From a virus, in the IMG/VR virus record IMGVR_UViG_3300028920_000047, positions 42,582-106,581 of that record: a stretch of DNA of 64,000 nucleotides; one strand, given 5' to 3'. Shown piece by piece: positions 1-64,000 of this stretch; the first letter of the stretch is position 1, and every line of letters starts with the position of its first letter. Under the pieces are notes generated by a model. It saw nothing but the letters and a program-made list of their open reading frames with translations, did not search any database and was not told the DNA's origin. Both the position numbers and the translations under genes were made by a program.

Positions 1-108
1 GGAATCGCTGATTATCCAACTATCGCCAGTAACATTATCCACAACATAGTTGTCCGCAAAACAAACCGAACACATAAGTAATAGTATCAAAAAAACAATC
101 ATTCTCAT
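1..108 (-). CDS. Exported small protein, N-terminal fragment cut by the window edge
   Basis: The first 36 codons are visible: a hydrophobic signal peptide ending near CFAD, then DNYVVDNVTGDSW. This is nearly the same start as the 122-residue protein at 3951-4319, so the two are paralogues. Its ATG overlaps the stop of the 33-residue membrane protein upstream (TAATG), which suggests translational coupling. Function unknown. Confidence 0.7.
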   Translation of the reverse strand, partial: MRMIVFLILLLMCSVCFADNYVVDNVTGDSWIISDS

Positions 109-209
109 TACTTATCACCTAACCAAAATTTTTGTGGAATGACATACATCAGCAATATTACAATCACCGCAAATAACGTAATTACTATTTCATCAATTAT
201 CTTTCTCAT
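108..209 (-). CDS. Tiny single-span membrane protein (33 aa)
   Basis: The ORF starts in a TAATG overlap with the stop of the 482-residue exported protein and ends in another TAATG with the next gene. About 20 consecutive hydrophobic residues (IVITLFAVIVILLMYVI) are followed by a short basic and aromatic tail, so one membrane span is likely. The 38-residue ORF at 5982-6098 has the same placement after a large exported protein. Function unknown. Confidence 0.55.
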   Translation of the reverse strand: MRKIIDEIVITLFAVIVILLMYVIPQKFWLGDK

Positions 210-1657
210 TATTTATATAATCCTCGCAAAACAACATTATTGACAACATTATCCGAATTGTTGTATATGAAAAACTCGTCTGTATCATTCTTTATCTCAC
301 ACCAAGTTGCCGAGTATGGAGCTGAATCACCGCTATCAAGTTCAACAAAATAGTCAAGACCACGAAGGTCATCAAAAATTGTTGATACTGTGTTGGATAT
401 GTTTGGCACATAAACTGTCCAAGTGTCGTAAGGAGCAATACCAGAACCGCTATCAGAAACACAATTAGTATCCCACTCACGAGCATATACACCATACGCC
501 ACACCCTTTACATTAAGCGAATCAGCAAGTATTCCGCCGGCCACTTCTAAACTATCTGATGCTATATCATCTAAACCAACACCAATATTTCCATAACTTG
601 AAACTGTTACCCAATCAATTCCTCCGAGCTGGTCAGAAAATCTTAAAGAATTATCACTTGCTTTATGCCTTATTGTCCAGCCATCGGCAACTTCAGCTAA
701 CTGTAACATCGCATCTCCTGAACTTGCACCATTCCATCCTATTACGATTCGAGAACTATTTGCAATTCCATCTATAGTTTCTTTATGCCTAACTTGTAAC
801 CCTGCACCATTCGTTATATTTGCGCCTCCTATAACGGCTGTTTCGCTTATTTGGACAGTTCCTACAACATGAAAACTATCACTGGGATTAGCAATACCTA
901 TACCTACATGACTATCGCTGTATAGCCAGCCAGTTACTACATCAATATCCCACCAGCCGCCAACCAGTCCTGTTAATCCTGAACCATCGCCTATAAATGC
1001 ATTAGCATACACGCTGCTGGCAAATGTCGCACTGTCCGCAAATAAATCATCTGATAAATATAAATTCTGAAACTGATACATACCGGAACCACCAGTGCCT
1101 CCTAAATTCATTTGTAATCCACTTCCACGAGGAGCAATTCCCATACTACCAAGCCAAATAAGAGGAGTATCCGCTTTTCTAAATTCAAACATTTGACCAC
1201 TACCATTGAGATACCAAATTTTACCCTGAGTATCTCCAGGCGAACCTCCGGTAGCAATTTCAAAATATATAAAATTTGAATTATTGCTCGAAGCACCAAG
1301 CATTCCAATATTACCATCTCCAGTAGTAACTCCGTAAGGGTCCGTTCCATCACCCCAAATTTCTAAAGAATTGTTTGGTTTAGTAGAACCTATACTTACA
1401 TAGGAATCAGTCGATATAGCATTATCGGAAGCGCTAATAGTCCAATCTGAATCTCCTGAGCCAGAAGTTGAAATTTCAATACCGCTAATATATACCTTAC
1501 CGGTGTAAGTGGTTGTTCCCGCAGTAATACTTACACAAGAATCCGATACAGAAAGATATTTATTTAATTGTGTCAAATCATCAGACGTACCCACTTCAGA
1601 AAATAAAGGTAAAGTAAAAAGTAAACATAAAAATATAATTAAATAATTTTTCATCAT
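209..1657 (-). CDS. Exported tail-fibre-like beta-structured protein (482 aa)
   Basis: Begins with a clear Sec signal peptide (MMKNYLIIFLCLLFTLPLFSE). The mature part is rich in Ser, Gly, Asp and Thr and contains ADSATFASSVYANAF followed by GDGSGLTGL, then IGIANPSDSFHVVG, a pattern seen in phage and bacterial fibre or adhesin proteins with stacked beta structure. The same GDGS-LTG module recurs in the proteins at 4320-5957 and 61256-62455. It is the fourth large exported product in a minus-strand series. A role in surface binding is inferred; a signal peptide on a virion protein would be unusual. Confidence 0.65.
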   Translation of the reverse strand: MMKNYLIIFLCLLFTLPLFSEVGTSDDLTQLNKYLSVSDSCVSITAGTTTYTGKVYISGIEISTSGSGDSDWTISASDNAISTDSYVSIGSTKPNNSLEIWGDGTDPYGVTTGDGNIGMLGASSNNSNFIYFEIATGGSPGDTQGKIWYLNGSGQMFEFRKADTPLIWLGSMGIAPRGSGLQMNLGGTGGSGMYQFQNLYLSDDLFADSATFASSVYANAFIGDGSGLTGLVGGWWDIDVVTGWLYSDSHVGIGIANPSDSFHVVGTVQISETAVIGGANITNGAGLQVRHKETIDGIANSSRIVIGWNGASSGDAMLQLAEVADGWTIRHKASDNSLRFSDQLGGIDWVTVSSYGNIGVGLDDIASDSLEVAGGILADSLNVKGVAYGVYAREWDTNCVSDSGSGIAPYDTWTVYVPNISNTVSTIFDDLRGLDYFVELDSGDSAPYSATWCEIKNDTDEFFIYNNSDNVVNNVVLRGLYK

Positions 1658-1663
1658 AATCTC

Positions 1664-3949
1664 CTATTCCGATAATCTCTTTATAAATCCACTTAATGTT
1701 TTATAATTTCTTAAATCTGGTTTAGTTGGTTCTTGTTTACAAATATGATTTACTGTTGAAGCTGAAGAAGAACTTTTATAGCCATAAATTTCATATGCTT
1801 TTTGTTTAAACTGAGTTACGTTTTTTATTGTTCTATAATTAAAAGTAGAAGTAGAATAATTAACAGTTATTGTATCTTCATCCATTCTGCCAAAACTATC
1901 ATTTAATCTGGCAGTAATGCTATCACCAATTCCCGATAACGCAACTGTACCTGACCAAGCGTTTGAAGAAATAGTAGCTATTGAATGAACTGTATCACTA
2001 CCTGTCAACACACTAATTTGAACTTCGTCTAAGTATAAAGCATCACCGTCGCCATTTCTATGAAAAGCTATTGCCTTAACTGTTTGTTCTGGATAATCTA
2101 TTTCTACCCAAGTATTTTTTGAATGGTTTAATTCTGTATCTATTTCTGTCCAATTTGTAGGGTCTCCTGCACCATCTGAAGAAATAGATATTGTACATTC
2201 CCAATCACTAATCATATAATTTTGTTTAGAAGCCCACACTCTTATTTGATTACTTGTAACAGCTGAAGTAAGTATAAGCTGAAACCAACTATGATTCCCT
2301 GGTGGTGGACCTGATTCTTTACAAACTTTTGTTGAACCATCTGGATAACTATCATTATATGCATTAGCTTCATTATACCAAGTTGCTCCGCCATCATTAT
2401 GACTATCAAAACAACGCCACTCATAATGCTCTAAACTCGTTTCATAAAGGTATAACTGAACAGTATCACCATCTTTACAGTTTACAGTAGTGCCACTAAC
2501 AATTATTATCTGAGTATTAGTATCGTGATTATCAGAAGGAGCATTTATACTAATGTCTATTGAACTATAATAATTGACGGTAATAGTATCCCAGTTAATA
2601 TTAGTACCATCCCAAAACTTGACTTGAACAGAATCACCAAGTCCAGTCAGACTTGCAGTTCCACTCCAAGCATCACTTGAAACTTCAACTGTATCTTGAT
2701 ATACTCCATTGACATATATTCCAACGCTATCGTGGTCGGTAGCGTCTGTTGTTACACCATCAATTTTTATCAGTTTTTGTGTTGTGTCGTGGTTATCAGC
2801 AGGATGTGAAAATGATATAGTCGGAACAGATGGAGAAGGATATTGACCATTAAAAAAAAGAGTAAAAAACGAATCGCCGGTCATATCAAACCCAACAGTA
2901 TCACTGCCAGTTACTAAAGGCACTGTTTCAGCACTATCACAGTTCGGCTCTAATAAATCTGTTCCTGATTCCCTTGCAAAAAGTTCAAGACCAACAGGAG
3001 CACCCGTAATATTATACACCACATTGTCCGTATCATTATAATATATATCTTGTCCAGCATCTTGATTAATATAATAATCATCAAAATATGAATTTCTAAT
3101 ATAGTTAGATTTGACTTGCGAATTATAATCTTTTTCATCGTGTTCATTAAGCCACGAACCTGCCGAATAACAGCTATCAAACACATTTGAATCGCAAGCA
3201 CCAGCACCAGTAAAAAATATGGTAGATTTCCACGCATCTATACCAGTCATTTTTACATTATATATATAATTATTCCTAAAATATGATGTATCATTTTTAT
3301 CATTATCGTATAGATGAGCATTCGAGATAGTATTTTTAAACACAGTATAAAAATTATAAGTAAAAACTGCTTTTTTACTAAAATAATCTGGTTCAGGCGC
3401 GCCTCCATTAAATCGCATAAATCCTATAAATCCAGTTGAATCACTTACAAGAGAAGTTATTAATTGGTTTTTGCCGGGATTTTGTTTTAACCTGCCTCCA
3501 TTAGAAATAAAAATAACCGGTTTTTCAATAATCAGTTGTGAACTGATATAATAACTATCGCCGATAAATGTTGAGTAGTCAAAAGTTCCAAATTTGATAC
3601 ACCACACAACGATTTGAGTTCCGTCAGCAGGGACAGTATCATCAGCATAATCATAAGCATAAGGAATTGATTTAAGCGGAGCAGACGGAGTCGCCTGATT
3701 AGCATTATTATTTGCGTCATTACCAGCCCCAAATGTAAGTGATGTATCAACCATAGTATATTCACCACAGGTGCAGTTCATAGATAAGTCGGCAAAATCA
3801 ACATTAACAAGAGGGAAAGCACAAGTTGTTTCACTTCCGCCATTAACAACTATTCTATACAATTTTTGTCCGTTGACATATATTGTATCCCAAGCATATA
3901 TATTTGATAAAAACAGCAATATAAATAATATAGATATTATAATTCTCAT
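1664..3949 (-). CDS. Exported multi-domain protein: beta-helix-like, Ig-like repeats, discoidin-like domain
   Basis: I chose the ATG at 3949 (MRIIIS), preceded by AAGGA at a normal distance, over a TTG start 15 bases upstream that overlaps the previous gene. A signal peptide ends near NIYAWDT. Residues about 100-350 have many Asn/Tyr/Asp turns (such as YFRNNYIYNVKMTG) like a right-handed beta-helix. Two or three repeats follow with the NHDT and GDTVQLY motifs of the 2170-residue protein, interrupted by a domain resembling F5/8 (discoidin) carbohydrate-binding domains (NHSWFQLIL, ALYLDEVQI). A role in binding surface glycans is inferred from domain type only. Confidence 0.6.
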   Translation of the reverse strand: MRIIISILFILLFLSNIYAWDTIYVNGQKLYRIVVNGGSETTCAFPLVNVDFADLSMNCTCGEYTMVDTSLTFGAGNDANNNANQATPSAPLKSIPYAYDYADDTVPADGTQIVVWCIKFGTFDYSTFIGDSYYISSQLIIEKPVIFISNGGRLKQNPGKNQLITSLVSDSTGFIGFMRFNGGAPEPDYFSKKAVFTYNFYTVFKNTISNAHLYDNDKNDTSYFRNNYIYNVKMTGIDAWKSTIFFTGAGACDSNVFDSCYSAGSWLNEHDEKDYNSQVKSNYIRNSYFDDYYINQDAGQDIYYNDTDNVVYNITGAPVGLELFARESGTDLLEPNCDSAETVPLVTGSDTVGFDMTGDSFFTLFFNGQYPSPSVPTISFSHPADNHDTTQKLIKIDGVTTDATDHDSVGIYVNGVYQDTVEVSSDAWSGTASLTGLGDSVQVKFWDGTNINWDTITVNYYSSIDISINAPSDNHDTNTQIIIVSGTTVNCKDGDTVQLYLYETSLEHYEWRCFDSHNDGGATWYNEANAYNDSYPDGSTKVCKESGPPPGNHSWFQLILTSAVTSNQIRVWASKQNYMISDWECTISISSDGAGDPTNWTEIDTELNHSKNTWVEIDYPEQTVKAIAFHRNGDGDALYLDEVQISVLTGSDTVHSIATISSNAWSGTVALSGIGDSITARLNDSFGRMDEDTITVNYSTSTFNYRTIKNVTQFKQKAYEIYGYKSSSSASTVNHICKQEPTKPDLRNYKTLSGFIKRLSE

Positions 3950-3950
3950 T

Positions 3951-4319
3951 TTATTTTCCTTCAAAGGTTACAACGTTTCCAGTTGCAATTCCACCAATAA
4001 TTATATATCGAAAATGCCATTGTATTTTAAATGGAAACTCATCACATTCAATTATTTTTTTTGTCGGTATTTTTGTTCTGATATATCCAGACCGAAATTG
4101 AAAATTTTCTTTAAATGCATAATATACTATATCAGAATCGTTTGTTGTTGAATATACATACAATTCGCTATCGGCAGTTACAATTTCAAACAATATATCA
4201 ACCGAATCTGAATCGCTAATTAACCAACTATCACCAGTAACATTATCCACAACATAGTTATCCGCAAAACAAACTGAATACATAAGTAATAAGATAAGTA
4301 TAAATAAAATTTTATTCAT
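3951..4319 (-). CDS. Small exported protein (122 aa)
   Basis: Signal peptide MNKILFILILLLMYSVCFAD, then a compact domain with alternating hydrophobic residues (YYAFKENFQFRSGY). Its N-terminus is nearly identical to the truncated gene at 1-108, so this small exported gene is duplicated in the cluster. Its ATG directly follows the stop of the 545-residue gene. Function unknown; possibly a partner of the neighbouring fibre-like proteins. Confidence 0.6.
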   Translation of the reverse strand: MNKILFILILLLMYSVCFADNYVVDNVTGDSWLISDSDSVDILFEIVTADSELYVYSTTNDSDIVYYAFKENFQFRSGYIRTKIPTKKIIECDEFPFKIQWHFRYIIIGGIATGNVVTFEGK

Positions 4320-5957
4320 TTATTTTTCTCGTCCTCTTAACTTTATTGTATTAGCCGCATAATCTTGAATTGGTGACATAACATAATAACAATTTTTCCA
4401 CTCTACAACAGTTACTCCAAAAACAGGCTCAGTTATCCACACACCCTCAAAAGGTTCAGTATCACCTAATACCCAATTAACTGCTAATAACTCATAATCT
4501 ACATTAGAAATACAAAAACTATCAGCAGTAGTAAAAGTATCGGTATAAGCACAGGAATCAAAAGCTGTATTATAAATCCAAGTATCATTTGTTGGAAATA
4601 TTTTACAATAAACATTATTAGTAAAGGTAGCAGAATCAGCAAATATATCTTCTGTTAAATATAATGACCGCCATTGATAAATTCCGGAACCACCAGTACC
4701 GCCTAAATCTAATTCTCCAGTATACTCATCAGTTGGAGCTAACCCTAAAACACCCGCAGTAAATATTGTAGAATCACAATGAGCAAAATGAAACTGAACT
4801 CCGGAACCATTATGAAGCCATATTCTACCCTGAGTATCCCCATCTATTCCTTGTGGGTCAGCCTGAAAAATTAACTCATTAGATTCATACCCACTTGAAG
4901 TCTGTATTTTAACATTATTGCCATATACATGAATTTTTTCATCTGGTAACAAAGTACCAAACCCAACATAACCGTTTATACCCTCCATAAAAAAATTTGT
5001 TTGTCCACCAGAATTTGTAAAAGGTAATCCACCAGCAAGGCGGCAATTAAAAGCTAAATCTACAAATAAAGTCTCTCCCACTAAAGCATTTGAATCAATA
5101 TCCAAATTATTAAAATCACCTTGACCGGTTACGTCTAAATCACCTATAACATTTAAACTTCCTGCCATAGTATCTTCTTCGTAATTCCTCACAAAAGAAT
5201 CTGATAAACCAACTATATAATATCTACTAATATAAGATACCCTTAATATTTCACCGGTATCAGGAACATACCCTCCGTGGAAAGTTATCTCACTATCTCC
5301 ACTTTCATAATAATCTACACCAATAACTTTAATAACTCCATCAATAGTAACAATAGTTGAACTATCCTCCCAGACATCTAAAGGGTCTGTTAATTCAAAT
5401 ATAGTATCAAAACCATTAGCAGTATCAGAAAACTCCTGATTAACTTTCATTTGCCCTGTAAAAAAAGTATCAAAAGAAGCACCCGAAACACCTGTTAATA
5501 AAGAACCATCGCCAACAAAAGCATTCGCATATACTGTATTTGTAAATGTTGCCGAATCCGCTTTTAGCTCCTGAGTAAGACTACAACTGCCTGTTGAAAT
5601 TATTCCACCAACGGTTAAAGTATCAGTTGTTATTGTCCCTGTATTATCTATTTCTTCAGAATATATTTTAGTGGATATTATTACTGTACCACTAATAACT
5701 AATGTTCCTGATATATTTTCACTTTCAATAGAACCAGCGGTTAAAGTACCTCCAACTTCTAATTCTGTTCCAACAATTCCCGAATCTACTCTTATCCTTC
5801 CGGTTGAGGGATTATCCTTGACTTTTTCAATTTCCTGTTTATTTTGGGAAATTTTACCATCCTGGTCATAATTATAAGTAGTACCTTCAAAAAATCCATC
5901 AGCGTAAGAATAACCCAACAAAAAAGCAATCAATAATAATACAATTATATATTTCAT
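4320..5957 (-). CDS. Exported tail-fibre-like protein (545 aa)
   Basis: Signal peptide MKYIIVLLLIAFLLGYSYAD with AGGAG upstream of the ATG. Contains the module ADSATFTNTVYANAF followed by GDGSLLTGV, shared with the proteins at 209-1657 and 61256-62455, and a second ADSATFTNNVY copy near the C-terminus. The region around residues 165-250 (WEDSSTIVTIDGVIKVIG, EILRVSYISRYY) looks like a separate beta-sandwich. Probably a secreted or surface-exposed adhesin-like protein; the exact role cannot be read from sequence. Confidence 0.6.
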   Translation of the reverse strand: MKYIIVLLLIAFLLGYSYADGFFEGTTYNYDQDGKISQNKQEIEKVKDNPSTGRIRVDSGIVGTELEVGGTLTAGSIESENISGTLVISGTVIISTKIYSEEIDNTGTITTDTLTVGGIISTGSCSLTQELKADSATFTNTVYANAFVGDGSLLTGVSGASFDTFFTGQMKVNQEFSDTANGFDTIFELTDPLDVWEDSSTIVTIDGVIKVIGVDYYESGDSEITFHGGYVPDTGEILRVSYISRYYIVGLSDSFVRNYEEDTMAGSLNVIGDLDVTGQGDFNNLDIDSNALVGETLFVDLAFNCRLAGGLPFTNSGGQTNFFMEGINGYVGFGTLLPDEKIHVYGNNVKIQTSSGYESNELIFQADPQGIDGDTQGRIWLHNGSGVQFHFAHCDSTIFTAGVLGLAPTDEYTGELDLGGTGGSGIYQWRSLYLTEDIFADSATFTNNVYCKIFPTNDTWIYNTAFDSCAYTDTFTTADSFCISNVDYELLAVNWVLGDTEPFEGVWITEPVFGVTVVEWKNCYYVMSPIQDYAANTIKLRGREK

Positions 5958-5981
5958 TTCTATTCTCCTAATACCAATAAT

Positions 5982-6098
5982 TTATCTTAATCTATTAACA
6001 AATTTTACAAATCCTTTTATTAATAAATATGTGACACCAATGCCACCTATAAATACCGCTACTAAAATTCCTACTATTAATAGACATTTTAAAAACAT
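5982..6098 (-). CDS. Tiny single-span membrane protein (38 aa)
   Basis: The ATG overlaps the stop of the giant 2170-residue gene (TAATG). The product has one hydrophobic stretch (LLIVGILVAVFIGGIGVTYLLI) and a basic C-terminal end. It parallels the 33-residue ORF at 108-209, which also follows a large exported gene. Function unknown. Confidence 0.55.
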   Translation of the reverse strand: MFLKCLLIVGILVAVFIGGIGVTYLLIKGFVKFVNRLR

Positions 6099-9000
6099 TA
6101 GGGTACTGTATAATATACTTTCTCTATTTCATCAACCCGCCCATCTGAACAAGCGGAACCATTCACTCCAAATCTTTCTATAATTATAGTATATACTGCT
6201 GTTTTAGCAATATATATTCTATGAGTAGTCCGAACATTTATCAATATTGAATCACTACCCGCTGAATTAGTGGCGTAACTCAATATTTGGGAATCATATA
6301 CTTCATACAAACCACTATCATACAAATCCTCCATAACTGCCGATAATTGAGCAATAGTGGAATCATTAAAAGCATGAATATCAACAACAACAATTGCTGG
6401 ATATGTATTCCCTTTACCATCCCAGTATGCTTGTAAAACCTTATTCTGAACAATTCTTTCCATGTAAGGTTTTGGATAGGTTGTTAATCGTGGATTACCA
6501 CTAAAGTTAACAGTTATGCTATCATAAGCAACCTGGCCGAACTGGTCAATTAGTTTTACAATAACACTATCACCCTTACCTTCCAAATTGGCATACCCTA
6601 TCCAGGAGCCACTATCACTAACAACATTAGTTGATGAAGATAAAACACTATTAACATATATTTGAACTGTATCTCCCAACCTTGTGTTCCTTGTAGTTCC
6701 CATTATTATAATTCTTGATACTATTGTGTCGTGAGAATTGGTATCTGGATATGTTATGGAAATATAAGACGGCGGTAATACATAACTAAATGTAATTGTA
6801 TCATATACCTTTGAATCGTATCTATTATATAATTTTACCCACACACTATCTCCAATCCCGTTTAATTGAAAAGTGCCGGACCAATTTTCATTATTTTCTG
6901 TCAAAATTATTGTATCGTTAATATTAGAGTTTACAAATATTAACAAAGTATCCCCAGCTATACTATAGTTTGAAGTTCCAAAAATAGTACCCGAATCTAC
7001 ATTTGTATCATTATTATCAATCATACTGGTTATAACAATTTCCGGATTATTAGCAAAACAATTTACCGTAATCGTGTCCTGAACTACTTGTCCAAACTGA
7101 TTAACCAATTTTGTACTAACACTGTCGCCATAAGAACTAACATAAACCGTTCCATTCCAATTATCACTATCCGCAGAGATTGTATATTTGCTATTCAAAA
7201 CATTATTTACATAAATATAAACAGTATCAACATTTGCAACTGTTTGACAAGTTGTACCACCAATGATAATTATATTTGTATTAGTATCATGATTATCAAC
7301 CGGATAAGTTATTTCTAACGATAAGGTCTCAGATAAATAATGTAATTGAATAGTGTCATTATATAAATTATTATTAAAAGAATTAGCAAGTTTAGCAACC
7401 ACTATCGGATATGGTGTACCGGCTATATAACAAGTTCCTGAAAAACTACCGCTATCAGAAGTTAAAATAATATTAGTATTCATAGTTCCAGTATAATCAA
7501 ATATTTGAACGGTATCTCCTACTTTCGAATTTTCTGTTGTACCTGATATAGTTATAACAGATATATTTGTATCATGCCCGGTATCTGGGGACATTATAGC
7601 CATTGTAAATACCGGATAATAACTTATAGTAATAGTATCATAATAACTTGTTTTATATAAAACACTTTCCAATTTTACAGTTACACTATCCCCCTTAGAA
7701 ACTACAACAACAGTTCCAGACCAGCTCATTGAATCAGACACAACATAAACTGTTGTATTCAAAATATTATTTACATAAATCGATATAGTATCTCCAAGCT
7801 GTGACCATTCGGTTGTCCCGTTTATCCAGTTCATACTAATATTAGTATCAGTATTAACATTACCAGGAATACCTATAGAAATAGTAGGTGTTGCATAATA
7901 ACTAATTGTTACCGTATTTCCTACAGTTCTCCCAAACTGGTCTTCCAGTGTTACAGAAATACTATCACTACCGCCAACAACCACTGTTCCAGACCAGGTT
8001 CCACTATCTGTTAATATATGAGTGATAGAATTAGTTAACCCATTAACACGTAAAACTATTGTATCACCGTTCCGAGAGTTTACGGTTGTTCCGTGAATAG
8101 TATTTATAGATATCTTAGTATCTGTATTATTAGAAGGATAACTTATCCTCGCCAATATAGTACCATAATAATCAACAGTTATCGTATCATAAATAACTGA
8201 ACCGGTTAACGCTGTTACTAATTTGACCGAAACATTATTACTTGTTTCGGATAAAGCCGCTGTCCCTGAAAAGGATTGATTATAATAAGTAATTGCCGCA
8301 TAAGTGTTTAAAACATTATCCACATAAATATAAATTGTATCACCTAACATAGTGTTTTTAGTGGTACAAATAACATTTATAATTTGTATATTTGTATCAT
8401 GGTTATTTGGAAAATTAGTAATAACAACAGATGGTGCACCAATATAATTTATAGTTATAGTATCATACACATCAGAATCAAAATTAGTTAATCTTGCTAA
8501 TATACTATCACCTATATTAGTTAGAGAAACGGTACCAGACCAGGAACCCGTATCAGCTGTCAAAGTATATGAAGAATTTAAAATACCATTAACATATAAA
8601 CGTACCCTATCCCCAACTTTTGAGCTCTTCGAAGTCCCATAAATTGTTATAACTTTAACACAAGTATCATAAGCAGTAGCTGGCGTATCTATACCCACAC
8701 CAGGATTGGTTTGATATTTATTAACAGTTATTGTATCGTATAAAATATTCCCGAAAGAATCATGTAAAACAACCCACAAACTATCACCTTTTGAGGAAAC
8801 ACCGGCTGTACCTGACCAGTTTGCATTATCTGAAACAATCACAACAGTAGTATTTAAATTTGTATTCGTATATATTTCCACAGTATCGCCCGCCTTAGTA
8901 GGACTGGCAATTCCTCCAATAATAAAAAAGCTGTTATTAGTATCATGATTATCAGCCGGTACAGTTATTTGTATTGTGGGTATCGAGTAATAATTGATTG

Positions 9001-12000
9001 TTCTTGTTTCATAATATACCCTGCCAAAACTATCCTCCAATTTTACTACTAAGCTATCACCAATACCTACAAATATTATTGGTGTATCAACCCAATTACC
9101 AGAATCCCCAACAATTCTTGCAGTTGCCTGTAAAATAGTATTTACATATATTCTAACTAAATCCGAATCCCTGGTATTATAGGAAGTACCTGAAATAACA
9201 TTCTTCTGTATATTAGTATCTGTCGGATTGGATAAATTTATTCCGATATTAGGAGTCCCAAAGTAATTTATGGATATTGTATCATATGCTGTTCTATTAT
9301 ATGTATCATGTAGAATAGCAACGATACTATCATTGTAACCACTAATAGCTACTGTACCTGACCAGGTGCCACTATCCCCGGTTAAAAGATAAACTGTACT
9401 TCTTGTATACATATTTGTAATTTCAACAGTATCCCCACCATGACATTCAACCGTAGTTCCAGATATTGTTATTGTTGATAAATAGGTATCATGGTTATTA
9501 GCCGGTGATGTAATAGCAATATCAGGAGTCTTAAAATAATCTATAACAATTGTATCATAAGTGTTTCTTCCAAATTGGTCATGTAATTTTACCACCAGAT
9601 TACTACCATAATCACTAAAGGCAGCAGTACCGAAAAAATTTCCATTTAGACTTGTTATAATAACAGTAGTATTTAAAACATTATTAACAAATATTTCAAC
9701 AGTATCATTCACCTGAACATCGTAAGAAGTCCCTCCTATATTTATTATAGAGATATATGTATCATGATTGTCCGCAGGATAAGTAATAGTTAAAACGGGA
9801 TTAGCAAAGTAATTAATTGTTATTGTATCATAAGCAACAGAGTCACCGCCATGATTGGTATCTACTCCTATATATGGTTCCATTTTTAGCCACAATTTAT
9901 CAGCCTGGCCGGTTAGAGTGGCGGTACCATTAAAAGTTCCTGTTTCATTCGTAGTTACAAACGATGTACATAAGCTTGAATTTACATATAAATATATGGT
10001 ATCATTAGAGCTATTACCGACCCAATCAATATTTACGTTAGATATAGAGTCACTATTGGTATCAGTATTATTAGTTATATTAGTAATACCGGCCCAATGT
10101 AGAAAAACAGAAATTGTATCATACAAAATTGAGTCAAACCTCGTTTCTAATTTTACCCACACACTATCGGACATATTACTAAGAGCTACAGTACAACCCC
10201 AACTACCACTATCAGCAGTTAAATTTGTTTGTGTCTGGTAACTACTTCCAACATATATTTTTATAGTATCACCAATAGAAGTATTATAAGTGGTCCCAAT
10301 AAAAGTAGGAGACTTAGTATTAGTATCATATTCATCAATCATACTAAAACTAATTTGCGGTTGTGCAAAATATCCAACAGAAATAGTATCATATTGAATA
10401 TTACCACTATCGGTTAAGATTTTTACCCACACCCGACTATTACCGTGCTGTAAACTAACAGTACCAGAAAAATTACCACTATCCGAAAGTAACACAAATA
10501 AACAATTAAACTGGGTATCACAATAGATATAAACAGTATCACCAGCATAAGTATTATAAGTAGTCCCAGATACATTAGCAATTTTTGTATTTGTATCAGT
10601 CCCATCACTCGGACTTGTGATTTGTACTTCAACATAACTAACATTTATAGTATCATACCCATTTCGACCAAACTGGTCATGAACCTCAACAGTAATTGAA
10701 TCATATCTATTTGTAATGTAAGCAGTGCCGGAAAAATTATTATCATATCCTGAAATAACAGCAATGGAGTTTAAAACATTATTTACATATATAACTACAG
10801 TGTCGCCACTACTGGTACCCACCGTTGTTCCGGTAATAAGATTAGTTTTTAAATTTGTATCAGAATTATGTTCGGGAACAATAATACCAGCCAAAGGGGT
10901 ATCAATAAAATTTAAAACTATTGTATCATAAGCTCGAGCATTAAATTGATTATACATTATCACCCATACCGAATCACCAAGATTGGATATATAAGCGGTT
11001 CCTGAAAAATTACCAGAATCAGAAGCCAAAACGACTGTGGTATTAACTGTAGTATTCGTATATATAACCACAGTATCTCCGGTTTTACTACCATAAGTGG
11101 TACCATTGATTGTTATTATATTCACTATAGTATCATGATTATTACTGGGTTCATTTATTTGTACATTAGCTATTCCCCAATATTTTATTGTAATAGTATC
11201 ATATACTTTTACTCCAAATTGGTCAATCAATATTACCATAACACTATCCCCTACCTGGCTAAATAGAGAAACAGTACCAGACCAATTTTGAGAATCAGCG
11301 GTTATAGTAAATATATCAGTACTATCACCAGCACTGTTATAAATGTATACATAGGAACCAAGCCCTACTTCAGCAGTTGTCCCTCCTATATTTACTATGT
11401 TAATATTTGTATCGTGATTATTTGTTGGATAACTAATACCAATTGAAGGTGTGTTATAATAATTAACAACGTTAGTATCGGTCGCCGTTCTACCAAACTG
11501 GTCATGTAGAACTACCCAAACACTATCATTTAGATTTGATACCGAAACAGTACCGGCCCAGGAACCATTATAACCTGAAACGATAACCGTTGTGCAATAT
11601 GTAGCGTTTGTATATATAACAACAGTATCATTAGTGATAGCATGAGTAACAGAGCCCCCTATATTTATTATACCAGTATTTGTGTCATGATTATTTCCAG
11701 GATAGTTTATAGTTATTGTTGGAGTACTAAAATAATTTACTGTTATAGTGTCCCGAGCTGTACCGGAATAACCATTAAAAATAACTATTACCGATTCACC
11801 ATAATTTGATACACACGCCGTACCTGACCAATTACCGGTATCATCTACTATAACAATAGTTGTATTTAATCCTACATCAGTATATATTTGAATCGTATCT
11901 CCGGCCTGGGCGTCATTAGTGGTTCCATAAATAGTAAATATTTGAATATCAGTATCTGAATTATTAGCAGGTAGGGTAATATTGATACCAGGATTTCCCC

Positions 12001-12610
12001 AATAATCAATAGTTATAGTATCCTGGGCCACATCCCCAAAAACACTTTCTAATAAAACTGAAACAGATTCTCCCCGGCTATTTAAAGCAGCTGTTCCACA
12101 CCACGACGGGCTGTCGATATCTAACGTAAAATAAATAGAGGTACAAATAGCACCATCAACATAAACATGAATATGACTACCGGTACCACAATTAGCTGTA
12201 GTACCACCTATAATAACAATAGAAACATTTGTATCATGATTATCAAGAGGATATGTTATAGCAACACCAATAGAAGAAGTATCATAATAGTCAACATGAA
12301 TAGTATCATAACCAATCAATATACCATCATAGAATCTGGTAACAATTATGTTACCAATACCAGTTAAAGCGGCAGTACCTGAAAAAGAACTATCAGCCGC
12401 GATACTATTACTTGATTGCAAAATATTATTAGTATAAATATGAACAGAATCACCTATATCATAAACACTATTAGCGGTTCCTTGTATAGTAATTACCCTA
12501 ACATTAGTATCATGATTATCCACAGGTGAGGTTATAGTTACCGTATCCGCGAAAATCTGGTAAATAAAAAAAGCAAAAAACAATAATAATAAAATAACAA
12601 TTTTTTTCAT
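6098..12610 (-). CDS. Giant exported protein of 22 tandem Ig-like repeats (2170 aa)
   Basis: A signal peptide (MKKIVILLLLFFAFFIYQIFAD) is followed by 22 repeats of about 90 residues. Each opens with a strand like ITYPADNHDTN, has a central GDTVxIYVN and WSGT, and closes with YDTITVNYF. This spacing and strand pattern resembles bacterial Ig-like adhesin domains. The last about 130 residues (from GNPRLTTYPKP) differ and include VVVDIHAFNDSTIAQLSAVM, probably a terminal functional domain. AGGAGG lies upstream of the start. The same repeats occur in the protein at 1664-3949. Likely a long filamentous adhesin or fibre; whether it is in the virion or on the host cell is unknown. Confidence 0.7.
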   Translation of the reverse strand: MKKIVILLLLFFAFFIYQIFADTVTITSPVDNHDTNVRVITIQGTANSVYDIGDSVHIYTNNILQSSNSIAADSSFSGTAALTGIGNIIVTRFYDGILIGYDTIHVDYYDTSSIGVAITYPLDNHDTNVSIVIIGGTTANCGTGSHIHVYVDGAICTSIYFTLDIDSPSWCGTAALNSRGESVSVLLESVFGDVAQDTITIDYWGNPGINITLPANNSDTDIQIFTIYGTTNDAQAGDTIQIYTDVGLNTTIVIVDDTGNWSGTACVSNYGESVIVIFNGYSGTARDTITVNYFSTPTITINYPGNNHDTNTGIINIGGSVTHAITNDTVVIYTNATYCTTVIVSGYNGSWAGTVSVSNLNDSVWVVLHDQFGRTATDTNVVNYYNTPSIGISYPTNNHDTNINIVNIGGTTAEVGLGSYVYIYNSAGDSTDIFTITADSQNWSGTVSLFSQVGDSVMVILIDQFGVKVYDTITIKYWGIANVQINEPSNNHDTIVNIITINGTTYGSKTGDTVVIYTNTTVNTTVVLASDSGNFSGTAYISNLGDSVWVIMYNQFNARAYDTIVLNFIDTPLAGIIVPEHNSDTNLKTNLITGTTVGTSSGDTVVIYVNNVLNSIAVISGYDNNFSGTAYITNRYDSITVEVHDQFGRNGYDTINVSYVEVQITSPSDGTDTNTKIANVSGTTYNTYAGDTVYIYCDTQFNCLFVLLSDSGNFSGTVSLQHGNSRVWVKILTDSGNIQYDTISVGYFAQPQISFSMIDEYDTNTKSPTFIGTTYNTSIGDTIKIYVGSSYQTQTNLTADSGSWGCTVALSNMSDSVWVKLETRFDSILYDTISVFLHWAGITNITNNTDTNSDSISNVNIDWVGNSSNDTIYLYVNSSLCTSFVTTNETGTFNGTATLTGQADKLWLKMEPYIGVDTNHGGDSVAYDTITINYFANPVLTITYPADNHDTYISIINIGGTSYDVQVNDTVEIFVNNVLNTTVIITSLNGNFFGTAAFSDYGSNLVVKLHDQFGRNTYDTIVIDYFKTPDIAITSPANNHDTYLSTITISGTTVECHGGDTVEITNMYTRSTVYLLTGDSGTWSGTVAISGYNDSIVAILHDTYNRTAYDTISINYFGTPNIGINLSNPTDTNIQKNVISGTSYNTRDSDLVRIYVNTILQATARIVGDSGNWVDTPIIFVGIGDSLVVKLEDSFGRVYYETRTINYYSIPTIQITVPADNHDTNNSFFIIGGIASPTKAGDTVEIYTNTNLNTTVVIVSDNANWSGTAGVSSKGDSLWVVLHDSFGNILYDTITVNKYQTNPGVGIDTPATAYDTCVKVITIYGTSKSSKVGDRVRLYVNGILNSSYTLTADTGSWSGTVSLTNIGDSILARLTNFDSDVYDTITINYIGAPSVVITNFPNNHDTNIQIINVICTTKNTMLGDTIYIYVDNVLNTYAAITYYNQSFSGTAALSETSNNVSVKLVTALTGSVIYDTITVDYYGTILARISYPSNNTDTKISINTIHGTTVNSRNGDTIVLRVNGLTNSITHILTDSGTWSGTVVVGGSDSISVTLEDQFGRTVGNTVTISYYATPTISIGIPGNVNTDTNISMNWINGTTEWSQLGDTISIYVNNILNTTVYVVSDSMSWSGTVVVVSKGDSVTVKLESVLYKTSYYDTITISYYPVFTMAIMSPDTGHDTNISVITISGTTENSKVGDTVQIFDYTGTMNTNIILTSDSGSFSGTCYIAGTPYPIVVAKLANSFNNNLYNDTIQLHYLSETLSLEITYPVDNHDTNTNIIIIGGTTCQTVANVDTVYIYVNNVLNSKYTISADSDNWNGTVYVSSYGDSVSTKLVNQFGQVVQDTITVNCFANNPEIVITSMIDNNDTNVDSGTIFGTSNYSIAGDTLLIFVNSNINDTIILTENNENWSGTFQLNGIGDSVWVKLYNRYDSKVYDTITFSYVLPPSYISITYPDTNSHDTIVSRIIIMGTTRNTRLGDTVQIYVNSVLSSSTNVVSDSGSWIGYANLEGKGDSVIVKLIDQFGQVAYDSITVNFSGNPRLTTYPKPYMERIVQNKVLQAYWDGKGNTYPAIVVVDIHAFNDSTIAQLSAVMEDLYDSGLYEVYDSQILSYATNSAGSDSILINVRTTHRIYIAKTAVYTIIIERFGVNGSACSDGRVDEIEKVYYTVP

Positions 12611-12627
12611 CTTATAATATCCTCCTA

Positions 12628-12924
12628 TTAAGATAAAGCATCATACGCATCATACAATATGGTTAATTCGGCGGCTTCTAAAGTCTTACCCAAGATAGTA
12701 ACATGCCCGGAAACAAATCCGGTTTCACTATCTAATAAATAACCAATAGTGACACAATCAACATCACCGGTTCCACCACTATCAATAATATCCTGCATTT
12801 TACATAATTTTAAAACCGAAGTATAACCATTATCATCCAACACTCTATATTCAGCATCATATCCTTTGTCGAAAAATTTTAACAACTCAAAATTTTGAGG
12901 TACTGTAATAGGATTTGCAGCCAT
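12628..12924 (-). CDS. Small protein of unknown function (98 aa)
   Basis: Begins MAANPITVPQNFELLKF; no signal peptide. Acidic, with a likely alpha/beta fold and a C-terminal helix (AAELTILYDAYDAL). It lies 3 bases after the terminase fragment and 17 bases before the giant Ig-like gene. Possibly a small structural protein of the late operon. Not recognised. Confidence 0.55.
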   Translation of the reverse strand: MAANPITVPQNFELLKFFDKGYDAEYRVLDDNGYTSVLKLCKMQDIIDSGGTGDVDCVTIGYLLDSETGFVSGHVTILGKTLEAAELTILYDAYDALS

Positions 12925-12927
12925 TTT

Positions 12928-13848
12928 TTAATTTGCCTCCTCAATTTTTTCTAATAAATATTCTCTTTCTAAATCTATATCTAACAATTTTCTTACACAC
13001 TGTCTTCCGGTTTCCTGGTTTTCAATTAAAAATCGCTGGTCACCGGAAGCCTTAAAAGTTTTATTATTTTCTAATCTAACCTCGAACATTTCTTTTCTAC
13101 CAGTTTTTACGACTTCAGATAAAACTATATCTTCATCTTTGTTATAAATAGAAATATAACAACCAATCTTATCCCCAATTCTAAACTCCTCATTATTAGT
13201 ATCTTTAAAAACAGTATCTGCAGTCCAACACCCAGCAATAACATCGTCGCCCTGCTGGCCTAATCCCTTCATAAAAGAAGAACCAACTCCAAAAGTAGTA
13301 TAAGGCATTTCTAACCACTCATCTTTTGTACCACGTATTCTTCCTATTTCTCGAAACCAGGGAGATTTTAACATAATTTCATTTAATTTTCCCCAATGAC
13401 CAGATTCTGATAAATTCTTTTTAATACTAAATAAAAACAGTAACAACTTTTTACCTTCTATAAAATCAAAATAGTCATGTGGATTTTTTAAACAGTGAAT
13501 ATAATAGTCGATATAAAGTAAACATAAATCAGCAAGATTTGATTTACCAATACCGATTGGTCCGGAAAGAATTATTTCGCATTTTTTAGGAGAGGAAAAA
13601 ATTTCCTGGAAAGCATCAAGCCAATAACTATATATTTTACCAGCTGCACCGCGTTCACGACTATATGTACTTCTACCTATATAATCTTTATGTTTAACAA
13701 AAGTAAGCACATCTACAGGAATTTCCCAAAAGTCCAAAGCATAAAGATTTTTATAAAGAGTTTTGTCACCGTTAAGAATTTGTTTTAAAGCTTGACTTTC
13801 GTCAACGCTCAAATCTATATTTTTTAACATTTTATAGAACTTATCCAC
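12928..13848 (-). CDS. Large terminase, N-terminal ATPase half fused to a split-intein N-half
   Basis: Residues 1-206 resemble the start of a phage large terminase: a Walker A motif SGPIGIGKS at residues 95-103 and the GLGQQGDDVIAG segment that normally leads into Walker B. At C207 the sequence changes to CWTADTVF...RIGDKIG...VVKTGRKEMFEVRLENNKTF...SGDQRFLI, which fits intein N-terminal splicing blocks. The protein stops after 100 intein residues, so Walker B, the nuclease domain and the intein C-half must be encoded elsewhere; they are not in this window. The block B histidine is replaced by Gln (SGDQRF instead of the usual xxDHRF). The GTG start lacks a clear ribosome site; an ATG lies at 13830. 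Confidence 0.7.
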   Translation of the reverse strand: MDKFYKMLKNIDLSVDESQALKQILNGDKTLYKNLYALDFWEIPVDVLTFVKHKDYIGRSTYSRERGAAGKIYSYWLDAFQEIFSSPKKCEIILSGPIGIGKSNLADLCLLYIDYYIHCLKNPHDYFDFIEGKKLLLFLFSIKKNLSESGHWGKLNEIMLKSPWFREIGRIRGTKDEWLEMPYTTFGVGSSFMKGLGQQGDDVIAGCWTADTVFKDTNNEEFRIGDKIGCYISIYNKDEDIVLSEVVKTGRKEMFEVRLENNKTFKASGDQRFLIENQETGRQCVRKLLDIDLEREYLLEKIEEAN

Positions 13849-14266
13849 CTTGCAAAAATTTTATTATATTATTAATATAAAAATTTATAATAAAGTTATC
13901 GGTTGTTTTGTATAATGGCTAAAATAAACTTTTAAAAATTTATATCCAAAACAATAAAAAATCTGGGTACTGGTCTGTTCGTCGCGATGGTTGTATTTTT
14001 ATCCCGTCTCTCTTTCTAAAACACTTATATATATATATAAAATAGTTTTAAAAAGGTATATCTACTTTAGTAGATATACCGTCTGAAACTGTTTCAAACA
14101 TATTTTTACATTTATGTTTTTGTAAAAAATAAAAGACTGGGAATCAAAAAACCTAACCCTCACAAATAAGTTAAAAGGAAATTTTTTGTCCAGTACTGAA
14201 AGTTTTTATAGTAAAAAAATATAAGATATTCAATGAAATTCCTCCCAGAAAAAAGTAATATAAGGC
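13849..14266. promoter_or_regulatory. Divergent intergenic region with three palindromes
   Basis: This 418-base gap separates the minus-strand late genes from the plus-strand early operon, so promoters for both should lie here. Visible elements: TATAAT at 13911-13916; an 11-bp perfect hairpin at 14055-14080 with a TTTA loop; a 13-bp palindrome TGAAACTGTTTCA at 14084-14096; and an 8-bp inverted repeat TTTTTACA/TGTAAAAA around 14103-14128. No ORF with a ribosome site was found. It could hold operators or a replication origin; I cannot decide. Confidence 0.5.
14055..14080. repeat. 11-bp perfect inverted repeat (hairpin)
   Basis: GGTATATCTAC pairs exactly with GTAGATATACC across a TTTA loop. No T-run follows on either strand, so a terminator is unlikely. 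Its position in a divergent promoter region favours an operator, an RNA leader hairpin or an origin element. Confidence 0.6.
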
Positions 14267-14821
14267 ATGAAATATCAAAATATAAAGTTAAATATAGTTT
14301 TAGATAAAGAAGTTATTGATATTGATATTACAGCTGAACTATCTATCAATAAAAACGTTTATCTGGAATATTTTAAACAACCTGCAAAAGCAGCCTTTTT
14401 TGCTGCATTGTGGGCAAGAGTTAAAAATAAAGAAGATAAAGCAAAAAAAATATATGAAGATTATAAGGATGCAATAGAGGTTTATAAAAGTAAAAGAGCT
14501 CAAATATTAAGAACTCAGTTTAGTGATTTAGCTGTTACAATTTTAAAAGATTTTATAAAAGAAAAAGTTAATATTGATAAAAGAAAAATTTCTATGCAAA
14601 AAAAGGTTAATAAATTATATGATGACTATTTATACTGGAAAAAATATGCAGATATGTTAGAAGGTATTAAATTTGCTTTTAACCAACGAAAAGATATGTT
14701 AATACAAATCGGTACAGATAGTCGATACCAGGATAATCAATATAAAGGTGTGCCGACCGCTGGTATTGAAGAAAACATATCTGAACTTGATAGATTTAGA
14801 AATAAAAATAATAGGGAGTGA
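14267..14821 (+). CDS. UvsY-like recombination mediator (putative)
   Basis: A 184-residue, mostly helical and charged protein. The segment around residues 120-150 (YLYWKKYADMLEGIKFAFNQ, RKDML) matches the pattern of phage UvsY-type proteins, as does the earlier AAFFAALWARVKNKEDKAKK. UvsY loads the UvsX recombinase onto SSB-coated DNA. Location supports this: it is directly followed by the gp32-like SSB and then the RecA/UvsX gene. No strong ribosome site precedes the ATG. Identification is by pattern and context only. Confidence 0.5.
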   Translation: MKYQNIKLNIVLDKEVIDIDITAELSINKNVYLEYFKQPAKAAFFAALWARVKNKEDKAKKIYEDYKDAIEVYKSKRAQILRTQFSDLAVTILKDFIKEKVNIDKRKISMQKKVNKLYDDYLYWKKYADMLEGIKFAFNQRKDMLIQIGTDSRYQDNQYKGVPTAGIEENISELDRFRNKNNRE

Positions 14822-14825
14822 AAAT

Positions 14826-15005
14826 ATGGCTATTTTTACCCATAAAAAAAAGACAGAATTATATATGACGGATGAAAAAGGTAAAATTACCAGGAAAAAA
14901 ATAGTGCCGGAATTTGTTAATGATGCAACCTGGCATCATTGTGCTAAATTTAATGTTTATTATATTTTCGGCATTCCTGTATTTAAAATACAGAAATATT
15001 CTTAA
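14826..15005 (+). CDS. Small basic protein of unknown function (59 aa)
   Basis: The ATG at 14826 has GGGAGTG upstream, preferred over an in-frame start 78 bases earlier inside the previous gene. N-terminal half is Lys-rich (HKKKTEL, GKITRKK); the C-terminal half carries NDATWHHCAKFNVYYIFGIP. It lies between the mediator-like and SSB genes. Not recognised. Confidence 0.5.
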   Translation: MAIFTHKKKTELYMTDEKGKITRKKIVPEFVNDATWHHCAKFNVYYIFGIPVFKIQKYS

Positions 15006-15024
15006 AAAAGGAGGAAGGTGTTTT

Positions 15025-16707
15025 ATGGCAATTGATGTTACAGGTATGCAAAAAAGAGCAAAAAGTCGAGGGGGGAAACGTAGCCGTGGTGGCGGCAAAG
15101 GTAATCGTAAACAGCGGGCAAAAAAGGAATTTGTGCTTCAGGAAGGAACTAACGATATTCGAATAGTTCCGTATATTATGGATTATTTTAAAAAGGATTT
15201 AAAAGATTTTTCCTATACTTATTGGGTTCATTGGGGTGTTATTGCCGGAGAGCCTATACTATGTCCGAGAAATGTAGGTAAACCTTGTCCAGTTTGTGAA
15301 CTGGTTAGAGAACTTTGGGATAGTGATGATGCAAATGATAGAGAGCTTGTCAGAAAACGATTAAAAGGTCAAAAGGAACATCTTTTTGGAATTATGAGTC
15401 GGGATAATCCCAAGGGTATTCAACCAATGTTTACCGGTCCAGATATTCATAATCAAATTGAAGAATTACTTTTTACTCCAAAGTGGACTCGTAAAGGTGA
15501 TTTTTTTGATTTCAAAAATGGACGTGACTTATCCATTACAAAAAAAATTGATGGGCCAAGTCCTCGGGATACAAGTTATAATGTAATACCCGATGCTGTT
15601 AGAAATTGTACTAAAGATTTACCAAAGGACTGGAAAAAGGAAATTGAGAATCTTGCTAAGGCGCTACCAAAACTTTATAGCTATGATGAATTACAGGAAA
15701 TGTTAAATAATCGTGGTCAAAATAAAAGCGAAGCCACATTACCGGAAGATATGTACGATACTACTTCAGTTGCTACAAGTAATTCAACTAATGACGATGA
15801 TGGTGATGATGGAACGGAATTTAATAAAAATGATAAAGTTGTTTATGACGGTGATAAAGCTATTGTACTTGAAGCAAGTGAAGATTACATTAAAATTGAA
15901 ATGATTGATACCGGTGAACAATTTGAGTTTGAGCCTGATGAATTTAATTTATTAGAACTTGTTGAATCTGATGAAGAAGAGGAAGATTATGAAGAAGACG
16001 ATGAGGAAGAAGAAGAAGATTATGAGGAAGAAGATGAAGAAGAAGAAGAAGAAGAAGATGAGGAAGAAGATGAAGACGATGAGGAAGAAGAAGAAGACGA
16101 TGAGGAAGAAGAAGAAGACGATGAGGAAGACGATGAGGAAGATGAGGAAGATGAGGAAGATGAAGACGATGAGGAAGATGAAATCCCATCCGGCATGATT
16201 GTGTGCCCCGCTTGTGAAGGTTCGGGAACAAGCTCGCGTGGAAAAACTTGCCGACCATGTAAAGGCTCAGGATACATTCCTGCACCTGAAGAAGAACCAG
16301 GTAATAATGAAACAAAATGTCCCTTTGCTAAAGGTGATGAGGTTATTTACGACGGTGATAAAGGCACTGTTCAATCTGTTAATAATGATGGCGTAATTAC
16401 GGTTATGTTATACGATAGTGGTGATGTGTTTGAATTTGAACCGGATGAATATAGTGAGTTAAAACCGGCACCAAAATTGAAAGAAAAATCGAAAAAGAAA
16501 AAGAATATAAAAAAACCCGCAAAAAAAAATCCGGTAAAAGCCTCACCAGTAAAAAAGAAGCAAAAAAGTAATAAGAAAAAAGGTAAAAAAACCCCAAAAC
16601 CTGGCGGCAGAAAACCAAAATGTTTTTCAAATTATCAAGGTAGAACTAAAAAGTGTAGGGAATGTCCTCACAAAAGGTCATGTCAAGAAAAATTTTTAGA
16701 GAAGTAA
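15025..16707 (+). CDS. gp32-like single-stranded DNA-binding protein with long modular C-terminus (560 aa)
   Basis: The start at 15025 follows AGGAGGAAGG. Residues 1-34 are basic (RGGKRSRGGGKG). Residues 40-230 form the DNA-binding core with a zinc site H69, C80, C88, C91, matching the spacing of T4 gp32 (H64, C77, C87, C90). Then come a KOW/SH3-like unit (about 275-312), an acidic Glu/Asp run of roughly 70 residues (315-386), a DnaJ-like CPACEGSG...CRPCKGSG zinc element (393-415), a second KOW-like unit (436-480), a Lys-rich stretch, and a Cys-rich end (CRECPHKRSC). T4 gp32 has about 300 residues and a terminal acidic tail; here the tail is internal and followed by extra modules. Upstream of recA. 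Confidence 0.8.
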   Translation: MAIDVTGMQKRAKSRGGKRSRGGGKGNRKQRAKKEFVLQEGTNDIRIVPYIMDYFKKDLKDFSYTYWVHWGVIAGEPILCPRNVGKPCPVCELVRELWDSDDANDRELVRKRLKGQKEHLFGIMSRDNPKGIQPMFTGPDIHNQIEELLFTPKWTRKGDFFDFKNGRDLSITKKIDGPSPRDTSYNVIPDAVRNCTKDLPKDWKKEIENLAKALPKLYSYDELQEMLNNRGQNKSEATLPEDMYDTTSVATSNSTNDDDGDDGTEFNKNDKVVYDGDKAIVLEASEDYIKIEMIDTGEQFEFEPDEFNLLELVESDEEEEDYEEDDEEEEEDYEEEDEEEEEEEDEEEDEDDEEEEEDDEEEEEDDEEDDEEDEEDEEDEDDEEDEIPSGMIVCPACEGSGTSSRGKTCRPCKGSGYIPAPEEEPGNNETKCPFAKGDEVIYDGDKGTVQSVNNDGVITVMLYDSGDVFEFEPDEYSELKPAPKLKEKSKKKKNIKKPAKKNPVKASPVKKKQKSNKKKGKKTPKPGGRKPKCFSNYQGRTKKCRECPHKRSCQEKFLEK

Positions 16708-16713
16708 AAGGTT

Positions 16714-16750
16714 TAAATATGGGTGTGATTTAAAACCACACCCATATTTA
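16714..16750 (+). terminator. 14-bp hairpin between SSB and recA genes
   Basis: TAAATATGGGTGTG pairs perfectly with CACACCCATATTTA across a 9-base loop. It begins just after the SSB stop and ends 12 bases before the recA ATG, which has no Shine-Dalgarno sequence. There is no T-run after the stem, so it may act as a weak terminator, an RNA-processing site or a translational control hairpin rather than a classical terminator. Confidence 0.5.
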
Positions 16751-16762
16751 TATAATGTTATT

Positions 16763-17770
16763 ATGACAAATAAAAAACTATTAAAACAAATTCAAAAAAA
16801 ATATACCAATTATAAATTAACTCAAACTTTTAATGAATGGTTAAATTTTCCAAATTATGCTTTAAACTATATATGTTCGGGAGATTTCTTTAAAGGTATA
16901 CCAAAAGGCATAATAATTGAATTATATGGAGAACCCTCAACTGGAAAAAGTTATTTATTAAATACTATATTAGGAATGATACAACAAGCCGGTGGTTATT
17001 CTGAATTAGATGATGTTGAAAAAAGATATAAAAAGGAATTTGGTGCTATTGCCGGTATAGATAATAACGAGTTAATTTATTTGAGAAGTAAAACTATAAA
17101 AGAACATTTTGATACGACTAAAGATACAGTACGAGATATTAGAAAAATTGATAAAACTTCATGGATAGGAATAGCTTTAGACAGTTTAGCAATGTTAGTA
17201 GATGCTCATGAAGAGGCAACAAGATTTGATAAGGAAGATATGGGTAAAAAGGCTAAAAATATAAAAAAAGGTATAAGATTAAATTTTGTTGGTGAATTTG
17301 CCGATTTAGGAGTAGTATATATAATTACTAATCACGTCTATTCCTCAATGAGTATGTTTGGACCAGCCAAAAACACCAGCGGTGGCCGGGGTGTTCCTTT
17401 TGAAGCTACTATTAGATTAGAAACAAATATAAAAAAACATATAAGAGATGAAAGAGGAAATACTAAAGGCGTAATATTTGAATTAGTAGCTACTAAAAAT
17501 TCACTAACCGCACCTTTTAAAAAATGTGTAATAGAAGTAGATTACAATAGAGGAATAAAAAAGTATTCTGGTCTGGCAGATATATTATACAGGTTACATA
17601 CTTTAGATAAAAGTAGAAAAAAGTTTAACAAAGCTGATAAAAAAGCAGGTAAATATACTGGTCTATATTTTTATAAAGATAAAAAATTTAGTGATGATAA
17701 AATTAAATATATGATAAAAAAATATCCACAGCTAATGGTAATACCCAAACCAAAAAGGAGAGAAAAATGA
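16763..17770 (+). CDS. uvsX: RecA/UvsX-like recombinase
   Basis: 335 residues. Walker A GEPSTGKS at about residues 55-62, a Walker B-like strand WIGIALDSLAMLV near 135, and the loop region ITNHVYSSMSMFGPAKNTSGGRG, which matches the RecA/UvsX DNA-binding loop area. It catalyses strand exchange for recombination-dependent replication and repair with the SSB and mediator encoded just upstream. The first 40 residues (KKYTNYKL, NFPNYALNYICSGDF) resemble UvsX N-termini. No ribosome site is visible; a hairpin sits directly upstream. The last four bases overlap the next gene. Confidence 0.85.
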   Translation: MTNKKLLKQIQKKYTNYKLTQTFNEWLNFPNYALNYICSGDFFKGIPKGIIIELYGEPSTGKSYLLNTILGMIQQAGGYSELDDVEKRYKKEFGAIAGIDNNELIYLRSKTIKEHFDTTKDTVRDIRKIDKTSWIGIALDSLAMLVDAHEEATRFDKEDMGKKAKNIKKGIRLNFVGEFADLGVVYIITNHVYSSMSMFGPAKNTSGGRGVPFEATIRLETNIKKHIRDERGNTKGVIFELVATKNSLTAPFKKCVIEVDYNRGIKKYSGLADILYRLHTLDKSRKKFNKADKKAGKYTGLYFYKDKKFSDDKIKYMIKKYPQLMVIPKPKRREK

Positions 17771-18210
17771 TAAATATTGAACAAATTGTAAATTCTGTCG
17801 AAATATCAATTAACTCAATGATATATGTATATTTAAAAAATGAGGATAAAAAATTAGGAGAAGAAATGGATATATCTAAATATCCACTATCAGAGGAAAT
17901 TAAAACTTCTTTAAGAATAGAGATTAAAGATAAAATAATGAAACAACTTCTAATTCCATACTTTCAACCAGTGATTAATGATGACCAATTTTTTGCAATA
18001 GGACAAGCAACAAGGTCAGCGCTGCTTCATAATAATCTTAAATCTATGGACTACGATATAAACAAATTGATGGAGTTTCTTAGTGATAAACCTAAACATT
18101 ATTTTTGTTACGAAACTACAGAAAATTCTTCAACAAAAAGTTATATAAGTAAGAAAGAGTATAGTAAAAGAATACATAAACTATTTAAATTTATAAAAAA
18201 TGAAGAATGA
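17767..18210 (+). CDS. Protein of unknown function (147 aa)
   Basis: Overlaps the recombinase gene by 4 bases (ATGA). Largely helical, no recognisable catalytic motif; ends Lys-rich (HKLFKFIKNEE). By position it may serve recombination or replication. Not recognised. Confidence 0.6.
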   Translation: MINIEQIVNSVEISINSMIYVYLKNEDKKLGEEMDISKYPLSEEIKTSLRIEIKDKIMKQLLIPYFQPVINDDQFFAIGQATRSALLHNNLKSMDYDINKLMEFLSDKPKHYFCYETTENSSTKSYISKKEYSKRIHKLFKFIKNEE

Positions 18211-18508
18211 TATACCAGATAGATATTGTGCTAATTGTGGAACAAAGCTAAAGTCCAGGCAACCAACGGCTAAATATTGTAATAAAAGCGAATGTCAACT
18301 CGCCAGAAAAAGAGATAACAGAATAGCAAAGGCTATTGAAAAAGCAAAAAAAGTAGCTAAAATAAATTTGTTAATTTGTCGTAAATTAAATATGCCTGTT
18401 GAAAATAGAATACCAATGTGTAATGGTTGTAAATTTTATAAACAATGTGAAAAATTTTTATATAAAAAAGTTGAACTATTAAGAGATGGTAGAGAATATG
18501 AACAATGA
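18200..18508 (+). CDS. Small zinc-ribbon protein (102 aa)
   Basis: Starts with a four-cysteine zinc ribbon (CANCGTKL...AKYCNKSEC) typical of small nucleic-acid-binding proteins, then a basic helix (KRDNRIAKAIEKAKKVAK) and a second Cys cluster (CNGCKFYKQC). Overlaps the preceding gene by 11 bases. Probably binds DNA, RNA or a protein partner; specific role unknown. Confidence 0.6.
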   Translation: MKNDIPDRYCANCGTKLKSRQPTAKYCNKSECQLARKRDNRIAKAIEKAKKVAKINLLICRKLNMPVENRIPMCNGCKFYKQCEKFLYKKVELLRDGREYEQ

Positions 18509-18569
18509 AAAAGAGATGAAGTGGTTACAAAGAAAAGAAATTAAAAAGGATATAGAAATTATAAAATGA
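18498..18569 (+). CDS. Possible tiny coupled ORF (23 aa)
   Basis: Bridges the zinc-ribbon gene and the nuclease gene, overlapping both by a few bases, in the same coupled style as other genes here. The product is a charged helix (NNEKEMKWLQRKEIKKD). Weak ribosome site. It may only serve to carry ribosomes to the next start. Confidence 0.3.
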   Translation: MNNEKEMKWLQRKEIKKDIEIIK

Positions 18570-21500
18570 AATTTATTATTAGCTCAGACCACCATCACCA
18601 TAATTGGCGCCAATACGCTAAATATGTAAATGGTTATAATACAAGATTATTGGATAGTAAAAAAGCCCTGGAAATACTTTTTGAGGAAGCTTATAAAAGA
18701 AATATAAAATATCATTTATTCGGTGGAGATTTATTTGAAACCTTTGGACAGGTTAAGAACGATGTAAAAAATACTATATTTGAAGTATTCGAAAAATCAG
18801 GTATAACTACTATTGCAATACCCGGTCAACATGATTATCAAAATAAATATACAATGCAGAAAAAAGATATAGCATTTTTAAAGTTTACTAAGCTGCAAAA
18901 TTTCGTTTTACTGGATGATAACTGTTATTGTATAGTGAACTCTATAAATAAGCAAAAAAACAGTATAATAAGCAAATATAAAGGTTTTACCATAAGTATT
19001 TATGGATTGGGTTATAGACCAGTTATAAAATTTAATAGACTAATGCAAAATTTAACTACAAAATTTGATATTGGTTTATTTCATCAAACAGTAATTGGTT
19101 CTAATAGTGGACAAATCACTTTTACCAGGGGTATAGATAAAGAAGCTTTTAATAGGTTTAAATTAGCAATAATAGGAGATATTCATAAACCACAGAGGTT
19201 AAAGCCTAACATATTGGTTCCAGGTTCATTATTACAGCAATCATTTCAAGATATTGGTAAACGTGGTTTTTGGATTTTAAATTTTAATCCCAATATTAAA
19301 AAATATAAGTTAGCTTTTAATGAATTAAAAATTAGAAAATTTATTAAGGTCTCTTCGCCTGCAGAAATAAATGAAGATTCAGATAATTATTATTGGGTTG
19401 CCGGTGCGGGTAAAAAATTGAAAAATAAAGTAGCAAAGTTAAAAAATAAAACCAATATAAAAGTTGTACCGTTACCTGATACTAAAAAGCACAGGGAATT
19501 TAGTATTGAGGATAAAACTAATATAGAAACTATTATGAAAAACTACATCGATATTGAAGAAAAATTAAAGACGTTCTATTTAGTTACTTATAAGAACCAA
19601 AAGAAAGAGGACCGTGAAACACAAATAATTTTTTCCAGAACAGCAATTAAAGAATTTAAAGAGAAGCATCCAAATTTTACTAATGTGAAATTTAAAAAAC
19701 AAAATCTATTTAAAATAGATAAAAAGAGATTAATTGAGTTTGCTAAAAAATATGTACCGAGAACAATAAGTAGAATTTTAAATATTAGTGACTATAGATT
19801 ACAAAAAATAATTATAAATAATTTTGGGCCTTTCCAAGGTAGACATAGTTTTAAATTACAAAATAATATATACACCTTTTCCGGTAAAGTGGGAGCAGGA
19901 AAAACCAGCTTTATAGGAGAAGCTGTTGAATGGTGTTTATTTGACTGTACCTCAAAAGATATATCTGTGAAAGAGATTATTAATAAGTTTGCTAAAAAAG
20001 ATGGTTGGGTAAAACTTGTTCTCGAAAATAACAGGGGCAAATCATTAAAAATAAAACGTGGCCGGCAAACAAATGGTCAAACGAAGTTATTAAAAATATG
20101 GTCGAATAATAAGGAAATAATGCCAGGGCAGGATACAGATGATTTAAATAGTAAGTTAGGTGATTTAATTGGTGTACCTCATTATATATATAAAATAATG
20201 AATTATTTTTCCCAGGAGAACAATTCGTTTTTTAGTTCTGCTAAAGATAAGCAGCAAAAGGAAATTTGCACTTTATTACTTGGTCTGGAAATATGGGATA
20301 AAAGTTATGAAAAATTAAATAGAGAATATAAGGGGATAAGCGACAAGATTGAAAGTTATAAACAACAATTAACCGATATAAAATCCAGAATAGAAGAGAA
20401 TACAAAACTTTTAAATTTGGAACAAACAAACTATGATAAATTTGAAAAAGGCCGGGCTGTTCAAGTATCTGATTATGAAGCACAAATAAAAAAAATTGAA
20501 ATAGATAAAAAACATTATTTACAAAAAGACAAACAATTACAGGCTGAAATTGCTAAACTTAGAAATAAAATTAAACCTCTACATATAGAAAAAGTTAAAG
20601 CTAATATCCAATTTACTGAAAAAGGAATTAAGACCTTAAATGAGAAGATTGAGGAGTTACAAAGTTTTATAGAGAAAAATAAAAATATAAAACAGAAGAT
20701 ACAAACTGTTAAAAAACAACAAGCGGAAAATGAAAAAGAGAATGAGATAAAAAATAAAAAAATAAAACTTATTGAAGAACAAATAACCAAGTTAAATATT
20801 AAAGTTGATTTATTAGTAGAAACCCGGAATAAGCAAAATCAGATTTTAATTGATGTAGAAAAAAATAAAAATAAACCTTTGTGCGAATATTGTGGAGCTA
20901 AATTAACTAAGGTTAATATTCAAAAACATATTACCAAAATTAAAAAAGAGTTGAAAACTAACAAAAACAGCCAGGATAAAATAATCTGGCAGAAGCAAAC
21001 CCTACAAAAACAAATTGAAAAAATTGAAGACTCTAAAAAGGAAATTGATTTTGATATTGAATCAAATATTAAAGCTTTAGAAAACAGGTTAGAAAAAAAA
21101 TTAGAGAAGGAAAAGGAAATCAAAAAACTAAAAAATTGTAAAAAAGAACAATCTGAAAAACAATTAAATTTATTAAATATATTAACAGAAGAAGAGGAGA
21201 AGAGGGTTAATAATGAAAAAGTAGAAGAAAAAGTCGACACGCTGCAAAAAAAATTGTATAAAGTTGAAGCTCAAATAGAGATTCAAGATGTGGACCACGA
21301 GGAACTTAAAAATACATTGAATGATTGTATTAAATCAGAAAATCCACATTATAATACTATAGATAATTTAAATAAAAAAATAAAACAATTTGAAAAACAG
21401 CAGGATGATTTTTTAACCTGGTTAGGTGATATATATGAAAAGGATATAATTTATAAATTTTGGTTAAAAGGATTTTCAGACCAGGGTATAAAAAGTTATT

Positions 21501-21976
21501 TACTTGACGAATTTGCCGAGAAGTTTAATGGTTTAATGAACCCATATTTAATAAGGATATCAGAGGGTGAATTAACTTCCAAACTTGATACTCAAAAACA
21601 ATTAGCTAATGGAGAATTGCGTGAAAAATTTGATTTTGAATTTTACCGTAACGGTTTACCTCATACCTATAAAAATTTATCCGGTGGACAAAAAGATGAG
21701 GTCAATGTAAGCTCTATGATGGCGTTATTAAAAATATGTAAGGAGAAATTTAAGCTGCAATCCATACCTTTGGGTTATATTGTCCTTGATGAAATGTTTA
21801 AATTTTTTGATACGGATAAAATTAGAGCTACTGTAGAATTATTAAAAGAGGAATTAGACGATACCTTTGTTGGTATTATTTGTCATAACGATGAGGTAAA
21901 AAATGTTATAGATAATGATATACAAGTTGAATATGATTTTGATAAAAATACTTCATATTTAATTAAAGAGGGTTAA
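18566..21976 (+). CDS. Mre11-Rad50 (SbcD-SbcC, gp47-gp46) fusion protein
   Basis: One 1136-residue chain holds both subunits of the end-processing nuclease. Residues 1-420 are the Mre11/SbcD metallophosphoesterase: SSDHHHH, GGDLFETFG, IPGQHDY (Gln in place of Asn of GNHD), IIGDIHKPQ and VPGSLLQQS. From about 425 the Rad50/SbcC ATPase follows: Walker A GKVGAGKTS near 438, long coiled coils around a CEYC zinc hook near 773, the ABC signature LSGGQKDEV near 1037 and Walker B YIVLDEMF near 1071. In T4 and bacteria these are two genes; no stop or start lies between the halves here. Expected to process DNA ends for recombination-dependent replication. Confidence 0.9.
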   Translation: MKFIISSDHHHHNWRQYAKYVNGYNTRLLDSKKALEILFEEAYKRNIKYHLFGGDLFETFGQVKNDVKNTIFEVFEKSGITTIAIPGQHDYQNKYTMQKKDIAFLKFTKLQNFVLLDDNCYCIVNSINKQKNSIISKYKGFTISIYGLGYRPVIKFNRLMQNLTTKFDIGLFHQTVIGSNSGQITFTRGIDKEAFNRFKLAIIGDIHKPQRLKPNILVPGSLLQQSFQDIGKRGFWILNFNPNIKKYKLAFNELKIRKFIKVSSPAEINEDSDNYYWVAGAGKKLKNKVAKLKNKTNIKVVPLPDTKKHREFSIEDKTNIETIMKNYIDIEEKLKTFYLVTYKNQKKEDRETQIIFSRTAIKEFKEKHPNFTNVKFKKQNLFKIDKKRLIEFAKKYVPRTISRILNISDYRLQKIIINNFGPFQGRHSFKLQNNIYTFSGKVGAGKTSFIGEAVEWCLFDCTSKDISVKEIINKFAKKDGWVKLVLENNRGKSLKIKRGRQTNGQTKLLKIWSNNKEIMPGQDTDDLNSKLGDLIGVPHYIYKIMNYFSQENNSFFSSAKDKQQKEICTLLLGLEIWDKSYEKLNREYKGISDKIESYKQQLTDIKSRIEENTKLLNLEQTNYDKFEKGRAVQVSDYEAQIKKIEIDKKHYLQKDKQLQAEIAKLRNKIKPLHIEKVKANIQFTEKGIKTLNEKIEELQSFIEKNKNIKQKIQTVKKQQAENEKENEIKNKKIKLIEEQITKLNIKVDLLVETRNKQNQILIDVEKNKNKPLCEYCGAKLTKVNIQKHITKIKKELKTNKNSQDKIIWQKQTLQKQIEKIEDSKKEIDFDIESNIKALENRLEKKLEKEKEIKKLKNCKKEQSEKQLNLLNILTEEEEKRVNNEKVEEKVDTLQKKLYKVEAQIEIQDVDHEELKNTLNDCIKSENPHYNTIDNLNKKIKQFEKQQDDFLTWLGDIYEKDIIYKFWLKGFSDQGIKSYLLDEFAEKFNGLMNPYLIRISEGELTSKLDTQKQLANGELREKFDFEFYRNGLPHTYKNLSGGQKDEVNVSSMMALLKICKEKFKLQSIPLGYIVLDEMFKFFDTDKIRATVELLKEELDDTFVGIICHNDEVKNVIDNDIQVEYDFDKNTSYLIKEG

Positions 21977-21978
21977 AA

Positions 21979-22299
21979 ATGAGTTATAACGGATGTATAA
22001 TAGCCATTGGTAAATTTAATCATAATATAAAATATGATTTAGAATATCCAGATGAATATTATAACAATACAAAAAAGGGAACAACTGTTTTAACTCATTT
22101 ATGTTATTGTGAAACATCTTCTAAAACGGAGGAACTCGCTAATGCTATAAATTGTGAGATATTAAATTTTAATACTCACGAATTGAATCCTAATGACTTT
22201 AACTATGATATACTTGATGATTTATTTCCTGACGATATTAGTAGACTGGTTAAATTAGTAAAAAATAATTTCAAATTTTATTTTATGCCAGACGGGTGA
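21979..22299 (+). CDS. Protein of unknown function (106 aa)
   Basis: Begins MSYNGCIIAIGKFNHN two bases after the nuclease fusion stop. Acidic, with TTVLTHLCYCETSSKTEELA and a Phe/Asp-rich end. No family recognised. Confidence 0.6.
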   Translation: MSYNGCIIAIGKFNHNIKYDLEYPDEYYNNTKKGTTVLTHLCYCETSSKTEELANAINCEILNFNTHELNPNDFNYDILDDLFPDDISRLVKLVKNNFKFYFMPDG

Positions 22300-22303
22300 A
22301 AAA

Positions 22304-22669
22304 ATGAATTTAGGTATTGTAGGTAGCAGAAACCGAAATACAGATAAAGATAAACTTATTATTCGGCATCAAATCCATTTGTTAAAACCTGACAAAATTA
22401 TATCCGGCGGGTGTAGCCAAGGTGCTGATAAATTTGCGGAAGAATTAGCCGAAGAGTTAGGCATTCCTATAAAAATATTTTATCCCGAGTTAATCGGGTG
22501 TAAAAAGTATTATGATTATATAAGAGCGTATTATTCAAGAAATAAAAAAGTAGCCAATGCTTCAGATAAATTATTAGCATTAGTGACTAAAGATAGAAAA
22601 GGTGGAACAGAGAATACAATTCGACATTTTCTTGTTAATCATTCTGATGAGGATTTGATTTTGAAATAA
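22304..22669 (+). CDS. SLOG-family (DUF2493-like) nucleotide-binding protein
   Basis: 121 residues with a Rossmann-like start LGIVGSRN, then PDKIISGGCSQGADKFAEELAE and GIPIKIFYPE, and a later NASDKLLALVTKDRKGGTENT. These are hallmarks of the SLOG superfamily (YspA, DprA, TIR-partner families), which bind nucleotides or nucleotide-derived ligands. Substrate unknown. In a phage it might sense or process nucleotide signals, but that is inference. Confidence 0.7.
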   Translation: MNLGIVGSRNRNTDKDKLIIRHQIHLLKPDKIISGGCSQGADKFAEELAEELGIPIKIFYPELIGCKKYYDYIRAYYSRNKKVANASDKLLALVTKDRKGGTENTIRHFLVNHSDEDLILK

Positions 22670-22685
22670 AAGGAGAAATAACAAA

Positions 22686-23180
22686 ATGAAGGCGGAAAAT
22701 AATCTTGTTTTTCTAAATATTTTTAATTATTTGTTAAGATTAGGAATTAAAAATATCTTAATAGCAAATCAGAGAATTATCGAATATCTGGATGTAGCTA
22801 TTACTACAGGTACTCAAGGGTTTAAGGATTTTCAAGAAATAATTAATGTTTTACAGAATGTGGCTGATGATGAAATTGCGTTTATACATGACATAAAAAT
22901 TAATCCCGATTATAATGAAGCCTACGATTTTTTCCCTTCTCCAAATTATAATGAAGCCTACGATTTTTTCCCTTCTCCAAAAAATAAATTACTTATGACC
23001 TGGGGAAGAAAAAAATATCCTTTGGATTGGTTTGATGAGGAAAAAGAAAAAATTAAATTTATTTTAAATATGATGATACCATATAAAGGAAAAGATTCTG
23101 TAAATTTAAAAATTGGTGATACTAATATACTAATAAATCAAAATAAATTGGATAAAATAATTACAATACTAAATGAGTAA
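22686..23180 (+). CDS. Protein with a tandemly duplicated 12-residue segment (164 aa)
   Basis: AGGAG lies upstream of the ATG. The central part repeats YNEAYDFFPSPN twice, from an essentially exact 36-bp tandem duplication at 22909-22980; identity at the DNA level suggests it is recent. Helical ends, no catalytic motif. Function unknown. Confidence 0.6.
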   Translation: MKAENNLVFLNIFNYLLRLGIKNILIANQRIIEYLDVAITTGTQGFKDFQEIINVLQNVADDEIAFIHDIKINPDYNEAYDFFPSPNYNEAYDFFPSPKNKLLMTWGRKKYPLDWFDEEKEKIKFILNMMIPYKGKDSVNLKIGDTNILINQNKLDKIITILNE

Positions 23181-23194
23181 GGGAGGTTTAAAAG

Positions 23195-23506
23195 ATGGAA
23201 TACTATCAGCAAGGTGATGTATTAATTAAAAAAATTAACAAATTACCAGATAACGCGTTTCAAATTAAAACAAATGTTTTAGTAACTGGTGAATTAACAG
23301 GGCATGCTCATAGAGTGGATAACCGTGGCAAAGTATTTAAACATGGTAATAGAATCTTACCATTTTTGGTGAACGATACTGATTACGAAATCGAAATAAT
23401 CCACGAAGAACATCATACTATAAAAATTCCTCCAGGTATATTTAAAATAGACAAGGTAAAGGAATATGACCATTTTGTCGAGGAAGTTAGACAGGTACGG
23501 GATTAA
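23195..23506 (+). CDS. Small protein with GELTGHAHRV motif, partner of the DUF6745-like gene
   Basis: 103 residues with YYQQGDVLIKKINKLP, GELTGHAHRV, IIHEEHHTIKIPPGIFKI and EYDHFVEEVRQV. I recognise this arrangement from a widespread uncharacterised bacterial family whose gene often sits beside DUF6745 genes; the next gene fits DUF6745, so the pair appears intact here. The conserved His residues suggest metal binding. Biochemical function is not known to me. Good ribosome site (GGGAGG). Confidence 0.6.
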   Translation: MEYYQQGDVLIKKINKLPDNAFQIKTNVLVTGELTGHAHRVDNRGKVFKHGNRILPFLVNDTDYEIEIIHEEHHTIKIPPGIFKIDKVKEYDHFVEEVRQVRD

Positions 23507-23507
23507 T

Positions 23508-24590
23508 ATGATTGAAAATGTTCAGAGATTATTTGGTAAAGAATTTACTCATAGTTGGCTACGGGATACTACTGCGAATAATGAAAAAGTTGTTAAACAT
23601 CATTTAGAAACCGCTTTTGATAAAGAGTGTGTAGTGTGTAAAAGTCAAGTAACAGCTATGAATTATATGTATAAAAATTTACTTGAGCAGGCGAATAAAG
23701 AGTATGATAAAATAAAACAAACAATTCATAATCAAGTTAGTAATATCGTCAAAAACGAAATGATAAACCTGGGTGATTTTAATTATTTTACAGCCCACGC
23801 AGCAAATAAAGATGGTAAAGATTGGGTAGAAATCATAACGTTCCGGGAATTGATACCATTTCGACGCCGTCCGCCTGGTGGAATATTTTATATGGATATG
23901 GCTTATGGTGCTGGTAAATCAAATTTTTCGGCCAATGCAGACTTCGATATACCCCGCCGCCACGCGCTCAACCCGTTCGCCGCCTATCTGCCAAACCAAA
24001 GTCTCGAAAATACTATAAAAGAAGTAACAAATAAAATTTTTAATCAAAATATAAAAAAGCTATATCAAATTTATAGTCATATATTTAAACAATTAATTAT
24101 AAATGGATTATTTTCATTATGGTTGACATCTGATAAAGTTGTTGCTGTACTTAAACCACAAATGTATTTTAATAACCAGGAACAACTACATTACAATGGA
24201 GATGGGGCTGTTGTTTGGGAGGATGGTAGTAAATATTATTTTCTAAATGGTATTAATGTGCCAGAGGAAATAGCTATTACTCCTCATAGATTATTGAATC
24301 CAAAATTATTATTAACTGAAACAAATGCTGAGATAAGAAGAGAAATAGTTAGAAAAATAGGTATAGAAAGAGTTTGCGATGAGTTAAACGCTTATACAAA
24401 GGATACCTATGGAGATTATGAATTATTATTATTGGATATTGGTGATAGACGACAACGGCCTTATCTAAAAATGAAAAATCCAAGTTTAGGAGTATATGTA
24501 ATAGAAGGAGTTCATCCACAATGTAATACCGTTTTACAAGCATTAGCTTGGCGAAACGGTGAGGTGGATTTACCGCAGGTACTAACATGA
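23508..24590 (+). CDS. DUF6745-like protein (360 aa)
   Basis: I use the ATG at 23508 (MIENVQRLF) rather than an upstream in-frame start inside the previous gene. The C-terminal half shows DUF6745-like features: GDGAVVWEDGSKYYFLNG followed by INVPEEI, then NAEIRREIVRKIG, LLLLDIG and a final HPQCNTVLQALAWRNGEVD. The N-terminal 200 residues are helical and unrecognised. A short stretch at about 23938-24000 is much more GC-rich than its surroundings (encoding PRRHALNPFAAYLP), a possible mark of transfer. Function unknown; forms a pair with the preceding gene. Confidence 0.6.
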   Translation: MIENVQRLFGKEFTHSWLRDTTANNEKVVKHHLETAFDKECVVCKSQVTAMNYMYKNLLEQANKEYDKIKQTIHNQVSNIVKNEMINLGDFNYFTAHAANKDGKDWVEIITFRELIPFRRRPPGGIFYMDMAYGAGKSNFSANADFDIPRRHALNPFAAYLPNQSLENTIKEVTNKIFNQNIKKLYQIYSHIFKQLIINGLFSLWLTSDKVVAVLKPQMYFNNQEQLHYNGDGAVVWEDGSKYYFLNGINVPEEIAITPHRLLNPKLLLTETNAEIRREIVRKIGIERVCDELNAYTKDTYGDYELLLLDIGDRRQRPYLKMKNPSLGVYVIEGVHPQCNTVLQALAWRNGEVDLPQVLT

Positions 24591-25324
24591 TTTATAAAAG
24601 TAAAAAAAATAATTTTTTAAAAATAATGAGTATGGATTTATCGTTAACGGGTTCCGCTATTTTTACCGGTTATTTAAATATGGATAATTCAATTATTCAA
24701 GAGCTTAAAGCGCTTGTGTATTATGATAATAAAAAATGGTTTAAAAATAAAAAGCAGAATCTAAACATAAAGTCCATATATTATAAAGTCAAAAGCCCTG
24801 TTACTTATAACAAAAAATTACAGAGATTAAAAATATTATATACCGAAATAACCAGCTTCATAAAACAGTGTAATCCGGATTATATAGCTTTGGAGGGTTA
24901 TGCTTACGCTGCTAAAGGTGCTGTGATAGATATTGCTGAATTTATAGGTTCTATAAAAAATTATATATATTCTCACAAATATAAACTAAGAATATATCAG
25001 CCCCAGGAACCAAAAATGTTTATAACTGATAAAGGTAATGCAGATAAAGAACAAATGTTAAATATGGTAAAAGAAAAGTTTGGTATTGATTTTTCTAAAT
25101 TTGGAATTGAAGTAAAAAAGAAAACATTTTCTGGTCCCGGTTTTGATTTAACAGATGCTTATAGTATATTACAATTATTAAAAACAGAATTATTGTTAAG
25201 ATATGGTAAACTCGATAAAGACCAATTAACCTTAAAACAAATAGAGGTATTTAATAGAGTAACAAAAAAGAAGAAAGTAAATTTATTAGTGGAACAATTT
25301 ATTTATGAAAAAGAAGAAGATTGA
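24587..25324 (+). CDS. RuvC-like Holliday junction resolvase
   Basis: 245 residues with an RNase H-like fold signature: SMDLSLTGSAIF (first catalytic Asp, about residue 17), YIALEGYAYAAKGA (Glu, about 103), GNADKEQM and GFDLTDAYSIL (last Asp pair, about 187-190). RuvC enzymes cut four-way junctions left by recombination. This fits the phage's recombination-dependent replication genes upstream. Overlaps neighbours by 4 and 20 bases, so translation is probably coupled. Confidence 0.75.
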   Translation: MIYKSKKNNFLKIMSMDLSLTGSAIFTGYLNMDNSIIQELKALVYYDNKKWFKNKKQNLNIKSIYYKVKSPVTYNKKLQRLKILYTEITSFIKQCNPDYIALEGYAYAAKGAVIDIAEFIGSIKNYIYSHKYKLRIYQPQEPKMFITDKGNADKEQMLNMVKEKFGIDFSKFGIEVKKKTFSGPGFDLTDAYSILQLLKTELLLRYGKLDKDQLTLKQIEVFNRVTKKKKVNLLVEQFIYEKEED

Positions 25325-25943
25325 ACATTTTGCAAAAAAAGCGAATGTAACAGATGGTGATATTTTGATAAATTTTATACATGAGTATAATAAAAATAAT
25401 TTAAAGAAATCGTTTGAAATATTATTTCCATATCTTAAACAAAATATAAATATTAGAATAACCAGATTATTTGATTATAGCCGTGAATATTTATCTAAAG
25501 AGGACCGAGAAGATATTACTTATAACATTTTATTACATTTTTATGAAATGATATTAAATAAAAAAATTAACACTACTAATTATAAAACATTATTTCCATT
25601 TTTAAAGAAAACTATTCATGGTAAAATTTTAAATGAATTTAAAAAGTTATATTCAATAGATGGAAACAAGATAATATATTTATCACCTGAAAAATTTAGT
25701 GCAAAATATAATAATCTTACCTATAATGATAATCTGACTAAGTGGATAATTTTAAAAATTGATTTTGAAGATATAAAATGTAAACACAAAAGCAGTATAA
25801 AGAAAATTTTTAAATTTTTACATAGTGTTGGTAATGAAAAAATATCAATAGAAAGACGGAGAAGAATATATCGAGCCATACGTAAAAAAATTGTTGATAA
25901 TTATTTTAAAAAAGGTATAATAAAGGAGGTTCATTTTTTTTGA
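25305..25943 (+). CDS. Sigma-70-like transcription factor (putative)
   Basis: 212 residues. The middle part (LSKEDREDITYNILLHFYEM, then FLKKTIHGKILNEFKKLYSI) resembles sigma region 2: an acidic patch, a helix, and a basic helix at the core-binding end. The C-terminal part (SIERRRRIYRAIRKKI) is basic and could be a weak helix-turn-helix. A second sigma-like protein is at 57552-58154. It may redirect host RNA polymerase to phage promoters; distant similarity only. Confidence 0.45.
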   Translation: MKKKKIEHFAKKANVTDGDILINFIHEYNKNNLKKSFEILFPYLKQNINIRITRLFDYSREYLSKEDREDITYNILLHFYEMILNKKINTTNYKTLFPFLKKTIHGKILNEFKKLYSIDGNKIIYLSPEKFSAKYNNLTYNDNLTKWIILKIDFEDIKCKHKSSIKKIFKFLHSVGNEKISIERRRRIYRAIRKKIVDNYFKKGIIKEVHFF

Positions 25944-26323
25944 AAATAGATTATTTTGAAATGGTAGTATTATGTTTTTATTTTTATAAAAAACGATATA
26001 AAATATTATTTGATATATATCTGGTTTTAGGTGAACAAAATACTTTAAATTTTATAGAAAATTTTGCAGGAGAAACTATAAATATACCATCAATAAAAAA
26101 AATTAAAAATGTTATTCGAGATATATATATCTATAACCAAATAAAGAATACTAAAAAGAGAATCGGTAAAAAAAGTTGTAAATGGGATAAAACAATTTGT
26201 GAAAGTTTAATGAATAGATTTAATATAAGTTTACATAATTTACGTATGGTTTATTATAAAATAAAAAAAATTGAACAAAAGTTTCAAAAAAATTATGAAA
26301 TTAAAAAAGCAGACAACTTATAA
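25940..26323 (+). CDS. Mor-like helix-turn-helix protein (putative)
   Basis: A TTG start is used: AAAGGAGG lies about 10 bases upstream and the ORF overlaps the previous stop by 4 bases. Residues 28-60 (YLVLGEQNTLNFIENFAGET, then INIPSIKKIK) resemble the dimerisation part of Mor/phage transcription activators, followed by helices that could bind DNA (LMNRFNISLHNLRMVYYKI). A regulator is plausible beside the sigma-like gene. Low-level similarity. Confidence 0.4.
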   Translation: MKIDYFEMVVLCFYFYKKRYKILFDIYLVLGEQNTLNFIENFAGETINIPSIKKIKNVIRDIYIYNQIKNTKKRIGKKSCKWDKTICESLMNRFNISLHNLRMVYYKIKKIEQKFQKNYEIKKADNL

Positions 26324-26876
26324 AATTTTTTGTAAAAAAAATATTATAATAAATTCTAAAACATTAGATAAAATTAACGATTTAAATCAAAATGAAATAG
26401 TTATAAGCCCTAACCTTGAAAAATTTTTAAACAGTCAAGCGATGATAACCGCCAAAGTTGAAAATGTATTAAAAAGGGAATTAGATAAAATTGATGTTGA
26501 TAAAGAAATAATATTAAGATTACTATTAAGAAAAAGAATTAATGATTTAACCAAACTTTTAAAAGTGAATAGTAAATTTGTAAAAGAGCTGGAAAATATT
26601 GATTTAGTAAATATATCAGAATATAAATTATTAGAATTATTAAAAATTACTTCCAGTGAAATAAATGTAGCAAAAAATGATTTGACTCAAATAGAACTAA
26701 AACCTATAAATCTTAAAAAGAAATTAACCGAGGAGGAAGAGCATCTTTCACTGAAAAAAGAAGAAAATGAACTATACTTGAATTTACCTAAATCATCACG
26801 TATTAAACTTATGATGATTATCGAATCAATGGGTAATAATCCAAAATTAGTTAATGAAATTATTGCTGAAAAATAG
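26295..26876 (+). CDS. Helical protein of unknown function (about 193 aa)
   Basis: The ATG at 26295 is chosen; an in-frame TTG at 26271 would lengthen it by 8 residues. Overlaps the previous gene. Highly charged and helical (KLLKVNSKFVKELENI, EEEEHLSLKKEENELYL). It precedes the sliding-clamp gene, so a replication or transcription accessory is possible. Not recognised. Confidence 0.55.
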   Translation: MKLKKQTTYKIFCKKNIIINSKTLDKINDLNQNEIVISPNLEKFLNSQAMITAKVENVLKRELDKIDVDKEIILRLLLRKRINDLTKLLKVNSKFVKELENIDLVNISEYKLLELLKITSSEINVAKNDLTQIELKPINLKKKLTEEEEHLSLKKEENELYLNLPKSSRIKLMMIIESMGNNPKLVNEIIAEK

Positions 26877-26909
26877 TATTATAGTAAAATAAATAGGAGG
26901 TAGTTTATT

Positions 26910-27623
26910 ATGAAAATAAACCGAGAAGTATTTTTAAAATATCTTAATAGTATCTTTTGTGACGGATTAGTTGAAGTTGTAATATTAGAACAAAATTTAT
27001 CATTTACCCTGGAGCAGCCACCGGGTGATTCAGAAATTATTATGAGTGGAATATATCCTGGAAAAGTACAAGGTAGCCAGTTAAGTATTGGAGACTTAAA
27101 TTTATTTAGAACAATAATAAGAAAACTACAAGCAAAACAAGAAGAAATCAGTTTAATTAAAAAAGAGAATAGAATTAGTATTACTGCTCAAGAGGGTAAA
27201 TACTTATACCTTTTAGCAGATATAGATTATGCAGATAACAGAGTAAAAGGAAAGCGAAAAAAAATATTATTACAAGGTAGTACTGAAAAAGCGCCTCGGT
27301 TATTATTATCAAATGAGCAAAAACAAAACATTATAAAATCGATTGAGATTTTAAACCCTTCTGAAATAATGATAGAAACAGAACAAAATAAGCTTCTAAT
27401 CTCAATTGGTACCGAGCAGGAACATCAATGTAAAATTGAAATTAAACAAAGAAAGAAAATGCGAAAAATAGAACCACTTATTTATAATCCTCGCCATATT
27501 TCAGGTATACTTAAAAATAATGACCTGATAAAACTGAGAATACTTAAAAGTGGTGTGTTGCACATAATTGGAGATTATGTTGAATACTTTTTGGCCAGTT
27601 TAGTAGTAGATGACGAAATATAA
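26910..27623 (+). CDS. Sliding clamp (gp45/PCNA-like)
   Basis: 237 residues, the usual clamp length. It has the alternating strand pattern of two clamp domains (LSFTLEQPPGDSEIIMSG, ISITAQEGKYLYLLADI, LHIIGDYVEYFLASLV), ending with a strand like the final clamp strand. It sits just before an RFC-type clamp loader, supporting the call. The ring would hold the polymerase on DNA and, in T4-type phages, also supports late transcription. Strong AGGAGG ribosome site. Confidence 0.7.
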   Translation: MKINREVFLKYLNSIFCDGLVEVVILEQNLSFTLEQPPGDSEIIMSGIYPGKVQGSQLSIGDLNLFRTIIRKLQAKQEEISLIKKENRISITAQEGKYLYLLADIDYADNRVKGKRKKILLQGSTEKAPRLLLSNEQKQNIIKSIEILNPSEIMIETEQNKLLISIGTEQEHQCKIEIKQRKKMRKIEPLIYNPRHISGILKNNDLIKLRILKSGVLHIIGDYVEYFLASLVVDDEI

Positions 27624-27641
27624 TGAAAGGAGGAAATAAAA

Positions 27642-27989
27642 ATGATTAAAACTATCAAAGGAAAAGATATGGTTGAGATAACTACTCAACTACAAACTTT
27701 TCTACAGGATAACGAAGTGGCTGCACGAACTGTAAAAATTGATTTTATAACATTAGATTATGGAAATATTATTTTCATAATCGAAGTTGATTATCTTGAA
27801 CTAAGTGATATACCGGAAGATATGAGACCAAACCCAAATCAACTTGTTACCTTAATCAATCAATCAAGTTTAGTGGAATTTGAAAAAGCGGTGAATCAGG
27901 CGGTAAAGCCGAATTCCATTTATGATACACTTTATGCTTTTTCACATAATACAATTTATAATTTAGCAATTATTATTGATAACGAATAA
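27642..27989 (+). CDS. Protein of unknown function (115 aa)
   Basis: Preceded by AGGAGG. A likely mixed alpha/beta fold (ITLDYGNIIFIIEVDYLEL). It lies between the clamp and the RNA-like element. Not recognised. Confidence 0.6.
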   Translation: MIKTIKGKDMVEITTQLQTFLQDNEVAARTVKIDFITLDYGNIIFIIEVDYLELSDIPEDMRPNPNQLVTLINQSSLVEFEKAVNQAVKPNSIYDTLYAFSHNTIYNLAIIIDNE

Positions 27990-27996
27990 TAGGTAA

Positions 27997-28177
27997 GGGC
28001 AGGTGTGGTGGAAATGGGAAAGAAGTGTTGGCGGCTGCTAATAACCTTTTCTGACACAACAACGGTTAGCGACCGTAGGCTGCTCACGGCGTAGAGTGAG
28101 GATGCGGGTTATACTTACTTGTAATAAAGAAGTAGCTAATCTAAATTATTAGTGGGTTATATTCCCGCCACCTGCCC
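27997..28177 (+). ncRNA. Unidentified 181-nt structured RNA-like element
   Basis: A non-coding stretch, richer in G and C than its surroundings, is closed by a perfect 9-bp terminal helix (GGGCAGGTG at 27997-28005 with CACCTGCCC at 28169-28177). Immediately inside the 3' strand is a 5-bp stem with a 7-base loop (28152-28168), the geometry of a tRNA T-arm. Inside are further hairpins: CTCAC/GTGAG around 28091-28108, ACTT-CTT/AAG-AAGT and CTAAT/ATTAG. The 5' part (GTGGTGGAAATGGG) resembles a type II tRNA D-arm only loosely. It matches no RNA family I know. It lies in the operon between the clamp and clamp-loader genes. Confidence 0.6.
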
Positions 28178-28201
28178 ACTTATTTAAAGGAGTAAACTAA
28201 A

Positions 28202-29098
28202 ATGTCCAAATTAAGAGATAATTTGTGGGTTAATAAATACAGACCAAAAAGTATAAAAGATTTAATATTACCTTTCAATATTAGAAAACCCTTGACTAAG
28301 TTTTTACGGGAAAAAGAAATACCACATTTATTATTAGCTGGCCCACCAGGATGCGGAAAAACAAGTTATGCCAGGATAATATTTAAAACACTGGATTGTT
28401 CAAAACTTTATATGAATGCTTCGAATGAACGAGGTATTGATGTAATGCGAAATAAAATTATACCTTTTTGTGCCTCACAATCTATAAACAAATGGAAAAT
28501 AATTTTTATGGACGAAGCCGACCAGTTAACAAAGGATGCTCAGGAATTATTGAGGAGCCCTATTGAATTATATAGTAGCAAATCTCGGTTTATATTTGCC
28601 TGTAACAATAAGTATAAATTAACTGACGCTATAATTAGTCGTTGCCAGGAGTTTAATTTTCCAGCTTTAAAAGTCAAAAAAATTTTAAATATATGTAGAA
28701 ATATATTAGAACAAGAAGAAATAAATTATAACATTGATGATTTATTGATTTTGATAGAAGATTATGAACCGGATATTAGAAAAATAATTCATCATCTACA
28801 ATTAAATTGTGAAGATGGTAAATTCACCTACGAGACCGCAGGACTGGTAAGAGACGATATAATAGAACTAATAATGAAAAAAGATATGCAAAATATTAGA
28901 CAAGCTGTTGAACAGGGTATCGATACAACAGAAACAATCAAAACTATATTTTATGACTTGGAAAATTATATAGATGATTTTAATAAATTGGGTGAAATAT
29001 CGGTTGTTGTGGCTGAATATTTATATAGAGAATTTTCAATTCCTGATAAGAATATAAACTTTATTGGAATGTGTTTTGACATTATAAATAGGCTGTGA
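28202..29098 (+). CDS. Clamp loader ATPase (RFC small subunit / gp44-like)
   Basis: 298-residue AAA+ protein. NLWVNKYRPKSIKDLI is the typical RFC-box start; Walker A GPPGCGKT near residues 46-53; Walker B IIFMDEAD near 100; sensor 1 FIFACNN; and the SRC motif (ISRCQEF) carrying the arginine finger. Such subunits open and load the sliding clamp encoded just upstream. No separate gp62-like subunit was recognised. Confidence 0.9.
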   Translation: MSKLRDNLWVNKYRPKSIKDLILPFNIRKPLTKFLREKEIPHLLLAGPPGCGKTSYARIIFKTLDCSKLYMNASNERGIDVMRNKIIPFCASQSINKWKIIFMDEADQLTKDAQELLRSPIELYSSKSRFIFACNNKYKLTDAIISRCQEFNFPALKVKKILNICRNILEQEEINYNIDDLLILIEDYEPDIRKIIHHLQLNCEDGKFTYETAGLVRDDIIELIMKKDMQNIRQAVEQGIDTTETIKTIFYDLENYIDDFNKLGEISVVVAEYLYREFSIPDKNINFIGMCFDIINRL

Positions 29099-29100
29099 TT

Positions 29101-29277
29101 ATGATGAAAATATCAAAAAAAGAATTGAAAAATAGAATAAATAAAGCACTTAAAACAATTAATGGAATGATTAACAGTTATAATTGGTATACAGGGAAAA
29201 CAGGCAGTTTAATACACCGTTCAAATATAAATGATTTGCAGAAAATAGCGGATATATTAGAGGATAGTGTAATATAA
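29101..29277 (+). CDS. Small protein of unknown function (58 aa)
   Basis: Two consecutive ATG codons (29101, 29104); the stop of the clamp loader is just upstream. Basic N-terminal helix (KKELKNRINKALKTI) and IHRSNINDLQKIADILED. Its stop overlaps the next ATG. Not recognised. Confidence 0.5.
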   Translation: MMKISKKELKNRINKALKTINGMINSYNWYTGKTGSLIHRSNINDLQKIADILEDSVI

Positions 29278-29329
29278 TGAAAAAATCAGATTATTGCCTA
29301 TTTAGAGGTGTTAAAGGAGAAACATTGAG

Positions 29330-29545
29330 GTGAAATCTTTAGTTACAAATTTTTGGTATTGGTTAAAATGGAGAATACATATACAATTTTGTAAAAAACA
29401 ATGGTGTGTTAAATGTATAAGAAGTATAGCTCCCATAACCAGTAGATTAGACTTATGGGTTTATAGAATATTAAGATTTATAAAAACTGGTAAATGGATT
29501 TGTTTTAAACATAGGGTTATAAAAAATGGAAAGGAAATAAAATAA
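29330..29545 (+). CDS. Small basic Cys-containing protein (71 aa)
   Basis: GTG start with AAAGGAG upstream. Trp/Lys/Arg-rich (YWLKWRIHIQFCKKQWCVKC) with a CVKC pair. It could bind a metal or a membrane surface. Not recognised. Confidence 0.45.
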   Translation: MKSLVTNFWYWLKWRIHIQFCKKQWCVKCIRSIAPITSRLDLWVYRILRFIKTGKWICFKHRVIKNGKEIK

Positions 29546-29546
29546 A

Positions 29547-29723
29547 ATGATATTAATATTTGAAATAAGTAATCCGTTTCAACTTAAACCTGGGTGGTTT
29601 AAATCTGATATAATGTTTAGAGTTTGGTGGCTGTGGTTTGCGATTGCTTATGCTCCAATGGGTTTACAGGAATTTGAAGCAATACCAACAAAATGGGTAA
29701 ATAAACCTGGAAAATATAATTAA
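29547..29723 (+). CDS. Small Trp-rich protein (58 aa)
   Basis: Starts just after the preceding stop. Contains LKPGWFKSDIMFRVWWLWFA and YAPMGLQEF, possibly one hydrophobic segment. Upstream AAGGAAA could serve as the ribosome site. Not recognised. Confidence 0.45.
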   Translation: MILIFEISNPFQLKPGWFKSDIMFRVWWLWFAIAYAPMGLQEFEAIPTKWVNKPGKYN

Positions 29724-29733
29724 GGAAAAAATA

Positions 29734-30045
29734 ATGCAAACAAAATGTGATTGTTGTGGAAAAAGTGATATAAAGGTAGTTGGGGGAATTTTTGGAATTA
29801 TACCATTTATATTTTTTTATTGTTGTGGCGTATGTATTGCAATGCGAGCAGAACCTAAAGAGTTAATAGAACAAGCAATTAAAATATGTGATAAAATTGA
29901 AAATATAAAAAAGGAAACACCTCTAATTTATTACAATGAAAAAGATGATAACTATATCAATAGAAGAACAAATGAACCTTTGTTTATACGATTTAAACAT
30001 GGTGTGGTCTGTAATACCAGGGAACAGGCAAAACAGGAAATATAA
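29734..30045 (+). CDS. Small zinc-ribbon protein with hydrophobic segment (103 aa)
   Basis: CDCCGKSD and, after a hydrophobic stretch (GGIFGIIPFIFFYCCGVC), a second Cys cluster, so the four cysteines could bind zinc. The C-terminal half is charged. One of many small Cys-rich proteins in this operon. Function unknown. Confidence 0.5.
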   Translation: MQTKCDCCGKSDIKVVGGIFGIIPFIFFYCCGVCIAMRAEPKELIEQAIKICDKIENIKKETPLIYYNEKDDNYINRRTNEPLFIRFKHGVVCNTREQAKQEI

Positions 30046-30055
30046 AAGGTAGAAA

Positions 30056-30976
30056 ATGCCAGTACAAATTGAAAAAAACATATTACTTATAGATTTCCCG
30101 AATTTAGCTATAAGAAACCTTATGGCTTCAGGACAGAAAACAAAATTTGATTTATGGCGCCATATGACATTAAAATCCATAATAGGCTTAATACAAAAGT
30201 TTCAACCGGTGGAAATTATTATTTGTTTAGATGGTAAATATGTTTGGCGAAAAGATGTCTATCCACAATATAAGGCAAATAGAAAAAAGTTAAGAAAAAA
30301 ATCAGATATTTACTGGTCTGGATACTATGAAGTGTATGAAGATACAATTTGTGAATATAAAACAATGTTACCCTTTAAAATTTTTATTGATGATAAAATG
30401 GAAGCAGATGATATAATAGCAATGTTTTGTTTAATTTTTAAAGGACAACAAGCACATCCAATTTCAAGAAAAATAACAAAAAGGCCCGAAAGGGTTATTG
30501 TGATAAGTTCGGATAAAGATTTTCACCAGCTTATGTTATATGGTATTGATATATATGATGCCATGACTAAAAGAATGAGAAGATGGTATGATTATCCGGT
30601 AGAAAAATTACGAAAAGATTTATTTGTTAAAATATGTACAGCAGATGGACCTCGACCAGGAGTTAGGGGTGACGGTATTGCTAATCTGTTTAGAGGTTGT
30701 GGAAAAAAGAAGGCTTTACAGCTATATAAAGAGTTTGGCCCAACTGCTATACCAACAGAATATCTTACAGCTTATAAAAGAAATGAGATGTTAATGGATT
30801 TAAAATGGTATTGGCAAGCTTCTAATAGAAAACTTTTTTGGAAATATATAAACTATAAAGTTTTATATAATTCTAATGAATTTCAACAATATTTAAAGTA
30901 TTATAATCTAAACCAAATACTTAAAAAAATAAAAATTTATAATAATCTATTCAGGAGGTTAATATCAGGAGGTTAG
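30056..30976 (+). CDS. 5'-3' exonuclease / flap nuclease (T4 RNase H-like)
   Basis: 306 residues. LLIDFPNLAIRN carries the first acidic residue. LDGKYVWRKDVYPQYKANRK is the typical bridge region with basic residues. KMEADDIIAMF and VISSDKDFHQLML supply the two acidic metal sites. The C-terminal helix-hairpin region (GVRGDGIANLFRGCGKKKAL) is present in modified form. Such enzymes remove RNA primers and flaps on the lagging strand. Lies in the replication operon next to the clamp loader. Confidence 0.85.
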   Translation: MPVQIEKNILLIDFPNLAIRNLMASGQKTKFDLWRHMTLKSIIGLIQKFQPVEIIICLDGKYVWRKDVYPQYKANRKKLRKKSDIYWSGYYEVYEDTICEYKTMLPFKIFIDDKMEADDIIAMFCLIFKGQQAHPISRKITKRPERVIVISSDKDFHQLMLYGIDIYDAMTKRMRRWYDYPVEKLRKDLFVKICTADGPRPGVRGDGIANLFRGCGKKKALQLYKEFGPTAIPTEYLTAYKRNEMLMDLKWYWQASNRKLFWKYINYKVLYNSNEFQQYLKYYNLNQILKKIKIYNNLFRRLISGG

Positions 30977-30977
30977 T

Positions 30978-31394
30978 ATGAAAATAGTAAAAATGGAAAA
31001 GAGGTTATTTCGTGCTGATAATTTCTTAAATGTCAAAATAAGTATATTTAAAATAAATATATCTAAACTTGTTCAAGTTTATCCTGAGTGTAAAAATTTG
31101 ATACATTCACTACCTTCCGAAGTATTCGTATTCAAAGGCTCCCCGATACGCGTCGTTATAAAAGCTACCACCAAATTTAAAATCAAACATAATTTTGAAG
31201 TATCAGGATTTGCTATACTACACCCTGATGACAAATTTGTGAAAAAGGGCATCAATTTAGCAATTTATAGATGTTTGAAAAAAGTTTGTAATATTATTGG
31301 CGACCATTGGAAACAGCGTGCTACAGGCGTGAAAAATATTATAAAAGAGTTATTAAAAAAAATGGAGGCAAAAGAAGATGAAAAAAAGAACTAA
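30978..31394 (+). CDS. Protein of unknown function (138 aa)
   Basis: AGGAGG upstream. Beta-rich centre (VFVFKGSPIRVVIKATTKF) and basic C-terminal helices ending KKMEAKEDEKKN. No motif recognised. Its 3' end overlaps the next gene. Confidence 0.55.
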   Translation: MKIVKMEKRLFRADNFLNVKISIFKINISKLVQVYPECKNLIHSLPSEVFVFKGSPIRVVIKATTKFKIKHNFEVSGFAILHPDDKFVKKGINLAIYRCLKKVCNIIGDHWKQRATGVKNIIKELLKKMEAKEDEKKN

Positions 31395-31767
31395 TTGGAA
31401 ACAATTATACGAAACGTCTGAAAGCGTAGTACGAAGACAAAAAGAAGTTATTAAAATTTTAGAAACTGATAAAACTTATCTTGAGGAGAGGATAAAAAAT
31501 AATGAATCATCGATGCAAAAATTAAAAAAAGAATTAAAACATCAATTAACAAATGAACTGGAAATTCGAGAGCGATTAGAAAAAGAACTACTTGATTGGA
31601 AATTATTGGTTTGTAATTTTATTACAGAAACCAAAAATTCGGAATTAAGACAAAAACTCCTCAACGAAAAAAATGAAATCGAGGTACGATTACGAAATAT
31701 TGAGGATAGAAAATTTGATAGTTATGGAAAAAAGTATAATATATCAAAAGAATTTTTAAAATTTTAG
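31378..31767 (+). CDS. Coiled-coil protein (129 aa)
   Basis: Long heptad-type charged helix from about residue 10 to 110 (VVRRQKEVIKILETDKTYLE, LEKELLDWKLLVCNFI). Overlaps the previous gene by 17 bases. Possibly a structural or adaptor protein. Not recognised. Confidence 0.55.
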   Translation: MKKRTNWKQLYETSESVVRRQKEVIKILETDKTYLEERIKNNESSMQKLKKELKHQLTNELEIRERLEKELLDWKLLVCNFITETKNSELRQKLLNEKNEIEVRLRNIEDRKFDSYGKKYNISKEFLKF

Positions 31768-31777
31768 GAGAATAAAT

Positions 31778-32122
31778 ATGAAAAAACTTATAGCCAAATA
31801 TGAGAAAAATGATGGAACAGTTAGACAAATCAAAGGGGTTATTATCCAGGAACCGTTAAAATATGAAAAAAAATTAGATGATTATTTTGTACTTGATTTA
31901 GAAATGTTAAATCCAAAAGAAATTGATGTGTTAATTAAAGCTTATTCTAAAATTCAACAAAAGCAAAACGAGATTAACAAACTTGAAACCAGTATTAAAC
32001 CTATTACAAGTAAATGTATTCGACGGTTAAAACCAGCTAAATTGATTAATCCTGAAATATTTACTCCTCAAAGCGCTGTTACAATGGAACCAGGACTAAG
32101 AAAGAAGAAAAGAAAAAAATGA
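31778..32122 (+). CDS. Protein of unknown function (114 aa)
   Basis: AGGAG upstream. Contains LNPKEIDVLIKAYSKIQQKQ and a very basic end (GLRKKKRKK). The stop overlaps the next ATG by 4 bases. Not recognised. Confidence 0.55.
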   Translation: MKKLIAKYEKNDGTVRQIKGVIIQEPLKYEKKLDDYFVLDLEMLNPKEIDVLIKAYSKIQQKQNEINKLETSIKPITSKCIRRLKPAKLINPEIFTPQSAVTMEPGLRKKKRKK

Positions 32123-32499
32123 AATATTTTGATAAAATCAAAAACATAGCATTTAAGATGAAGCCTTTTACACAAACCGATTTGACAAGCGATTATTGGC
32201 CAATAAATAAACATTTTTCCAATATAAATAACGCATTACCATTTATTACTTATATTAGTAAATATCTATATACCTTAAATAAAGATTATTTAATATTACT
32301 TTATAGATTTGTTCCACCACTGGATAATTCATTTATTAAATATCCTAAAAAACAAAAAATATTTAAAGATAAAAACGTATATGAAAAAATATTACAGCAT
32401 CTACAAATGTCCGAAAGAGAATTTAAATTGGTGTGGAAAATATTTCAACAGGCTGGTCATAGTGAAAAACAATTAAAGGAGATGTTTGGTATAAAATGA
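32119..32499 (+). CDS. Protein of unknown function (126 aa)
   Basis: Helical; TSDYWPINKHFSNINNALPF, and a C-terminal part (LQMSEREFKLVWKIFQQAGH, SEKQLKEMFG) that looks like a helix-turn-helix pair. Coupled to its neighbours by 4-base overlaps. Not recognised. Confidence 0.55.
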   Translation: MKYFDKIKNIAFKMKPFTQTDLTSDYWPINKHFSNINNALPFITYISKYLYTLNKDYLILLYRFVPPLDNSFIKYPKKQKIFKDKNVYEKILQHLQMSEREFKLVWKIFQQAGHSEKQLKEMFGIK

Positions 32500-33014
32500 A
32501 AGTAACAAAAATATTTAAAATAGAAACAGCTCATCGTGTAATAAATGCATACACAAAACGCTGTGCTGAAAATATTCATGGTCACAGTGCTCAAATCGAA
32601 TTTACTTTTGAAGCCGATTGTTTAGATGAAGCACAAATGGTTATAGATTTTACCATTATAAAAAAGAATTTAAAACCATTTATAGATATGTTTGACCACA
32701 CTTTGGTTATTTGTAACGAGGATATTCAATTAAAAAATATAGTTTGGCATTCAAATATAAATAAAAGATGGATAGTGGCCTCTTTTAACCCCACAGCAGA
32801 AATGTTTGCTAAATATTTTTACGAAGTTGCAAATTGGTTTTTTACTGGATTTGTTTATAATGTTAAATATTGGGAAACATCTACCGGTAATGCTGAATTT
32901 AATAAAGACGATTTATTTAAGGATAAACTTTTCAAAACGTTTTTAGTTGATGCTTCAAAAGAAATTAAACAAGAAAATATTGAATGGCAAATTATTCCCA
33001 AAAGGAAAAAATAA
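32496..33014 (+). CDS. queD: QueD, 6-carboxytetrahydropterin synthase
   Basis: 172 residues of the tunnelling-fold PTPS/QueD family. Zinc ligands H13 (ETAHRV), H28 and H30 (IHGHSAQIEF), catalytic C23, and the later FDHTLV and WETSTGNAEF motifs are all present. It converts 7,8-dihydroneopterin triphosphate, the FolE product, to CPH4, the second step towards preQ0. Part of a dispersed preQ0 set with QueE, QueC and FolE. Confidence 0.88.
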   Translation: MKVTKIFKIETAHRVINAYTKRCAENIHGHSAQIEFTFEADCLDEAQMVIDFTIIKKNLKPFIDMFDHTLVICNEDIQLKNIVWHSNINKRWIVASFNPTAEMFAKYFYEVANWFFTGFVYNVKYWETSTGNAEFNKDDLFKDKLFKTFLVDASKEIKQENIEWQIIPKRKK

Positions 33015-33016
33015 TA

Positions 33017-33364
33017 ATGTATGATTTAAAATTGGTCACTCCTATTGCAAAATTGATTTTCAAATTAAAAGAAAGAAAAAATGTACCATGGCAATGTTAC
33101 TGGAATGTGATAGGATGTTGTCAAGGTATTATAAGCAATCGTCACGACCCAGTAAAGGAATTTAAAAATTTAAAAGCAAATTTTGTTTATTATGAATTAT
33201 TAAAAAATGATAATATAAATTTAGAAGAATTATCTAAATTTTGTAATAACTGGCTTTGTAAAATATTAAAAATTGAATGGTTTGAAAAAAATGTAAAGTA
33301 CACAATAAAGAAAAGGTTAAAATTAGTTATTAAAAAACAAATGAAATATAGGGTGAAAAAATGA
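33017..33364 (+). CDS. Protein of unknown function (115 aa)
   Basis: The start at 33017 (MYDLKLVTP) follows AAAGGAA; an earlier in-frame start lies inside queD. Contains NVPWQCYWNVIGCCQGI and a basic C-terminus (KKRLKLVIKKQMKYRVKK). It sits between queD and queE, but nothing in it shows a pathway role. Confidence 0.5.
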   Translation: MYDLKLVTPIAKLIFKLKERKNVPWQCYWNVIGCCQGIISNRHDPVKEFKNLKANFVYYELLKNDNINLEELSKFCNNWLCKILKIEWFEKNVKYTIKKRLKLVIKKQMKYRVKK

Positions 33365-34032
33365 AAAAGTATAAAATCTCGGAAATATTTTTTGCATTAC
33401 AGGGTGAAGGCTCCACTATTGGAAAACCAAGTATTTTTGTTAGATATTTTGGTTGTCATTTAGCAAATAGAGGAAAACCTTGCCCCTGGTGTGATTCTAA
33501 ATACGCCTGGAATCAAAAATTGGGTAGTTATTCAAAATTATCTGGTGATGAGATTATTAGGGAAATAAAAAAATATGATTGTAAACATATTGTTATTACT
33601 GGAGGCGAGCCTTATTTACAATTAGAAACCTCAATTGATTGGTTATGGATTATGGATTTATGGAAACAGGGTTACACCTTTGAAGTTGAAACCACCGGGG
33701 ATTATAACCTCCGCAGTTATCCTGCTATTAGTCAATATAATATTTCTCCTAAAATTCAACAATCAATGATTGATTTTGATGATAAAATAGTATATGCACC
33801 CATAATCTTAAAATTTGTTTATGAACCGGGTAAAAAAAATATAGAAGGATTTATTTTTCAGGTAGTTAATAATAATCCGGGTATAAAGAATATTTATATA
33901 ATGCCACAATGTAAAAATAGAAAAGAATATTTGTTAAATTGTGGAGCTACAGAAAAATTTTGTATGGAAAATAATTTTATTTTTTCACCAAGATTACATA
34001 TTATAAACTGGGACGGTGAACGTGGTAAATGA
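33361..34032 (+). CDS. queE: QueE, 7-carboxy-7-deazaguanine synthase (radical SAM)
   Basis: 223 residues. FFALQGEGSTIGKPSIFVRY is the typical QueE start, the GGEP SAM-binding motif is in VITGGEPYLQ, and a three-Cys cluster binds the 4Fe-4S centre. The cluster spacing is C-x8-C-x2-C (CHLANRGKPCPWC), unlike the common CX3CX2C or the CX14CX2C variant. It converts CPH4 to 7-carboxy-7-deazaguanine. Overlaps neighbours by 4 bases. Confidence 0.88.
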   Translation: MKKYKISEIFFALQGEGSTIGKPSIFVRYFGCHLANRGKPCPWCDSKYAWNQKLGSYSKLSGDEIIREIKKYDCKHIVITGGEPYLQLETSIDWLWIMDLWKQGYTFEVETTGDYNLRSYPAISQYNISPKIQQSMIDFDDKIVYAPIILKFVYEPGKKNIEGFIFQVVNNNPGIKNIYIMPQCKNRKEYLLNCGATEKFCMENNFIFSPRLHIINWDGERGK

Positions 34033-34226
34033 TAATACAGGTAGCTTATGAAAATATAGATGGATATGATAGTTATGAGGTCGAATGTGATAATGCCTGC
34101 GGAGCAACAATGGTTATCGATATGTATTGGTATGATATGATACAAAAACTAAAAGATTCATGTTGGCAAATAAAAAAAGTAGGAGATAATTGGGAACATT
34201 ATTGCCCCGAGTGTTCTCAACATTAA
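34029..34226 (+). CDS. Small zinc-ribbon protein (65 aa)
   Basis: Contains CDNACGATMVIDMYWYDMI and HYCPECSQH, a pair of Cys motifs about 40 residues apart that could form one zinc ribbon. Overlaps queE by 4 bases. Function unknown. Confidence 0.5.
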   Translation: MIIQVAYENIDGYDSYEVECDNACGATMVIDMYWYDMIQKLKDSCWQIKKVGDNWEHYCPECSQH

Positions 34227-34241
34227 AGGAGTGTTAAAGTA

Positions 34242-34394
34242 ATGATATTAGTAAAGGACGTAATAAAATTACCGGCTAATTATTCCAGATTGAAGAAAAT
34301 ATTACGAATGCGAAAAAGAGAGAGAGAAAAATTAGATAAATATTTAGGAGTGGAACCTATACCACCGGGAAAATACAAATTAACAAGGGGATAA
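34242..34394 (+). CDS. Small basic protein (50 aa)
   Basis: AAAGGAG upstream of the ATG. A basic helix (RLKKILRMRKREREKLDKYL) and a short Pro-rich end (EPIPPGKYKL). Possibly nucleic-acid binding. Not recognised. Confidence 0.5.
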   Translation: MILVKDVIKLPANYSRLKKILRMRKREREKLDKYLGVEPIPPGKYKLTRG

Positions 34395-34399
34395 TAAAA

Positions 34400-34771
34400 A
34401 TGGAAAACACGATTTGTTCAAGATGTGGTAATAATATGGTTCATATGGGAATTTCGTTATCTAATAAACCCTTATTATGGTGTGAGTTTTGCGGATGTTT
34501 GCAAACATTTACTCCGGCAAAAAGTGATAATATTCCTATGGTTGAAGTTAATTTATCTGTATTAGGTTTAATGGTATGTGCCTCTATTTCTAACTACAAG
34601 AATAAAGTTTGGACAGAAAAAACTAAAGAAATTCAAAAAAATATAGAAAATTTATCAGCTAAAGAATACATACAGCAAACCAATCAAATCAAAGAAGAAA
34701 GAAACTATATGATTACCAAAATGACAACTGAAGATTTAAAAAAAGTTTTAAAAAAAGAGGAAATAAAATGA
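34400..34771 (+). CDS. Zinc-ribbon protein with helical C-terminus (123 aa)
   Basis: CSRCGNNM...LWCEFCGCLQTF forms an N-terminal CxxC-CxxC ribbon. The remainder is helical and charged (TEKTKEIQKNIENLSAKEYI). Overlaps the next gene by 4 bases. Function unknown. Confidence 0.5.
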   Translation: MENTICSRCGNNMVHMGISLSNKPLLWCEFCGCLQTFTPAKSDNIPMVEVNLSVLGLMVCASISNYKNKVWTEKTKEIQKNIENLSAKEYIQQTNQIKEERNYMITKMTTEDLKKVLKKEEIK

Positions 34772-35052
34772 TTTGGATAATAGTGTTTATTTATTTAGTA
34801 ATAGGATTGTTATTAACAATAAATCAAGCCAGGTTGACTACTAATGATTTTATAAGTTATAATCATAGTGGAACCTACGAACATTATCGGTTAATAGAAT
34901 ATTATTATAGATTTTTTAAAGGGGTAATATTTTTTCCATATTATTTAATCAAAGACATAAACAAATTATTTGGCTACAGACTTCTCAAAGGTATGTGGAA
35001 AAGTTGTACCTGGATAAAAAAACTAAAACTATTTTTTATAGGGAGAATCTAA
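34768..35052 (+). CDS. Small membrane protein (94 aa)
   Basis: An N-terminal hydrophobic span (MIWIIVFIYLVIGLLLTIN) is followed by Tyr-rich segments and a second partly hydrophobic part (FFKGVIFFPYYLI), then a basic end. Not recognised. Confidence 0.5.
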   Translation: MIWIIVFIYLVIGLLLTINQARLTTNDFISYNHSGTYEHYRLIEYYYRFFKGVIFFPYYLIKDINKLFGYRLLKGMWKSCTWIKKLKLFFIGRI

Positions 35053-35086
35053 TGAAAAAAGTTTTAAAAACGGGTCGGGATTTTCC

Positions 35087-35278
35087 ATGAGCAGAGAATT
35101 AACAAAATGTAAAAAATGTGACTCAGGTTTTTTAAAGCTGGTTAAAGAGTTAAATCCAAAAACCACCTGTGCAAATATGAATGTTATATTAAAATGTTTA
35201 ATATGTGGATATACCAACGTTTATCAAATTACTTCACATTTTCACAAAAATCAAATGAAGTGGAGAAAGAGGATATAA
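35087..35278 (+). CDS. Small zinc-ribbon protein (63 aa)
   Basis: KCKKCDSGFLKLV and LKCLICGYTNVY give a complete CxxC-x25-CxxC zinc ribbon. Its TGA overlaps the next ATG. Function unknown. Confidence 0.55.
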   Translation: MSRELTKCKKCDSGFLKLVKELNPKTTCANMNVILKCLICGYTNVYQITSHFHKNQMKWRKRI

Positions 35279-35859
35279 TGAAAAAAATTAAAATAGCTTT
35301 TGTTGGAACACATCGGGTAGGAAAGACTTCGCTGATGTTAAGACTGGCGGCCGATTTAAAAGAAGATGGTAGACATGTAGAAATTATAAAAGAAGTAGCT
35401 CGCCGTTGCCCGCTGGCTATAAATCAACAAACCACTTTAGAAGCACAAATGTGGATATTATTTGAACATATACAAAAGGAGTTTGAAGAATTACAACATT
35501 GTGATATTTTATTAACAGATAGAGCTATTTGTAATTATGGCTATTTGACCAAAAAATTTGGTAGATTAGAATTTCTTGAACCATTATTAAAAAACTGGTG
35601 TAAATCGTTTGACCTAATGATATACGTACCAATCGCTTTAAAAATAATTGACGACGGTGAAGCCATGACTGACCCCAGGGAACAGCGGGATTATGACCAG
35701 GAAATAAGAGATATACTGAACCTGTTTAAAGATTATATTAATTTAATAGAATTACCACAATATGATATATCAAAATGGAAAAATATAATTAACAGAAATG
35801 TATATAAGGTAATAAAAAAAGGAGAAAACAATGCCAAAAAAAGTGAAACGTACGAATAG
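35278..35859 (+). CDS. P-loop NTPase / nucleoside-kinase-like protein (193 aa)
   Basis: Start at 35278 after AGAGGA. Walker A in FVGTHRVGKTSLMLRLA; then IIKEVARRCP and DILLTDRAICNYGYL, a DR(A/S) pattern of the NadR/AAA_28 and nucleoside-kinase type; and later DPREQRDYDQEI as a lid-like segment. It probably phosphorylates a nucleoside or related small molecule; substrate unknown. Confidence 0.6.
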   Translation: MKKIKIAFVGTHRVGKTSLMLRLAADLKEDGRHVEIIKEVARRCPLAINQQTTLEAQMWILFEHIQKEFEELQHCDILLTDRAICNYGYLTKKFGRLEFLEPLLKNWCKSFDLMIYVPIALKIIDDGEAMTDPREQRDYDQEIRDILNLFKDYINLIELPQYDISKWKNIINRNVYKVIKKGENNAKKSETYE

Positions 35860-36523
35860 AGAACAAGCCGGTCTAAAAAATATTAAAAATATAAATAAAT
35901 TATATAAGTATTTACAAAATACTGACCTGGATGTTTTAAAAATAAATTTTGGTGGTATTTTGTTACAGTACCAGGACATACGGCCAGATATAAAAAATAT
36001 TTTAAAATATTTAAACAAATCAGATTTTTATACAGCACCATCAGCTACAAAATTTAATCGTGACAAAGAGGGTAGTTTATTAAGACATAGTTTAGCTACT
36101 TATTGGATATTTAATAATTTACCTTTAATTGATAAACAAAATATGCAAGAGGTTTCAATAGCTGTTATATGTTTGCTACATGATGTATGCAAAACCTTTT
36201 TTTATAAAAAGACTATGAAAAATGGTAAGTGGGACAAAACGGGTCAATGGGATAATAGTTGCTCCTGGTCAGAAAAGGAAGGATACGTAGTAGAGGATTT
36301 ATTACCACTTGGTCATGGTGAAAAAAGTGTTATCATTTTACAAAATTATATAGATTTAAAAGAGGAGGAAATGATTGCTATTCGTTGGCATCTTGGCTGG
36401 TTAGACCCGGCTTTACATTTCTTTTATCCATCTGGAGCACCTTTTAATAAAGCCCTAAGGGAGAATATGTATCTTATACCACTAATTACCGCTGACCAGT
36501 TAGCGGCGAATAGATTATTTTAA
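35831..36523 (+). CDS. HD-domain phosphohydrolase
   Basis: 230 residues with the ordered HD motifs: SLLRHSLATYW (first His), LLHDVCKTFFY (HD pair), LGHGEKSV and AIRWHLGW. HD proteins hydrolyse phosphate esters, often of nucleotides. It overlaps the kinase-like gene by 29 bases, which suggests a joint role in nucleotide metabolism (inferred). Confidence 0.7.
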   Translation: MPKKVKRTNREQAGLKNIKNINKLYKYLQNTDLDVLKINFGGILLQYQDIRPDIKNILKYLNKSDFYTAPSATKFNRDKEGSLLRHSLATYWIFNNLPLIDKQNMQEVSIAVICLLHDVCKTFFYKKTMKNGKWDKTGQWDNSCSWSEKEGYVVEDLLPLGHGEKSVIILQNYIDLKEEEMIAIRWHLGWLDPALHFFYPSGAPFNKALRENMYLIPLITADQLAANRLF

Positions 36524-36527
36524 TATT

Positions 36528-36878
36528 ATGAAATCAAATTTAATACAAAGTGAAAAATTTTATAAATGGTATGAAAATCATAGTGGTTATAAATTTGAGA
36601 TTATTGATGGAGTATTGTTCTCATGTAAAAATATATGTGCTATATATATAACTGATTTATTTTATATATCTATATGTAGTAATTATTGTTTACATAATAA
36701 TCTAACCAGGAGAAAAATATGGAATTTTAAAAATTTAGGCGAAGCTTATATTTATTATAAATACTTGATAGATAGTGAATCTTATTTAAAATATTTATAT
36801 AGAATTATAATAAGGAGGATTAGAAATGGACTGGGATGGATTTATAGAAGTGCCGCCAAAAACAGAAGGATATTTTAA
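36528..36878 (+). CDS. Protein of unknown function (116 aa)
   Basis: Tyr/Ile-rich with several Cys (LFSCKNICAIYI, ISICSNYC). No ribosome site is visible, and its 3' end overlaps the following well-started gene by 53 bases, so the true extent is uncertain. Not recognised. Confidence 0.4.
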   Translation: MKSNLIQSEKFYKWYENHSGYKFEIIDGVLFSCKNICAIYITDLFYISICSNYCLHNNLTRRKIWNFKNLGEAYIYYKYLIDSESYLKYLYRIIIRRIRNGLGWIYRSAAKNRRIF

Positions 36879-37350
36879 AGCCTCTTATTGGAATGGCCAA
36901 GAGGATAGAAAAATTTTATTAATAAGTGATGGTATAATGAAAATTATGGATGAAGTTTTATTAAAATTTAAAGATAAGGATAACAACGAATATACCAGGA
37001 AAGATTTAAAAAAAGTTCTTTTTGAAAGATTAAGGGAAAAATATGGTTTATCCCTGGATGTAGTATGTGATGACCAGATTAACCCACTAAATGAGACTAA
37101 AGATGATTTAAAAGTAGTTGTTTATAAATATATAGGTAGTAAAACTTTAAGAATTGCCCGGAGTTTAAAAGAACTTTTAAAAAGAAATAAAAACGGAGGT
37201 GATATAACAATGACCGAAGAAAAAACAAATGACCCTGTACCAATGGAAGATGAGAAAGAACAATCAACTAAAGATTTAAAAGAATTGAAAAAAGAGAAAA
37301 GTTCTATAGAACTGGATGAAAATAATTCTAAAAAATTGTTTAAGGGATAA
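36826..37350 (+). CDS. Protein of unknown function with acidic tail (174 aa)
   Basis: Strong AAGGAGG ribosome site. N-terminal domain begins MDWDGFIEVPPKTEGYFKAS and contains a helical, basic part (LRIARSLKELLKRNK); the last 45 residues are low-complexity and acidic (KTNDPVPMEDEKEQ). Possibly a DNA- or protein-binding factor. Not recognised. Confidence 0.55.
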   Translation: MDWDGFIEVPPKTEGYFKASYWNGQEDRKILLISDGIMKIMDEVLLKFKDKDNNEYTRKDLKKVLFERLREKYGLSLDVVCDDQINPLNETKDDLKVVVYKYIGSKTLRIARSLKELLKRNKNGGDITMTEEKTNDPVPMEDEKEQSTKDLKELKKEKSSIELDENNSKKLFKG

Positions 37351-37353
37351 AAT

Positions 37354-37434
37354 ATGGCACATACCAAAATATCTATAACAAAAGTTGATGAAAATAAAAT
37401 AATAAAAAAAGCGAGGTTCCCAGATGAGGATTGA
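37354..37434 (+). CDS. Possible tiny ORF (26 aa)
   Basis: ATG three bases after the previous stop with AAGGGA upstream; ends 11 bases inside the next gene. The product (MAHTKISITKVDENKI...) is too short to classify. Confidence 0.3.
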   Translation: MAHTKISITKVDENKIIKKARFPDED

Positions 37435-37633
37435 TATAGAACCTTTTTATTATATAGAAACTGAGGATGAAGAACTGATAAAAATAGTTGAATCTAAAAA
37501 AGATATTATATCAAAATTTACTATAAACCTCCTATTAAAAACCATGGGAGAAAGAATTCAATTAGCGGCGGATGACGCTACTTTAAAAACATTTTTACAA
37601 GGAGTGATGGATTATGAAGCGAGCAGTAATTAG
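37424..37633 (+). CDS. Small acidic protein (69 aa)
   Basis: Contains YYIETEDEELIKIVESKKDI and a helical end (LKTFLQGVMDYEASSN). Overlaps queC by 20 bases. Not recognised. Confidence 0.45.
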   Translation: MRIDIEPFYYIETEDEELIKIVESKKDIISKFTINLLLKTMGERIQLAADDATLKTFLQGVMDYEASSN

Positions 37634-38423
37634 TTGTTCAGGAGGTATGGATAGCACTTCGTTATTATTACAAATGTTGGTAAAGGGTTATCAGGTACAC
37701 GCTGTAGCTTTTTTATATGGGCAAAAACACAAAATTGAACTTGATAAATTACAAATGAATATAAATCAAATTTGTTTGAACGAAAAGTTAAAGAGTAGAC
37801 TTATATATAATATTATCGATTTATCCATACTCGGAAAATTATTTACTTCAGCATTGACCCAACCTGGTATAAGTGTGCCCGAGGGTTATTATACCGAAGA
37901 TATAATGAAACAAACGGTAGTACCTAATCGTAATGCTATATTTAGTTCAATTATATACGGTTATGCTTTAAGTTTAGCTAATAAGTATAATCAACAAATA
38001 GAAATATGTTTGGGTGTACATAGTGGTGACCATGCAATCTATCCCGATTGCCGGCCAGAATTTTATGATGTTTTAATAAAAGCTTTTAAAATGGGAAACT
38101 GGAATGCCAACAAAGTGAAATTCAATTTACCCTATTTAAAAAAGGATAAATATACCATATTGAAAGATGCTTTAGAAAATTGTAATAAATTGGATTTAAA
38201 TTTTAACATAATATTTTTTAATACTAATACTTGTTATCAACCCGACATAAATGGCATCGCCTGTGGTAAATGTGGTAGCTGTATTGAACGGATTGAGGCG
38301 TTTATGAGACTGGATAAAGAGGACCCAGTCAGTTACAAGGACGATTGGCAAACGGTTAAACAAAGAGTGGTAGATATGCAAAATAAGAATCAAGAAAAGG
38401 ATTTATTTAATCAAGGGGAGTGA
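37614..38423 (+). CDS. queC: QueC, 7-cyano-7-deazaguanine (preQ0) synthase
   Basis: 269 residues. PP-loop SCSGGMDSTSLL at the N-terminus, VVPNRNAIF and LGVHSGDHAIYPDCRPEF in the substrate region, and a C-terminal four-Cys zinc site (CYQP...CGKCGSC). Turns 7-carboxy-7-deazaguanine into preQ0 with ATP and ammonia, completing the pathway begun by FolE, QueD and QueE. No amidotransferase (Gat) domain is fused, in contrast to the Gat-QueC of some dG+ phages. Confidence 0.9.
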   Translation: MKRAVISCSGGMDSTSLLLQMLVKGYQVHAVAFLYGQKHKIELDKLQMNINQICLNEKLKSRLIYNIIDLSILGKLFTSALTQPGISVPEGYYTEDIMKQTVVPNRNAIFSSIIYGYALSLANKYNQQIEICLGVHSGDHAIYPDCRPEFYDVLIKAFKMGNWNANKVKFNLPYLKKDKYTILKDALENCNKLDLNFNIIFFNTNTCYQPDINGIACGKCGSCIERIEAFMRLDKEDPVSYKDDWQTVKQRVVDMQNKNQEKDLFNQGE

Positions 38424-38427
38424 TAAT

Positions 38428-39288
38428 ATGGAACCAAAAGAAAATATAGCAAATAAACTCAAACAATTAAAGGCCGAGCAAAACGCTCAAAATAAGATTA
38501 AAAAATTTATAATTGATGAAATGTTAAATAATAATGTTTCTTTTTACGTTGCTTATAATAAAGCAAAAATTCATCGTGGTAGCGACGTTGTTAACCTGAA
38601 TTATTTAGATTTGGAAATAGCGGTGGCCCAAGAAATAAGAGTAAGAAAACGTAACCAAAAGACTATTGACCAAAATCAAGGATTTACTACAGAAGCTGAG
38701 AAACCAAAAAAAGCCGACTTTGACTTAGACGGTGTAGCCCAATTTTATATAGAAAACGCTTTTGAGCAGATTCTTAGAGTAATGCAGCTTGATATAAAAG
38801 ACCCAAATTTAAAGGAAACACCGCACCGTATTGCTAAAATGTATATAAATGAATTATGCAAAGGATTATATGAACCGGAACCAAAATTTACCACATTTCC
38901 AAATCCCAAATATGATGAAATGGTTACATTGTTTAATATAAATGTGAAATCATTATGTTCCCATCATTTTTTACCTTTTATAGGTAAAGCCCATATTGGT
39001 TATATACCCAATGAAACAATTTGTGGTATTAGTAAATTAGTCAGAGTTGTACAATGGTTTATGAGACGTCCTCAGATTCAAGAGGGATTAACAGAACAGA
39101 TTGCTGATTACCTGGTTGAGAAATTAAATCCCAAAGGTGTAATAGTAGTTATAGAAGCACAACACCACTGTATGATAGTTAGAGGAGTAGAAGAATACGA
39201 TAGTATTATGAAAACAAGCGCAGTACGAGGAGTGTTTGTAGAAAATATTGGTGCCAGGAGAGAATTTTTTAATTTGAAAGGATTATAA
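38428..39288 (+). CDS. folE: FolE, GTP cyclohydrolase I with N-terminal extension
   Basis: 286 residues. The core from about residue 105 has the family pattern: ETPHRIAKMYINEL, SLCSHHFLPFIGKAHIGYIP (zinc Cys and catalytic His), SKLVRVVQWFMRRPQIQE and QHHCMIVRGV (second zinc ligand). It makes dihydroneopterin triphosphate from GTP, the first step of preQ0 synthesis. The first about 90 residues (Lys/Gln-rich helices) go beyond typical FolE and have no clear function. Four bases after queC. Confidence 0.88.
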   Translation: MEPKENIANKLKQLKAEQNAQNKIKKFIIDEMLNNNVSFYVAYNKAKIHRGSDVVNLNYLDLEIAVAQEIRVRKRNQKTIDQNQGFTTEAEKPKKADFDLDGVAQFYIENAFEQILRVMQLDIKDPNLKETPHRIAKMYINELCKGLYEPEPKFTTFPNPKYDEMVTLFNINVKSLCSHHFLPFIGKAHIGYIPNETICGISKLVRVVQWFMRRPQIQEGLTEQIADYLVEKLNPKGVIVVIEAQHHCMIVRGVEEYDSIMKTSAVRGVFVENIGARREFFNLKGL

Positions 39289-39292
39289 TAAA

Positions 39293-39535
39293 ATGTCCGA
39301 AACAACAATATTAAAAGAAAAAGAGATTGATTCAATTACCAGAATAATAGATTTAATGGAAAAGTGGAACCTGGTTTTACCGGAACTGTTCTCTTTAAAA
39401 TTATTGATAAATATAAATAATATAAAAACCGTAAATCATATAAATTGTCATAAGGCAGTTGATAAAATTTTAAATAGTGATATGAAAAAAGAAACTTTGG
39501 AAAAAATATTAAAAGAATATTTTTGGTGTGATTAA
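39293..39535 (+). CDS. Small protein of unknown function (80 aa)
   Basis: Helical (EKEIDSITRIIDLMEKWNLV, KETLEKILKEYFWCD). Lies between folE and the transporter-like gene. Not recognised. Confidence 0.5.
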   Translation: MSETTILKEKEIDSITRIIDLMEKWNLVLPELFSLKLLININNIKTVNHINCHKAVDKILNSDMKKETLEKILKEYFWCD

Positions 39536-39550
39536 AGGGAGGAAAATAAA

Positions 39551-40525
39551 ATGGTATTTTTACAATTATGTTTTATCGCTTGTTTAGTATTTGCTAATTT
39601 AACAGCAAATAAAATTTGTATACTATTTGGTATTCAATTTCCTGCAGGAGTTCTTACCTACCCTATAACTTTTCTAATTACTGATATTATGTCAGAAATT
39701 AAAGGTAAACACGCTACTCACAAATTAGTTAATCAAGGATTTATAATTAATATTATAATAATAGGATTAGTTTTTACTATGTTAAAAATTCCACAGGCTA
39801 TGGGTAGTGCAAAAGCCTTTCAATTAGTATTTTCGTCTACCTGGAGAATTATAATTGCATCAATGGTTGCTTATTTTATAAGCCAGCATATTGATGTTAT
39901 ATTATTTCATTTTTGGAAAAATTTAACAAAGGGTAAATGGTTATGGTTAAGAAATAATGGTTCAACAATTATAAGCCAGTTTTTTGATTCTACTATATTT
40001 TGTACTATTGCTTTTTATGGAATATTACCAAATAATATTTTATTTAATATTATTGTGGGACAATATATAATGAAGTGGTGTATAGCTTTATTGGATACTC
40101 CTTTTTGTTATTTTGGAGTATGGTATTATAAAAGTCATGGTGAAAAAACATACGAAATAAGCTGGCAAGCAAAATATTTTAAATATAATTATTATAAACA
40201 TCATAAATATTGTCCACAATGTGGCTACGATAAACACTCCTCAACTTTTCTCGGTACTATTCTTGATTTAAAAAACAAACACAAATATAAGGATAATAAT
40301 AGCGTCAAATGTTCAAGATGCGGCTGGACGGGTATAGTACATGACCTGGTATCAGGAGAAAAAAGAATTCCCTTTACAAAAGTCCCAAAAAAGTATAAAC
40401 AGGATTTACCCTTTACATCTCATAAACCACTAACTAAAGAAAAAGAGAAGGAAATATACCCAAAAAGAAAAATACAAAGGGTGCCGAAAGCACCGGATTC
40501 TCGCCCAACAATAGAGAAGGGATGA
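39551..40525 (+). CDS. YhhQ-like queuosine-precursor transporter fused to a zinc ribbon
   Basis: Residues 1-200 have about six membrane spans and YhhQ-family features: ANLTANKI near the start, FPAGVLTYPITFLITDIMSE and SQFFDSTIFC. YhhQ (COG1738) imports preQ0/preQ1. Residues 200-324 form a soluble tail with CPQCGYDKHSS (about 220) and CSRCGWTG (about 256), a zinc ribbon, then a Lys/Pro-rich end. E. coli YhhQ stops after the membrane part, so this is an unusual fusion. It sits between the preQ0 synthesis genes and the DpdA-like gene. GGGAGG ribosome site. Confidence 0.8.
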   Translation: MVFLQLCFIACLVFANLTANKICILFGIQFPAGVLTYPITFLITDIMSEIKGKHATHKLVNQGFIINIIIIGLVFTMLKIPQAMGSAKAFQLVFSSTWRIIIASMVAYFISQHIDVILFHFWKNLTKGKWLWLRNNGSTIISQFFDSTIFCTIAFYGILPNNILFNIIVGQYIMKWCIALLDTPFCYFGVWYYKSHGEKTYEISWQAKYFKYNYYKHHKYCPQCGYDKHSSTFLGTILDLKNKHKYKDNNSVKCSRCGWTGIVHDLVSGEKRIPFTKVPKKYKQDLPFTSHKPLTKEKEKEIYPKRKIQRVPKAPDSRPTIEKG

Positions 40526-40539
40526 GTGGAGATAATAAT

Positions 40540-40902
40540 ATGAAACATGAAAGCATTTTAACAATTTATCCAGAGTTAAATAATTTATGCAATAAACTAA
40601 AAGAAAAAGCTACATCGTATAAATCTGAAGCGTCATCTGAGATTAGATTATACATTATAGAGGAGTTAGAAAATATTGATAAATTTTTATCTAAATTAGT
40701 TAGTGAGAGAAAAATAATTAAATATCAAATTGTTATTTACGATTCAACTAATGGTTCAATAAATAATAATATAATAAACACCGAAATCAATATAAAGGAT
40801 TTTCCAATAGCAGCTTTTAAAAGAATCAAAATAGGTACGAAGGCGTTTTGTTACGGATTAACATTTCCATTCTGTAATAGGTCAGTAATTTCGGAGGGAT
40901 AG
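40540..40902 (+). CDS. Protein of unknown function (about 120 aa)
   Basis: I prefer the ATG at 40540 with GGAG 8 bases upstream; an in-frame ATG at 40522 overlaps the previous stop. Helical N-terminal half (LNNLCNKLKEKATSYKSEAS) and beta-rich C-terminal half. Not recognised. Confidence 0.5.
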   Translation: MKHESILTIYPELNNLCNKLKEKATSYKSEASSEIRLYIIEELENIDKFLSKLVSERKIIKYQIVIYDSTNGSINNNIINTEINIKDFPIAAFKRIKIGTKAFCYGLTFPFCNRSVISEG

Positions 40903-40906
40903 ACCA

Positions 40907-41086
40907 ATGTTTAAATTATTATTAAATTTATTTAGAAGTGAGAATTATTCTAAAAAATCTAAAGAAAAATATTTAACAAGTATGTTCTATAAATTAAATA
41001 TGAATGAAGATATTTGGTTACCTGTTTATCCAGGTAAAACCAAAATTAAAATGATTGAACCAAATATACCGTGGCCAAGAAAATAA
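40907..41086 (+). CDS. Small basic protein (59 aa)
   Basis: Well-placed CGGAGGG ribosome site. Basic, with LRSENYSKKSKEKYLTS-like helices and a Pro-rich end (EPNIPWPRK). It directly precedes the dpdA-like gene. Not recognised. Confidence 0.5.
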   Translation: MFKLLLNLFRSENYSKKSKEKYLTSMFYKLNMNEDIWLPVYPGKTKIKMIEPNIPWPRK

Positions 41087-41099
41087 ATAGGAGAAAACG

Positions 41100-42230
41100 A
41101 TGCCAAAAAAAGTCAATAAAAAAGATATAAGATATTTACCCGCTCTATTTCCAAATATGCAAAATCAAATAATAGGCTATGAACATCGCGGATTTAAACT
41201 TGATTTTTGGCAGGATAATCCAGTGTTTAATTATAAACATATTCTAATTGCTTTTAACTTTTTTGGCCACAAAAATAGAAGACAAATATTTGGTAAAAAT
41301 AATAAAAAATTATTCATTTTTGGTGATAGCGGGGGTTTTGCCAGTGCTTCACAAAATTTAAATATAAATCCTATTGATGTTATAAAATGGCAACAGCAGA
41401 ATTGTAACATGGGTGTATTACTGGATGTACCGCCCTTTATATTTACCGGGGTAGCTGGTTTGAATAAAACGAATAATGTAATTTATAAGAAAGCTTTGAA
41501 ACAAACTATAGAAAATATACAAGAGGCTAAACAATATGTAAAATCTAATTATCAGTGGTGGGGTGTTATACAAGGCAAAACCTTTGCTCAGAAATTACAT
41601 TGGTATAAGGAGATATCTAAAATACATAACTTTAAAAATTGGGCCATCTCGGCCAAACCTTCTCATAATTATTATCAAATAATAAGCTCCATAGCTTTAG
41701 CTTATAAATACAAAATAAAAAATATACACCTATTTCAACTAAGCGCCGTACGCTCGATTGCATTACTTATTTTATGTCAAAAACATTTAGATAATTACTT
41801 TGATAAAATATATTTCGACAGTAGTACACCCAGTAGAATGGGTTTGGGAAATAGATATTTACAGATAACCGCAGAAAGAAATAAACTTATTAAATTCTCT
41901 GACCGGTTAAGTAAGAAAAAACAGGAACAACTTATAAAAGAGTTTGACTGTCAATGCGAAGTATGTAAACATTTTGAAACAAAAGAATATTTTTTACCTT
42001 CCTGGCAAGGTAGTGGTATTATCTTTTTACACGATTTTAATATACTCGTGCAAAAAATCAAAGAGCTAAAAAAATATTCAAAAGACGATTTGATTGAATT
42101 TTCAAGAGTACCTAAAAACAAGGTAAAAGTATTATTAGATAATATAACCAATTTACAAAAAATTAAAAAATTAGAAGAATTTGTTGTACCCAGAAAGTCC
42201 AATAATGTGTTTTCGTTATTAGAAAAATGA
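41100..42230 (+). CDS. dpdA: DpdA-like DNA guanine transglycosylase (TGT superfamily)
   Basis: 376 residues. FIFGDSGGFASA (about residue 73) and VLLDVPPFIF (about 105) hold the two aspartates expected of tRNA-guanine transglycosylase folds; WWGVIQGKTFAQKL resembles the substrate loop; DCQCEVCKHF (about 284) matches the CxCxxC zinc site. Phage DpdA enzymes swap guanine in DNA for 7-deazaguanine bases. The surrounding preQ0 synthesis genes and transporter support DNA rather than tRNA as target. Predicted product is dPreQ0, since no QueF or Gat enzyme is visible in the window. Confidence 0.82.
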   Translation: MPKKVNKKDIRYLPALFPNMQNQIIGYEHRGFKLDFWQDNPVFNYKHILIAFNFFGHKNRRQIFGKNNKKLFIFGDSGGFASASQNLNINPIDVIKWQQQNCNMGVLLDVPPFIFTGVAGLNKTNNVIYKKALKQTIENIQEAKQYVKSNYQWWGVIQGKTFAQKLHWYKEISKIHNFKNWAISAKPSHNYYQIISSIALAYKYKIKNIHLFQLSAVRSIALLILCQKHLDNYFDKIYFDSSTPSRMGLGNRYLQITAERNKLIKFSDRLSKKKQEQLIKEFDCQCEVCKHFETKEYFLPSWQGSGIIFLHDFNILVQKIKELKKYSKDDLIEFSRVPKNKVKVLLDNITNLQKIKKLEEFVVPRKSNNVFSLLEK

Positions 42231-44554
42231 AAAAAAGAAAAACTTTTAAAATAAAGATAAAAACTTGTAACGACTGTAAAGCTAATAGAAGAAAATATGT
42301 CAAAGGAAATTATACCGATTCAGATATTTTAATCCTCTTTGATAATCCTATTATTAGAAAACCACAAAATAAATCTTATACCAATTATAAAAAGATATTA
42401 GAGTTATTTCAAGATTTAAATCCGAGTTATGATTTTTTAACTAAATGTACCTTTAACAGTTATAATTTACAATCGGCAGAAATTTGTTACCAAAAATATA
42501 TAAAAAAAGTAATAAAAAAATTTAAAATTATTGTTTTAACCAGTCAATTCTGTTTTTCGTTTTTCTTTCCAGGATATAAATATGATGCAATCGGTATTGG
42601 TAATTTTATATCCAAAAAAATAGATAATAAGGAATTAAAATTCTATTCTGTAGGCTGGGATATATTATTAAATAAAAAATATGTAAATAGATTAAAAAAA
42701 TATTTAGCCGGAACACTATATAATAAAAAATATAAAATAATTACTACTGATAAAGAATTTAAAGAATATGCAAAAATAATTAAAACTAAAAGTATTGTTG
42801 GTTTTGATATGGAAAATAATACAACAAATCCTTTTCAGCCCGGATGGTTATTATATAGTATGGCTATATCATGGAAAAAAGATTTTTCAGTTTGTTTTCC
42901 ATACGAACATCCTGAATTTAAAGATATAATATTACGTAATAAATTTAAAAATTTTATATCAGGATTATTAGTTTCAAAAAATATTAGAAAGGTTATACAT
43001 AATGCTAAATATGATATAAAAATGACCAGAGCCAAAGGTTTTCCCGATGCTCAAAATGTAGCATGTACATGGTTAATGGCTTATTTAAGAAACGAACGCC
43101 GAAAATATTATAAACTAAAGACCCTGGTACCAGAATTTTTAGATGGTTATGCGGATATAGTTTTAGACTTTGAAGATACCCAGTTATCAAGATTGGGTTA
43201 TTATAATAATTTTGATGCGGATATGCATTTACAGCTTTACAATTTATTCTATAATGATTTCAGTGGAAAATTAAGATATGCTTTTGAAGAAATTTGTTCA
43301 ATAATGCCTACTCTTTTTGCGGACATAGAGTTGAATGGTATAAAAATAGATTTAAAATATTTAACCAAATTAAGTAAAACTTTGAAAATGAATGAAAAAA
43401 AAATATTACATAAATTATATAAAATTGAACCATCTTTGAAAAAAATAAATCTTGATTCCCACCAACAATTGGGAGATGTGCTTTTTAATAAATTAAAAAG
43501 ACCAATAATAGAAAAAACTCCTCAATCAAAACAACCTAAATTAAATGAAACCATTCTAAAAATATTATCAGTTAAATATCATTGTAAAATATCGGAACAA
43601 ATTTTAAAATTGCGTAAAAATCATAAATTTTTTAATACTTATGTAAAAAAAGTCAAATCAGATTGGTTATATCCTGACGGTAAAACAAGATGTGATTATT
43701 TAATAACCGGTACTACAACCGGCCGGCCTGCAGGACAAAACCCGAATCTTTTAAATATACCTCGGGATAAAAGAATAAAAAATTATTTTATAGCTGATAA
43801 AAATTGTAACTTGTTTCAAATCGATTTTTCACAGGCCGAATTACGTATTATGGCGTCATTATCAAATGATAAAGCAATGATAAACGAATATAACAAAAAG
43901 AATCCTGATTTACATACCCTCACCGCAGTACAAATATCTAACAAACGTCCAGAAGATATAGAATATGAAGACCGGCAAAAAGGTAAAGTAACAAATTTTG
44001 GTTTAATTTATTTAATGTCAGCTAAAAGTTTAATGAATGATGCTAAATATAAATATAATGTAAAGATGACATTACCTGAGGCTCAAAAATATCATGATAA
44101 TTGGTTTAAAAAATATAAAAATGTTAGAGAATTTCATAATAAAATAGCTTGGCAAATAAAGACCAAATATTATGTTGAATCCCCGTTTGGTAGACGTCGG
44201 CGTTTTCCCGAACTAAAGAATGAAAAAATATTATATCAAGATGATTTCAATAATCTACACCGCCAAGCAGTAAATTTTCCTATTCAATCGACTGCGTCCG
44301 ATATAACGGTTTCAACTCTATATAAATTATATTTATTTTTAAAAAAATATAAAATGAAATCAAAAATAATATTGACCGTTTATGATAGTGGTATATTAAA
44401 CGCTTATCCTGATGAAATTGAAGATATATATTATCTTGTTAAAGATTTAGAAAATATGATAAAATACGACTGGTTAAAAGTACCAATGATTATTGATTGT
44501 AGTATTGGTAATCGTTGGGGGGAATTAAAAGATTATAAGGGAGGTAAATTATAA
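42227..44554 (+). CDS. Family A DNA polymerase with 3'-5' exonuclease and N-terminal UDG-like domain
   Basis: 775 residues. Residues 1-165 start with a CxxC element and resemble inactive uracil-glycosylase-like domains on some phage polymerases (SPO1 type). Exonuclease motifs: FDMEN near 190, VIHNAKYDI and YYNNFDADM. Polymerase motif A is DFSQAELRIM near 532. Motif B is RQKGKVTNFGLIYLM near 582, where Leu replaces the usual Gly after Tyr. Motif C is LTVYDSGI near 717: the catalytic Asp is kept, but the usual HDE is YDS. Overlaps dpdA by 4 bases. Probably the replicative polymerase working with the clamp. Confidence 0.88.
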   Translation: MKKRKTFKIKIKTCNDCKANRRKYVKGNYTDSDILILFDNPIIRKPQNKSYTNYKKILELFQDLNPSYDFLTKCTFNSYNLQSAEICYQKYIKKVIKKFKIIVLTSQFCFSFFFPGYKYDAIGIGNFISKKIDNKELKFYSVGWDILLNKKYVNRLKKYLAGTLYNKKYKIITTDKEFKEYAKIIKTKSIVGFDMENNTTNPFQPGWLLYSMAISWKKDFSVCFPYEHPEFKDIILRNKFKNFISGLLVSKNIRKVIHNAKYDIKMTRAKGFPDAQNVACTWLMAYLRNERRKYYKLKTLVPEFLDGYADIVLDFEDTQLSRLGYYNNFDADMHLQLYNLFYNDFSGKLRYAFEEICSIMPTLFADIELNGIKIDLKYLTKLSKTLKMNEKKILHKLYKIEPSLKKINLDSHQQLGDVLFNKLKRPIIEKTPQSKQPKLNETILKILSVKYHCKISEQILKLRKNHKFFNTYVKKVKSDWLYPDGKTRCDYLITGTTTGRPAGQNPNLLNIPRDKRIKNYFIADKNCNLFQIDFSQAELRIMASLSNDKAMINEYNKKNPDLHTLTAVQISNKRPEDIEYEDRQKGKVTNFGLIYLMSAKSLMNDAKYKYNVKMTLPEAQKYHDNWFKKYKNVREFHNKIAWQIKTKYYVESPFGRRRRFPELKNEKILYQDDFNNLHRQAVNFPIQSTASDITVSTLYKLYLFLKKYKMKSKIILTVYDSGILNAYPDEIEDIYYLVKDLENMIKYDWLKVPMIIDCSIGNRWGELKDYKGGKL

Positions 44555-44916
44555 TGTTAACTGGAACAAAGGAAAAACAATCCGGGTACCCAACAATTAG
44601 CAAAATGGAAAAAAAAGCTATGCAGAAATTAAGTCTAAACGGTAATAACCCTGAGATAGTTCGGGTTATAACTTATCCTGAATTTTGTATTGAAATAAAA
44701 CCTGAGAGGGAACTTATTAAACTGGCCGGTCAGGAATATACTTTTGATTTCTTTAGAGTGTTGGGTTCAGGTAATTTTGAACCTTTTACTGTAAGCTACG
44801 ACGAAAAAGAATGTAAAATAGTTTGTAGTAAAACCGTACCTATGCAGAAAAAAGATTTTAATATGTTTTCTCATAGCGCTTTAGTGCATGATAAAATAGT
44901 AAATAAAAAGGAGTGA
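44554..44916 (+). CDS. Protein of unknown function (120 aa)
   Basis: Starts in a TAATG overlap with the polymerase stop, so coupled translation is likely. Small beta-rich domain (FCIEIKPERELIKLAG, FDFFRVLGSGNFEPF). Possibly a polymerase partner by position. Not recognised. Confidence 0.55.
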   Translation: MLTGTKEKQSGYPTISKMEKKAMQKLSLNGNNPEIVRVITYPEFCIEIKPERELIKLAGQEYTFDFFRVLGSGNFEPFTVSYDEKECKIVCSKTVPMQKKDFNMFSHSALVHDKIVNKKE

Positions 44917-44921
44917 TAATT

Positions 44922-45839
44922 ATGTCCGGAACATCTGGTAATTTATGTTTAAGAAAAAATATAACCTTAAACCGTCCCCTGGACATGTGTAAAAAATGTC
45001 CACCAGTATTTAAGAACGATTGTTTGGTAGTTGCTAAAAGTAATCTTATTAAAAATAATAATTACCCACAGGCAAAAATTGGTAAAGATAATAAACAACA
45101 TGCTTCCTACGAAAACATAGAAACTGAAGCAAAAACTAATTCAAAAGAATGTGTAATTTGTGGGGGAATAACAAAATATAAAAAGTTTGGTCTATGTAGG
45201 AGACATTATCAAAATTGGTGTTATTATAAAAACAAGAAAGAAAATAAAAAATTTCCGGATAAGGACCTCTTTAAAAAATTTCTAATATTTCAAAAAAGCA
45301 AACTTAAAAAATCCCCAATTAAAGAGGAAGAAATGATATGTAGTCTATGTGCCAAAAAACGTTCACAGGATACTAAACCAAATCAAAAAAGATGGTATAG
45401 TGGTTATAAATTATGTCCAGCGTGTACACAATCCTGGAACAAATTTAAAAAGAGGCATTTAAAAAAATTTGACCATGAGAATAAATGTTTAGAGGCTTAT
45501 AAAAGAAAACGAAAACACTTTCTGAAATATGGTAAAAAAGCAAAACTCGAAAAAAGGAAAGTTGACGGTCAAAATGATATAAAACTCAAAACCGCTGAAG
45601 AAAAATCAATATTAACAGAGGTTAAAAAAATAAACAAAAAGGAAATACGTGCAGAAATAATTGCCGGTTTAAAAGAAGCAATGGGTGTGGACGTTACATT
45701 GGATTGTGAAATTTGTTTGGGAATAGGGGATAAAAAAGAGACTGTAAGTGAAATGAAATGGACTTTTATAGCCTGGTTTAGCGAGGATGTGGGAATTAAA
45801 CTTGGTAAAATGAAAATAGTTAGAGAGTATGATAAATGA
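44922..45839 (+). CDS. Multi-zinc-finger protein (305 aa)
   Basis: Start at 44922 after AAGGAGTG. Four Cys clusters are visible: CKKCPPVFKNDC, CVICGGITKYKKFGLCRRHY, CSLCAKKRS...CPACTQSW and a C-terminal CEICLG. The linker regions are Lys-rich. Likely binds nucleic acid. The N-terminal CxxC-P-x-C cluster resembles the Cys element in the next zinc-rich gene at 46311. Function unknown. Confidence 0.55.
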   Translation: MSGTSGNLCLRKNITLNRPLDMCKKCPPVFKNDCLVVAKSNLIKNNNYPQAKIGKDNKQHASYENIETEAKTNSKECVICGGITKYKKFGLCRRHYQNWCYYKNKKENKKFPDKDLFKKFLIFQKSKLKKSPIKEEEMICSLCAKKRSQDTKPNQKRWYSGYKLCPACTQSWNKFKKRHLKKFDHENKCLEAYKRKRKHFLKYGKKAKLEKRKVDGQNDIKLKTAEEKSILTEVKKINKKEIRAEIIAGLKEAMGVDVTLDCEICLGIGDKKETVSEMKWTFIAWFSEDVGIKLGKMKIVREYDK

Positions 45840-46330
45840 TAACAATAAAAATATCTAAAAACGAATATAATACTATTATAAAAGTATGTGAATATTTCAA
45901 TTTATCTATTGATAAATTATTTAAAAAAACTATCAACGCTCTAATTACCGATAGACTATCTTTTCCCCCTGGAGTTTATTATATAATTTCTGACCCAAAA
46001 TTTAATGGGAGAATTGACCACCATAGAGCCTACTGGCTTGAAAAAAGTGGAGTTAAATTAGAATTGAACTTGGATAGAAAATGGATTAAAATAAGGAGAT
46101 ATATTTTAAACCCTAATGATAAATGTTTTACTTTTACTTTATTTTGCGTAAATATTATAAATTATAATTTTAGAGAATTTTTACGAATAACTTTTAACAT
46201 CTCGTACAACGATTATTCGGGTTATTACCACAAAATATTTAATAATAAAACACCTGAGAAAATTAAAAAGGAAAATGGAAAGAATTCAAGATTTAATATA
46301 GGAGAAATAATTGAAAACACTAAAAAATAG
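45836..46330 (+). CDS. Protein of unknown function (164 aa)
   Basis: MITIKISKNEYNTIIKVCEY at the start looks like a small helix-rich domain; then SFPPGVYYIISDPKF and an aromatic beta-rich part. Overlaps both neighbours. Not recognised. Confidence 0.5.
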   Translation: MITIKISKNEYNTIIKVCEYFNLSIDKLFKKTINALITDRLSFPPGVYYIISDPKFNGRIDHHRAYWLEKSGVKLELNLDRKWIKIRRYILNPNDKCFTFTLFCVNIINYNFREFLRITFNISYNDYSGYYHKIFNNKTPEKIKKENGKNSRFNIGEIIENTKK

Positions 46331-46931
46331 CAATCATCAAATCATCGGATTATCCTGGAAATATAAGGATATTATAAATGGCCAGCGGGAAATAAATTGT
46401 CCCTGGAAGAAAACTTTTAAACATCAATTGTCAGAGATTTGTTTTTTTTGTCCTAATAAATTTAGAAAAAAATGTTTAAAACTTATATTTTCAAGCCCTG
46501 ATTACGAAATTAGAGATATACCAATAGGAAAAGATATGATTACTTATAGAGGCAAAAAACCCACCATAATAGCAGGAATAAAGAATGATAATACCAATTT
46601 AACACAAGAAGATGGATATTATAAATTAGTTAAACATAATTTACCTACCTATTCAGAATTTTGTTTATGCTGTTATATGATTCGAGATAATTTAAAAGAA
46701 AAAAAATTAGATAAACATAATCAACTATTATGTAATCGATGTTTTCAAAGATTTAGGGAGTGGAAAAACTGTAAAATAAATAAAAGAAAAACCATAAGAA
46801 CATTTATAAGAGAATATCAAAAAATATTACTTGAGGTAGAAACCGAAATAATTGCTCGACAACAACGAGCAATTAAATTAAGATATAAAGTTCAAAAGAC
46901 AAAAATAAATTATGAGAAATTTAAAGTATGA
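46311..46931 (+). CDS. Cys-rich, probably zinc-binding protein (206 aa)
   Basis: TTG start with GGAGA upstream. Contains CFFCPNKFRKKC and, further on, FCLCCYMIRD with LLCNRCFQRFREW, giving two likely zinc sites, then a basic C-terminus. The CxxC...CNRC arrangement is like the fingers of the protein at 44922-45839, so the two may be related. Function unknown. Confidence 0.5.
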   Translation: MKTLKNSNHQIIGLSWKYKDIINGQREINCPWKKTFKHQLSEICFFCPNKFRKKCLKLIFSSPDYEIRDIPIGKDMITYRGKKPTIIAGIKNDNTNLTQEDGYYKLVKHNLPTYSEFCLCCYMIRDNLKEKKLDKHNQLLCNRCFQRFREWKNCKINKRKTIRTFIREYQKILLEVETEIIARQQRAIKLRYKVQKTKINYEKFKV

Positions 46932-47656
46932 AAATTATTAAACCACCGCCATTTGGCGAAAATTTTAAATTAAAAAAATATTTAACTGCTAAAACATGGA
47001 GTAAATTATTAAAAAGGGAATTTCAAAAACCATATATGAAAAAATTAGAAAATAAACTTGAACAAGACTATTTTAATTATAATATATTACCCAAAAAACA
47101 GGAAATATTTAAAGCATTAAATTTAACAGATTATAATAAAGTTAAAGTTGTACTATTTGGCCAAGACCCTTACCCAGTTCCGGGACATGCTCATGGACTT
47201 GTTTTCGGAGTGCCAGATGATTTACAACCAAAACCTCCATCATTGAAAATCATATTTAAAGAAATTAAGCGGAACATGAGTATAAAAATACCAACAAATA
47301 GAAGTTCTTTATCCGGCTGGGCCAAACAAGGTGTATTATTGCTAAATGTAATATTAACTGTTATGGCTTATTCTACAGGCTCCCATAAAAATTACGGCTG
47401 GGAAAAATTTACTGATACAATAGTCAAATTATTATCAAAAAGAAATAAACCTATAATATTTGTATTATGGGGAGCTTTTGCTAAACAAAAAAAATATTCT
47501 ATAAAAAATAGAAACCATTATATATTAGAAGCGGCTCATCCAGCATCAGAGTGTTATGGTGGTCAAAATTTTACCGGCTGTGGTCATTTTAGCCAAATAA
47601 ATAATATATTAAAAAGTAATAAAGAGGAACCTATAAATTGGCGAAATATATCATAA
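46928..47656 (+). CDS. ung: Uracil-DNA glycosylase, family 1
   Basis: 242 residues with FGQDPYPVPGHAHGLVFGVP (catalytic Asp, residues 77-96), LSGWAKQGVLLLNVILTV and the late His motif AAHPASECYGG (HPAS in place of the usual HPSP). Removes uracil from DNA. A phage that carries its own UDG presumably has uracil-free DNA and uses it for repair. Overlaps the previous gene by 4 bases. Confidence 0.88.
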   Translation: MKIIKPPPFGENFKLKKYLTAKTWSKLLKREFQKPYMKKLENKLEQDYFNYNILPKKQEIFKALNLTDYNKVKVVLFGQDPYPVPGHAHGLVFGVPDDLQPKPPSLKIIFKEIKRNMSIKIPTNRSSLSGWAKQGVLLLNVILTVMAYSTGSHKNYGWEKFTDTIVKLLSKRNKPIIFVLWGAFAKQKKYSIKNRNHYILEAAHPASECYGGQNFTGCGHFSQINNILKSNKEEPINWRNIS

Positions 47657-47661
47657 AAACT

Positions 47662-48381
47662 ATGTTTAAATATAGATTAAAAAAATGTATAATATTTAAT
47701 AATAAAAAACTATTACAATTTATTGCTAAAAAAAATAATTTTTATGATTTTGTTAAACAACAATTGAATAAATATAGAAAAACTCAGATACAATATTTTT
47801 CAAAAGAACAAAAAAAATCAATTGATAATGTTTATAATTACAAAACTTTAAAAAATTTAAGTAACCATAATAAAATGGATATAGATGATTTATTTAAAAT
47901 ATTCGTAATTAGCCACGCTTCAATTCCTATAAAAGAATGGCGATATCATTTATTAGGATTTATTAAAGAGATAAAAAAAATAAAATATTTAAATAGTGAA
48001 ATAACTAATAAAGCTATAGAATATATAAACAAATGGGATACTATTTTTGATAATAATGATTTTAAATCATTATGTATACAAAATAGTATAAGTAATAAAT
48101 TGAGAAAGGGAGAAGCTCATAGTTCAGATTTTTTTATATTTTTAAACTGGTGTTCCATCATATATCCTGATAAAGACCTATGGGATATTCCATTATACAT
48201 ACAAATAATTAGTCAATTAGTAAAATTAAAAGACATAATTGTTACCGTATATCCCGGTATATTTTTATACGACAAAGCTTACGACAGATTAGTATTATAT
48301 TATGAAAAAATATTGAGCTCACGAAAAGGTTATACCAGCGATACCAAAATAAAAACAAAAAAGATTTTAAAAGGAATTTAA
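47662..48381 (+). CDS. Helical protein of unknown function (about 239 aa)
   Basis: I use the ATG at 47662; a TTG 24 bases upstream lies inside ung. Very Lys/Ile/Asn-rich with several helices (WRYHLLGFIKEIKKIKYL, SQLVKLKDIIVTVYPG). Not recognised. Confidence 0.5.
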   Translation: MFKYRLKKCIIFNNKKLLQFIAKKNNFYDFVKQQLNKYRKTQIQYFSKEQKKSIDNVYNYKTLKNLSNHNKMDIDDLFKIFVISHASIPIKEWRYHLLGFIKEIKKIKYLNSEITNKAIEYINKWDTIFDNNDFKSLCIQNSISNKLRKGEAHSSDFFIFLNWCSIIYPDKDLWDIPLYIQIISQLVKLKDIIVTVYPGIFLYDKAYDRLVLYYEKILSSRKGYTSDTKIKTKKILKGI

Positions 48382-48394
48382 AATAACTTATAAA

Positions 48395-48781
48395 ATGGTC
48401 AAAAGAATAGAAAATATATTTAATAATTTTAATATGTTTATCTGGAAAGAATTCAATTTGATATTCAATAATACTATAAATTTTAAAAACGACAATTCTA
48501 TAAAAGCCTGGCATCATTCTGTAAAAAATTTGGAAGATTTATTTAATAAAGAATATGAAAAATATGGTATAAAAATAAAATATAGGAAGGATAATACTTT
48601 TTTTAAAGGTTTATTTTGGCATTTATTAGTAATAACTTACATAGAAAAACTAAAATTAACAAATGATGAAATATTTATGAACTGGCCTAAGAGGGTTTTA
48701 AATTATTTTGATTTACTTAATAAGGCCGAAAAATATTTTAACATAACCTACGAAAAATTAAGGAAAGGAGTTAAATCATGA
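48395..48781 (+). CDS. Protein of unknown function (128 aa)
   Basis: Aromatic and basic helical protein (WHHSVKNLEDLFNKEYEKYG, FKGLFWHLLVITYIEKLKLT). Ends with AAGGAG serving the next gene, which it overlaps by 4 bases. Not recognised. Confidence 0.5.
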   Translation: MVKRIENIFNNFNMFIWKEFNLIFNNTINFKNDNSIKAWHHSVKNLEDLFNKEYEKYGIKIKYRKDNTFFKGLFWHLLVITYIEKLKLTNDEIFMNWPKRVLNYFDLLNKAEKYFNITYEKLRKGVKS

Positions 48782-48999
48782 AATATATAATCATAATAAT
48801 TTTAATTTGTTTTATAACGAGCTGTGTACATCCTAACTATTATGTAAAACATAATCGTTACCCAAACCGGGCGACCAAACCCGAAAAAAAAGAATTGAAA
48901 AATGGACAAAATAAACTATTAACTTTGGTTTTAGGTGGTGCAGCTTTTTATTATGTAGTTATGAGAAATAATAAAGAAAAATGGTGGGAGGAAAGATGA
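48778..48999 (+). CDS. Small lipoprotein (73 aa)
   Basis: MKYIIIIILICFITSC ends in a lipobox with Cys at residue 16. A short basic linker is followed by a second hydrophobic segment (LLTLVLGGAAFYYVV) and a charged tail. Tandem with another lipoprotein gene, overlapping by 4 bases. Could act in superinfection exclusion or lysis (spanin-like); no evidence separates these. Confidence 0.6.
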   Translation: MKYIIIIILICFITSCVHPNYYVKHNRYPNRATKPEKKELKNGQNKLLTLVLGGAAFYYVVMRNNKEKWWEER

Positions 49000-49304
49000 A
49001 ACTTATATTAACTCTATTATTATGTTTACTATTTTTTTATACTTGTGCTCCAAAGTTTAGATTCAGTAATACTTATTTTCAGGTTGATACCAGTCAAGAT
49101 AATGTAAAAATAAGAAGAGGTCCGGGATTACGTTATACTGAAATATATAAGATTGCCAGATATGACCTGGTATTAGTTAAAAAAGTTAAAATAATAAAAA
49201 ACGAAGATTGGGCAATGGTAAAAATAATTGAAACACCGGATAACAAATTTAAGAAAATTACCGGATTTATTAAAAGAGACTTACTATTACCGGAAGTGAG
49301 ATAA
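48996..49304 (+). CDS. SH3b-domain lipoprotein (102 aa)
   Basis: Start at 48996 after GGGAGGAAAG. Lipobox FFYTC with Cys at residue 17. The mature part is one bacterial SH3 domain (DNVKIRRGPGLRYTEIYKIA, GFIKRDLL). SH3b domains bind peptidoglycan or peptides, so this is probably a periplasmic cell-wall-binding lipoprotein. Located among replication genes, hence probably made early; superinfection exclusion is a reasonable guess. Confidence 0.65.
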   Translation: MKLILTLLLCLLFFYTCAPKFRFSNTYFQVDTSQDNVKIRRGPGLRYTEIYKIARYDLVLVKKVKIIKNEDWAMVKIIETPDNKFKKITGFIKRDLLLPEVR

Positions 49305-49305
49305 A

Positions 49306-49914
49306 ATGTTATATAACCCAACAAAAATACTTCCTGAATATAATAATTGTAATATTGATAATTTTAGATGGTTAAGATTAACAAATCGCAACAAAGTTCA
49401 AAAAACAATAAAATCTTTTCTTGAAAAACAAAATCAATGGTTATTTTTTGTCGGTGAAACAGGCCGTGGTAAAACTCATATAGCTGTAGCTATATACAAG
49501 GAATTATGTGATAAATTTTTAAACGCCGGGAGAGGTGGTTTAGAAATTGAGTGGTGGGATAGATTAATAAATAGGTATAATGAGAATGATATAAAAGATA
49601 TTATACTTGAATTATCCTTGAGTAAAGTTCTTATTATTGATGATATAACTAAATTAGACCTGGATAAAAAAATTGGATATAATTATAAAGTTATCGATAT
49701 GTTAAAATTACTTATTAACAATTGTTTTGATAACAATACTATTTTAGTTACTACCAGTAATATAAAAGTAACAAAAAATATGTCAGCAGATAACTTATTA
49801 TTAATGTTAGGTGGTGACGAATATCTATTATCAAGAATATCGTCAAAAACTATATTTGTACCATTTATAGGAGAGGATTATCGTGAAACAGAAGAATATT
49901 TTTCAAGAATATAA
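49306..49914 (+). CDS. DnaC/IstB-like helicase loader ATPase
   Basis: 202-residue AAA+ protein: Walker A FVGETGRGKTHIAVAIY (about residues 49-56), Walker B VLIIDDITKLD (about 107), sensor 1 ILVTTSNI and arginine-finger region LLSRISSKT. Such proteins load DnaB-type helicases; a DnaB-type helicase gene follows at 50175. Confidence 0.8.
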   Translation: MLYNPTKILPEYNNCNIDNFRWLRLTNRNKVQKTIKSFLEKQNQWLFFVGETGRGKTHIAVAIYKELCDKFLNAGRGGLEIEWWDRLINRYNENDIKDIILELSLSKVLIIDDITKLDLDKKIGYNYKVIDMLKLLINNCFDNNTILVTTSNIKVTKNMSADNLLLMLGGDEYLLSRISSKTIFVPFIGEDYRETEEYFSRI

Positions 49915-50038
49915 TGAGCAAAAAAGTGAGCACAAAATGTATAAGGAAATGTTTAAAAAATTTATAGAGGAGAAAATCGATGGACCAATTACAAATATTA
50001 CCAAGAGTAGCAAACGAGGTAATGATAAAAACAAATAA
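49883..50038 (+). CDS. Possible small charged protein (51 aa)
   Basis: GTG start with AGGAGAGG at proper spacing inside the end of the loader gene. The product is a charged helix (YNEQKSEHKMYKEMFKKFIE). It overlaps the better ORF at 49980-50159 in another frame, so only one of the two may be real. Confidence 0.35.
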   Translation: MKQKNIFQEYNEQKSEHKMYKEMFKKFIEEKIDGPITNITKSSKRGNDKNK

Positions 50039-50159
50039 GGTTGAACTTGTCGTTAGAGCTGTTAATGATAATTTGGAATTAAAAACATCCGGTCAAGTAA
50101 TTTATCCTTGTAACGATTCACTACTTGATAAAAAAAGAGTAAAAATTATTAGAGATTAA
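49980..50159 (+). CDS. Small protein of unknown function (59 aa)
   Basis: GAGGAGA upstream of the ATG. Compact, beta-prone sequence (VELVVRAVNDNLELKTSGQV). Lies between the helicase loader and helicase genes. Not recognised. Confidence 0.5.
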   Translation: MDQLQILPRVANEVMIKTNKVELVVRAVNDNLELKTSGQVIYPCNDSLLDKKRVKIIRD

Positions 50160-50174
50160 AAAAGGAAAAAATAT

Positions 50175-51503
50175 ATGGCTATATCAGAATCAGATATTAT
50201 TTTAAATTGTTTAATATTATATAGAAGATTCAGAAATACTCTCGGTCCTCATATAACACCAGACTTATTTGAACAACCGATACATAAGGAATGTTTTAGA
50301 ATCATAAACAAATATAGTATAAAAAAAGATATCACATTAAAAATAGAGGATATAGATATAATAGTAAATGATTTAGAAAAAAATATTAAAAACAAAGAAC
50401 AAATTTACCGCCGTCTAAAATTCTTTTTAGAAAATGATGATATCCCCACTGAAGAAATAATAATGGAAAAAATTAAAAAAAGATTAAAAAATCTAAAAGC
50501 AGAGAATTTAATTTTGGATTTAGATGATGAATTAGAAAAGGATAAAAAAATAGATTATAATTATTATGCTGATAAATTAAATAATATAAACGATTTAGGT
50601 GAATTTCAATATATAGAAGTGTTTGGTTCAAATGTAAAACAAAATATGCAAGAAATTCGCCGTGATGAAAAAATTGAAAAAATACCTTTAGGCATCAAAG
50701 GTGTAGAACATTTTTTTAAAGGTGGAATCGCAGCAGGTGAATTACTTTTTGATATAGCACCTTCAGGTTATGGAAAAACTGCTCTATTAGCATCAAACAC
50801 TTGGGCCAGTTTAACAAAAGTTGATACATTAGTTATATCACTTGAATTAAAAGTATTTAAATTATTAGCCAGGATATACCGGCGTATATTAGGTTTTGAT
50901 AATAACCAATTATTAGATGATAATGATAGCACTACTTTATTAACTAAATTTTTTAATAGAGCCGGTAATGAATTAGTATTAACATATTTTAAACCAGATA
51001 CATTAACTCCTCCAATGATAAGTAATTATATAGATTATTTATACAATTATAAAGGTATAAAAATAAAAAGTTTAAAACTTGATTATTTTGATAAACTACA
51101 GCTACCGATTATAAAATATAGAACAATGCCTCATACACAATTACTCAGGGTTTTAGCTGATAATTTACGCAATGTTCTAATTGAAAAACAAATAGCGGGC
51201 GAAACCGCTTCTCAAACTAATAAAAAGGCTACAGAGGTAGAACATATAACTGAAAAATATTTCGGTGAAGCTTATGCTAAATATCAAGTAGCTGATTTAA
51301 GCATGTCGCTAAATAGAACTGAATTGGAACAAGCTACTAATTGGGGCAGGTTGAGAATAATAAAAAACAGGGAAGGAGCTGGTAAAGGTCAGGAAATACC
51401 AGTTATAGTTGATTTAGATAAAATGATTATTACTGATAAACCATTATTATTTGGTCCAGATTTTATTAGTCCGGAAAAACCGGAAGAAGACGAGGAGGAA
51501 TAA
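50175..51503 (+). CDS. Replicative DNA helicase (DnaB/gp41-like)
   Basis: 442 residues. N-terminal helical domain, then the RecA-type motor: Walker A APSGYGKTALLA near 195, VDTLVISLELKVFKLLARIY (switch helix), Walker B LKLDYFDKLQL, and a C-terminal part WGRLRIIKNREGAGKGQEIP typical of DnaB motif 4/arginine finger. It unwinds DNA at the fork, together with the DnaC-like loader upstream and the primase at 53315. Confidence 0.85.
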   Translation: MAISESDIILNCLILYRRFRNTLGPHITPDLFEQPIHKECFRIINKYSIKKDITLKIEDIDIIVNDLEKNIKNKEQIYRRLKFFLENDDIPTEEIIMEKIKKRLKNLKAENLILDLDDELEKDKKIDYNYYADKLNNINDLGEFQYIEVFGSNVKQNMQEIRRDEKIEKIPLGIKGVEHFFKGGIAAGELLFDIAPSGYGKTALLASNTWASLTKVDTLVISLELKVFKLLARIYRRILGFDNNQLLDDNDSTTLLTKFFNRAGNELVLTYFKPDTLTPPMISNYIDYLYNYKGIKIKSLKLDYFDKLQLPIIKYRTMPHTQLLRVLADNLRNVLIEKQIAGETASQTNKKATEVEHITEKYFGEAYAKYQVADLSMSLNRTELEQATNWGRLRIIKNREGAGKGQEIPVIVDLDKMIITDKPLLFGPDFISPEKPEEDEEE

Positions 51504-51505
51504 AA

Positions 51506-52351
51506 ATGTCACAAGGAAAAAGTAAGGGTAAAACAAAGAAAGAATTACAGAAGGTAATAGACCAATTAAAAATCGATATTAAAAACCGGATTACAAAATT
51601 AAAAGTGGATAAAGAAAATGAAATCATTATCTTAAAGTTCAAACCGGAGGATTTTAACCAGTCCTTAATTTTTACCTTAAAACCTATTATTATGGGATTA
51701 CAAAAAGAAGGTTATCGAGCTCATATAATTCCAGAAAGAATAAAATTGGGATTCGCTTCCGAAAACCAAATTTTAACAACTTTAAACAGACATTTAAAAA
51801 TGATTAAAACCGGAAAACGCCCTGAAGAAATAAAATTCAACTTTGACAAAGACGATATAACTTTTAACCCAGAAAATTTTCAGTTTCAAGAAAATACTAA
51901 TACTGAGCATTATGTTAGATATAAGAACGCAATGAATTATTATATTTATCACTATCCAAAAGAAAATGTTTATGTTGTTCAAAAAAACCGCACTCCAGGT
52001 ACAGATGTTATTTATAACGGAAAAATCCCTACCAATGAATTTGCTGTTGAATTATTTTCTTATTTAGGTATTGTTAAAAAGTTCTATAATCCGGAAGCTG
52101 AACAGCAAATTAGAAATATAGTCAACTTTTATCAGGTTCAATCTGAAACATTAGAAGACGATATTCAAACAATATTGGGTCAAATTGAAGATTTTAAAAA
52201 TAAGGGTACTATAATGACAAAAGATGGAATTGCTAATTTAACTCAATTATATTTTAAAGTAGGTAAATATAATGGAAAAGGAACAGATAAGAAAAAGCAT
52301 GTTGAAAATGGTAGTAAAGAAGTTAAAGAAAATAAAGTTCAACAAAAGTGA
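51506..52351 (+). CDS. Protein of unknown function, paralogous to the next ORF (281 aa)
   Basis: N-terminal domain NEIIILKFKPEDFNQSLIF followed by LKPIIMGLQKEGYRAHIIPE matches, in order, the 104-residue protein at 52272-52586 (DFLILFIPEHLYSGKMWFFL, EPVIKNLQQEKINFVILP). The C-terminal half (IRNIVNFYQVQSETLEDDIQ) is helical with a basic end. Probably a DNA-metabolism accessory. Two bases after the helicase stop. Confidence 0.55.
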   Translation: MSQGKSKGKTKKELQKVIDQLKIDIKNRITKLKVDKENEIIILKFKPEDFNQSLIFTLKPIIMGLQKEGYRAHIIPERIKLGFASENQILTTLNRHLKMIKTGKRPEEIKFNFDKDDITFNPENFQFQENTNTEHYVRYKNAMNYYIYHYPKENVYVVQKNRTPGTDVIYNGKIPTNEFAVELFSYLGIVKKFYNPEAEQQIRNIVNFYQVQSETLEDDIQTILGQIEDFKNKGTIMTKDGIANLTQLYFKVGKYNGKGTDKKKHVENGSKEVKENKVQQK

Positions 52352-52586
52352 AGATTTTCTAATACTATTTATACCGGAACATTTATATAGTGGAAAAATG
52401 TGGTTTTTTCTCGAACCAGTAATTAAAAATCTGCAGCAAGAAAAAATTAACTTTGTAATATTACCAAACTACGTAACAGTACAAAAAGATGCAAAGGATA
52501 AATTATTAGAAAGTTTATACGCAATTATAAAAGAAATAAAAGATGCCCCAAACGAAACTAAGGTAAATATCAACAAAACCGGGTAA
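52272..52586 (+). CDS. Short paralogue of the preceding protein (104 aa)
   Basis: Corresponds to the first about 80 residues of the 281-residue protein at 51506. The ORF overlaps it by 80 bases; internal ATGs at 52302 and 52311 could be the true start. Suggests a tandem duplication followed by loss of the C-terminal half. Function unknown. Confidence 0.5.
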   Translation: MEKEQIRKSMLKMVVKKLKKIKFNKSEDFLILFIPEHLYSGKMWFFLEPVIKNLQQEKINFVILPNYVTVQKDAKDKLLESLYAIIKEIKDAPNETKVNINKTG

Positions 52587-52593
52587 AATCCTT

Positions 52594-52672
52594 TGAAATA
52601 TGCGATTTACAAAGAGATTTGAAGTATATATGTGGTTTGGTGTAAATAGCAGTATAAAATCGCTTAAATCGA
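52594..52672 (+). ncRNA. 79-nt structured leader-like element, copy 1
   Basis: The first 29 nt are identical to copy 2 at 57077-57155 and the 3' end (TAAAAYCGCTTAAATCGA) is shared; the middle differs but the length is the same. Closing helix CGATTT (52603-52608) with AAATCG (52666-52671); a second stem TATAT/GTGTA with G-U pairs; a third short stem AGC/GCT. Ends 18 bases before the ATG of a 54-residue ORF. No RNA family recognised. Confidence 0.5.
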
Positions 52673-52690
52673 AGATTTTAAGGTGATTAT

Positions 52691-52855
52691 ATGAGTAAAG
52701 AACCAGTAATTATAGATATAAATGATTTTGAACCTAATGTTTGGAATTTATGTTTAATTGATAAATCTCCGATTTTAATTTGGCACAATTGTAATATGGT
52801 AAAAGTGAAAAAAATATCATGGTTTAAATTTTTGGTTGAGATATTATTTAAATAA
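52691..52855 (+). CDS. Small protein behind RNA-like leader (54 aa)
   Basis: AAGGTGA upstream. Sequence includes NDFEPNVWNLCLIDKSPILI and a basic, aromatic C-terminus. It is the gene directly downstream of leader copy 1. Contains a WHNC tetrapeptide, superficially like an intein C-terminus. Function unknown. Confidence 0.5.
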   Translation: MSKEPVIIDINDFEPNVWNLCLIDKSPILIWHNCNMVKVKKISWFKFLVEILFK

Positions 52856-52869
52856 GGAGGTGTAATATA

Positions 52870-53049
52870 ATGGATAAAAAAAAAGAAAATGTAAATTCAT
52901 TAGTAAATGAGATTAATAAAACATTTTCAACTTTTTACACTGAAGCTAAAAGCTCAACAAAAGCTGGTCAGCGGAGAGCAAGAAAATTTTCTATGATTTT
53001 AAGAAAGCAATTAAAACAATTTCGAGCCGATTCGGCAACAGCTTATTAA
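52870..53049 (+). CDS. Histone H1-like (Hc1-type) small DNA-binding protein (59 aa)
   Basis: Strong AAGGAGG ribosome site. EINKTFSTFYTEAK followed by KAGQRRARKFSMILRKQLKQF fits the pattern of bacterial histone-H1-like proteins, where a short helix is followed by a GxRARK basic helix. Likely compacts DNA or modulates transcription. Followed by a terminator. Confidence 0.55.
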   Translation: MDKKKENVNSLVNEINKTFSTFYTEAKSSTKAGQRRARKFSMILRKQLKQFRADSATAY

Positions 53050-53059
53050 AAATTGTATA

Positions 53060-53093
53060 ATAATATCCCCGTTTAATTAAGCGGGGATATTAT
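53060..53093 (+). terminator. Rho-independent terminator-like hairpin
   Basis: A 12-bp perfect stem (ATAATATCCCCG pairs with CGGGGATATTAT) across a 10-base loop, followed by TTATT. Follows the histone-like gene and precedes the primase operon. GC-rich lower stem in a very AT-rich region. Confidence 0.65.
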
Positions 53094-53105
53094 TTATTAA
53101 AAACA

Positions 53106-53315
53106 ATGAAAAATAATAAAAAAGAAAAAAATTTATATAGATGTTGTGAGTGTAAAAATTTTTTTAAATTTGATGAAGTTTATATATATGAAGGAATTTT
53201 AGTATTTGATAAAGGAAAAAGTAAAAAACTTCCGGACAGAAATTGCGTTTGCAAAAATTGTTTGCCTACTTTTCTCACTAAATTACCAGATAGACATAAA
53301 AAGAAGCGATTCTAA
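53106..53315 (+). CDS. Small zinc-ribbon protein (69 aa)
   Basis: CCECKNFFKF near the start and CVCKNCLPTF near the end give a CxxC pair plus CxxC pair. Its stop overlaps the primase start. Possibly a DNA-binding accessory of the primase by position. Confidence 0.5.
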   Translation: MKNNKKEKNLYRCCECKNFFKFDEVYIYEGILVFDKGKSKKLPDRNCVCKNCLPTFLTKLPDRHKKKRF

Positions 53316-54229
53316 TGTGGATAGATGAAATAAAAGCTATATATGAAACAAAACAGAACAAGGATGAGTTGTTTATTAGGATTTGTCCTAACTGCGGTAA
53401 TACCCGTTGGAATTTTCAAATCAATATTACAAAACAGATTGTACATTGTTGGAACTGTAAATATGGTGGCAGTTTATATAAATTTGTAAACGATTTTAAC
53501 CTAAATTTAGATATACCTAAAATCCCTTATGTACCTACCCCATCAGAAATAAAAATCCAGGAACATAAGTTAAACCTACCAAAAAATTCATATCCTATTT
53601 TGACCAGAAATTCCTATTATGTAGAAAAAGCTATAAATTATTTAAAAGATAGAAAAATTACAAAAGCTGATATTCTTAAATTTAATATTATGTTAACTGA
53701 AGATATAAAATATTTTGGTCGTATTATATTTCCATTTTATAAAAATGGTGAACTTATATTTTTTACTGCCCGTGATTTTTTCAATACCAGTTATTTACCT
53801 TATCTAACCCCAAAAGGGATATCAAAAGGTATATTACCTTTTATCCAGGGTAATGATACACTTACTATAACAGAGGGTATTATTGACACTATAAAAATAT
53901 ATAACGCTTTTAAACATACTGTTTTACCCTTACTTGGTAAAGAGCTTATAAATGAACAATTTCAAGAACTAATAAAATATAGTTTCAATAAAGTATATAT
54001 ATGTTTAGACCCGGATGTTAAATTAAAAGAATTGTATAATTTGCAAAAAAAATTAAGCAAATATTTTATAACGGAAGTAATATTATTAAAATATAAAGAT
54101 GCTGGTGAACATAACATTGATGAATTGCAAAAATCTTTTAAGCAGTCTAAACCTATTCAAGAAATAAAACAATTGTTAAAAAAAAATCGGAATCACAGAT
54201 TGATTAGAGATGTTATAAAAAAATGGTAA
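53315..54229 (+). CDS. DnaG-type primase with TOPRIM domain
   Basis: 304 residues. An N-terminal zinc finger (ICPNCGNTRWNF...VHCWNCKYGG, residues 24-52) of the DnaG/gp61 type; TOPRIM motifs TITEGIIDTIKIY (Glu near 187) and VYICLDPDVK (DxD near 232). Makes RNA primers for lagging-strand synthesis with the DnaB-type helicase. Short for DnaG, consistent with phage primases. Confidence 0.82.
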   Translation: MWIDEIKAIYETKQNKDELFIRICPNCGNTRWNFQINITKQIVHCWNCKYGGSLYKFVNDFNLNLDIPKIPYVPTPSEIKIQEHKLNLPKNSYPILTRNSYYVEKAINYLKDRKITKADILKFNIMLTEDIKYFGRIIFPFYKNGELIFFTARDFFNTSYLPYLTPKGISKGILPFIQGNDTLTITEGIIDTIKIYNAFKHTVLPLLGKELINEQFQELIKYSFNKVYICLDPDVKLKELYNLQKKLSKYFITEVILLKYKDAGEHNIDELQKSFKQSKPIQEIKQLLKKNRNHRLIRDVIKKW

Positions 54230-55977
54230 TAATAAAAAAAGGTTTAAGCTTTAGTCAAATTATACAAGCTAATATAAGAGAAATACAACAAATAAAAAAA
54301 ATTTTGTCCTTTTATCCTCACAATTATCAATATATAGATAAATTTAAACAGGGGCTATGGGATGGTAAAATAAATTTAATTAATTGGAAAAATAAAACAT
54401 TTCCTGCAGGATTGACCTACCTGGTTAAAAAACACATGCCTGAAATTATGGTTCAGTATGATTATGAACAATTAGACTATAATCCAAACCCAAAATTATA
54501 TAAATCGTTAAAAAAGATTTTAAAGGGAAATAGAGATGAATTTACAAAATACTTTCCACCAGAAAAAAATATAAAACTTGAACAAATACGTTATCAATTA
54601 AAAGCGTTTAAAGTGGCTTGTAACCGCCAACAAGGTTTATTTTCATTAGCCACAAATGCTGGTAAAACATTTATAGAAGCAATTATAGCCCAGGCTTTTA
54701 AACATCACAAATGCATAATTTTTGTAAGACGAGTAGATTTATTTAACCAGTTATATGAAGATTTTAGTCGATTACTTAATATTAAAATTGGTAAAATATG
54801 TTCACATTCTAAAATTGATTTAGATTCAAATATTGTCTTAGCTATGGTACCCACTTTGATAAAAAGAGTTATCACTCAGGAGGATATAGCTAATTATTAT
54901 GAAAATACCAAAGTTATTATTTCTGACGAATGCCATCATTCGTTGGCAAAAAACGAAACAAATCTTATTCAAAATAGTAACGCTTTTGTTAAACTTGGTT
55001 TTTCTGGAACTATTTCGACAATAACCAATATACAAAATACAGGATATGAGGATGGAATAAAATTAAGAGGTATATTTGGTCCAGTATTGATGACTGTGCG
55101 TAACAAAAAATTAATAAAAGCCGGCATTTCGGCAACACCAAAAGTTCACCTTATTGAATTTGAACATAAGCCTGATAATTTATATTATCAGGTCTATGGT
55201 AGTATTAAATATGATACCAAAAACTATACCAATTTTATATATAGGAAAATAAATTATAATATATATAATATGGTATATAAATATTTAACAATAGAAAAAA
55301 AAGATGAAAAAAATATTTATAAAGAGGAATTGGAAAAAAAATTACCTAAGGATAAAAAATATGAAACAAGAGTAATTCTAAAAATATTATGTAATCTTCT
55401 TAACGAGCATGATGTTGAAGATTTAAGTTTTAGCCAGGAACAGATATTGGAAACCTGTGAACAATATTTTCACAGAAGTGTTGGCGCCAGGATATTTAAT
55501 TTAACTAAACAAATTAAAGTTGTAAATAATACGAGTCGAAATAAAATCATAAAACAGTATGTGAATAAATGTAAAGGACAAACTTTAATAATAGTTGATG
55601 ATGTAAAACTTGGACACGGTACTAAACTTGAAAAACTTATAAATAATAGTAAATTTATTTGTGGACAGACTAAGTTAAAAGAACGGGATAATATTATAAA
55701 GGAATTTAAAAATAAAGATTTAGGAACGTTAATAACTTCTTCTATATTTGATGAAGGTATGGATGTACCAAATATTCATAATTTATTTTTAGTCAGTATA
55801 TCCAAAAAAGACCGGCTGATTTTACAAAGAATTGGTCGCGGGTTAAGGGAAAAAATGCTTAGAAATATTTTAAATATATATAGTTTTATTGACTTCGGAG
55901 ATAAAATTTTACTACAAACATCCAAACAACTTTTTAAGATTTATCGTAACGAAGGATTCGATATATATTATGAATGA
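54223..55977 (+). CDS. UvsW-like SF2 DNA helicase
   Basis: 584 residues. An N-terminal about 110-residue domain (YIDKFKQGLWDGKINLIN) is typical of UvsW; then Q/Walker A LATNAGKTFIEAII (about 142), DECHHS (about 235), SGT (motif III), SSIFDEGMDVP (motif V) and QRIGRGLR (motif VI, about 534). Between motifs III and V is a long Lys-rich insertion (about 350-420). UvsW unwinds branched and R-loop DNA to drive recombination-dependent replication. Confidence 0.82.
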   Translation: MVIIKKGLSFSQIIQANIREIQQIKKILSFYPHNYQYIDKFKQGLWDGKINLINWKNKTFPAGLTYLVKKHMPEIMVQYDYEQLDYNPNPKLYKSLKKILKGNRDEFTKYFPPEKNIKLEQIRYQLKAFKVACNRQQGLFSLATNAGKTFIEAIIAQAFKHHKCIIFVRRVDLFNQLYEDFSRLLNIKIGKICSHSKIDLDSNIVLAMVPTLIKRVITQEDIANYYENTKVIISDECHHSLAKNETNLIQNSNAFVKLGFSGTISTITNIQNTGYEDGIKLRGIFGPVLMTVRNKKLIKAGISATPKVHLIEFEHKPDNLYYQVYGSIKYDTKNYTNFIYRKINYNIYNMVYKYLTIEKKDEKNIYKEELEKKLPKDKKYETRVILKILCNLLNEHDVEDLSFSQEQILETCEQYFHRSVGARIFNLTKQIKVVNNTSRNKIIKQYVNKCKGQTLIIVDDVKLGHGTKLEKLINNSKFICGQTKLKERDNIIKEFKNKDLGTLITSSIFDEGMDVPNIHNLFLVSISKKDRLILQRIGRGLREKMLRNILNIYSFIDFGDKILLQTSKQLFKIYRNEGFDIYYE

Positions 55978-56012
55978 ACTTAAATTATTAAAAACAAAAT
56001 TCAAAAAAATCG

Positions 56013-56040
56013 TTGATTTTTTTTTAAATTGATATATAAT
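56013..56040 (+). promoter_or_regulatory. Predicted sigma-70-type promoter
   Basis: TTGATT at 56013-56018, a 16-base spacer and TATAAT at 56035-56040, between the UvsW-like gene and the 86-residue gene. The promoter at 58175-58202 has the same CGTTGATTT -35 context and spacer. No other gene promoter in the plus-strand operon is this clear. Confidence 0.55.
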
Positions 56041-56136
56041 ATATATTAGAATGAAAAAAACAAAAACAAAAACACAAAGGTTAAATACCTACCTAAATAC
56101 AAATCATACTGGATATATAAAGGGGGAGGTAGGTTT

Positions 56137-56397
56137 ATGAAAGTAGGTAAAGTCGGTGAAATATTTCCAAAAGAAATTGAATTTGTATATTATTGTGGTT
56201 CTATTTCTATAATTATACATAATTTAAAAACATTCGGCGGAATGGTTGCCGCAAAATATCATCTCGGTATTTTCTCAAATATTAATCAAGCAGTAAAAAT
56301 GGTTAAGAAAGAATTTGAAAAATCAACAAGTAAACCTCATTTTAATCACAAAAAATTAAAAATGTTTAAAACCAGATGGAATGATAAATTATATTAA
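56137..56397 (+). CDS. Protein of unknown function (86 aa)
   Basis: Strong GGGGGAGG ribosome site. Contains FVYYCGSISIIIHNLKTFGG and a basic C-terminal half. First gene after the predicted promoter at 56013. Not recognised. Confidence 0.55.
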   Translation: MKVGKVGEIFPKEIEFVYYCGSISIIIHNLKTFGGMVAAKYHLGIFSNINQAVKMVKKEFEKSTSKPHFNHKKLKMFKTRWNDKLY

Positions 56398-56418
56398 AAT
56401 AAAAAGGAGATAAATAAT

Positions 56419-56763
56419 ATGAGAATGTGGATGGTAAATCCAAAAATAATGTGTAAGAATCATCTATTAGGTGAACATCGGGAGTTACATATGTTAGTAG
56501 GTTCTATAAATAAAAAAATAAATCTACAAGGATATGTTGACAATAATTGCCTGGAAACAAAAGCGATTAGAAAACGTCATAAAGAATTAATAAAGGAAAT
56601 GAAAAGACGTGGCTGGAACCATTATAGCCCTCTTCCAAAATTTAATATTCAATATCTTTCCAAACATATTAAAAACGCTAAAGTAGATAAACATAAAAGT
56701 CTAACCGAACTTTGTAATCGCTGTTCAATATGTAAAAAAAACTTTATAAAAGCAAAGGTGTAA
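56419..56763 (+). CDS. Pyrimidine-dimer DNA glycosylase-like protein (putative)
   Basis: 114 residues beginning MRMWMVNPKIMCKNHLLGEH with RELHMLVG, RHKELIKEMKRRGWNH and a Cys pair near the end (CNRCSIC). This matches, to my memory, the family of small phage proteins annotated with T4 DenV-like pyrimidine-dimer glycosylases (the HLLGEHRELH and RRGWNH segments correspond to conserved DenV parts). It would cut DNA at UV dimers. Function is inferred, not shown. Confidence 0.5.
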   Translation: MRMWMVNPKIMCKNHLLGEHRELHMLVGSINKKINLQGYVDNNCLETKAIRKRHKELIKEMKRRGWNHYSPLPKFNIQYLSKHIKNAKVDKHKSLTELCNRCSICKKNFIKAKV

Positions 56764-56821
56764 AAAAATGAAAGAACAATTTCGATATAAAACATTTGGT
56801 AAAAAAGGAGGTGAAAAAGAA

Positions 56822-57064
56822 ATGCCATACGATGCAGAAAAAGACGAACTATTAAAATCATGGGAACAAGATAAAAGCCGCGGCTCCATTTTTCTTGGTG
56901 TATACCAGTATGATGGTGGACAAAAGAAATTATCTATTTTACGACATGATGAAAAATATTCAACACCTGAAATTAAAATTAAAAGAAAAGCAGGAAGGTT
57001 AACATTAGACGAAGTAGAATTTATCTTATCAAAAGGTAAAGAAATTAAAACAGCATTAAAATAA
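56822..57064 (+). CDS. Small PC4-like DNA-binding protein (putative, 80 aa)
   Basis: Start at 56822, 8 bases after AGGAGGTG; an upstream in-frame ATG at 56768 has no good ribosome site. The core (GVYQYDGGQKKLSILRHDEK, RLTLDEVEFILSKGKEIKTA) has the beta-rich part plus C-terminal helix of PC4/YdbC-like ssDNA-binding folds. Weak evidence. It directly precedes leader copy 2. Confidence 0.4.
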   Translation: MPYDAEKDELLKSWEQDKSRGSIFLGVYQYDGGQKKLSILRHDEKYSTPEIKIKRKAGRLTLDEVEFILSKGKEIKTALK

Positions 57065-57076
57065 TTCATAAACCGC

Positions 57077-57155
57077 TGAAATATGCGATTTACAAAGAGA
57101 TTTGATACTAAATATAAGTTTAGTATAAGTAGCGGCGTAAAACCGCTTAAATCGA
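57077..57155 (+). ncRNA. 79-nt structured leader-like element, copy 2
   Basis: Shares its first 29 nt and its 3' end with copy 1 at 52594. Helices: CGATTT (57086-57091) with AAATCG (57149-57154); an 8-bp stem ATACTAAA/TTTAGTAT (57105-57112, 57119-57126) with a 6-base loop; and a 5-bp stem AGCGG/CCGCT (57131-57135, 57143-57147). This makes a three-way junction. Ends 19 bases before the ATG of a 113-residue gene, overlapping none. Confidence 0.55.
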
Positions 57156-57174
57156 GAATTTAGGAGGTGAAAAT

Positions 57175-57516
57175 ATGGTAAAAACAGGAATTGAACTGAT
57201 TACTGAGGAACGAAGGCGGCAAATTGAAGAAGAGGGTTATATTCCGGAAAATGATATAAAGCTTAATAAAAATAATGAACTTACTTATACAGCTATTTAT
57301 TTTATTCACCCCAATAAACGGATAGCAAAAAAATTTTATCCAAAACAATGGAACAAAATTTGGGCAAAGAAGGATAAACATGATAGGATTAAACAATTAA
57401 AAATCGCTGGTGCTTTAATAGCTGCGGAAATTGATAGATTAAACAAGTTACAAATTACTGATGTTTTAAAAAAGTCTAAAAAATCTTTTAATTTAAGGTT
57501 TAAAAATATGATATAA
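57175..57516 (+). CDS. Phage-type conserved protein (113 aa)
   Basis: GIELITEERRRQIEEEGY and the later IAGALIAAEIDRL follow the pattern of a common uncharacterised phage family (ELI..ERxRQIxxEGW...AGALIxAEIDRL). The insert GYIPENDIKLNKNNELTY corresponds to the acidic HD-type part, but no catalytic assignment is possible. It lies behind leader copy 2, with AGGAGG. Confidence 0.6.
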   Translation: MVKTGIELITEERRRQIEEEGYIPENDIKLNKNNELTYTAIYFIHPNKRIAKKFYPKQWNKIWAKKDKHDRIKQLKIAGALIAAEIDRLNKLQITDVLKKSKKSFNLRFKNMI

Positions 57517-57551
57517 TATTTATAAAACAAAATTTTTAAGGAGGGAATTAT

Positions 57552-58154
57552 TTGAAAATTATAATAATGGTAAAAAAGAATTTGAATATTATATCAAAAA
57601 GAAGTCCAAAAATATTAGCGGCAGAAATTATTGAGAAATGGCGACTTCTGATGTGGAAAATTGCTCATCGCTATTCTATAACCACAAAAATTAGTCCAGA
57701 AGATTTATTTCAGTTTTATTCATTACTGGTCTGTCGGTTTTGTAATGAGTATTTCTTATGTAAAAAAAGTAAACTTGAAAATTTTTTAAAAAAAGTAATG
57801 ACAAACCAATCTAATTCTTTGTATTATAAATATAAAGAAGAGAATACAGTGCTCGATATTAATGGAGTTGAACAAATTGCTAAATTTTCAATAGACGATA
57901 TGGAAATTGAAATTCCATATTATGAATTTAAAAATATTTATAGCCGGTTATGGTTTGATGAAATATATCAATCTTTAACTGGAATTGAAAAACGAATTAT
58001 GGATGTTCATTTACAATATGGGTATTTACCAATAAAGGAAATTATTAGATTGATTCCTTCTAAGATGGCAGGAAAAACCCACATTAGTAAAGATTGTTAT
58101 TATAAATACAAATGTCAATTAAAGAAAAAATTTGCTGAATTTTTATCAGCTTGA
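57552..58154 (+). CDS. Sigma-70-family protein (putative late sigma factor)
   Basis: TTG start with AAGGAGGG upstream; 200 residues. The N-terminal half (WRLLMWKIAHRYSITTKISP, EDLFQFYSLLVCRF) fits sigma region 2; the C-terminal half (LTGIEKRIMDVHLQYGYLPI, ISKDCYYKYKCQLKKKF) fits region 4 with a helix-turn-helix. T4-like phages use a small sigma (gp55) with the clamp to transcribe late genes; the minus-strand late genes nearby make this plausible. Confidence 0.55.
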   Translation: MKIIIMVKKNLNIISKRSPKILAAEIIEKWRLLMWKIAHRYSITTKISPEDLFQFYSLLVCRFCNEYFLCKKSKLENFLKKVMTNQSNSLYYKYKEENTVLDINGVEQIAKFSIDDMEIEIPYYEFKNIYSRLWFDEIYQSLTGIEKRIMDVHLQYGYLPIKEIIRLIPSKMAGKTHISKDCYYKYKCQLKKKFAEFLSA

Positions 58155-58174
58155 CAAATTTTTTCAGAAAAACG

Positions 58175-58202
58175 TTGATTTATTTTAAAAGTATGGTATA
58201 AT
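58175..58202 (+). promoter_or_regulatory. Predicted sigma-70-type promoter
   Basis: TTGATT at 58175-58180, 16-base spacer, TATAAT at 58197-58202 with a TG one base upstream (extended -10). Same CGTTGATTT -35 context as the promoter at 56013. The next ATG (58225) follows with AAAAGGAGGTGA. Drives the HTH gene at 58225. Confidence 0.65.
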
Positions 58203-58224
58203 AATATTAAAAGGAGGTGAGACA

Positions 58225-58773
58225 ATGAAAGAATTGGTAAGAGAGATTGCCAAAGCTGGTAAATTAAAAGTTCTTCAGCACACCCGAGCTGCAGAAATGC
58301 AACATATAATGTTACATAGAGAAAACGATTGTTTCGGACTCGGATTTAAAGAGACACGTCCTGATTGTAACGAATGTGATTTACCAGTAGAATTTAATGG
58401 TAAATCGACAACTTGTGCTAAAGTTTGTGAATTAGTTACAAAGGAAATTTATGAATCAGCTGGTAAAAAACCATCAACGGAAATTGGTAAAAAGAAGAAA
58501 CAACCTATTAACTCCGGTAAAAAGAAGAAACAACCTATTAACTCCGGTAAAAAGAAGAAACAACCTATTAACTCTGGTAAAAAGAAGAAACAACCTATTA
58601 ACTCTGGTAAAAGCAAGAAAGGGTATCCCAGACCTGGGTCAAAATCTGCTGAAATATGGGCGGAGTTTGATGCGGGCAATTTTAATAAGACAAAAATTGC
58701 TGCAAAGCTGGACGCGAATCCAAACACAATTTCTACTCAATTATATAAGTGGAAAAAATGTAATGAACAATAG
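58225..58773 (+). CDS. Basic repeat protein with C-terminal helix-turn-helix (182 aa)
   Basis: N-terminal about 75 residues carry five Cys and an acidic-aromatic stretch (HTRAAEMQHIMLHREND, CNECDLPVEF), probably zinc-binding. Residues 88-127 are four perfect copies of a basic 10-residue unit (GKKKKQPINS, 30-bp DNA repeats at 58486-58605). The C-terminal part (KTKIAAKLDANPNTISTQLY) reads as a helix-turn-helix. Likely a nucleoid-like or regulatory DNA-binding protein. Related in design to the next gene. Confidence 0.6.
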   Translation: MKELVREIAKAGKLKVLQHTRAAEMQHIMLHRENDCFGLGFKETRPDCNECDLPVEFNGKSTTCAKVCELVTKEIYESAGKKPSTEIGKKKKQPINSGKKKKQPINSGKKKKQPINSGKKKKQPINSGKSKKGYPRPGSKSAEIWAEFDAGNFNKTKIAAKLDANPNTISTQLYKWKKCNEQ

Positions 58774-58803
58774 TTTTAAAAAATTTTATAGGAGGTATGA
58801 AAA

Positions 58804-59106
58804 ATGCCAAAAAAAATTAGAAAAAAAGGTTCAAAAAAAAATTCTGCGGTGAAAAAAACCGCTGTTGAAGAAGCCGCTGCAAAAAAAACTCCGGTGAAAA
58901 AAACCGCTGCAAAAAAAACCGCTGCAAAAAAAACTGTTGGAAAATCAAAAACTAACGGTTCTGTAGCAAAATGTCAAAAGAAATTTAAACAATACAAAGA
59001 CCCTGATAAAATTGATGCAAAAAAAGTAGCGGAGAGTTTGAAGGTAAATATTAATACTGTGAGAACACAACTTTGGAAATATAGAAAATCCTTAAAAAAA
59101 GGATAA
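58804..59106 (+). CDS. Histone-like basic protein with helix-turn-helix (100 aa)
   Basis: AGGAGG upstream. The first 50 residues are an Ala/Lys-rich (AAKKTPVKKTAAKKTAAKKT) tail like histone H1. Residues 60-98 (KKVAESLKVNINTVRTQLWKYRKS) match the C-terminal helix-turn-helix of the preceding protein, indicating a shared origin. Probably DNA-compacting or regulatory. Last plus-strand gene before the convergent terminator. Confidence 0.6.
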   Translation: MPKKIRKKGSKKNSAVKKTAVEEAAAKKTPVKKTAAKKTAAKKTVGKSKTNGSVAKCQKKFKQYKDPDKIDAKKVAESLKVNINTVRTQLWKYRKSLKKG

Positions 59107-59131
59107 AAAAATTTCTCTTACCAGGAAAGTG

Positions 59132-59167
59132 AAAAAGGTCGTGGTTTTAAATAATCACGACCTTTTT
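59132..59167. terminator. Bidirectional terminator
   Basis: A 12-bp perfect stem AAAAAGGTCGTG/CACGACCTTTTT with a 12-base loop, flanked by A-run and T-run. It stops both the plus-strand operon ending at 59106 and the minus-strand gene whose TGA (59155-59157) lies within the structure. Confidence 0.85.
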
Positions 59168-59562
59168 TTTATGGCTTTAATTAACTTTTCGTACCCTGTT
59201 ATATAATCTTGTTCGCTCGCCGTTAACGGCTCCAATCCCAATCTTTTTTTTATTGATTGCCAAACCCTTTCTATCTGGTCAGCGGCTACACCTGTTTCAT
59301 CGGATAGATTTTGAAAAAATGATTTATCTTCCTTTCCCCCCAAAGTATCCCGAATATAGGAGGCAATATTATCAGTTGTTGTTTCCCCCTCTTGTTCTAT
59401 CTTTAAATTTTTTTTCATTACACCAACAATAAATTGATATTTATCATTTCCAGACTTACCTTCTTTTTCAGCCTGTTTAGATAATTCATTCCACATTTCC
59501 TCTAAATCTGTTACACTTTTTCCTGTTCTTTTGGCAAACGATTTTATTAAGTTATTTGGCAT
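59155..59562 (-). CDS. Phage structural or assembly protein (135 aa)
   Basis: Start at 59562 (MPNNLIKSFAKRTGKS) with AAGG upstream. The motif KSFAKRTGKSVTDLEEMWNE, followed by KYQFIVGVMKKNLKI, occurs in many phage minor proteins of unclear function. The C-terminal part (GVAADQIERVWQSIKKRLGL) repeats a similar helix pattern, so the protein may contain two related domains. Last gene of the minus-strand tail cluster. Confidence 0.55.
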   Translation of the reverse strand: MPNNLIKSFAKRTGKSVTDLEEMWNELSKQAEKEGKSGNDKYQFIVGVMKKNLKIEQEGETTTDNIASYIRDTLGGKEDKSFFQNLSDETGVAADQIERVWQSIKKRLGLEPLTASEQDYITGYEKLIKAIKKRS

Positions 59563-59580
59563 TGATAACACACCTTCTTT

Positions 59581-59967
59581 TTAAATTAGGGTTTCATTTA
59601 CCCAAACAGACTCACGTTCTTCAAGTAATTGTTTAAATTCACTATCTGTCATTGTTGTTTCTATTCCTAAAATTTGCTGTTCTAAATGACGCATTACTTT
59701 TTGATTTGTTTGTTGAAGTTTTTTACAAATTTTAACATATTGTAAATTCTGTCTTATTTTTAATTTCTCACTGTCTGATTTCTCTTTTGGGGCTGTATAA
59801 ATAAGACGTTTATTATCAACCGTATGATATACTGTTCCCCGGGCTAAACATTGTTGCCAATCGTTGTCCTCAATTTCAATAAATGGTTCGGGAATTGTTT
59901 TATGAATTTTTTTATCATAAAAACCTATAATTTTTTTAGTTTTATCATCATAATGAACACATTTCAT
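59581..59967 (-). CDS. Tail-fibre assembly-like protein (128 aa)
   Basis: Start at 59967 (MKCVHYDDKTKK), well spaced from AAAGGAGG; an in-frame start 27 bases upstream has no ribosome site and overlaps the fibre gene. GFYDKKIHKTIPEPFIEIED with the following DNDWQQCL matches phage tail-fibre assembly/DUF-type N-termini, and the helical C-terminal half is typical of these chaperones. Lies directly after a fibre gene, as expected. Confidence 0.55.
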   Translation of the reverse strand: MKCVHYDDKTKKIIGFYDKKIHKTIPEPFIEIEDNDWQQCLARGTVYHTVDNKRLIYTAPKEKSDSEKLKIRQNLQYVKICKKLQQTNQKVMRHLEQQILGIETTMTDSEFKQLLEERESVWVNETLI

Positions 59968-59983
59968 TTTTAAAAACCTCCTT

Positions 59984-61213
59984 TTAATAACCAATAGCCA
60001 AAATTTCCGGAGTTATGGTACCACCTACCAAATCAGTACTATCCGTTAATATTACACATTGAGTTTGAGTAACTAATGATGGTATCACTAAATTCATTAA
60101 ATTAATATTACCAGCTAAATTTGCCTGGGTACTAACAACAAACACATGTAAACAAGCTGTAGGAAATGTTAAAGGAAAAAGTATAACTTGACCAACACCG
60201 TGGTCATCAGCAGCCGCTACACCTGTTGCCCACTGTATTACTAATCCATCATTAAATTGAATATAACCATTAGTCAAATAACTGCTTTGAGCTACACCGC
60301 CGGAAGCATTATCAACATAGTTTTTTGTAGCGGCGTCTTGTGCCATTGTGGGGTCTAATAACGCTTTTATTTGTTTACTTTGGGCATCTATATCATCTGC
60401 TGATTTTAACCTTGCTCCAATAGCGCCAGCAATCTCCCACAGAGAAGCAAATGTAGCGATTTGACTATCGGTATAATTCTTTGTAGAAGCATCCTGCGGA
60501 TTAGACGGGTCAGTTACATTTTTAATCACACTTGTATCCGCATCAATATCTCCTGTTCCTTTAGGGGATATTATAATATCAATATTAGCATCACTTGAAC
60601 CCTCACTTTCTATTTTTACTCCGGAACCACTGGCAGCGTTACTTATTTTAAGATTATTTTCAGCCGAAGCGGTTATACCAAAAGTTAAAAGTTCGTTTCC
60701 ATCATAATCTATAATTTCCATGAATTTTCTCGCGTCCTTTACAGTATCCACTCCGGCGTAAAAATTTCCATCACCAGGAAGGGCGAAATTTTGTCCTAAT
60801 GTGACCGTAGCTAACAATATATCATTATCTTCAATATTTTGTACAGCCTTAAATACTATATAATTATTACTATCATCAGCATGAGTATACCTGGCTACTA
60901 TGTTTGTGTTTAATGGTGAAACACCCAGACCATCTAATGCCGACAACGACTCTGCAATATAATCCGCTTCTACAATACCAGTAGTAAGTATACCGGTTAC
61001 CAATCTTCTGTCAGATGCTATTAAATCATATATAGCTATTTTACCAGCACTTATAGCTAAAATATTATTGGCGCCGCCGTTAGAAACCTCAAGACCCTGG
61101 TATACACCGGGTCTAATAACTTTATGTAACCATTTAGATATTTTTAACTCGGTTAAAGTTTCTTCATAATTCATTACTGTATCAAATTTACCATTCCAGG
61201 TATATCCTGCCAT
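59984..61213 (-). CDS. Tail fibre protein with gp53-like C-terminus (409 aa)
   Basis: N-terminal part (WLHKVIRPGVYQGLEVSNGG, ILAISAGKIAI) is shared with the 238-residue gene at 62468. The middle has two DASTKNYTDSQI/DAATKNYVDNA trimer-type repeats. The C-terminus (GYIQFNDGLVIQWATG, LFPLTFPTACLHVF, ending AIGY) matches the gp53-like tail-fibre tip domain that binds receptors. No signal peptide. GAGGTGA ribosome site. Confidence 0.75.
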   Translation of the reverse strand: MAGYTWNGKFDTVMNYEETLTELKISKWLHKVIRPGVYQGLEVSNGGANNILAISAGKIAIYDLIASDRRLVTGILTTGIVEADYIAESLSALDGLGVSPLNTNIVARYTHADDSNNYIVFKAVQNIEDNDILLATVTLGQNFALPGDGNFYAGVDTVKDARKFMEIIDYDGNELLTFGITASAENNLKISNAASGSGVKIESEGSSDANIDIIISPKGTGDIDADTSVIKNVTDPSNPQDASTKNYTDSQIATFASLWEIAGAIGARLKSADDIDAQSKQIKALLDPTMAQDAATKNYVDNASGGVAQSSYLTNGYIQFNDGLVIQWATGVAAADDHGVGQVILFPLTFPTACLHVFVVSTQANLAGNINLMNLVIPSLVTQTQCVILTDSTDLVGGTITPEILAIGY

Positions 61214-61255
61214 TATTATATCACCTCGATTTTAATTTTATAAAAATCATTTTTA

Positions 61256-62455
61256 TTATTCCCATAATCTACACACTACTATTTTAAATTTATTACATTG
61301 AATTGGGGTCGGCGTCCAAAACGCTTCAGCTTCTATATAGTTTACAGTTGATGTATTTTTAAAATAAATATTACTACCATCAATTTGTAACGACCAACCC
61401 GCAAAAGATACGCCATTATGTTCAAAAGAACGAGCAATATACCAAACCGAATCTGAATTATATCCTATAAATACTGTAACCGTATATGAATCAGGATTAA
61501 ATGTTTCACCAATTCCTAATGTTGTATAATTATCATTATTGGGAACATTTTGCCAACCGGAGTTATAAACAAGTTTCGGATATAATCCTGAGGAAGTGAT
61601 AAACCCGCTATCATTAGCGAGAGAAGAGATACCTGAATCAGATTCAATAAAATCCGGTGGTGATTTTATTTTATCCCAACCCACATCACCGGTAATATTT
61701 TGAGCACTTATATTTCCTGAAAAAATTATAGTATTGCCTGTAATATCTGATGAAATAGTAGGGCTATTAAACCCTATATAAATAGTTTCCGCTCTTATAC
61801 TACCGGCAACTGTTAAAGAGTCACCATTATATATTACATTTGTCCCAATTCCTATACATTGTACAATTGTATATAAAGTGGTTTCACCCGCTACAGTCCA
61901 GGAATCCCCACCGCCACTAATTCCGGTCAAATGTGCACCATTACCTTCAAAAAAACCTCCCGCAACAATATTACCGGTAGCAGAAAAACTGCCAATAATT
62001 GTATCAGATTCATAATTTTTTATATAACTATCAGCTTGAAAAACCATAAGTTGAACAATATTGCTATCATTTATAGTTAATCCACCAACAGCGGTAACAC
62101 CTGTTAATCCTGAACCATCTCCGTGAAAGCTTCCGCCAATGAATGAATCTGCTGTTATAGAATTAGATATAAGAGCAGTAGCTGTTATTGTTCCGCCGCG
62201 GCCTTCTAAAGCTATAGAATTGCCCACCGTTACTGAACAAGCGTCAGCATCTAAATAAATTAACTCTCCTGACGTATCTCCTACCTGCATATAAGTATAA
62301 ATAATTACTGTATCTGTACCGGAATCATAAGTAGTATGGGATTGATATACTACACCTTCCGGCATTAAAAATCTGTTACTCCAGTTAAATGAATATAAAT
62401 CTGAAAAACAAAATGTAAAAAATAATAGTAAAAGTAATAAATATAAAATTTTCAT
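61256..62455 (-). CDS. Exported tail-fibre-like protein (399 aa)
   Basis: Signal peptide MKILYLLLLLLFFTFCFSD. Contains SFHGDGSGLTGVTAVGG and a second GNGAHLTGISGG unit, as in the exported proteins at 209-1657 and 4320-5957. It sits between two clear tail-structure genes without signal peptides. This placement suggests it is related to virion fibres despite the signal peptide. Function not established. Confidence 0.6.
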   Translation of the reverse strand: MKILYLLLLLLFFTFCFSDLYSFNWSNRFLMPEGVVYQSHTTYDSGTDTVIIYTYMQVGDTSGELIYLDADACSVTVGNSIALEGRGGTITATALISNSITADSFIGGSFHGDGSGLTGVTAVGGLTINDSNIVQLMVFQADSYIKNYESDTIIGSFSATGNIVAGGFFEGNGAHLTGISGGGDSWTVAGETTLYTIVQCIGIGTNVIYNGDSLTVAGSIRAETIYIGFNSPTISSDITGNTIIFSGNISAQNITGDVGWDKIKSPPDFIESDSGISSLANDSGFITSSGLYPKLVYNSGWQNVPNNDNYTTLGIGETFNPDSYTVTVFIGYNSDSVWYIARSFEHNGVSFAGWSLQIDGSNIYFKNTSTVNYIEAEAFWTPTPIQCNKFKIVVCRLWE

Positions 62456-62467
62456 AATATTAACTCC

Positions 62468-63184
62468 TTATAAATCAGAATTTTGAAATACATATATTTC
62501 CAAAACATCGCCATTTTTTATAGTTAATCCATTTTTAAATCTTATAGTGTTTGTTGCCGCCGCATATTCCATCTCATAATCATAGGAAGCACCTTCAATA
62601 AGTTTAAACCTGTTTAAATAAGCCTGTATATATTCTGCATTTATTCCAGTTAAATCGGCAGCTGTGTAAGTTAAATCTATATAATCCTGCGGTGCACCGG
62701 TATGAGCATGTATTTCATGTACAGGTATAGGATTGATACTAAATGACGGTAAAGTTTTAACAGAATTATCCACTGCGGTTATAGAACCGGCATTATATGT
62801 TATTGAACATAATATTACATCATTAGTAGTAGGTGTAGCCACTAATAATATATCAACATAATTAGTTTGTGAGTCAGCATGAGTATATCTACATATTAAA
62901 TAATATGTTCCAGTAGTACCGGGCATACCGGAAAAAGATGCATTCTCTTGTACTGCGGTAAATACGCAGGTTACATAACGGATATCTGCCTGGTCATTTA
63001 TAGCTATTTTACCAGCAGTAATATCAACGGTATTTGTAGGGTCAGCAACACTTTGTGATACCACTAAACCGTCAAACACACCCACCGGTATTATATCATG
63101 TAGATATCTACTCCAATTTTGATTTGTCAAATCTTCTTTATATTGTGGAATAACGTTTTGTGTTCCGTAATCATTTGCGCCCAA
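62468..63184 (-). CDS. Tail/baseplate fibre protein (238 aa)
   Basis: Residues 20-60 (NWSRYLHDIIPVGVFDGLVV, VDITAGKIAIND) match the N-terminus of the fibre at 59984-61213, a likely attachment domain. The remainder (TCVFTAVQENASFSG, VKTLPSFSINPIPVHEIHAH) is a beta-rich structural part, with SYDYEMEYAAATNTIRFKNG near the end. Probably a virion component that joins fibres to the tail. Confidence 0.6.
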   Translation of the reverse strand: MGANDYGTQNVIPQYKEDLTNQNWSRYLHDIIPVGVFDGLVVSQSVADPTNTVDITAGKIAINDQADIRYVTCVFTAVQENASFSGMPGTTGTYYLICRYTHADSQTNYVDILLVATPTTNDVILCSITYNAGSITAVDNSVKTLPSFSINPIPVHEIHAHTGAPQDYIDLTYTAADLTGINAEYIQAYLNRFKLIEGASYDYEMEYAAATNTIRFKNGLTIKNGDVLEIYVFQNSDL

Positions 63185-63203
63185 ATTTTTTCACCTCTCT
63201 TAT

Positions 63204-64000
63204 TTATACTAATATATTCCCCTTAACATTTGAAACCTTTTTTACATCCTCTATACTAAATTTCTTTTTATTGTAATCACAATCAAAACCTCCACCTACT
63301 ATTTGCGGTGCTCCTTTCAAGGTTGTTAATTGGTTATAACTACAATCAAAATATCCATCTACTTCTTGTGGAGCTCCCTCTAAAGATGTTAATTGGTTAG
63401 AGTTACAGTCAAAATCTCCACCTACTTCTTGCGGTGCTCCTTTTAAATTTGTTAATTGGCTATAACTACAATAAAAATTTTTACTTACTTTTTGTGGTGC
63501 TCCTTTTAAAGATGTTAATTGGTTATTGTGACAATAAAAATCTCCACCTACTTCTTGCGGTGCTCCCTCTAAAGTTGTTAATTGGTTAGAGTTACAGTCA
63601 AAATATCCATCTACTTTTTGTGGTGCTCCTTTCAAGGTTGTTAATTGGTTATAACTACAATCAAAATCTCTACCTACTTTTTGTGGAACACCTTTTAAAG
63701 ATGTTAATTGGTTATTGTGACAATAAAAATCTCCACCTACTTCTTGCGGTGCTCCCTCTAAAATTGTTAACTCGTTATAACGACAATAAAAATTTTTACT
63801 TACTTCTTGCGGTGCTCCATCTAAAGTTGTTAATTGGTTATCCCCACATTCAAAATCTCTACCTACTTTTTGCGGTGCTCCCTCTAAAGATGTTAATTGG
63901 TTAGAGCTACAGTCAAAATCTCTACCTACTTTCTGCGGTGCTCCTTCTAAAGTTTTTAGTTGATTATTATCCAAATAAAAATCCCCACGAACTTCTTTTA
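63204..64000 (-). CDS. Leucine-rich-repeat protein, 5' end outside the window
   Basis: A long run of short repeats of the form GAPQxVGGDFxCxxNQLTSLE, about 20 residues each (12 visible). The reading frame stays open to the window edge, so the N-terminus is missing. Such LRR proteins occur in many phages; the function is unknown, possibly binding host proteins. Ends with a distinct C-terminal end (NKKKFSIEDVKKVSNVK). Confidence 0.7.
   Translation of the reverse strand, partial: KEVRGDFYLDNNQLKTLEGAPQKVGRDFDCSSNQLTSLEGAPQKVGRDFECGDNQLTTLDGAPQEVSKNFYCRYNELTILEGAPQEVGGDFYCHNNQLTSLKGVPQKVGRDFDCSYNQLTTLKGAPQKVDGYFDCNSNQLTTLEGAPQEVGGDFYCHNNQLTSLKGAPQKVSKNFYCSYSQLTNLKGAPQEVGGDFDCNSNQLTSLEGAPQEVDGYFDCSYNQLTTLKGAPQIVGGGFDCDYNKKKFSIEDVKKVSNVKGNILV

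What the first reader, a model, noticed from the sequence alone, without database searches (positions are those of the whole stretch)
32496..42230. Complete preQ0 pathway plus transporter plus DpdA: self-sufficient 7-deazaguanine DNA modification
FolE, QueD, QueE, QueC, a YhhQ-like transporter and a DpdA-like transglycosylase are all present within 10 kb, interleaved with unknown small genes. Known phage systems often have either synthesis or uptake; having both is redundant. With no QueF or Gat domain visible the expected base is dPreQ0. Interleaved genes at 33017, 34029, 39293, 40540 and 40907 could be accessory steps.
Basis: partly seen in the sequence, partly recalled or inferred. Interest (0 to 1): 0.75.

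Follow-up and report, generated by a model that had tools for sequence, protein, structure and literature searches.

The report
Phage preQ0-DNA modification gene cluster
A bacterial virus carries every gene needed to make an altered form of the DNA letter G and swap it into its own DNA, probably to hide from host defences; the kind of system is known, but the swapping enzyme belongs to a little-described branch.

Summary
Within 32496-42230 of a 106.6-kb T4-like myovirus record lie QueD, QueE, QueC, FolE, a YhhQ/QPTR transporter and a TGT-fold enzyme, all on the + strand of one dense operon, with the catalytic residues I checked present. No QueF, glutamine amidotransferase, ArcS or QueA is found in the record. 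This is the known 'preQ0 synthesis + DpdA, no tailoring enzyme' phage class; two members (CAjan, Rosebush) carry dPreQ0 by mass spectrometry.

Synthesis plus transporter has published precedent (haloviruses HCTV-1, HCTV-16), though it is a minority pattern: 4 of 79 viral YhhQ contigs carry three or more synthesis genes, 61 carry a 9g-type DpdA. The interleaved small genes have no relatives in any other deazaguanine cluster I fetched.

The less ordinary part is the transglycosylase. It is neither 9g-type DpdA nor within the cellular tRNA-TGT branch. It keeps a TGT-like zinc site and belongs with a broad, mostly unannotated set of phage enzymes (PA5oct, Motura, Vibrio 2.275.O, many uncultured viruses), remotely linked to DpdA2 of phage nt-1. 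The transporter has an unusual zinc-ribbon-like tail. Most likely product: dPreQ0. DNA as target is inferred, not shown.

The parts
32496..33014 (+). QueD (6-carboxytetrahydropterin synthase)
   Evidence: PF01242 4.7e-23, phrog_2389 9e-27; Cys/His-x-His and Asp-His columns kept against E. coli QueD
33361..34032 (+). [quoted passage not shown]
   Evidence: phrog_2076 7e-41; three Cys aligned with E. coli CX3CX2C, with five extra residues between the first two
37614..38423 (+). QueC (7-cyano-7-deazaguanine synthase), no fused Gat domain
   Evidence: PF06508 1e-46 over residues 3-232; P-loop and Zn Cys kept
38428..39288 (+). FolE (GTP cyclohydrolase I) with about 100-aa N-terminal extension
   Evidence: TIGR00063 5e-59 over cut-off, residues 108-282; the QueF hit at this place is a T-fold cross-match below cut-off
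39551..40525 (+). YhhQ/QPTR queuosine-precursor transporter (residues 1-190) with a C-terminal extension holding two CxxC pairs (zinc-ribbon-like)
   Evidence: TIGR00697 1.8e-50 over cut-off, PF02592 1.5e-53; extension absent from E. coli, HCTV-1, phiFN37 and Vibrio 2.275.O homologues
41100..42230 (+). DpdA-like TGT-fold transglycosylase, 376 aa, DSGGF/FDSST motifs and CxCx2C...H zinc site
   Evidence: TIGR00432 4e-9; relatives L076 3e-25, L077 1e-22; tree; AF2 pTM 0.80, TGT and DpdA (7ui4) as best solved matches
42227..44554 (+). DNA polymerase family A; start overlaps the end of the transglycosylase gene by 4 bases
   Evidence: PF00476 5e-84; overlap. Not part of the pathway; a polymerase gene also lies close downstream of the TGT gene in L076 and L077

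Best explanation
The phage makes preQ0 from GTP (FolE, QueD, QueE, QueC), can also take up a 7-deazaguanine precursor through its YhhQ-type transporter, and uses the TGT-fold enzyme at 41100-42230 to exchange guanine for preQ0 in its own DNA (general base/nucleophile Asp76 and Asp240 by homology, structural zinc at Cys284/286/289/His311). With no tailoring enzyme in the record, the base is most likely dPreQ0, replacing a fraction of G and shielding the DNA from host restriction. Shown here: the genes, the motifs checked, the fold, the gene neighbourhood, the family placement. Inferred: catalysis, DNA rather than tRNA as substrate, the identity of the base, direction and substrate of transport, the protective role.
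For: Complete preQ0 gene set and motifs. The transglycosylase's close relatives sit inside preQ0 clusters next to replication genes: L076 QueC-TGT-FolE-DNA polymerase with touching or overlapping ends; L077 QueD-QueE-FolE-QueC-x-TGT, DNA polymerase three genes on. Among 36 family loci of at least 12 kb, 30 carry at least one of FolE/QueD/QueE and 20 all three (many loci are related, so not independent). More distant members lie in deazaguanine clusters of Motura and Vibrio 2.275.O; Iyer et al. already read the Motura and PA5oct systems as deazaguanine incorporation into DNA (PMC7824862). Haloarchaeal plasmid homologues sit with QueD/QueE and BREX-type ATPase genes. No QueA, so no sign of a viral queuosine-tRNA route; no QueF, GATase or ArcS. 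The same gene set gives dPreQ0 in CAjan and Rosebush, and deleting dpdA removes it in CAjan (PMC6884629).
Against: No member of this TGT branch close to the window has been tested biochemically as far as I found. A retained TGT-type zinc site and a length near that of bacterial Tgt also fit a tRNA enzyme. DpdA2 of nt-1, the nearest relative with phage-DNA data, goes with only about 0.11% dPreQ0. The record may be incomplete, so a tailoring gene could be missing; host enzymes could also act. The QueE cluster motif spacing is atypical.
Confidence: 0.7

Rival explanations
1. The genes do modify DNA, but the final base is not dPreQ0: a host or unrecognised viral enzyme converts it (dADG, dG+), or the enzyme inserts an imported base such as preQ1.
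For: Phages lacking any amidotransferase can carry dADG (Salmonella 7-11, MED16). QPTR-family transporters differ in substrate: E. coli's takes preQ0 and preQ1, that of Chlamydia takes queuine (PMC11130926). DpdA2 of nt-1 may accept several intermediates.
Against: No QueF, GATase or ArcS in the record; this gene set gave almost pure dPreQ0 in CAjan and Rosebush. The interleaved genes have no relatives in other deazaguanine clusters.
Confidence: 0.17
2. The transglycosylase acts on tRNA, and the phage boosts 7-deazaguanine in host tRNA to help translation.
For: Zinc site and size like tRNA-TGT; family-level profile hits are to arcTGT; best solved fold matches are tRNA-TGTs.
Against: It falls outside the E. 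coli Tgt/arcTGT branch; a profile of window+L076+L077 scores nt-1 DpdA2 at 44 bits, an arcTGT fragment at 17 and E. coli Tgt at 6; no QueA; no tRNA gene in the window; gene order ties it to DNA polymerase; the 376-aa protein has no room for the C-terminal PUA domain of arcTGT (family knowledge).
Confidence: 0.1
3. The cluster only supplies precursor (for folate or host queuosine), and the TGT-like gene is inactive or does something else.
For: FolE is shared with folate synthesis; about 48 phages have preQ0 genes without DpdA.
Against: Catalytic and zinc residues are retained across relatives at about 25% identity, which implies selection on activity.
Confidence: 0.03

Closest known systems
preQ0-type phage systems of Escherichia phage CAjan and Mycobacterium phage Rosebush (group 2 of Hutinet et al. 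2019, PMC6884629)
   Same: FolE, QueD, QueE, QueC plus a DpdA-type transglycosylase and no amidotransferase or QueF.
   Different: Different transglycosylase lineage with a zinc site; a YhhQ transporter is present here.
Haloviruses HCTV-1 / HCTV-16 (PMC8651126)
   Same: Complete preQ0 genes next to YhhQ.
   Different: They also carry QueF; no TGT-like gene of this family was found at that locus (a DUF6610 gene sits beside FolE); their YhhQ lacks the C-terminal extension.
Vibrio phage 2.275.O (MG592671)
   Same: TGT-like gene of the same broad family, YhhQ, a queuosine-biosynthesis (QueC) gene and FolE close together.
   Different: Has QueF; a much larger genome; TGT-like protein of 596 aa without the CxCx2C motif.
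Pseudomonas phage PA5oct and Achromobacter phage Motura deazaguanine systems (PMC7824862)
   Same: TGT-like enzyme of the same broad family, with QueE (PA5oct) or QueD, QueC, QueE and FolE (Motura) nearby; Motura's also has CxCx2C.
   Different: No YhhQ among the genes annotated near the TGT gene; very low sequence identity (about 16% to Motura in the structural alignment).
DpdA2 of Vibrio phage nt-1 (phrog_10773)
   Same: TGT fold, DSGG motif, linked by a window+L076+L077 profile (1.6e-11) and by fold.
   Different: No zinc motif; pairwise similarity to the window enzyme is not significant (E 8.2).

Membership tests
Phage preQ0-DNA modification system, synthesis class without amidotransferase | FolE, QueD, QueE and QueC encoded by the phage | tested here: met
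Phage preQ0-DNA modification system, synthesis class without amidotransferase | A DpdA or DpdA2 transglycosylase encoded by the phage | tested here: inconclusive
   TGT fold and active-site residues present, but it is not clearly in either named subfamily
Phage preQ0-DNA modification system, synthesis class without amidotransferase | No Gat-QueC, ArcS or QueF/QueF-L | tested here: met
   record not known to be complete
Phage preQ0-DNA modification system, synthesis class without amidotransferase | dPreQ0 in virion DNA | not testable with these tools
   needs mass spectrometry of phage DNA
DpdA, phage 9g type (phrog_887) | Sequence similarity to 9g DpdA; clusters with it in a tree | tested here: not met
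   No significant PHROG hit; 9g-family profile gives 6 bits, E 0.26; the 9g clade excludes it with 100/99 support
DpdA2, phage nt-1 type (phrog_10773) | Sequence similarity to nt-1 DpdA2 | tested here: inconclusive
   Pairwise E 8.2 but 1.6e-11 with a three-sequence profile; L077 hits phrog_10773 at 4e-8; nt-1 is a long branch in the tree
tRNA-guanine transglycosylase (Tgt / arcTGT) | Score over the curated cut-off of TIGR00430, TIGR00432 or TIGR00449 | tested here: not met
   Only TIGR00432, 35 bits against a cut-off of 350
tRNA-guanine transglycosylase (Tgt / arcTGT) | TGT fold with two catalytic Asp and CxCx2C...H zinc site | tested here: met
   zinc geometry in the model not measured
YhhQ/QPTR transporter | TIGR00697 over cut-off | tested here: met
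   171.5 bits against 50.95
YhhQ/QPTR transporter | Transport of preQ0/preQ1 | not testable with these tools
   needs a complementation test

The most novel reading that the evidence does not exclude
The zinc-bearing transglycosylases of the window, L076 and L077 are a third, separately derived class of DNA-deazaguanine insertases closer to the archaeal TGT stem than either DpdA or DpdA2; and the two supply routes are not redundant, because the transporter (with its zinc-ribbon-like tail) brings in a base other than preQ0, so that the phage can write two different deazaguanines into its DNA.
Probability: 0.07. Interest if true: 0.65.

Novelty: new variant of a known kind. Interest (0 to 1): 0.33.

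Why it matters
It adds a deeply divergent, experimentally untouched branch to the set of phage enzymes that probably swap guanine for 7-deazaguanines in DNA, and shows that this branch is common in uncultured viruses yet mostly annotated 'hypothetical'. If confirmed, such enzymes would be new tools for placing 7-deazaguanines in DNA and would widen the search for restriction-resistant phages. The system itself is of a known type.

Tried and rejected
Direct relatives of this virus: no DNA match in 50,697 phage records; the window's TGT, YhhQ and DNA polymerase proteins as single queries found nothing in IMG/VR, so selection on the genes could not be measured. Single-sequence AlphaFold of the TGT was useless (pLDDT 32); the 33-sequence alignment gave a usable model. 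A two-sequence profile against PDB sequences gave only chance helical matches, such as haemagglutinin stalks. The apparent full-length tblastn match of the YhhQ protein to HCTV-1 (99% cover) runs on into the neighbouring FolE gene; the annotated HCTV-1 protein lacks the extension. A QueF hit in the record is FolE cross-matching below cut-off. The idea that the interleaved small genes are pathway steps was rejected for lack of any relative in other deazaguanine loci; weak Pfam hits to them (DUF61, DUF1104) are below cut-off. The tree is not rooted, several end branches exceed 1.5, and arcTGT is represented by a 221-residue fragment, so only 'outside both reference clades' is claimed.
Full report
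What is there. The window is bases 42582-106581 of a 106,581-base IMG/VR virus record. Structural genes outside the window identify a T4-like myovirus (major capsid Gp23 5e-33, portal Gp20 2e-37). From about 29.7 kb to 47.7 kb of the window, genes run on the + strand, many with 1-4-base overlaps: 5'-3' exonuclease, QueD, QueE, QueC, FolE, YhhQ, a TGT-like gene, DNA polymerase A and a uracil-DNA glycosylase.

The synthesis genes look functional. QueD keeps its Cys/His-x-His and Asp-His residues, QueC its SGGxDS loop and four zinc cysteines, FolE its Cys-His-His and distal Cys (sequence). QueE keeps three cluster cysteines, but as CX8CX2C instead of CX3CX2C; variants of this spacing are known (the NCBIfam model TIGR04508 is named for CX14CX2C). 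No QueF, class-I or class-II glutamine amidotransferase, ArcS or QueA is found in the record. The record is not known to be complete.

The transporter. The first 190 residues are a clear YhhQ/QPTR protein (TIGR00697, 171 bits against a cut-off of 51). About 130 further residues with two CxxC pairs follow, absent from the E. coli, HCTV-1, phiFN37 and Vibrio 2.275.O proteins. Of 79 IMG/VR contigs that encode a relative of the transporter, 61 also carry a 9g-type DpdA, often adjacent, but only 4 carry three or more of QueC/QueD/QueE/FolE (L174, L182, L204 = HCTV-1, L239); none carries a transglycosylase of the window's broad family. So uptake plus DpdA is the usual arrangement, and uptake plus synthesis is a minority one with published precedent in HCTV-1 and HCTV-16 (PMC8651126) and a further example in Vibrio phage 2.275.O.

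The transglycosylase. It has no tblastn match in GenBank phages and no significant PHROG. Working outwards through L052/L068, PA5oct, Phosso and Vibrio 2.275.O, and an alignment-based scan of IMG/VR, I collected 80 further viral loci. The closest are L076 (3e-25) and L077 (1e-22). Five relatives, the window included, share invariant DSGG, DSS and CxCx2C...H residues. In L076 the gene lies between QueC and FolE, just upstream of DNA polymerase; in L077 it follows QueD-QueE-FolE-QueC. Of the 36 family loci of at least 12 kb, 30 have one or more of FolE/QueD/QueE and 20 have all three; these loci are partly related to one another. The association with preQ0 synthesis is therefore real and not peculiar to this record.

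Which family. All-against-all comparison and a maximum-likelihood tree put 9g-type DpdAs in one clade (100/99), E. coli Tgt with an arcTGT fragment in another (97/92), and the window with L076 (95/88) in an unresolved zone that also holds L077, haloarchaeal plasmid TGT-like proteins, the Motura group and the PA5oct/Phosso/2.275.O group. A window+L076+L077 profile scores nt-1 DpdA2 at 44 bits, arcTGT (fragment) at 17, E. coli Tgt at 6 and 9g DpdA at 5. An AlphaFold model built on 33 sequences (mean pLDDT 77, pTM 0.80) matches tRNA-TGTs and the DNA preQ0 insertase DpdA (7ui4) among solved structures at similar scores, and among viral models the Motura and nt-1 DpdA2 proteins. It is thus a TGT-fold enzyme of a broad DpdA2-like group, not a 9g DpdA, and not inside the small cellular-TGT reference clade. 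The tree is unrooted with long branches, so finer placement is not claimed.

How it most likely works. By homology with TGT, the enzyme exchanges guanine for preQ0 by base exchange. In phages DNA insertion has been shown for 9g DpdA; the same gene set without an amidotransferase gave about 28% and 32% dPreQ0 of all G in Rosebush and CAjan, and deleting dpdA removed it in CAjan (PMC6884629). The Motura and PA5oct systems were already read as deazaguanine synthesis and incorporation into DNA (PMC7824862). I therefore expect dPreQ0. That the substrate is DNA, that the base is dPreQ0 and that it protects against restriction are inferences. A tRNA role is the main functional rival and is disfavoured by the tree, the profile scores, the lack of QueA and the gene order beside DNA polymerase. 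A different final base is the other rival.

Novelty. The system type is known; synthesis plus transporter is known; the enzyme branch is known only as unannotated or broadly annotated genes. What is new is this particular combination (zinc-bearing DpdA2-like enzyme, full synthesis, tailed YhhQ, no tailoring enzyme) and the recognition that the branch is widespread and tied to preQ0 genes. I rate it a new variant of a known kind, of moderate-to-low interest.

Noticed in passing
window 12928-13848 (-) and G000:C1 34889-36334 (-) (L003): The terminase large subunit appears to be split by a trans-splicing intein: the N half ends in an intein start (GDDVIAG|CWTADT...), and the C half, about 19 kb away in the record, begins with an intein end (...HNIIVHN|CLDELSAADN). 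The Pfam intein match is weak (0.041), so this rests on the sequence.
   Followed up: partly
window 33361-34032: QueE has a CX8CX2C radical-SAM cluster motif instead of CX3CX2C.
   Followed up: partly
window 39551-40525, residues 190-324: YhhQ transporter carries a C-terminal extension with two CxxC pairs not seen in four compared homologues.
   Followed up: partly
L169 and L168 (haloarchaeal plasmids pHsi139, pBNX82-4): Short TGT-like proteins sit with QueD/QueE and BREX-type ATP-binding genes, suggesting archaeal DNA-modification defence clusters annotated only as tRNA-guanine transglycosylase.
   Followed up: no
window 46928-47656: The phage encodes a uracil-DNA glycosylase superfamily protein (PF03167 over cut-off) close downstream of its DNA polymerase A.
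   Followed up: partly
window 1664-3964 (-) and G000:C1 40220-42340 (-): Two neighbouring fibre-like genes begin almost identically with a signal peptide (MRIIISILF.LLFLSNIYAWDTIYVNGQKLYRIVVNG), and several other fibre-like proteins also start with signal peptides.
   Followed up: no
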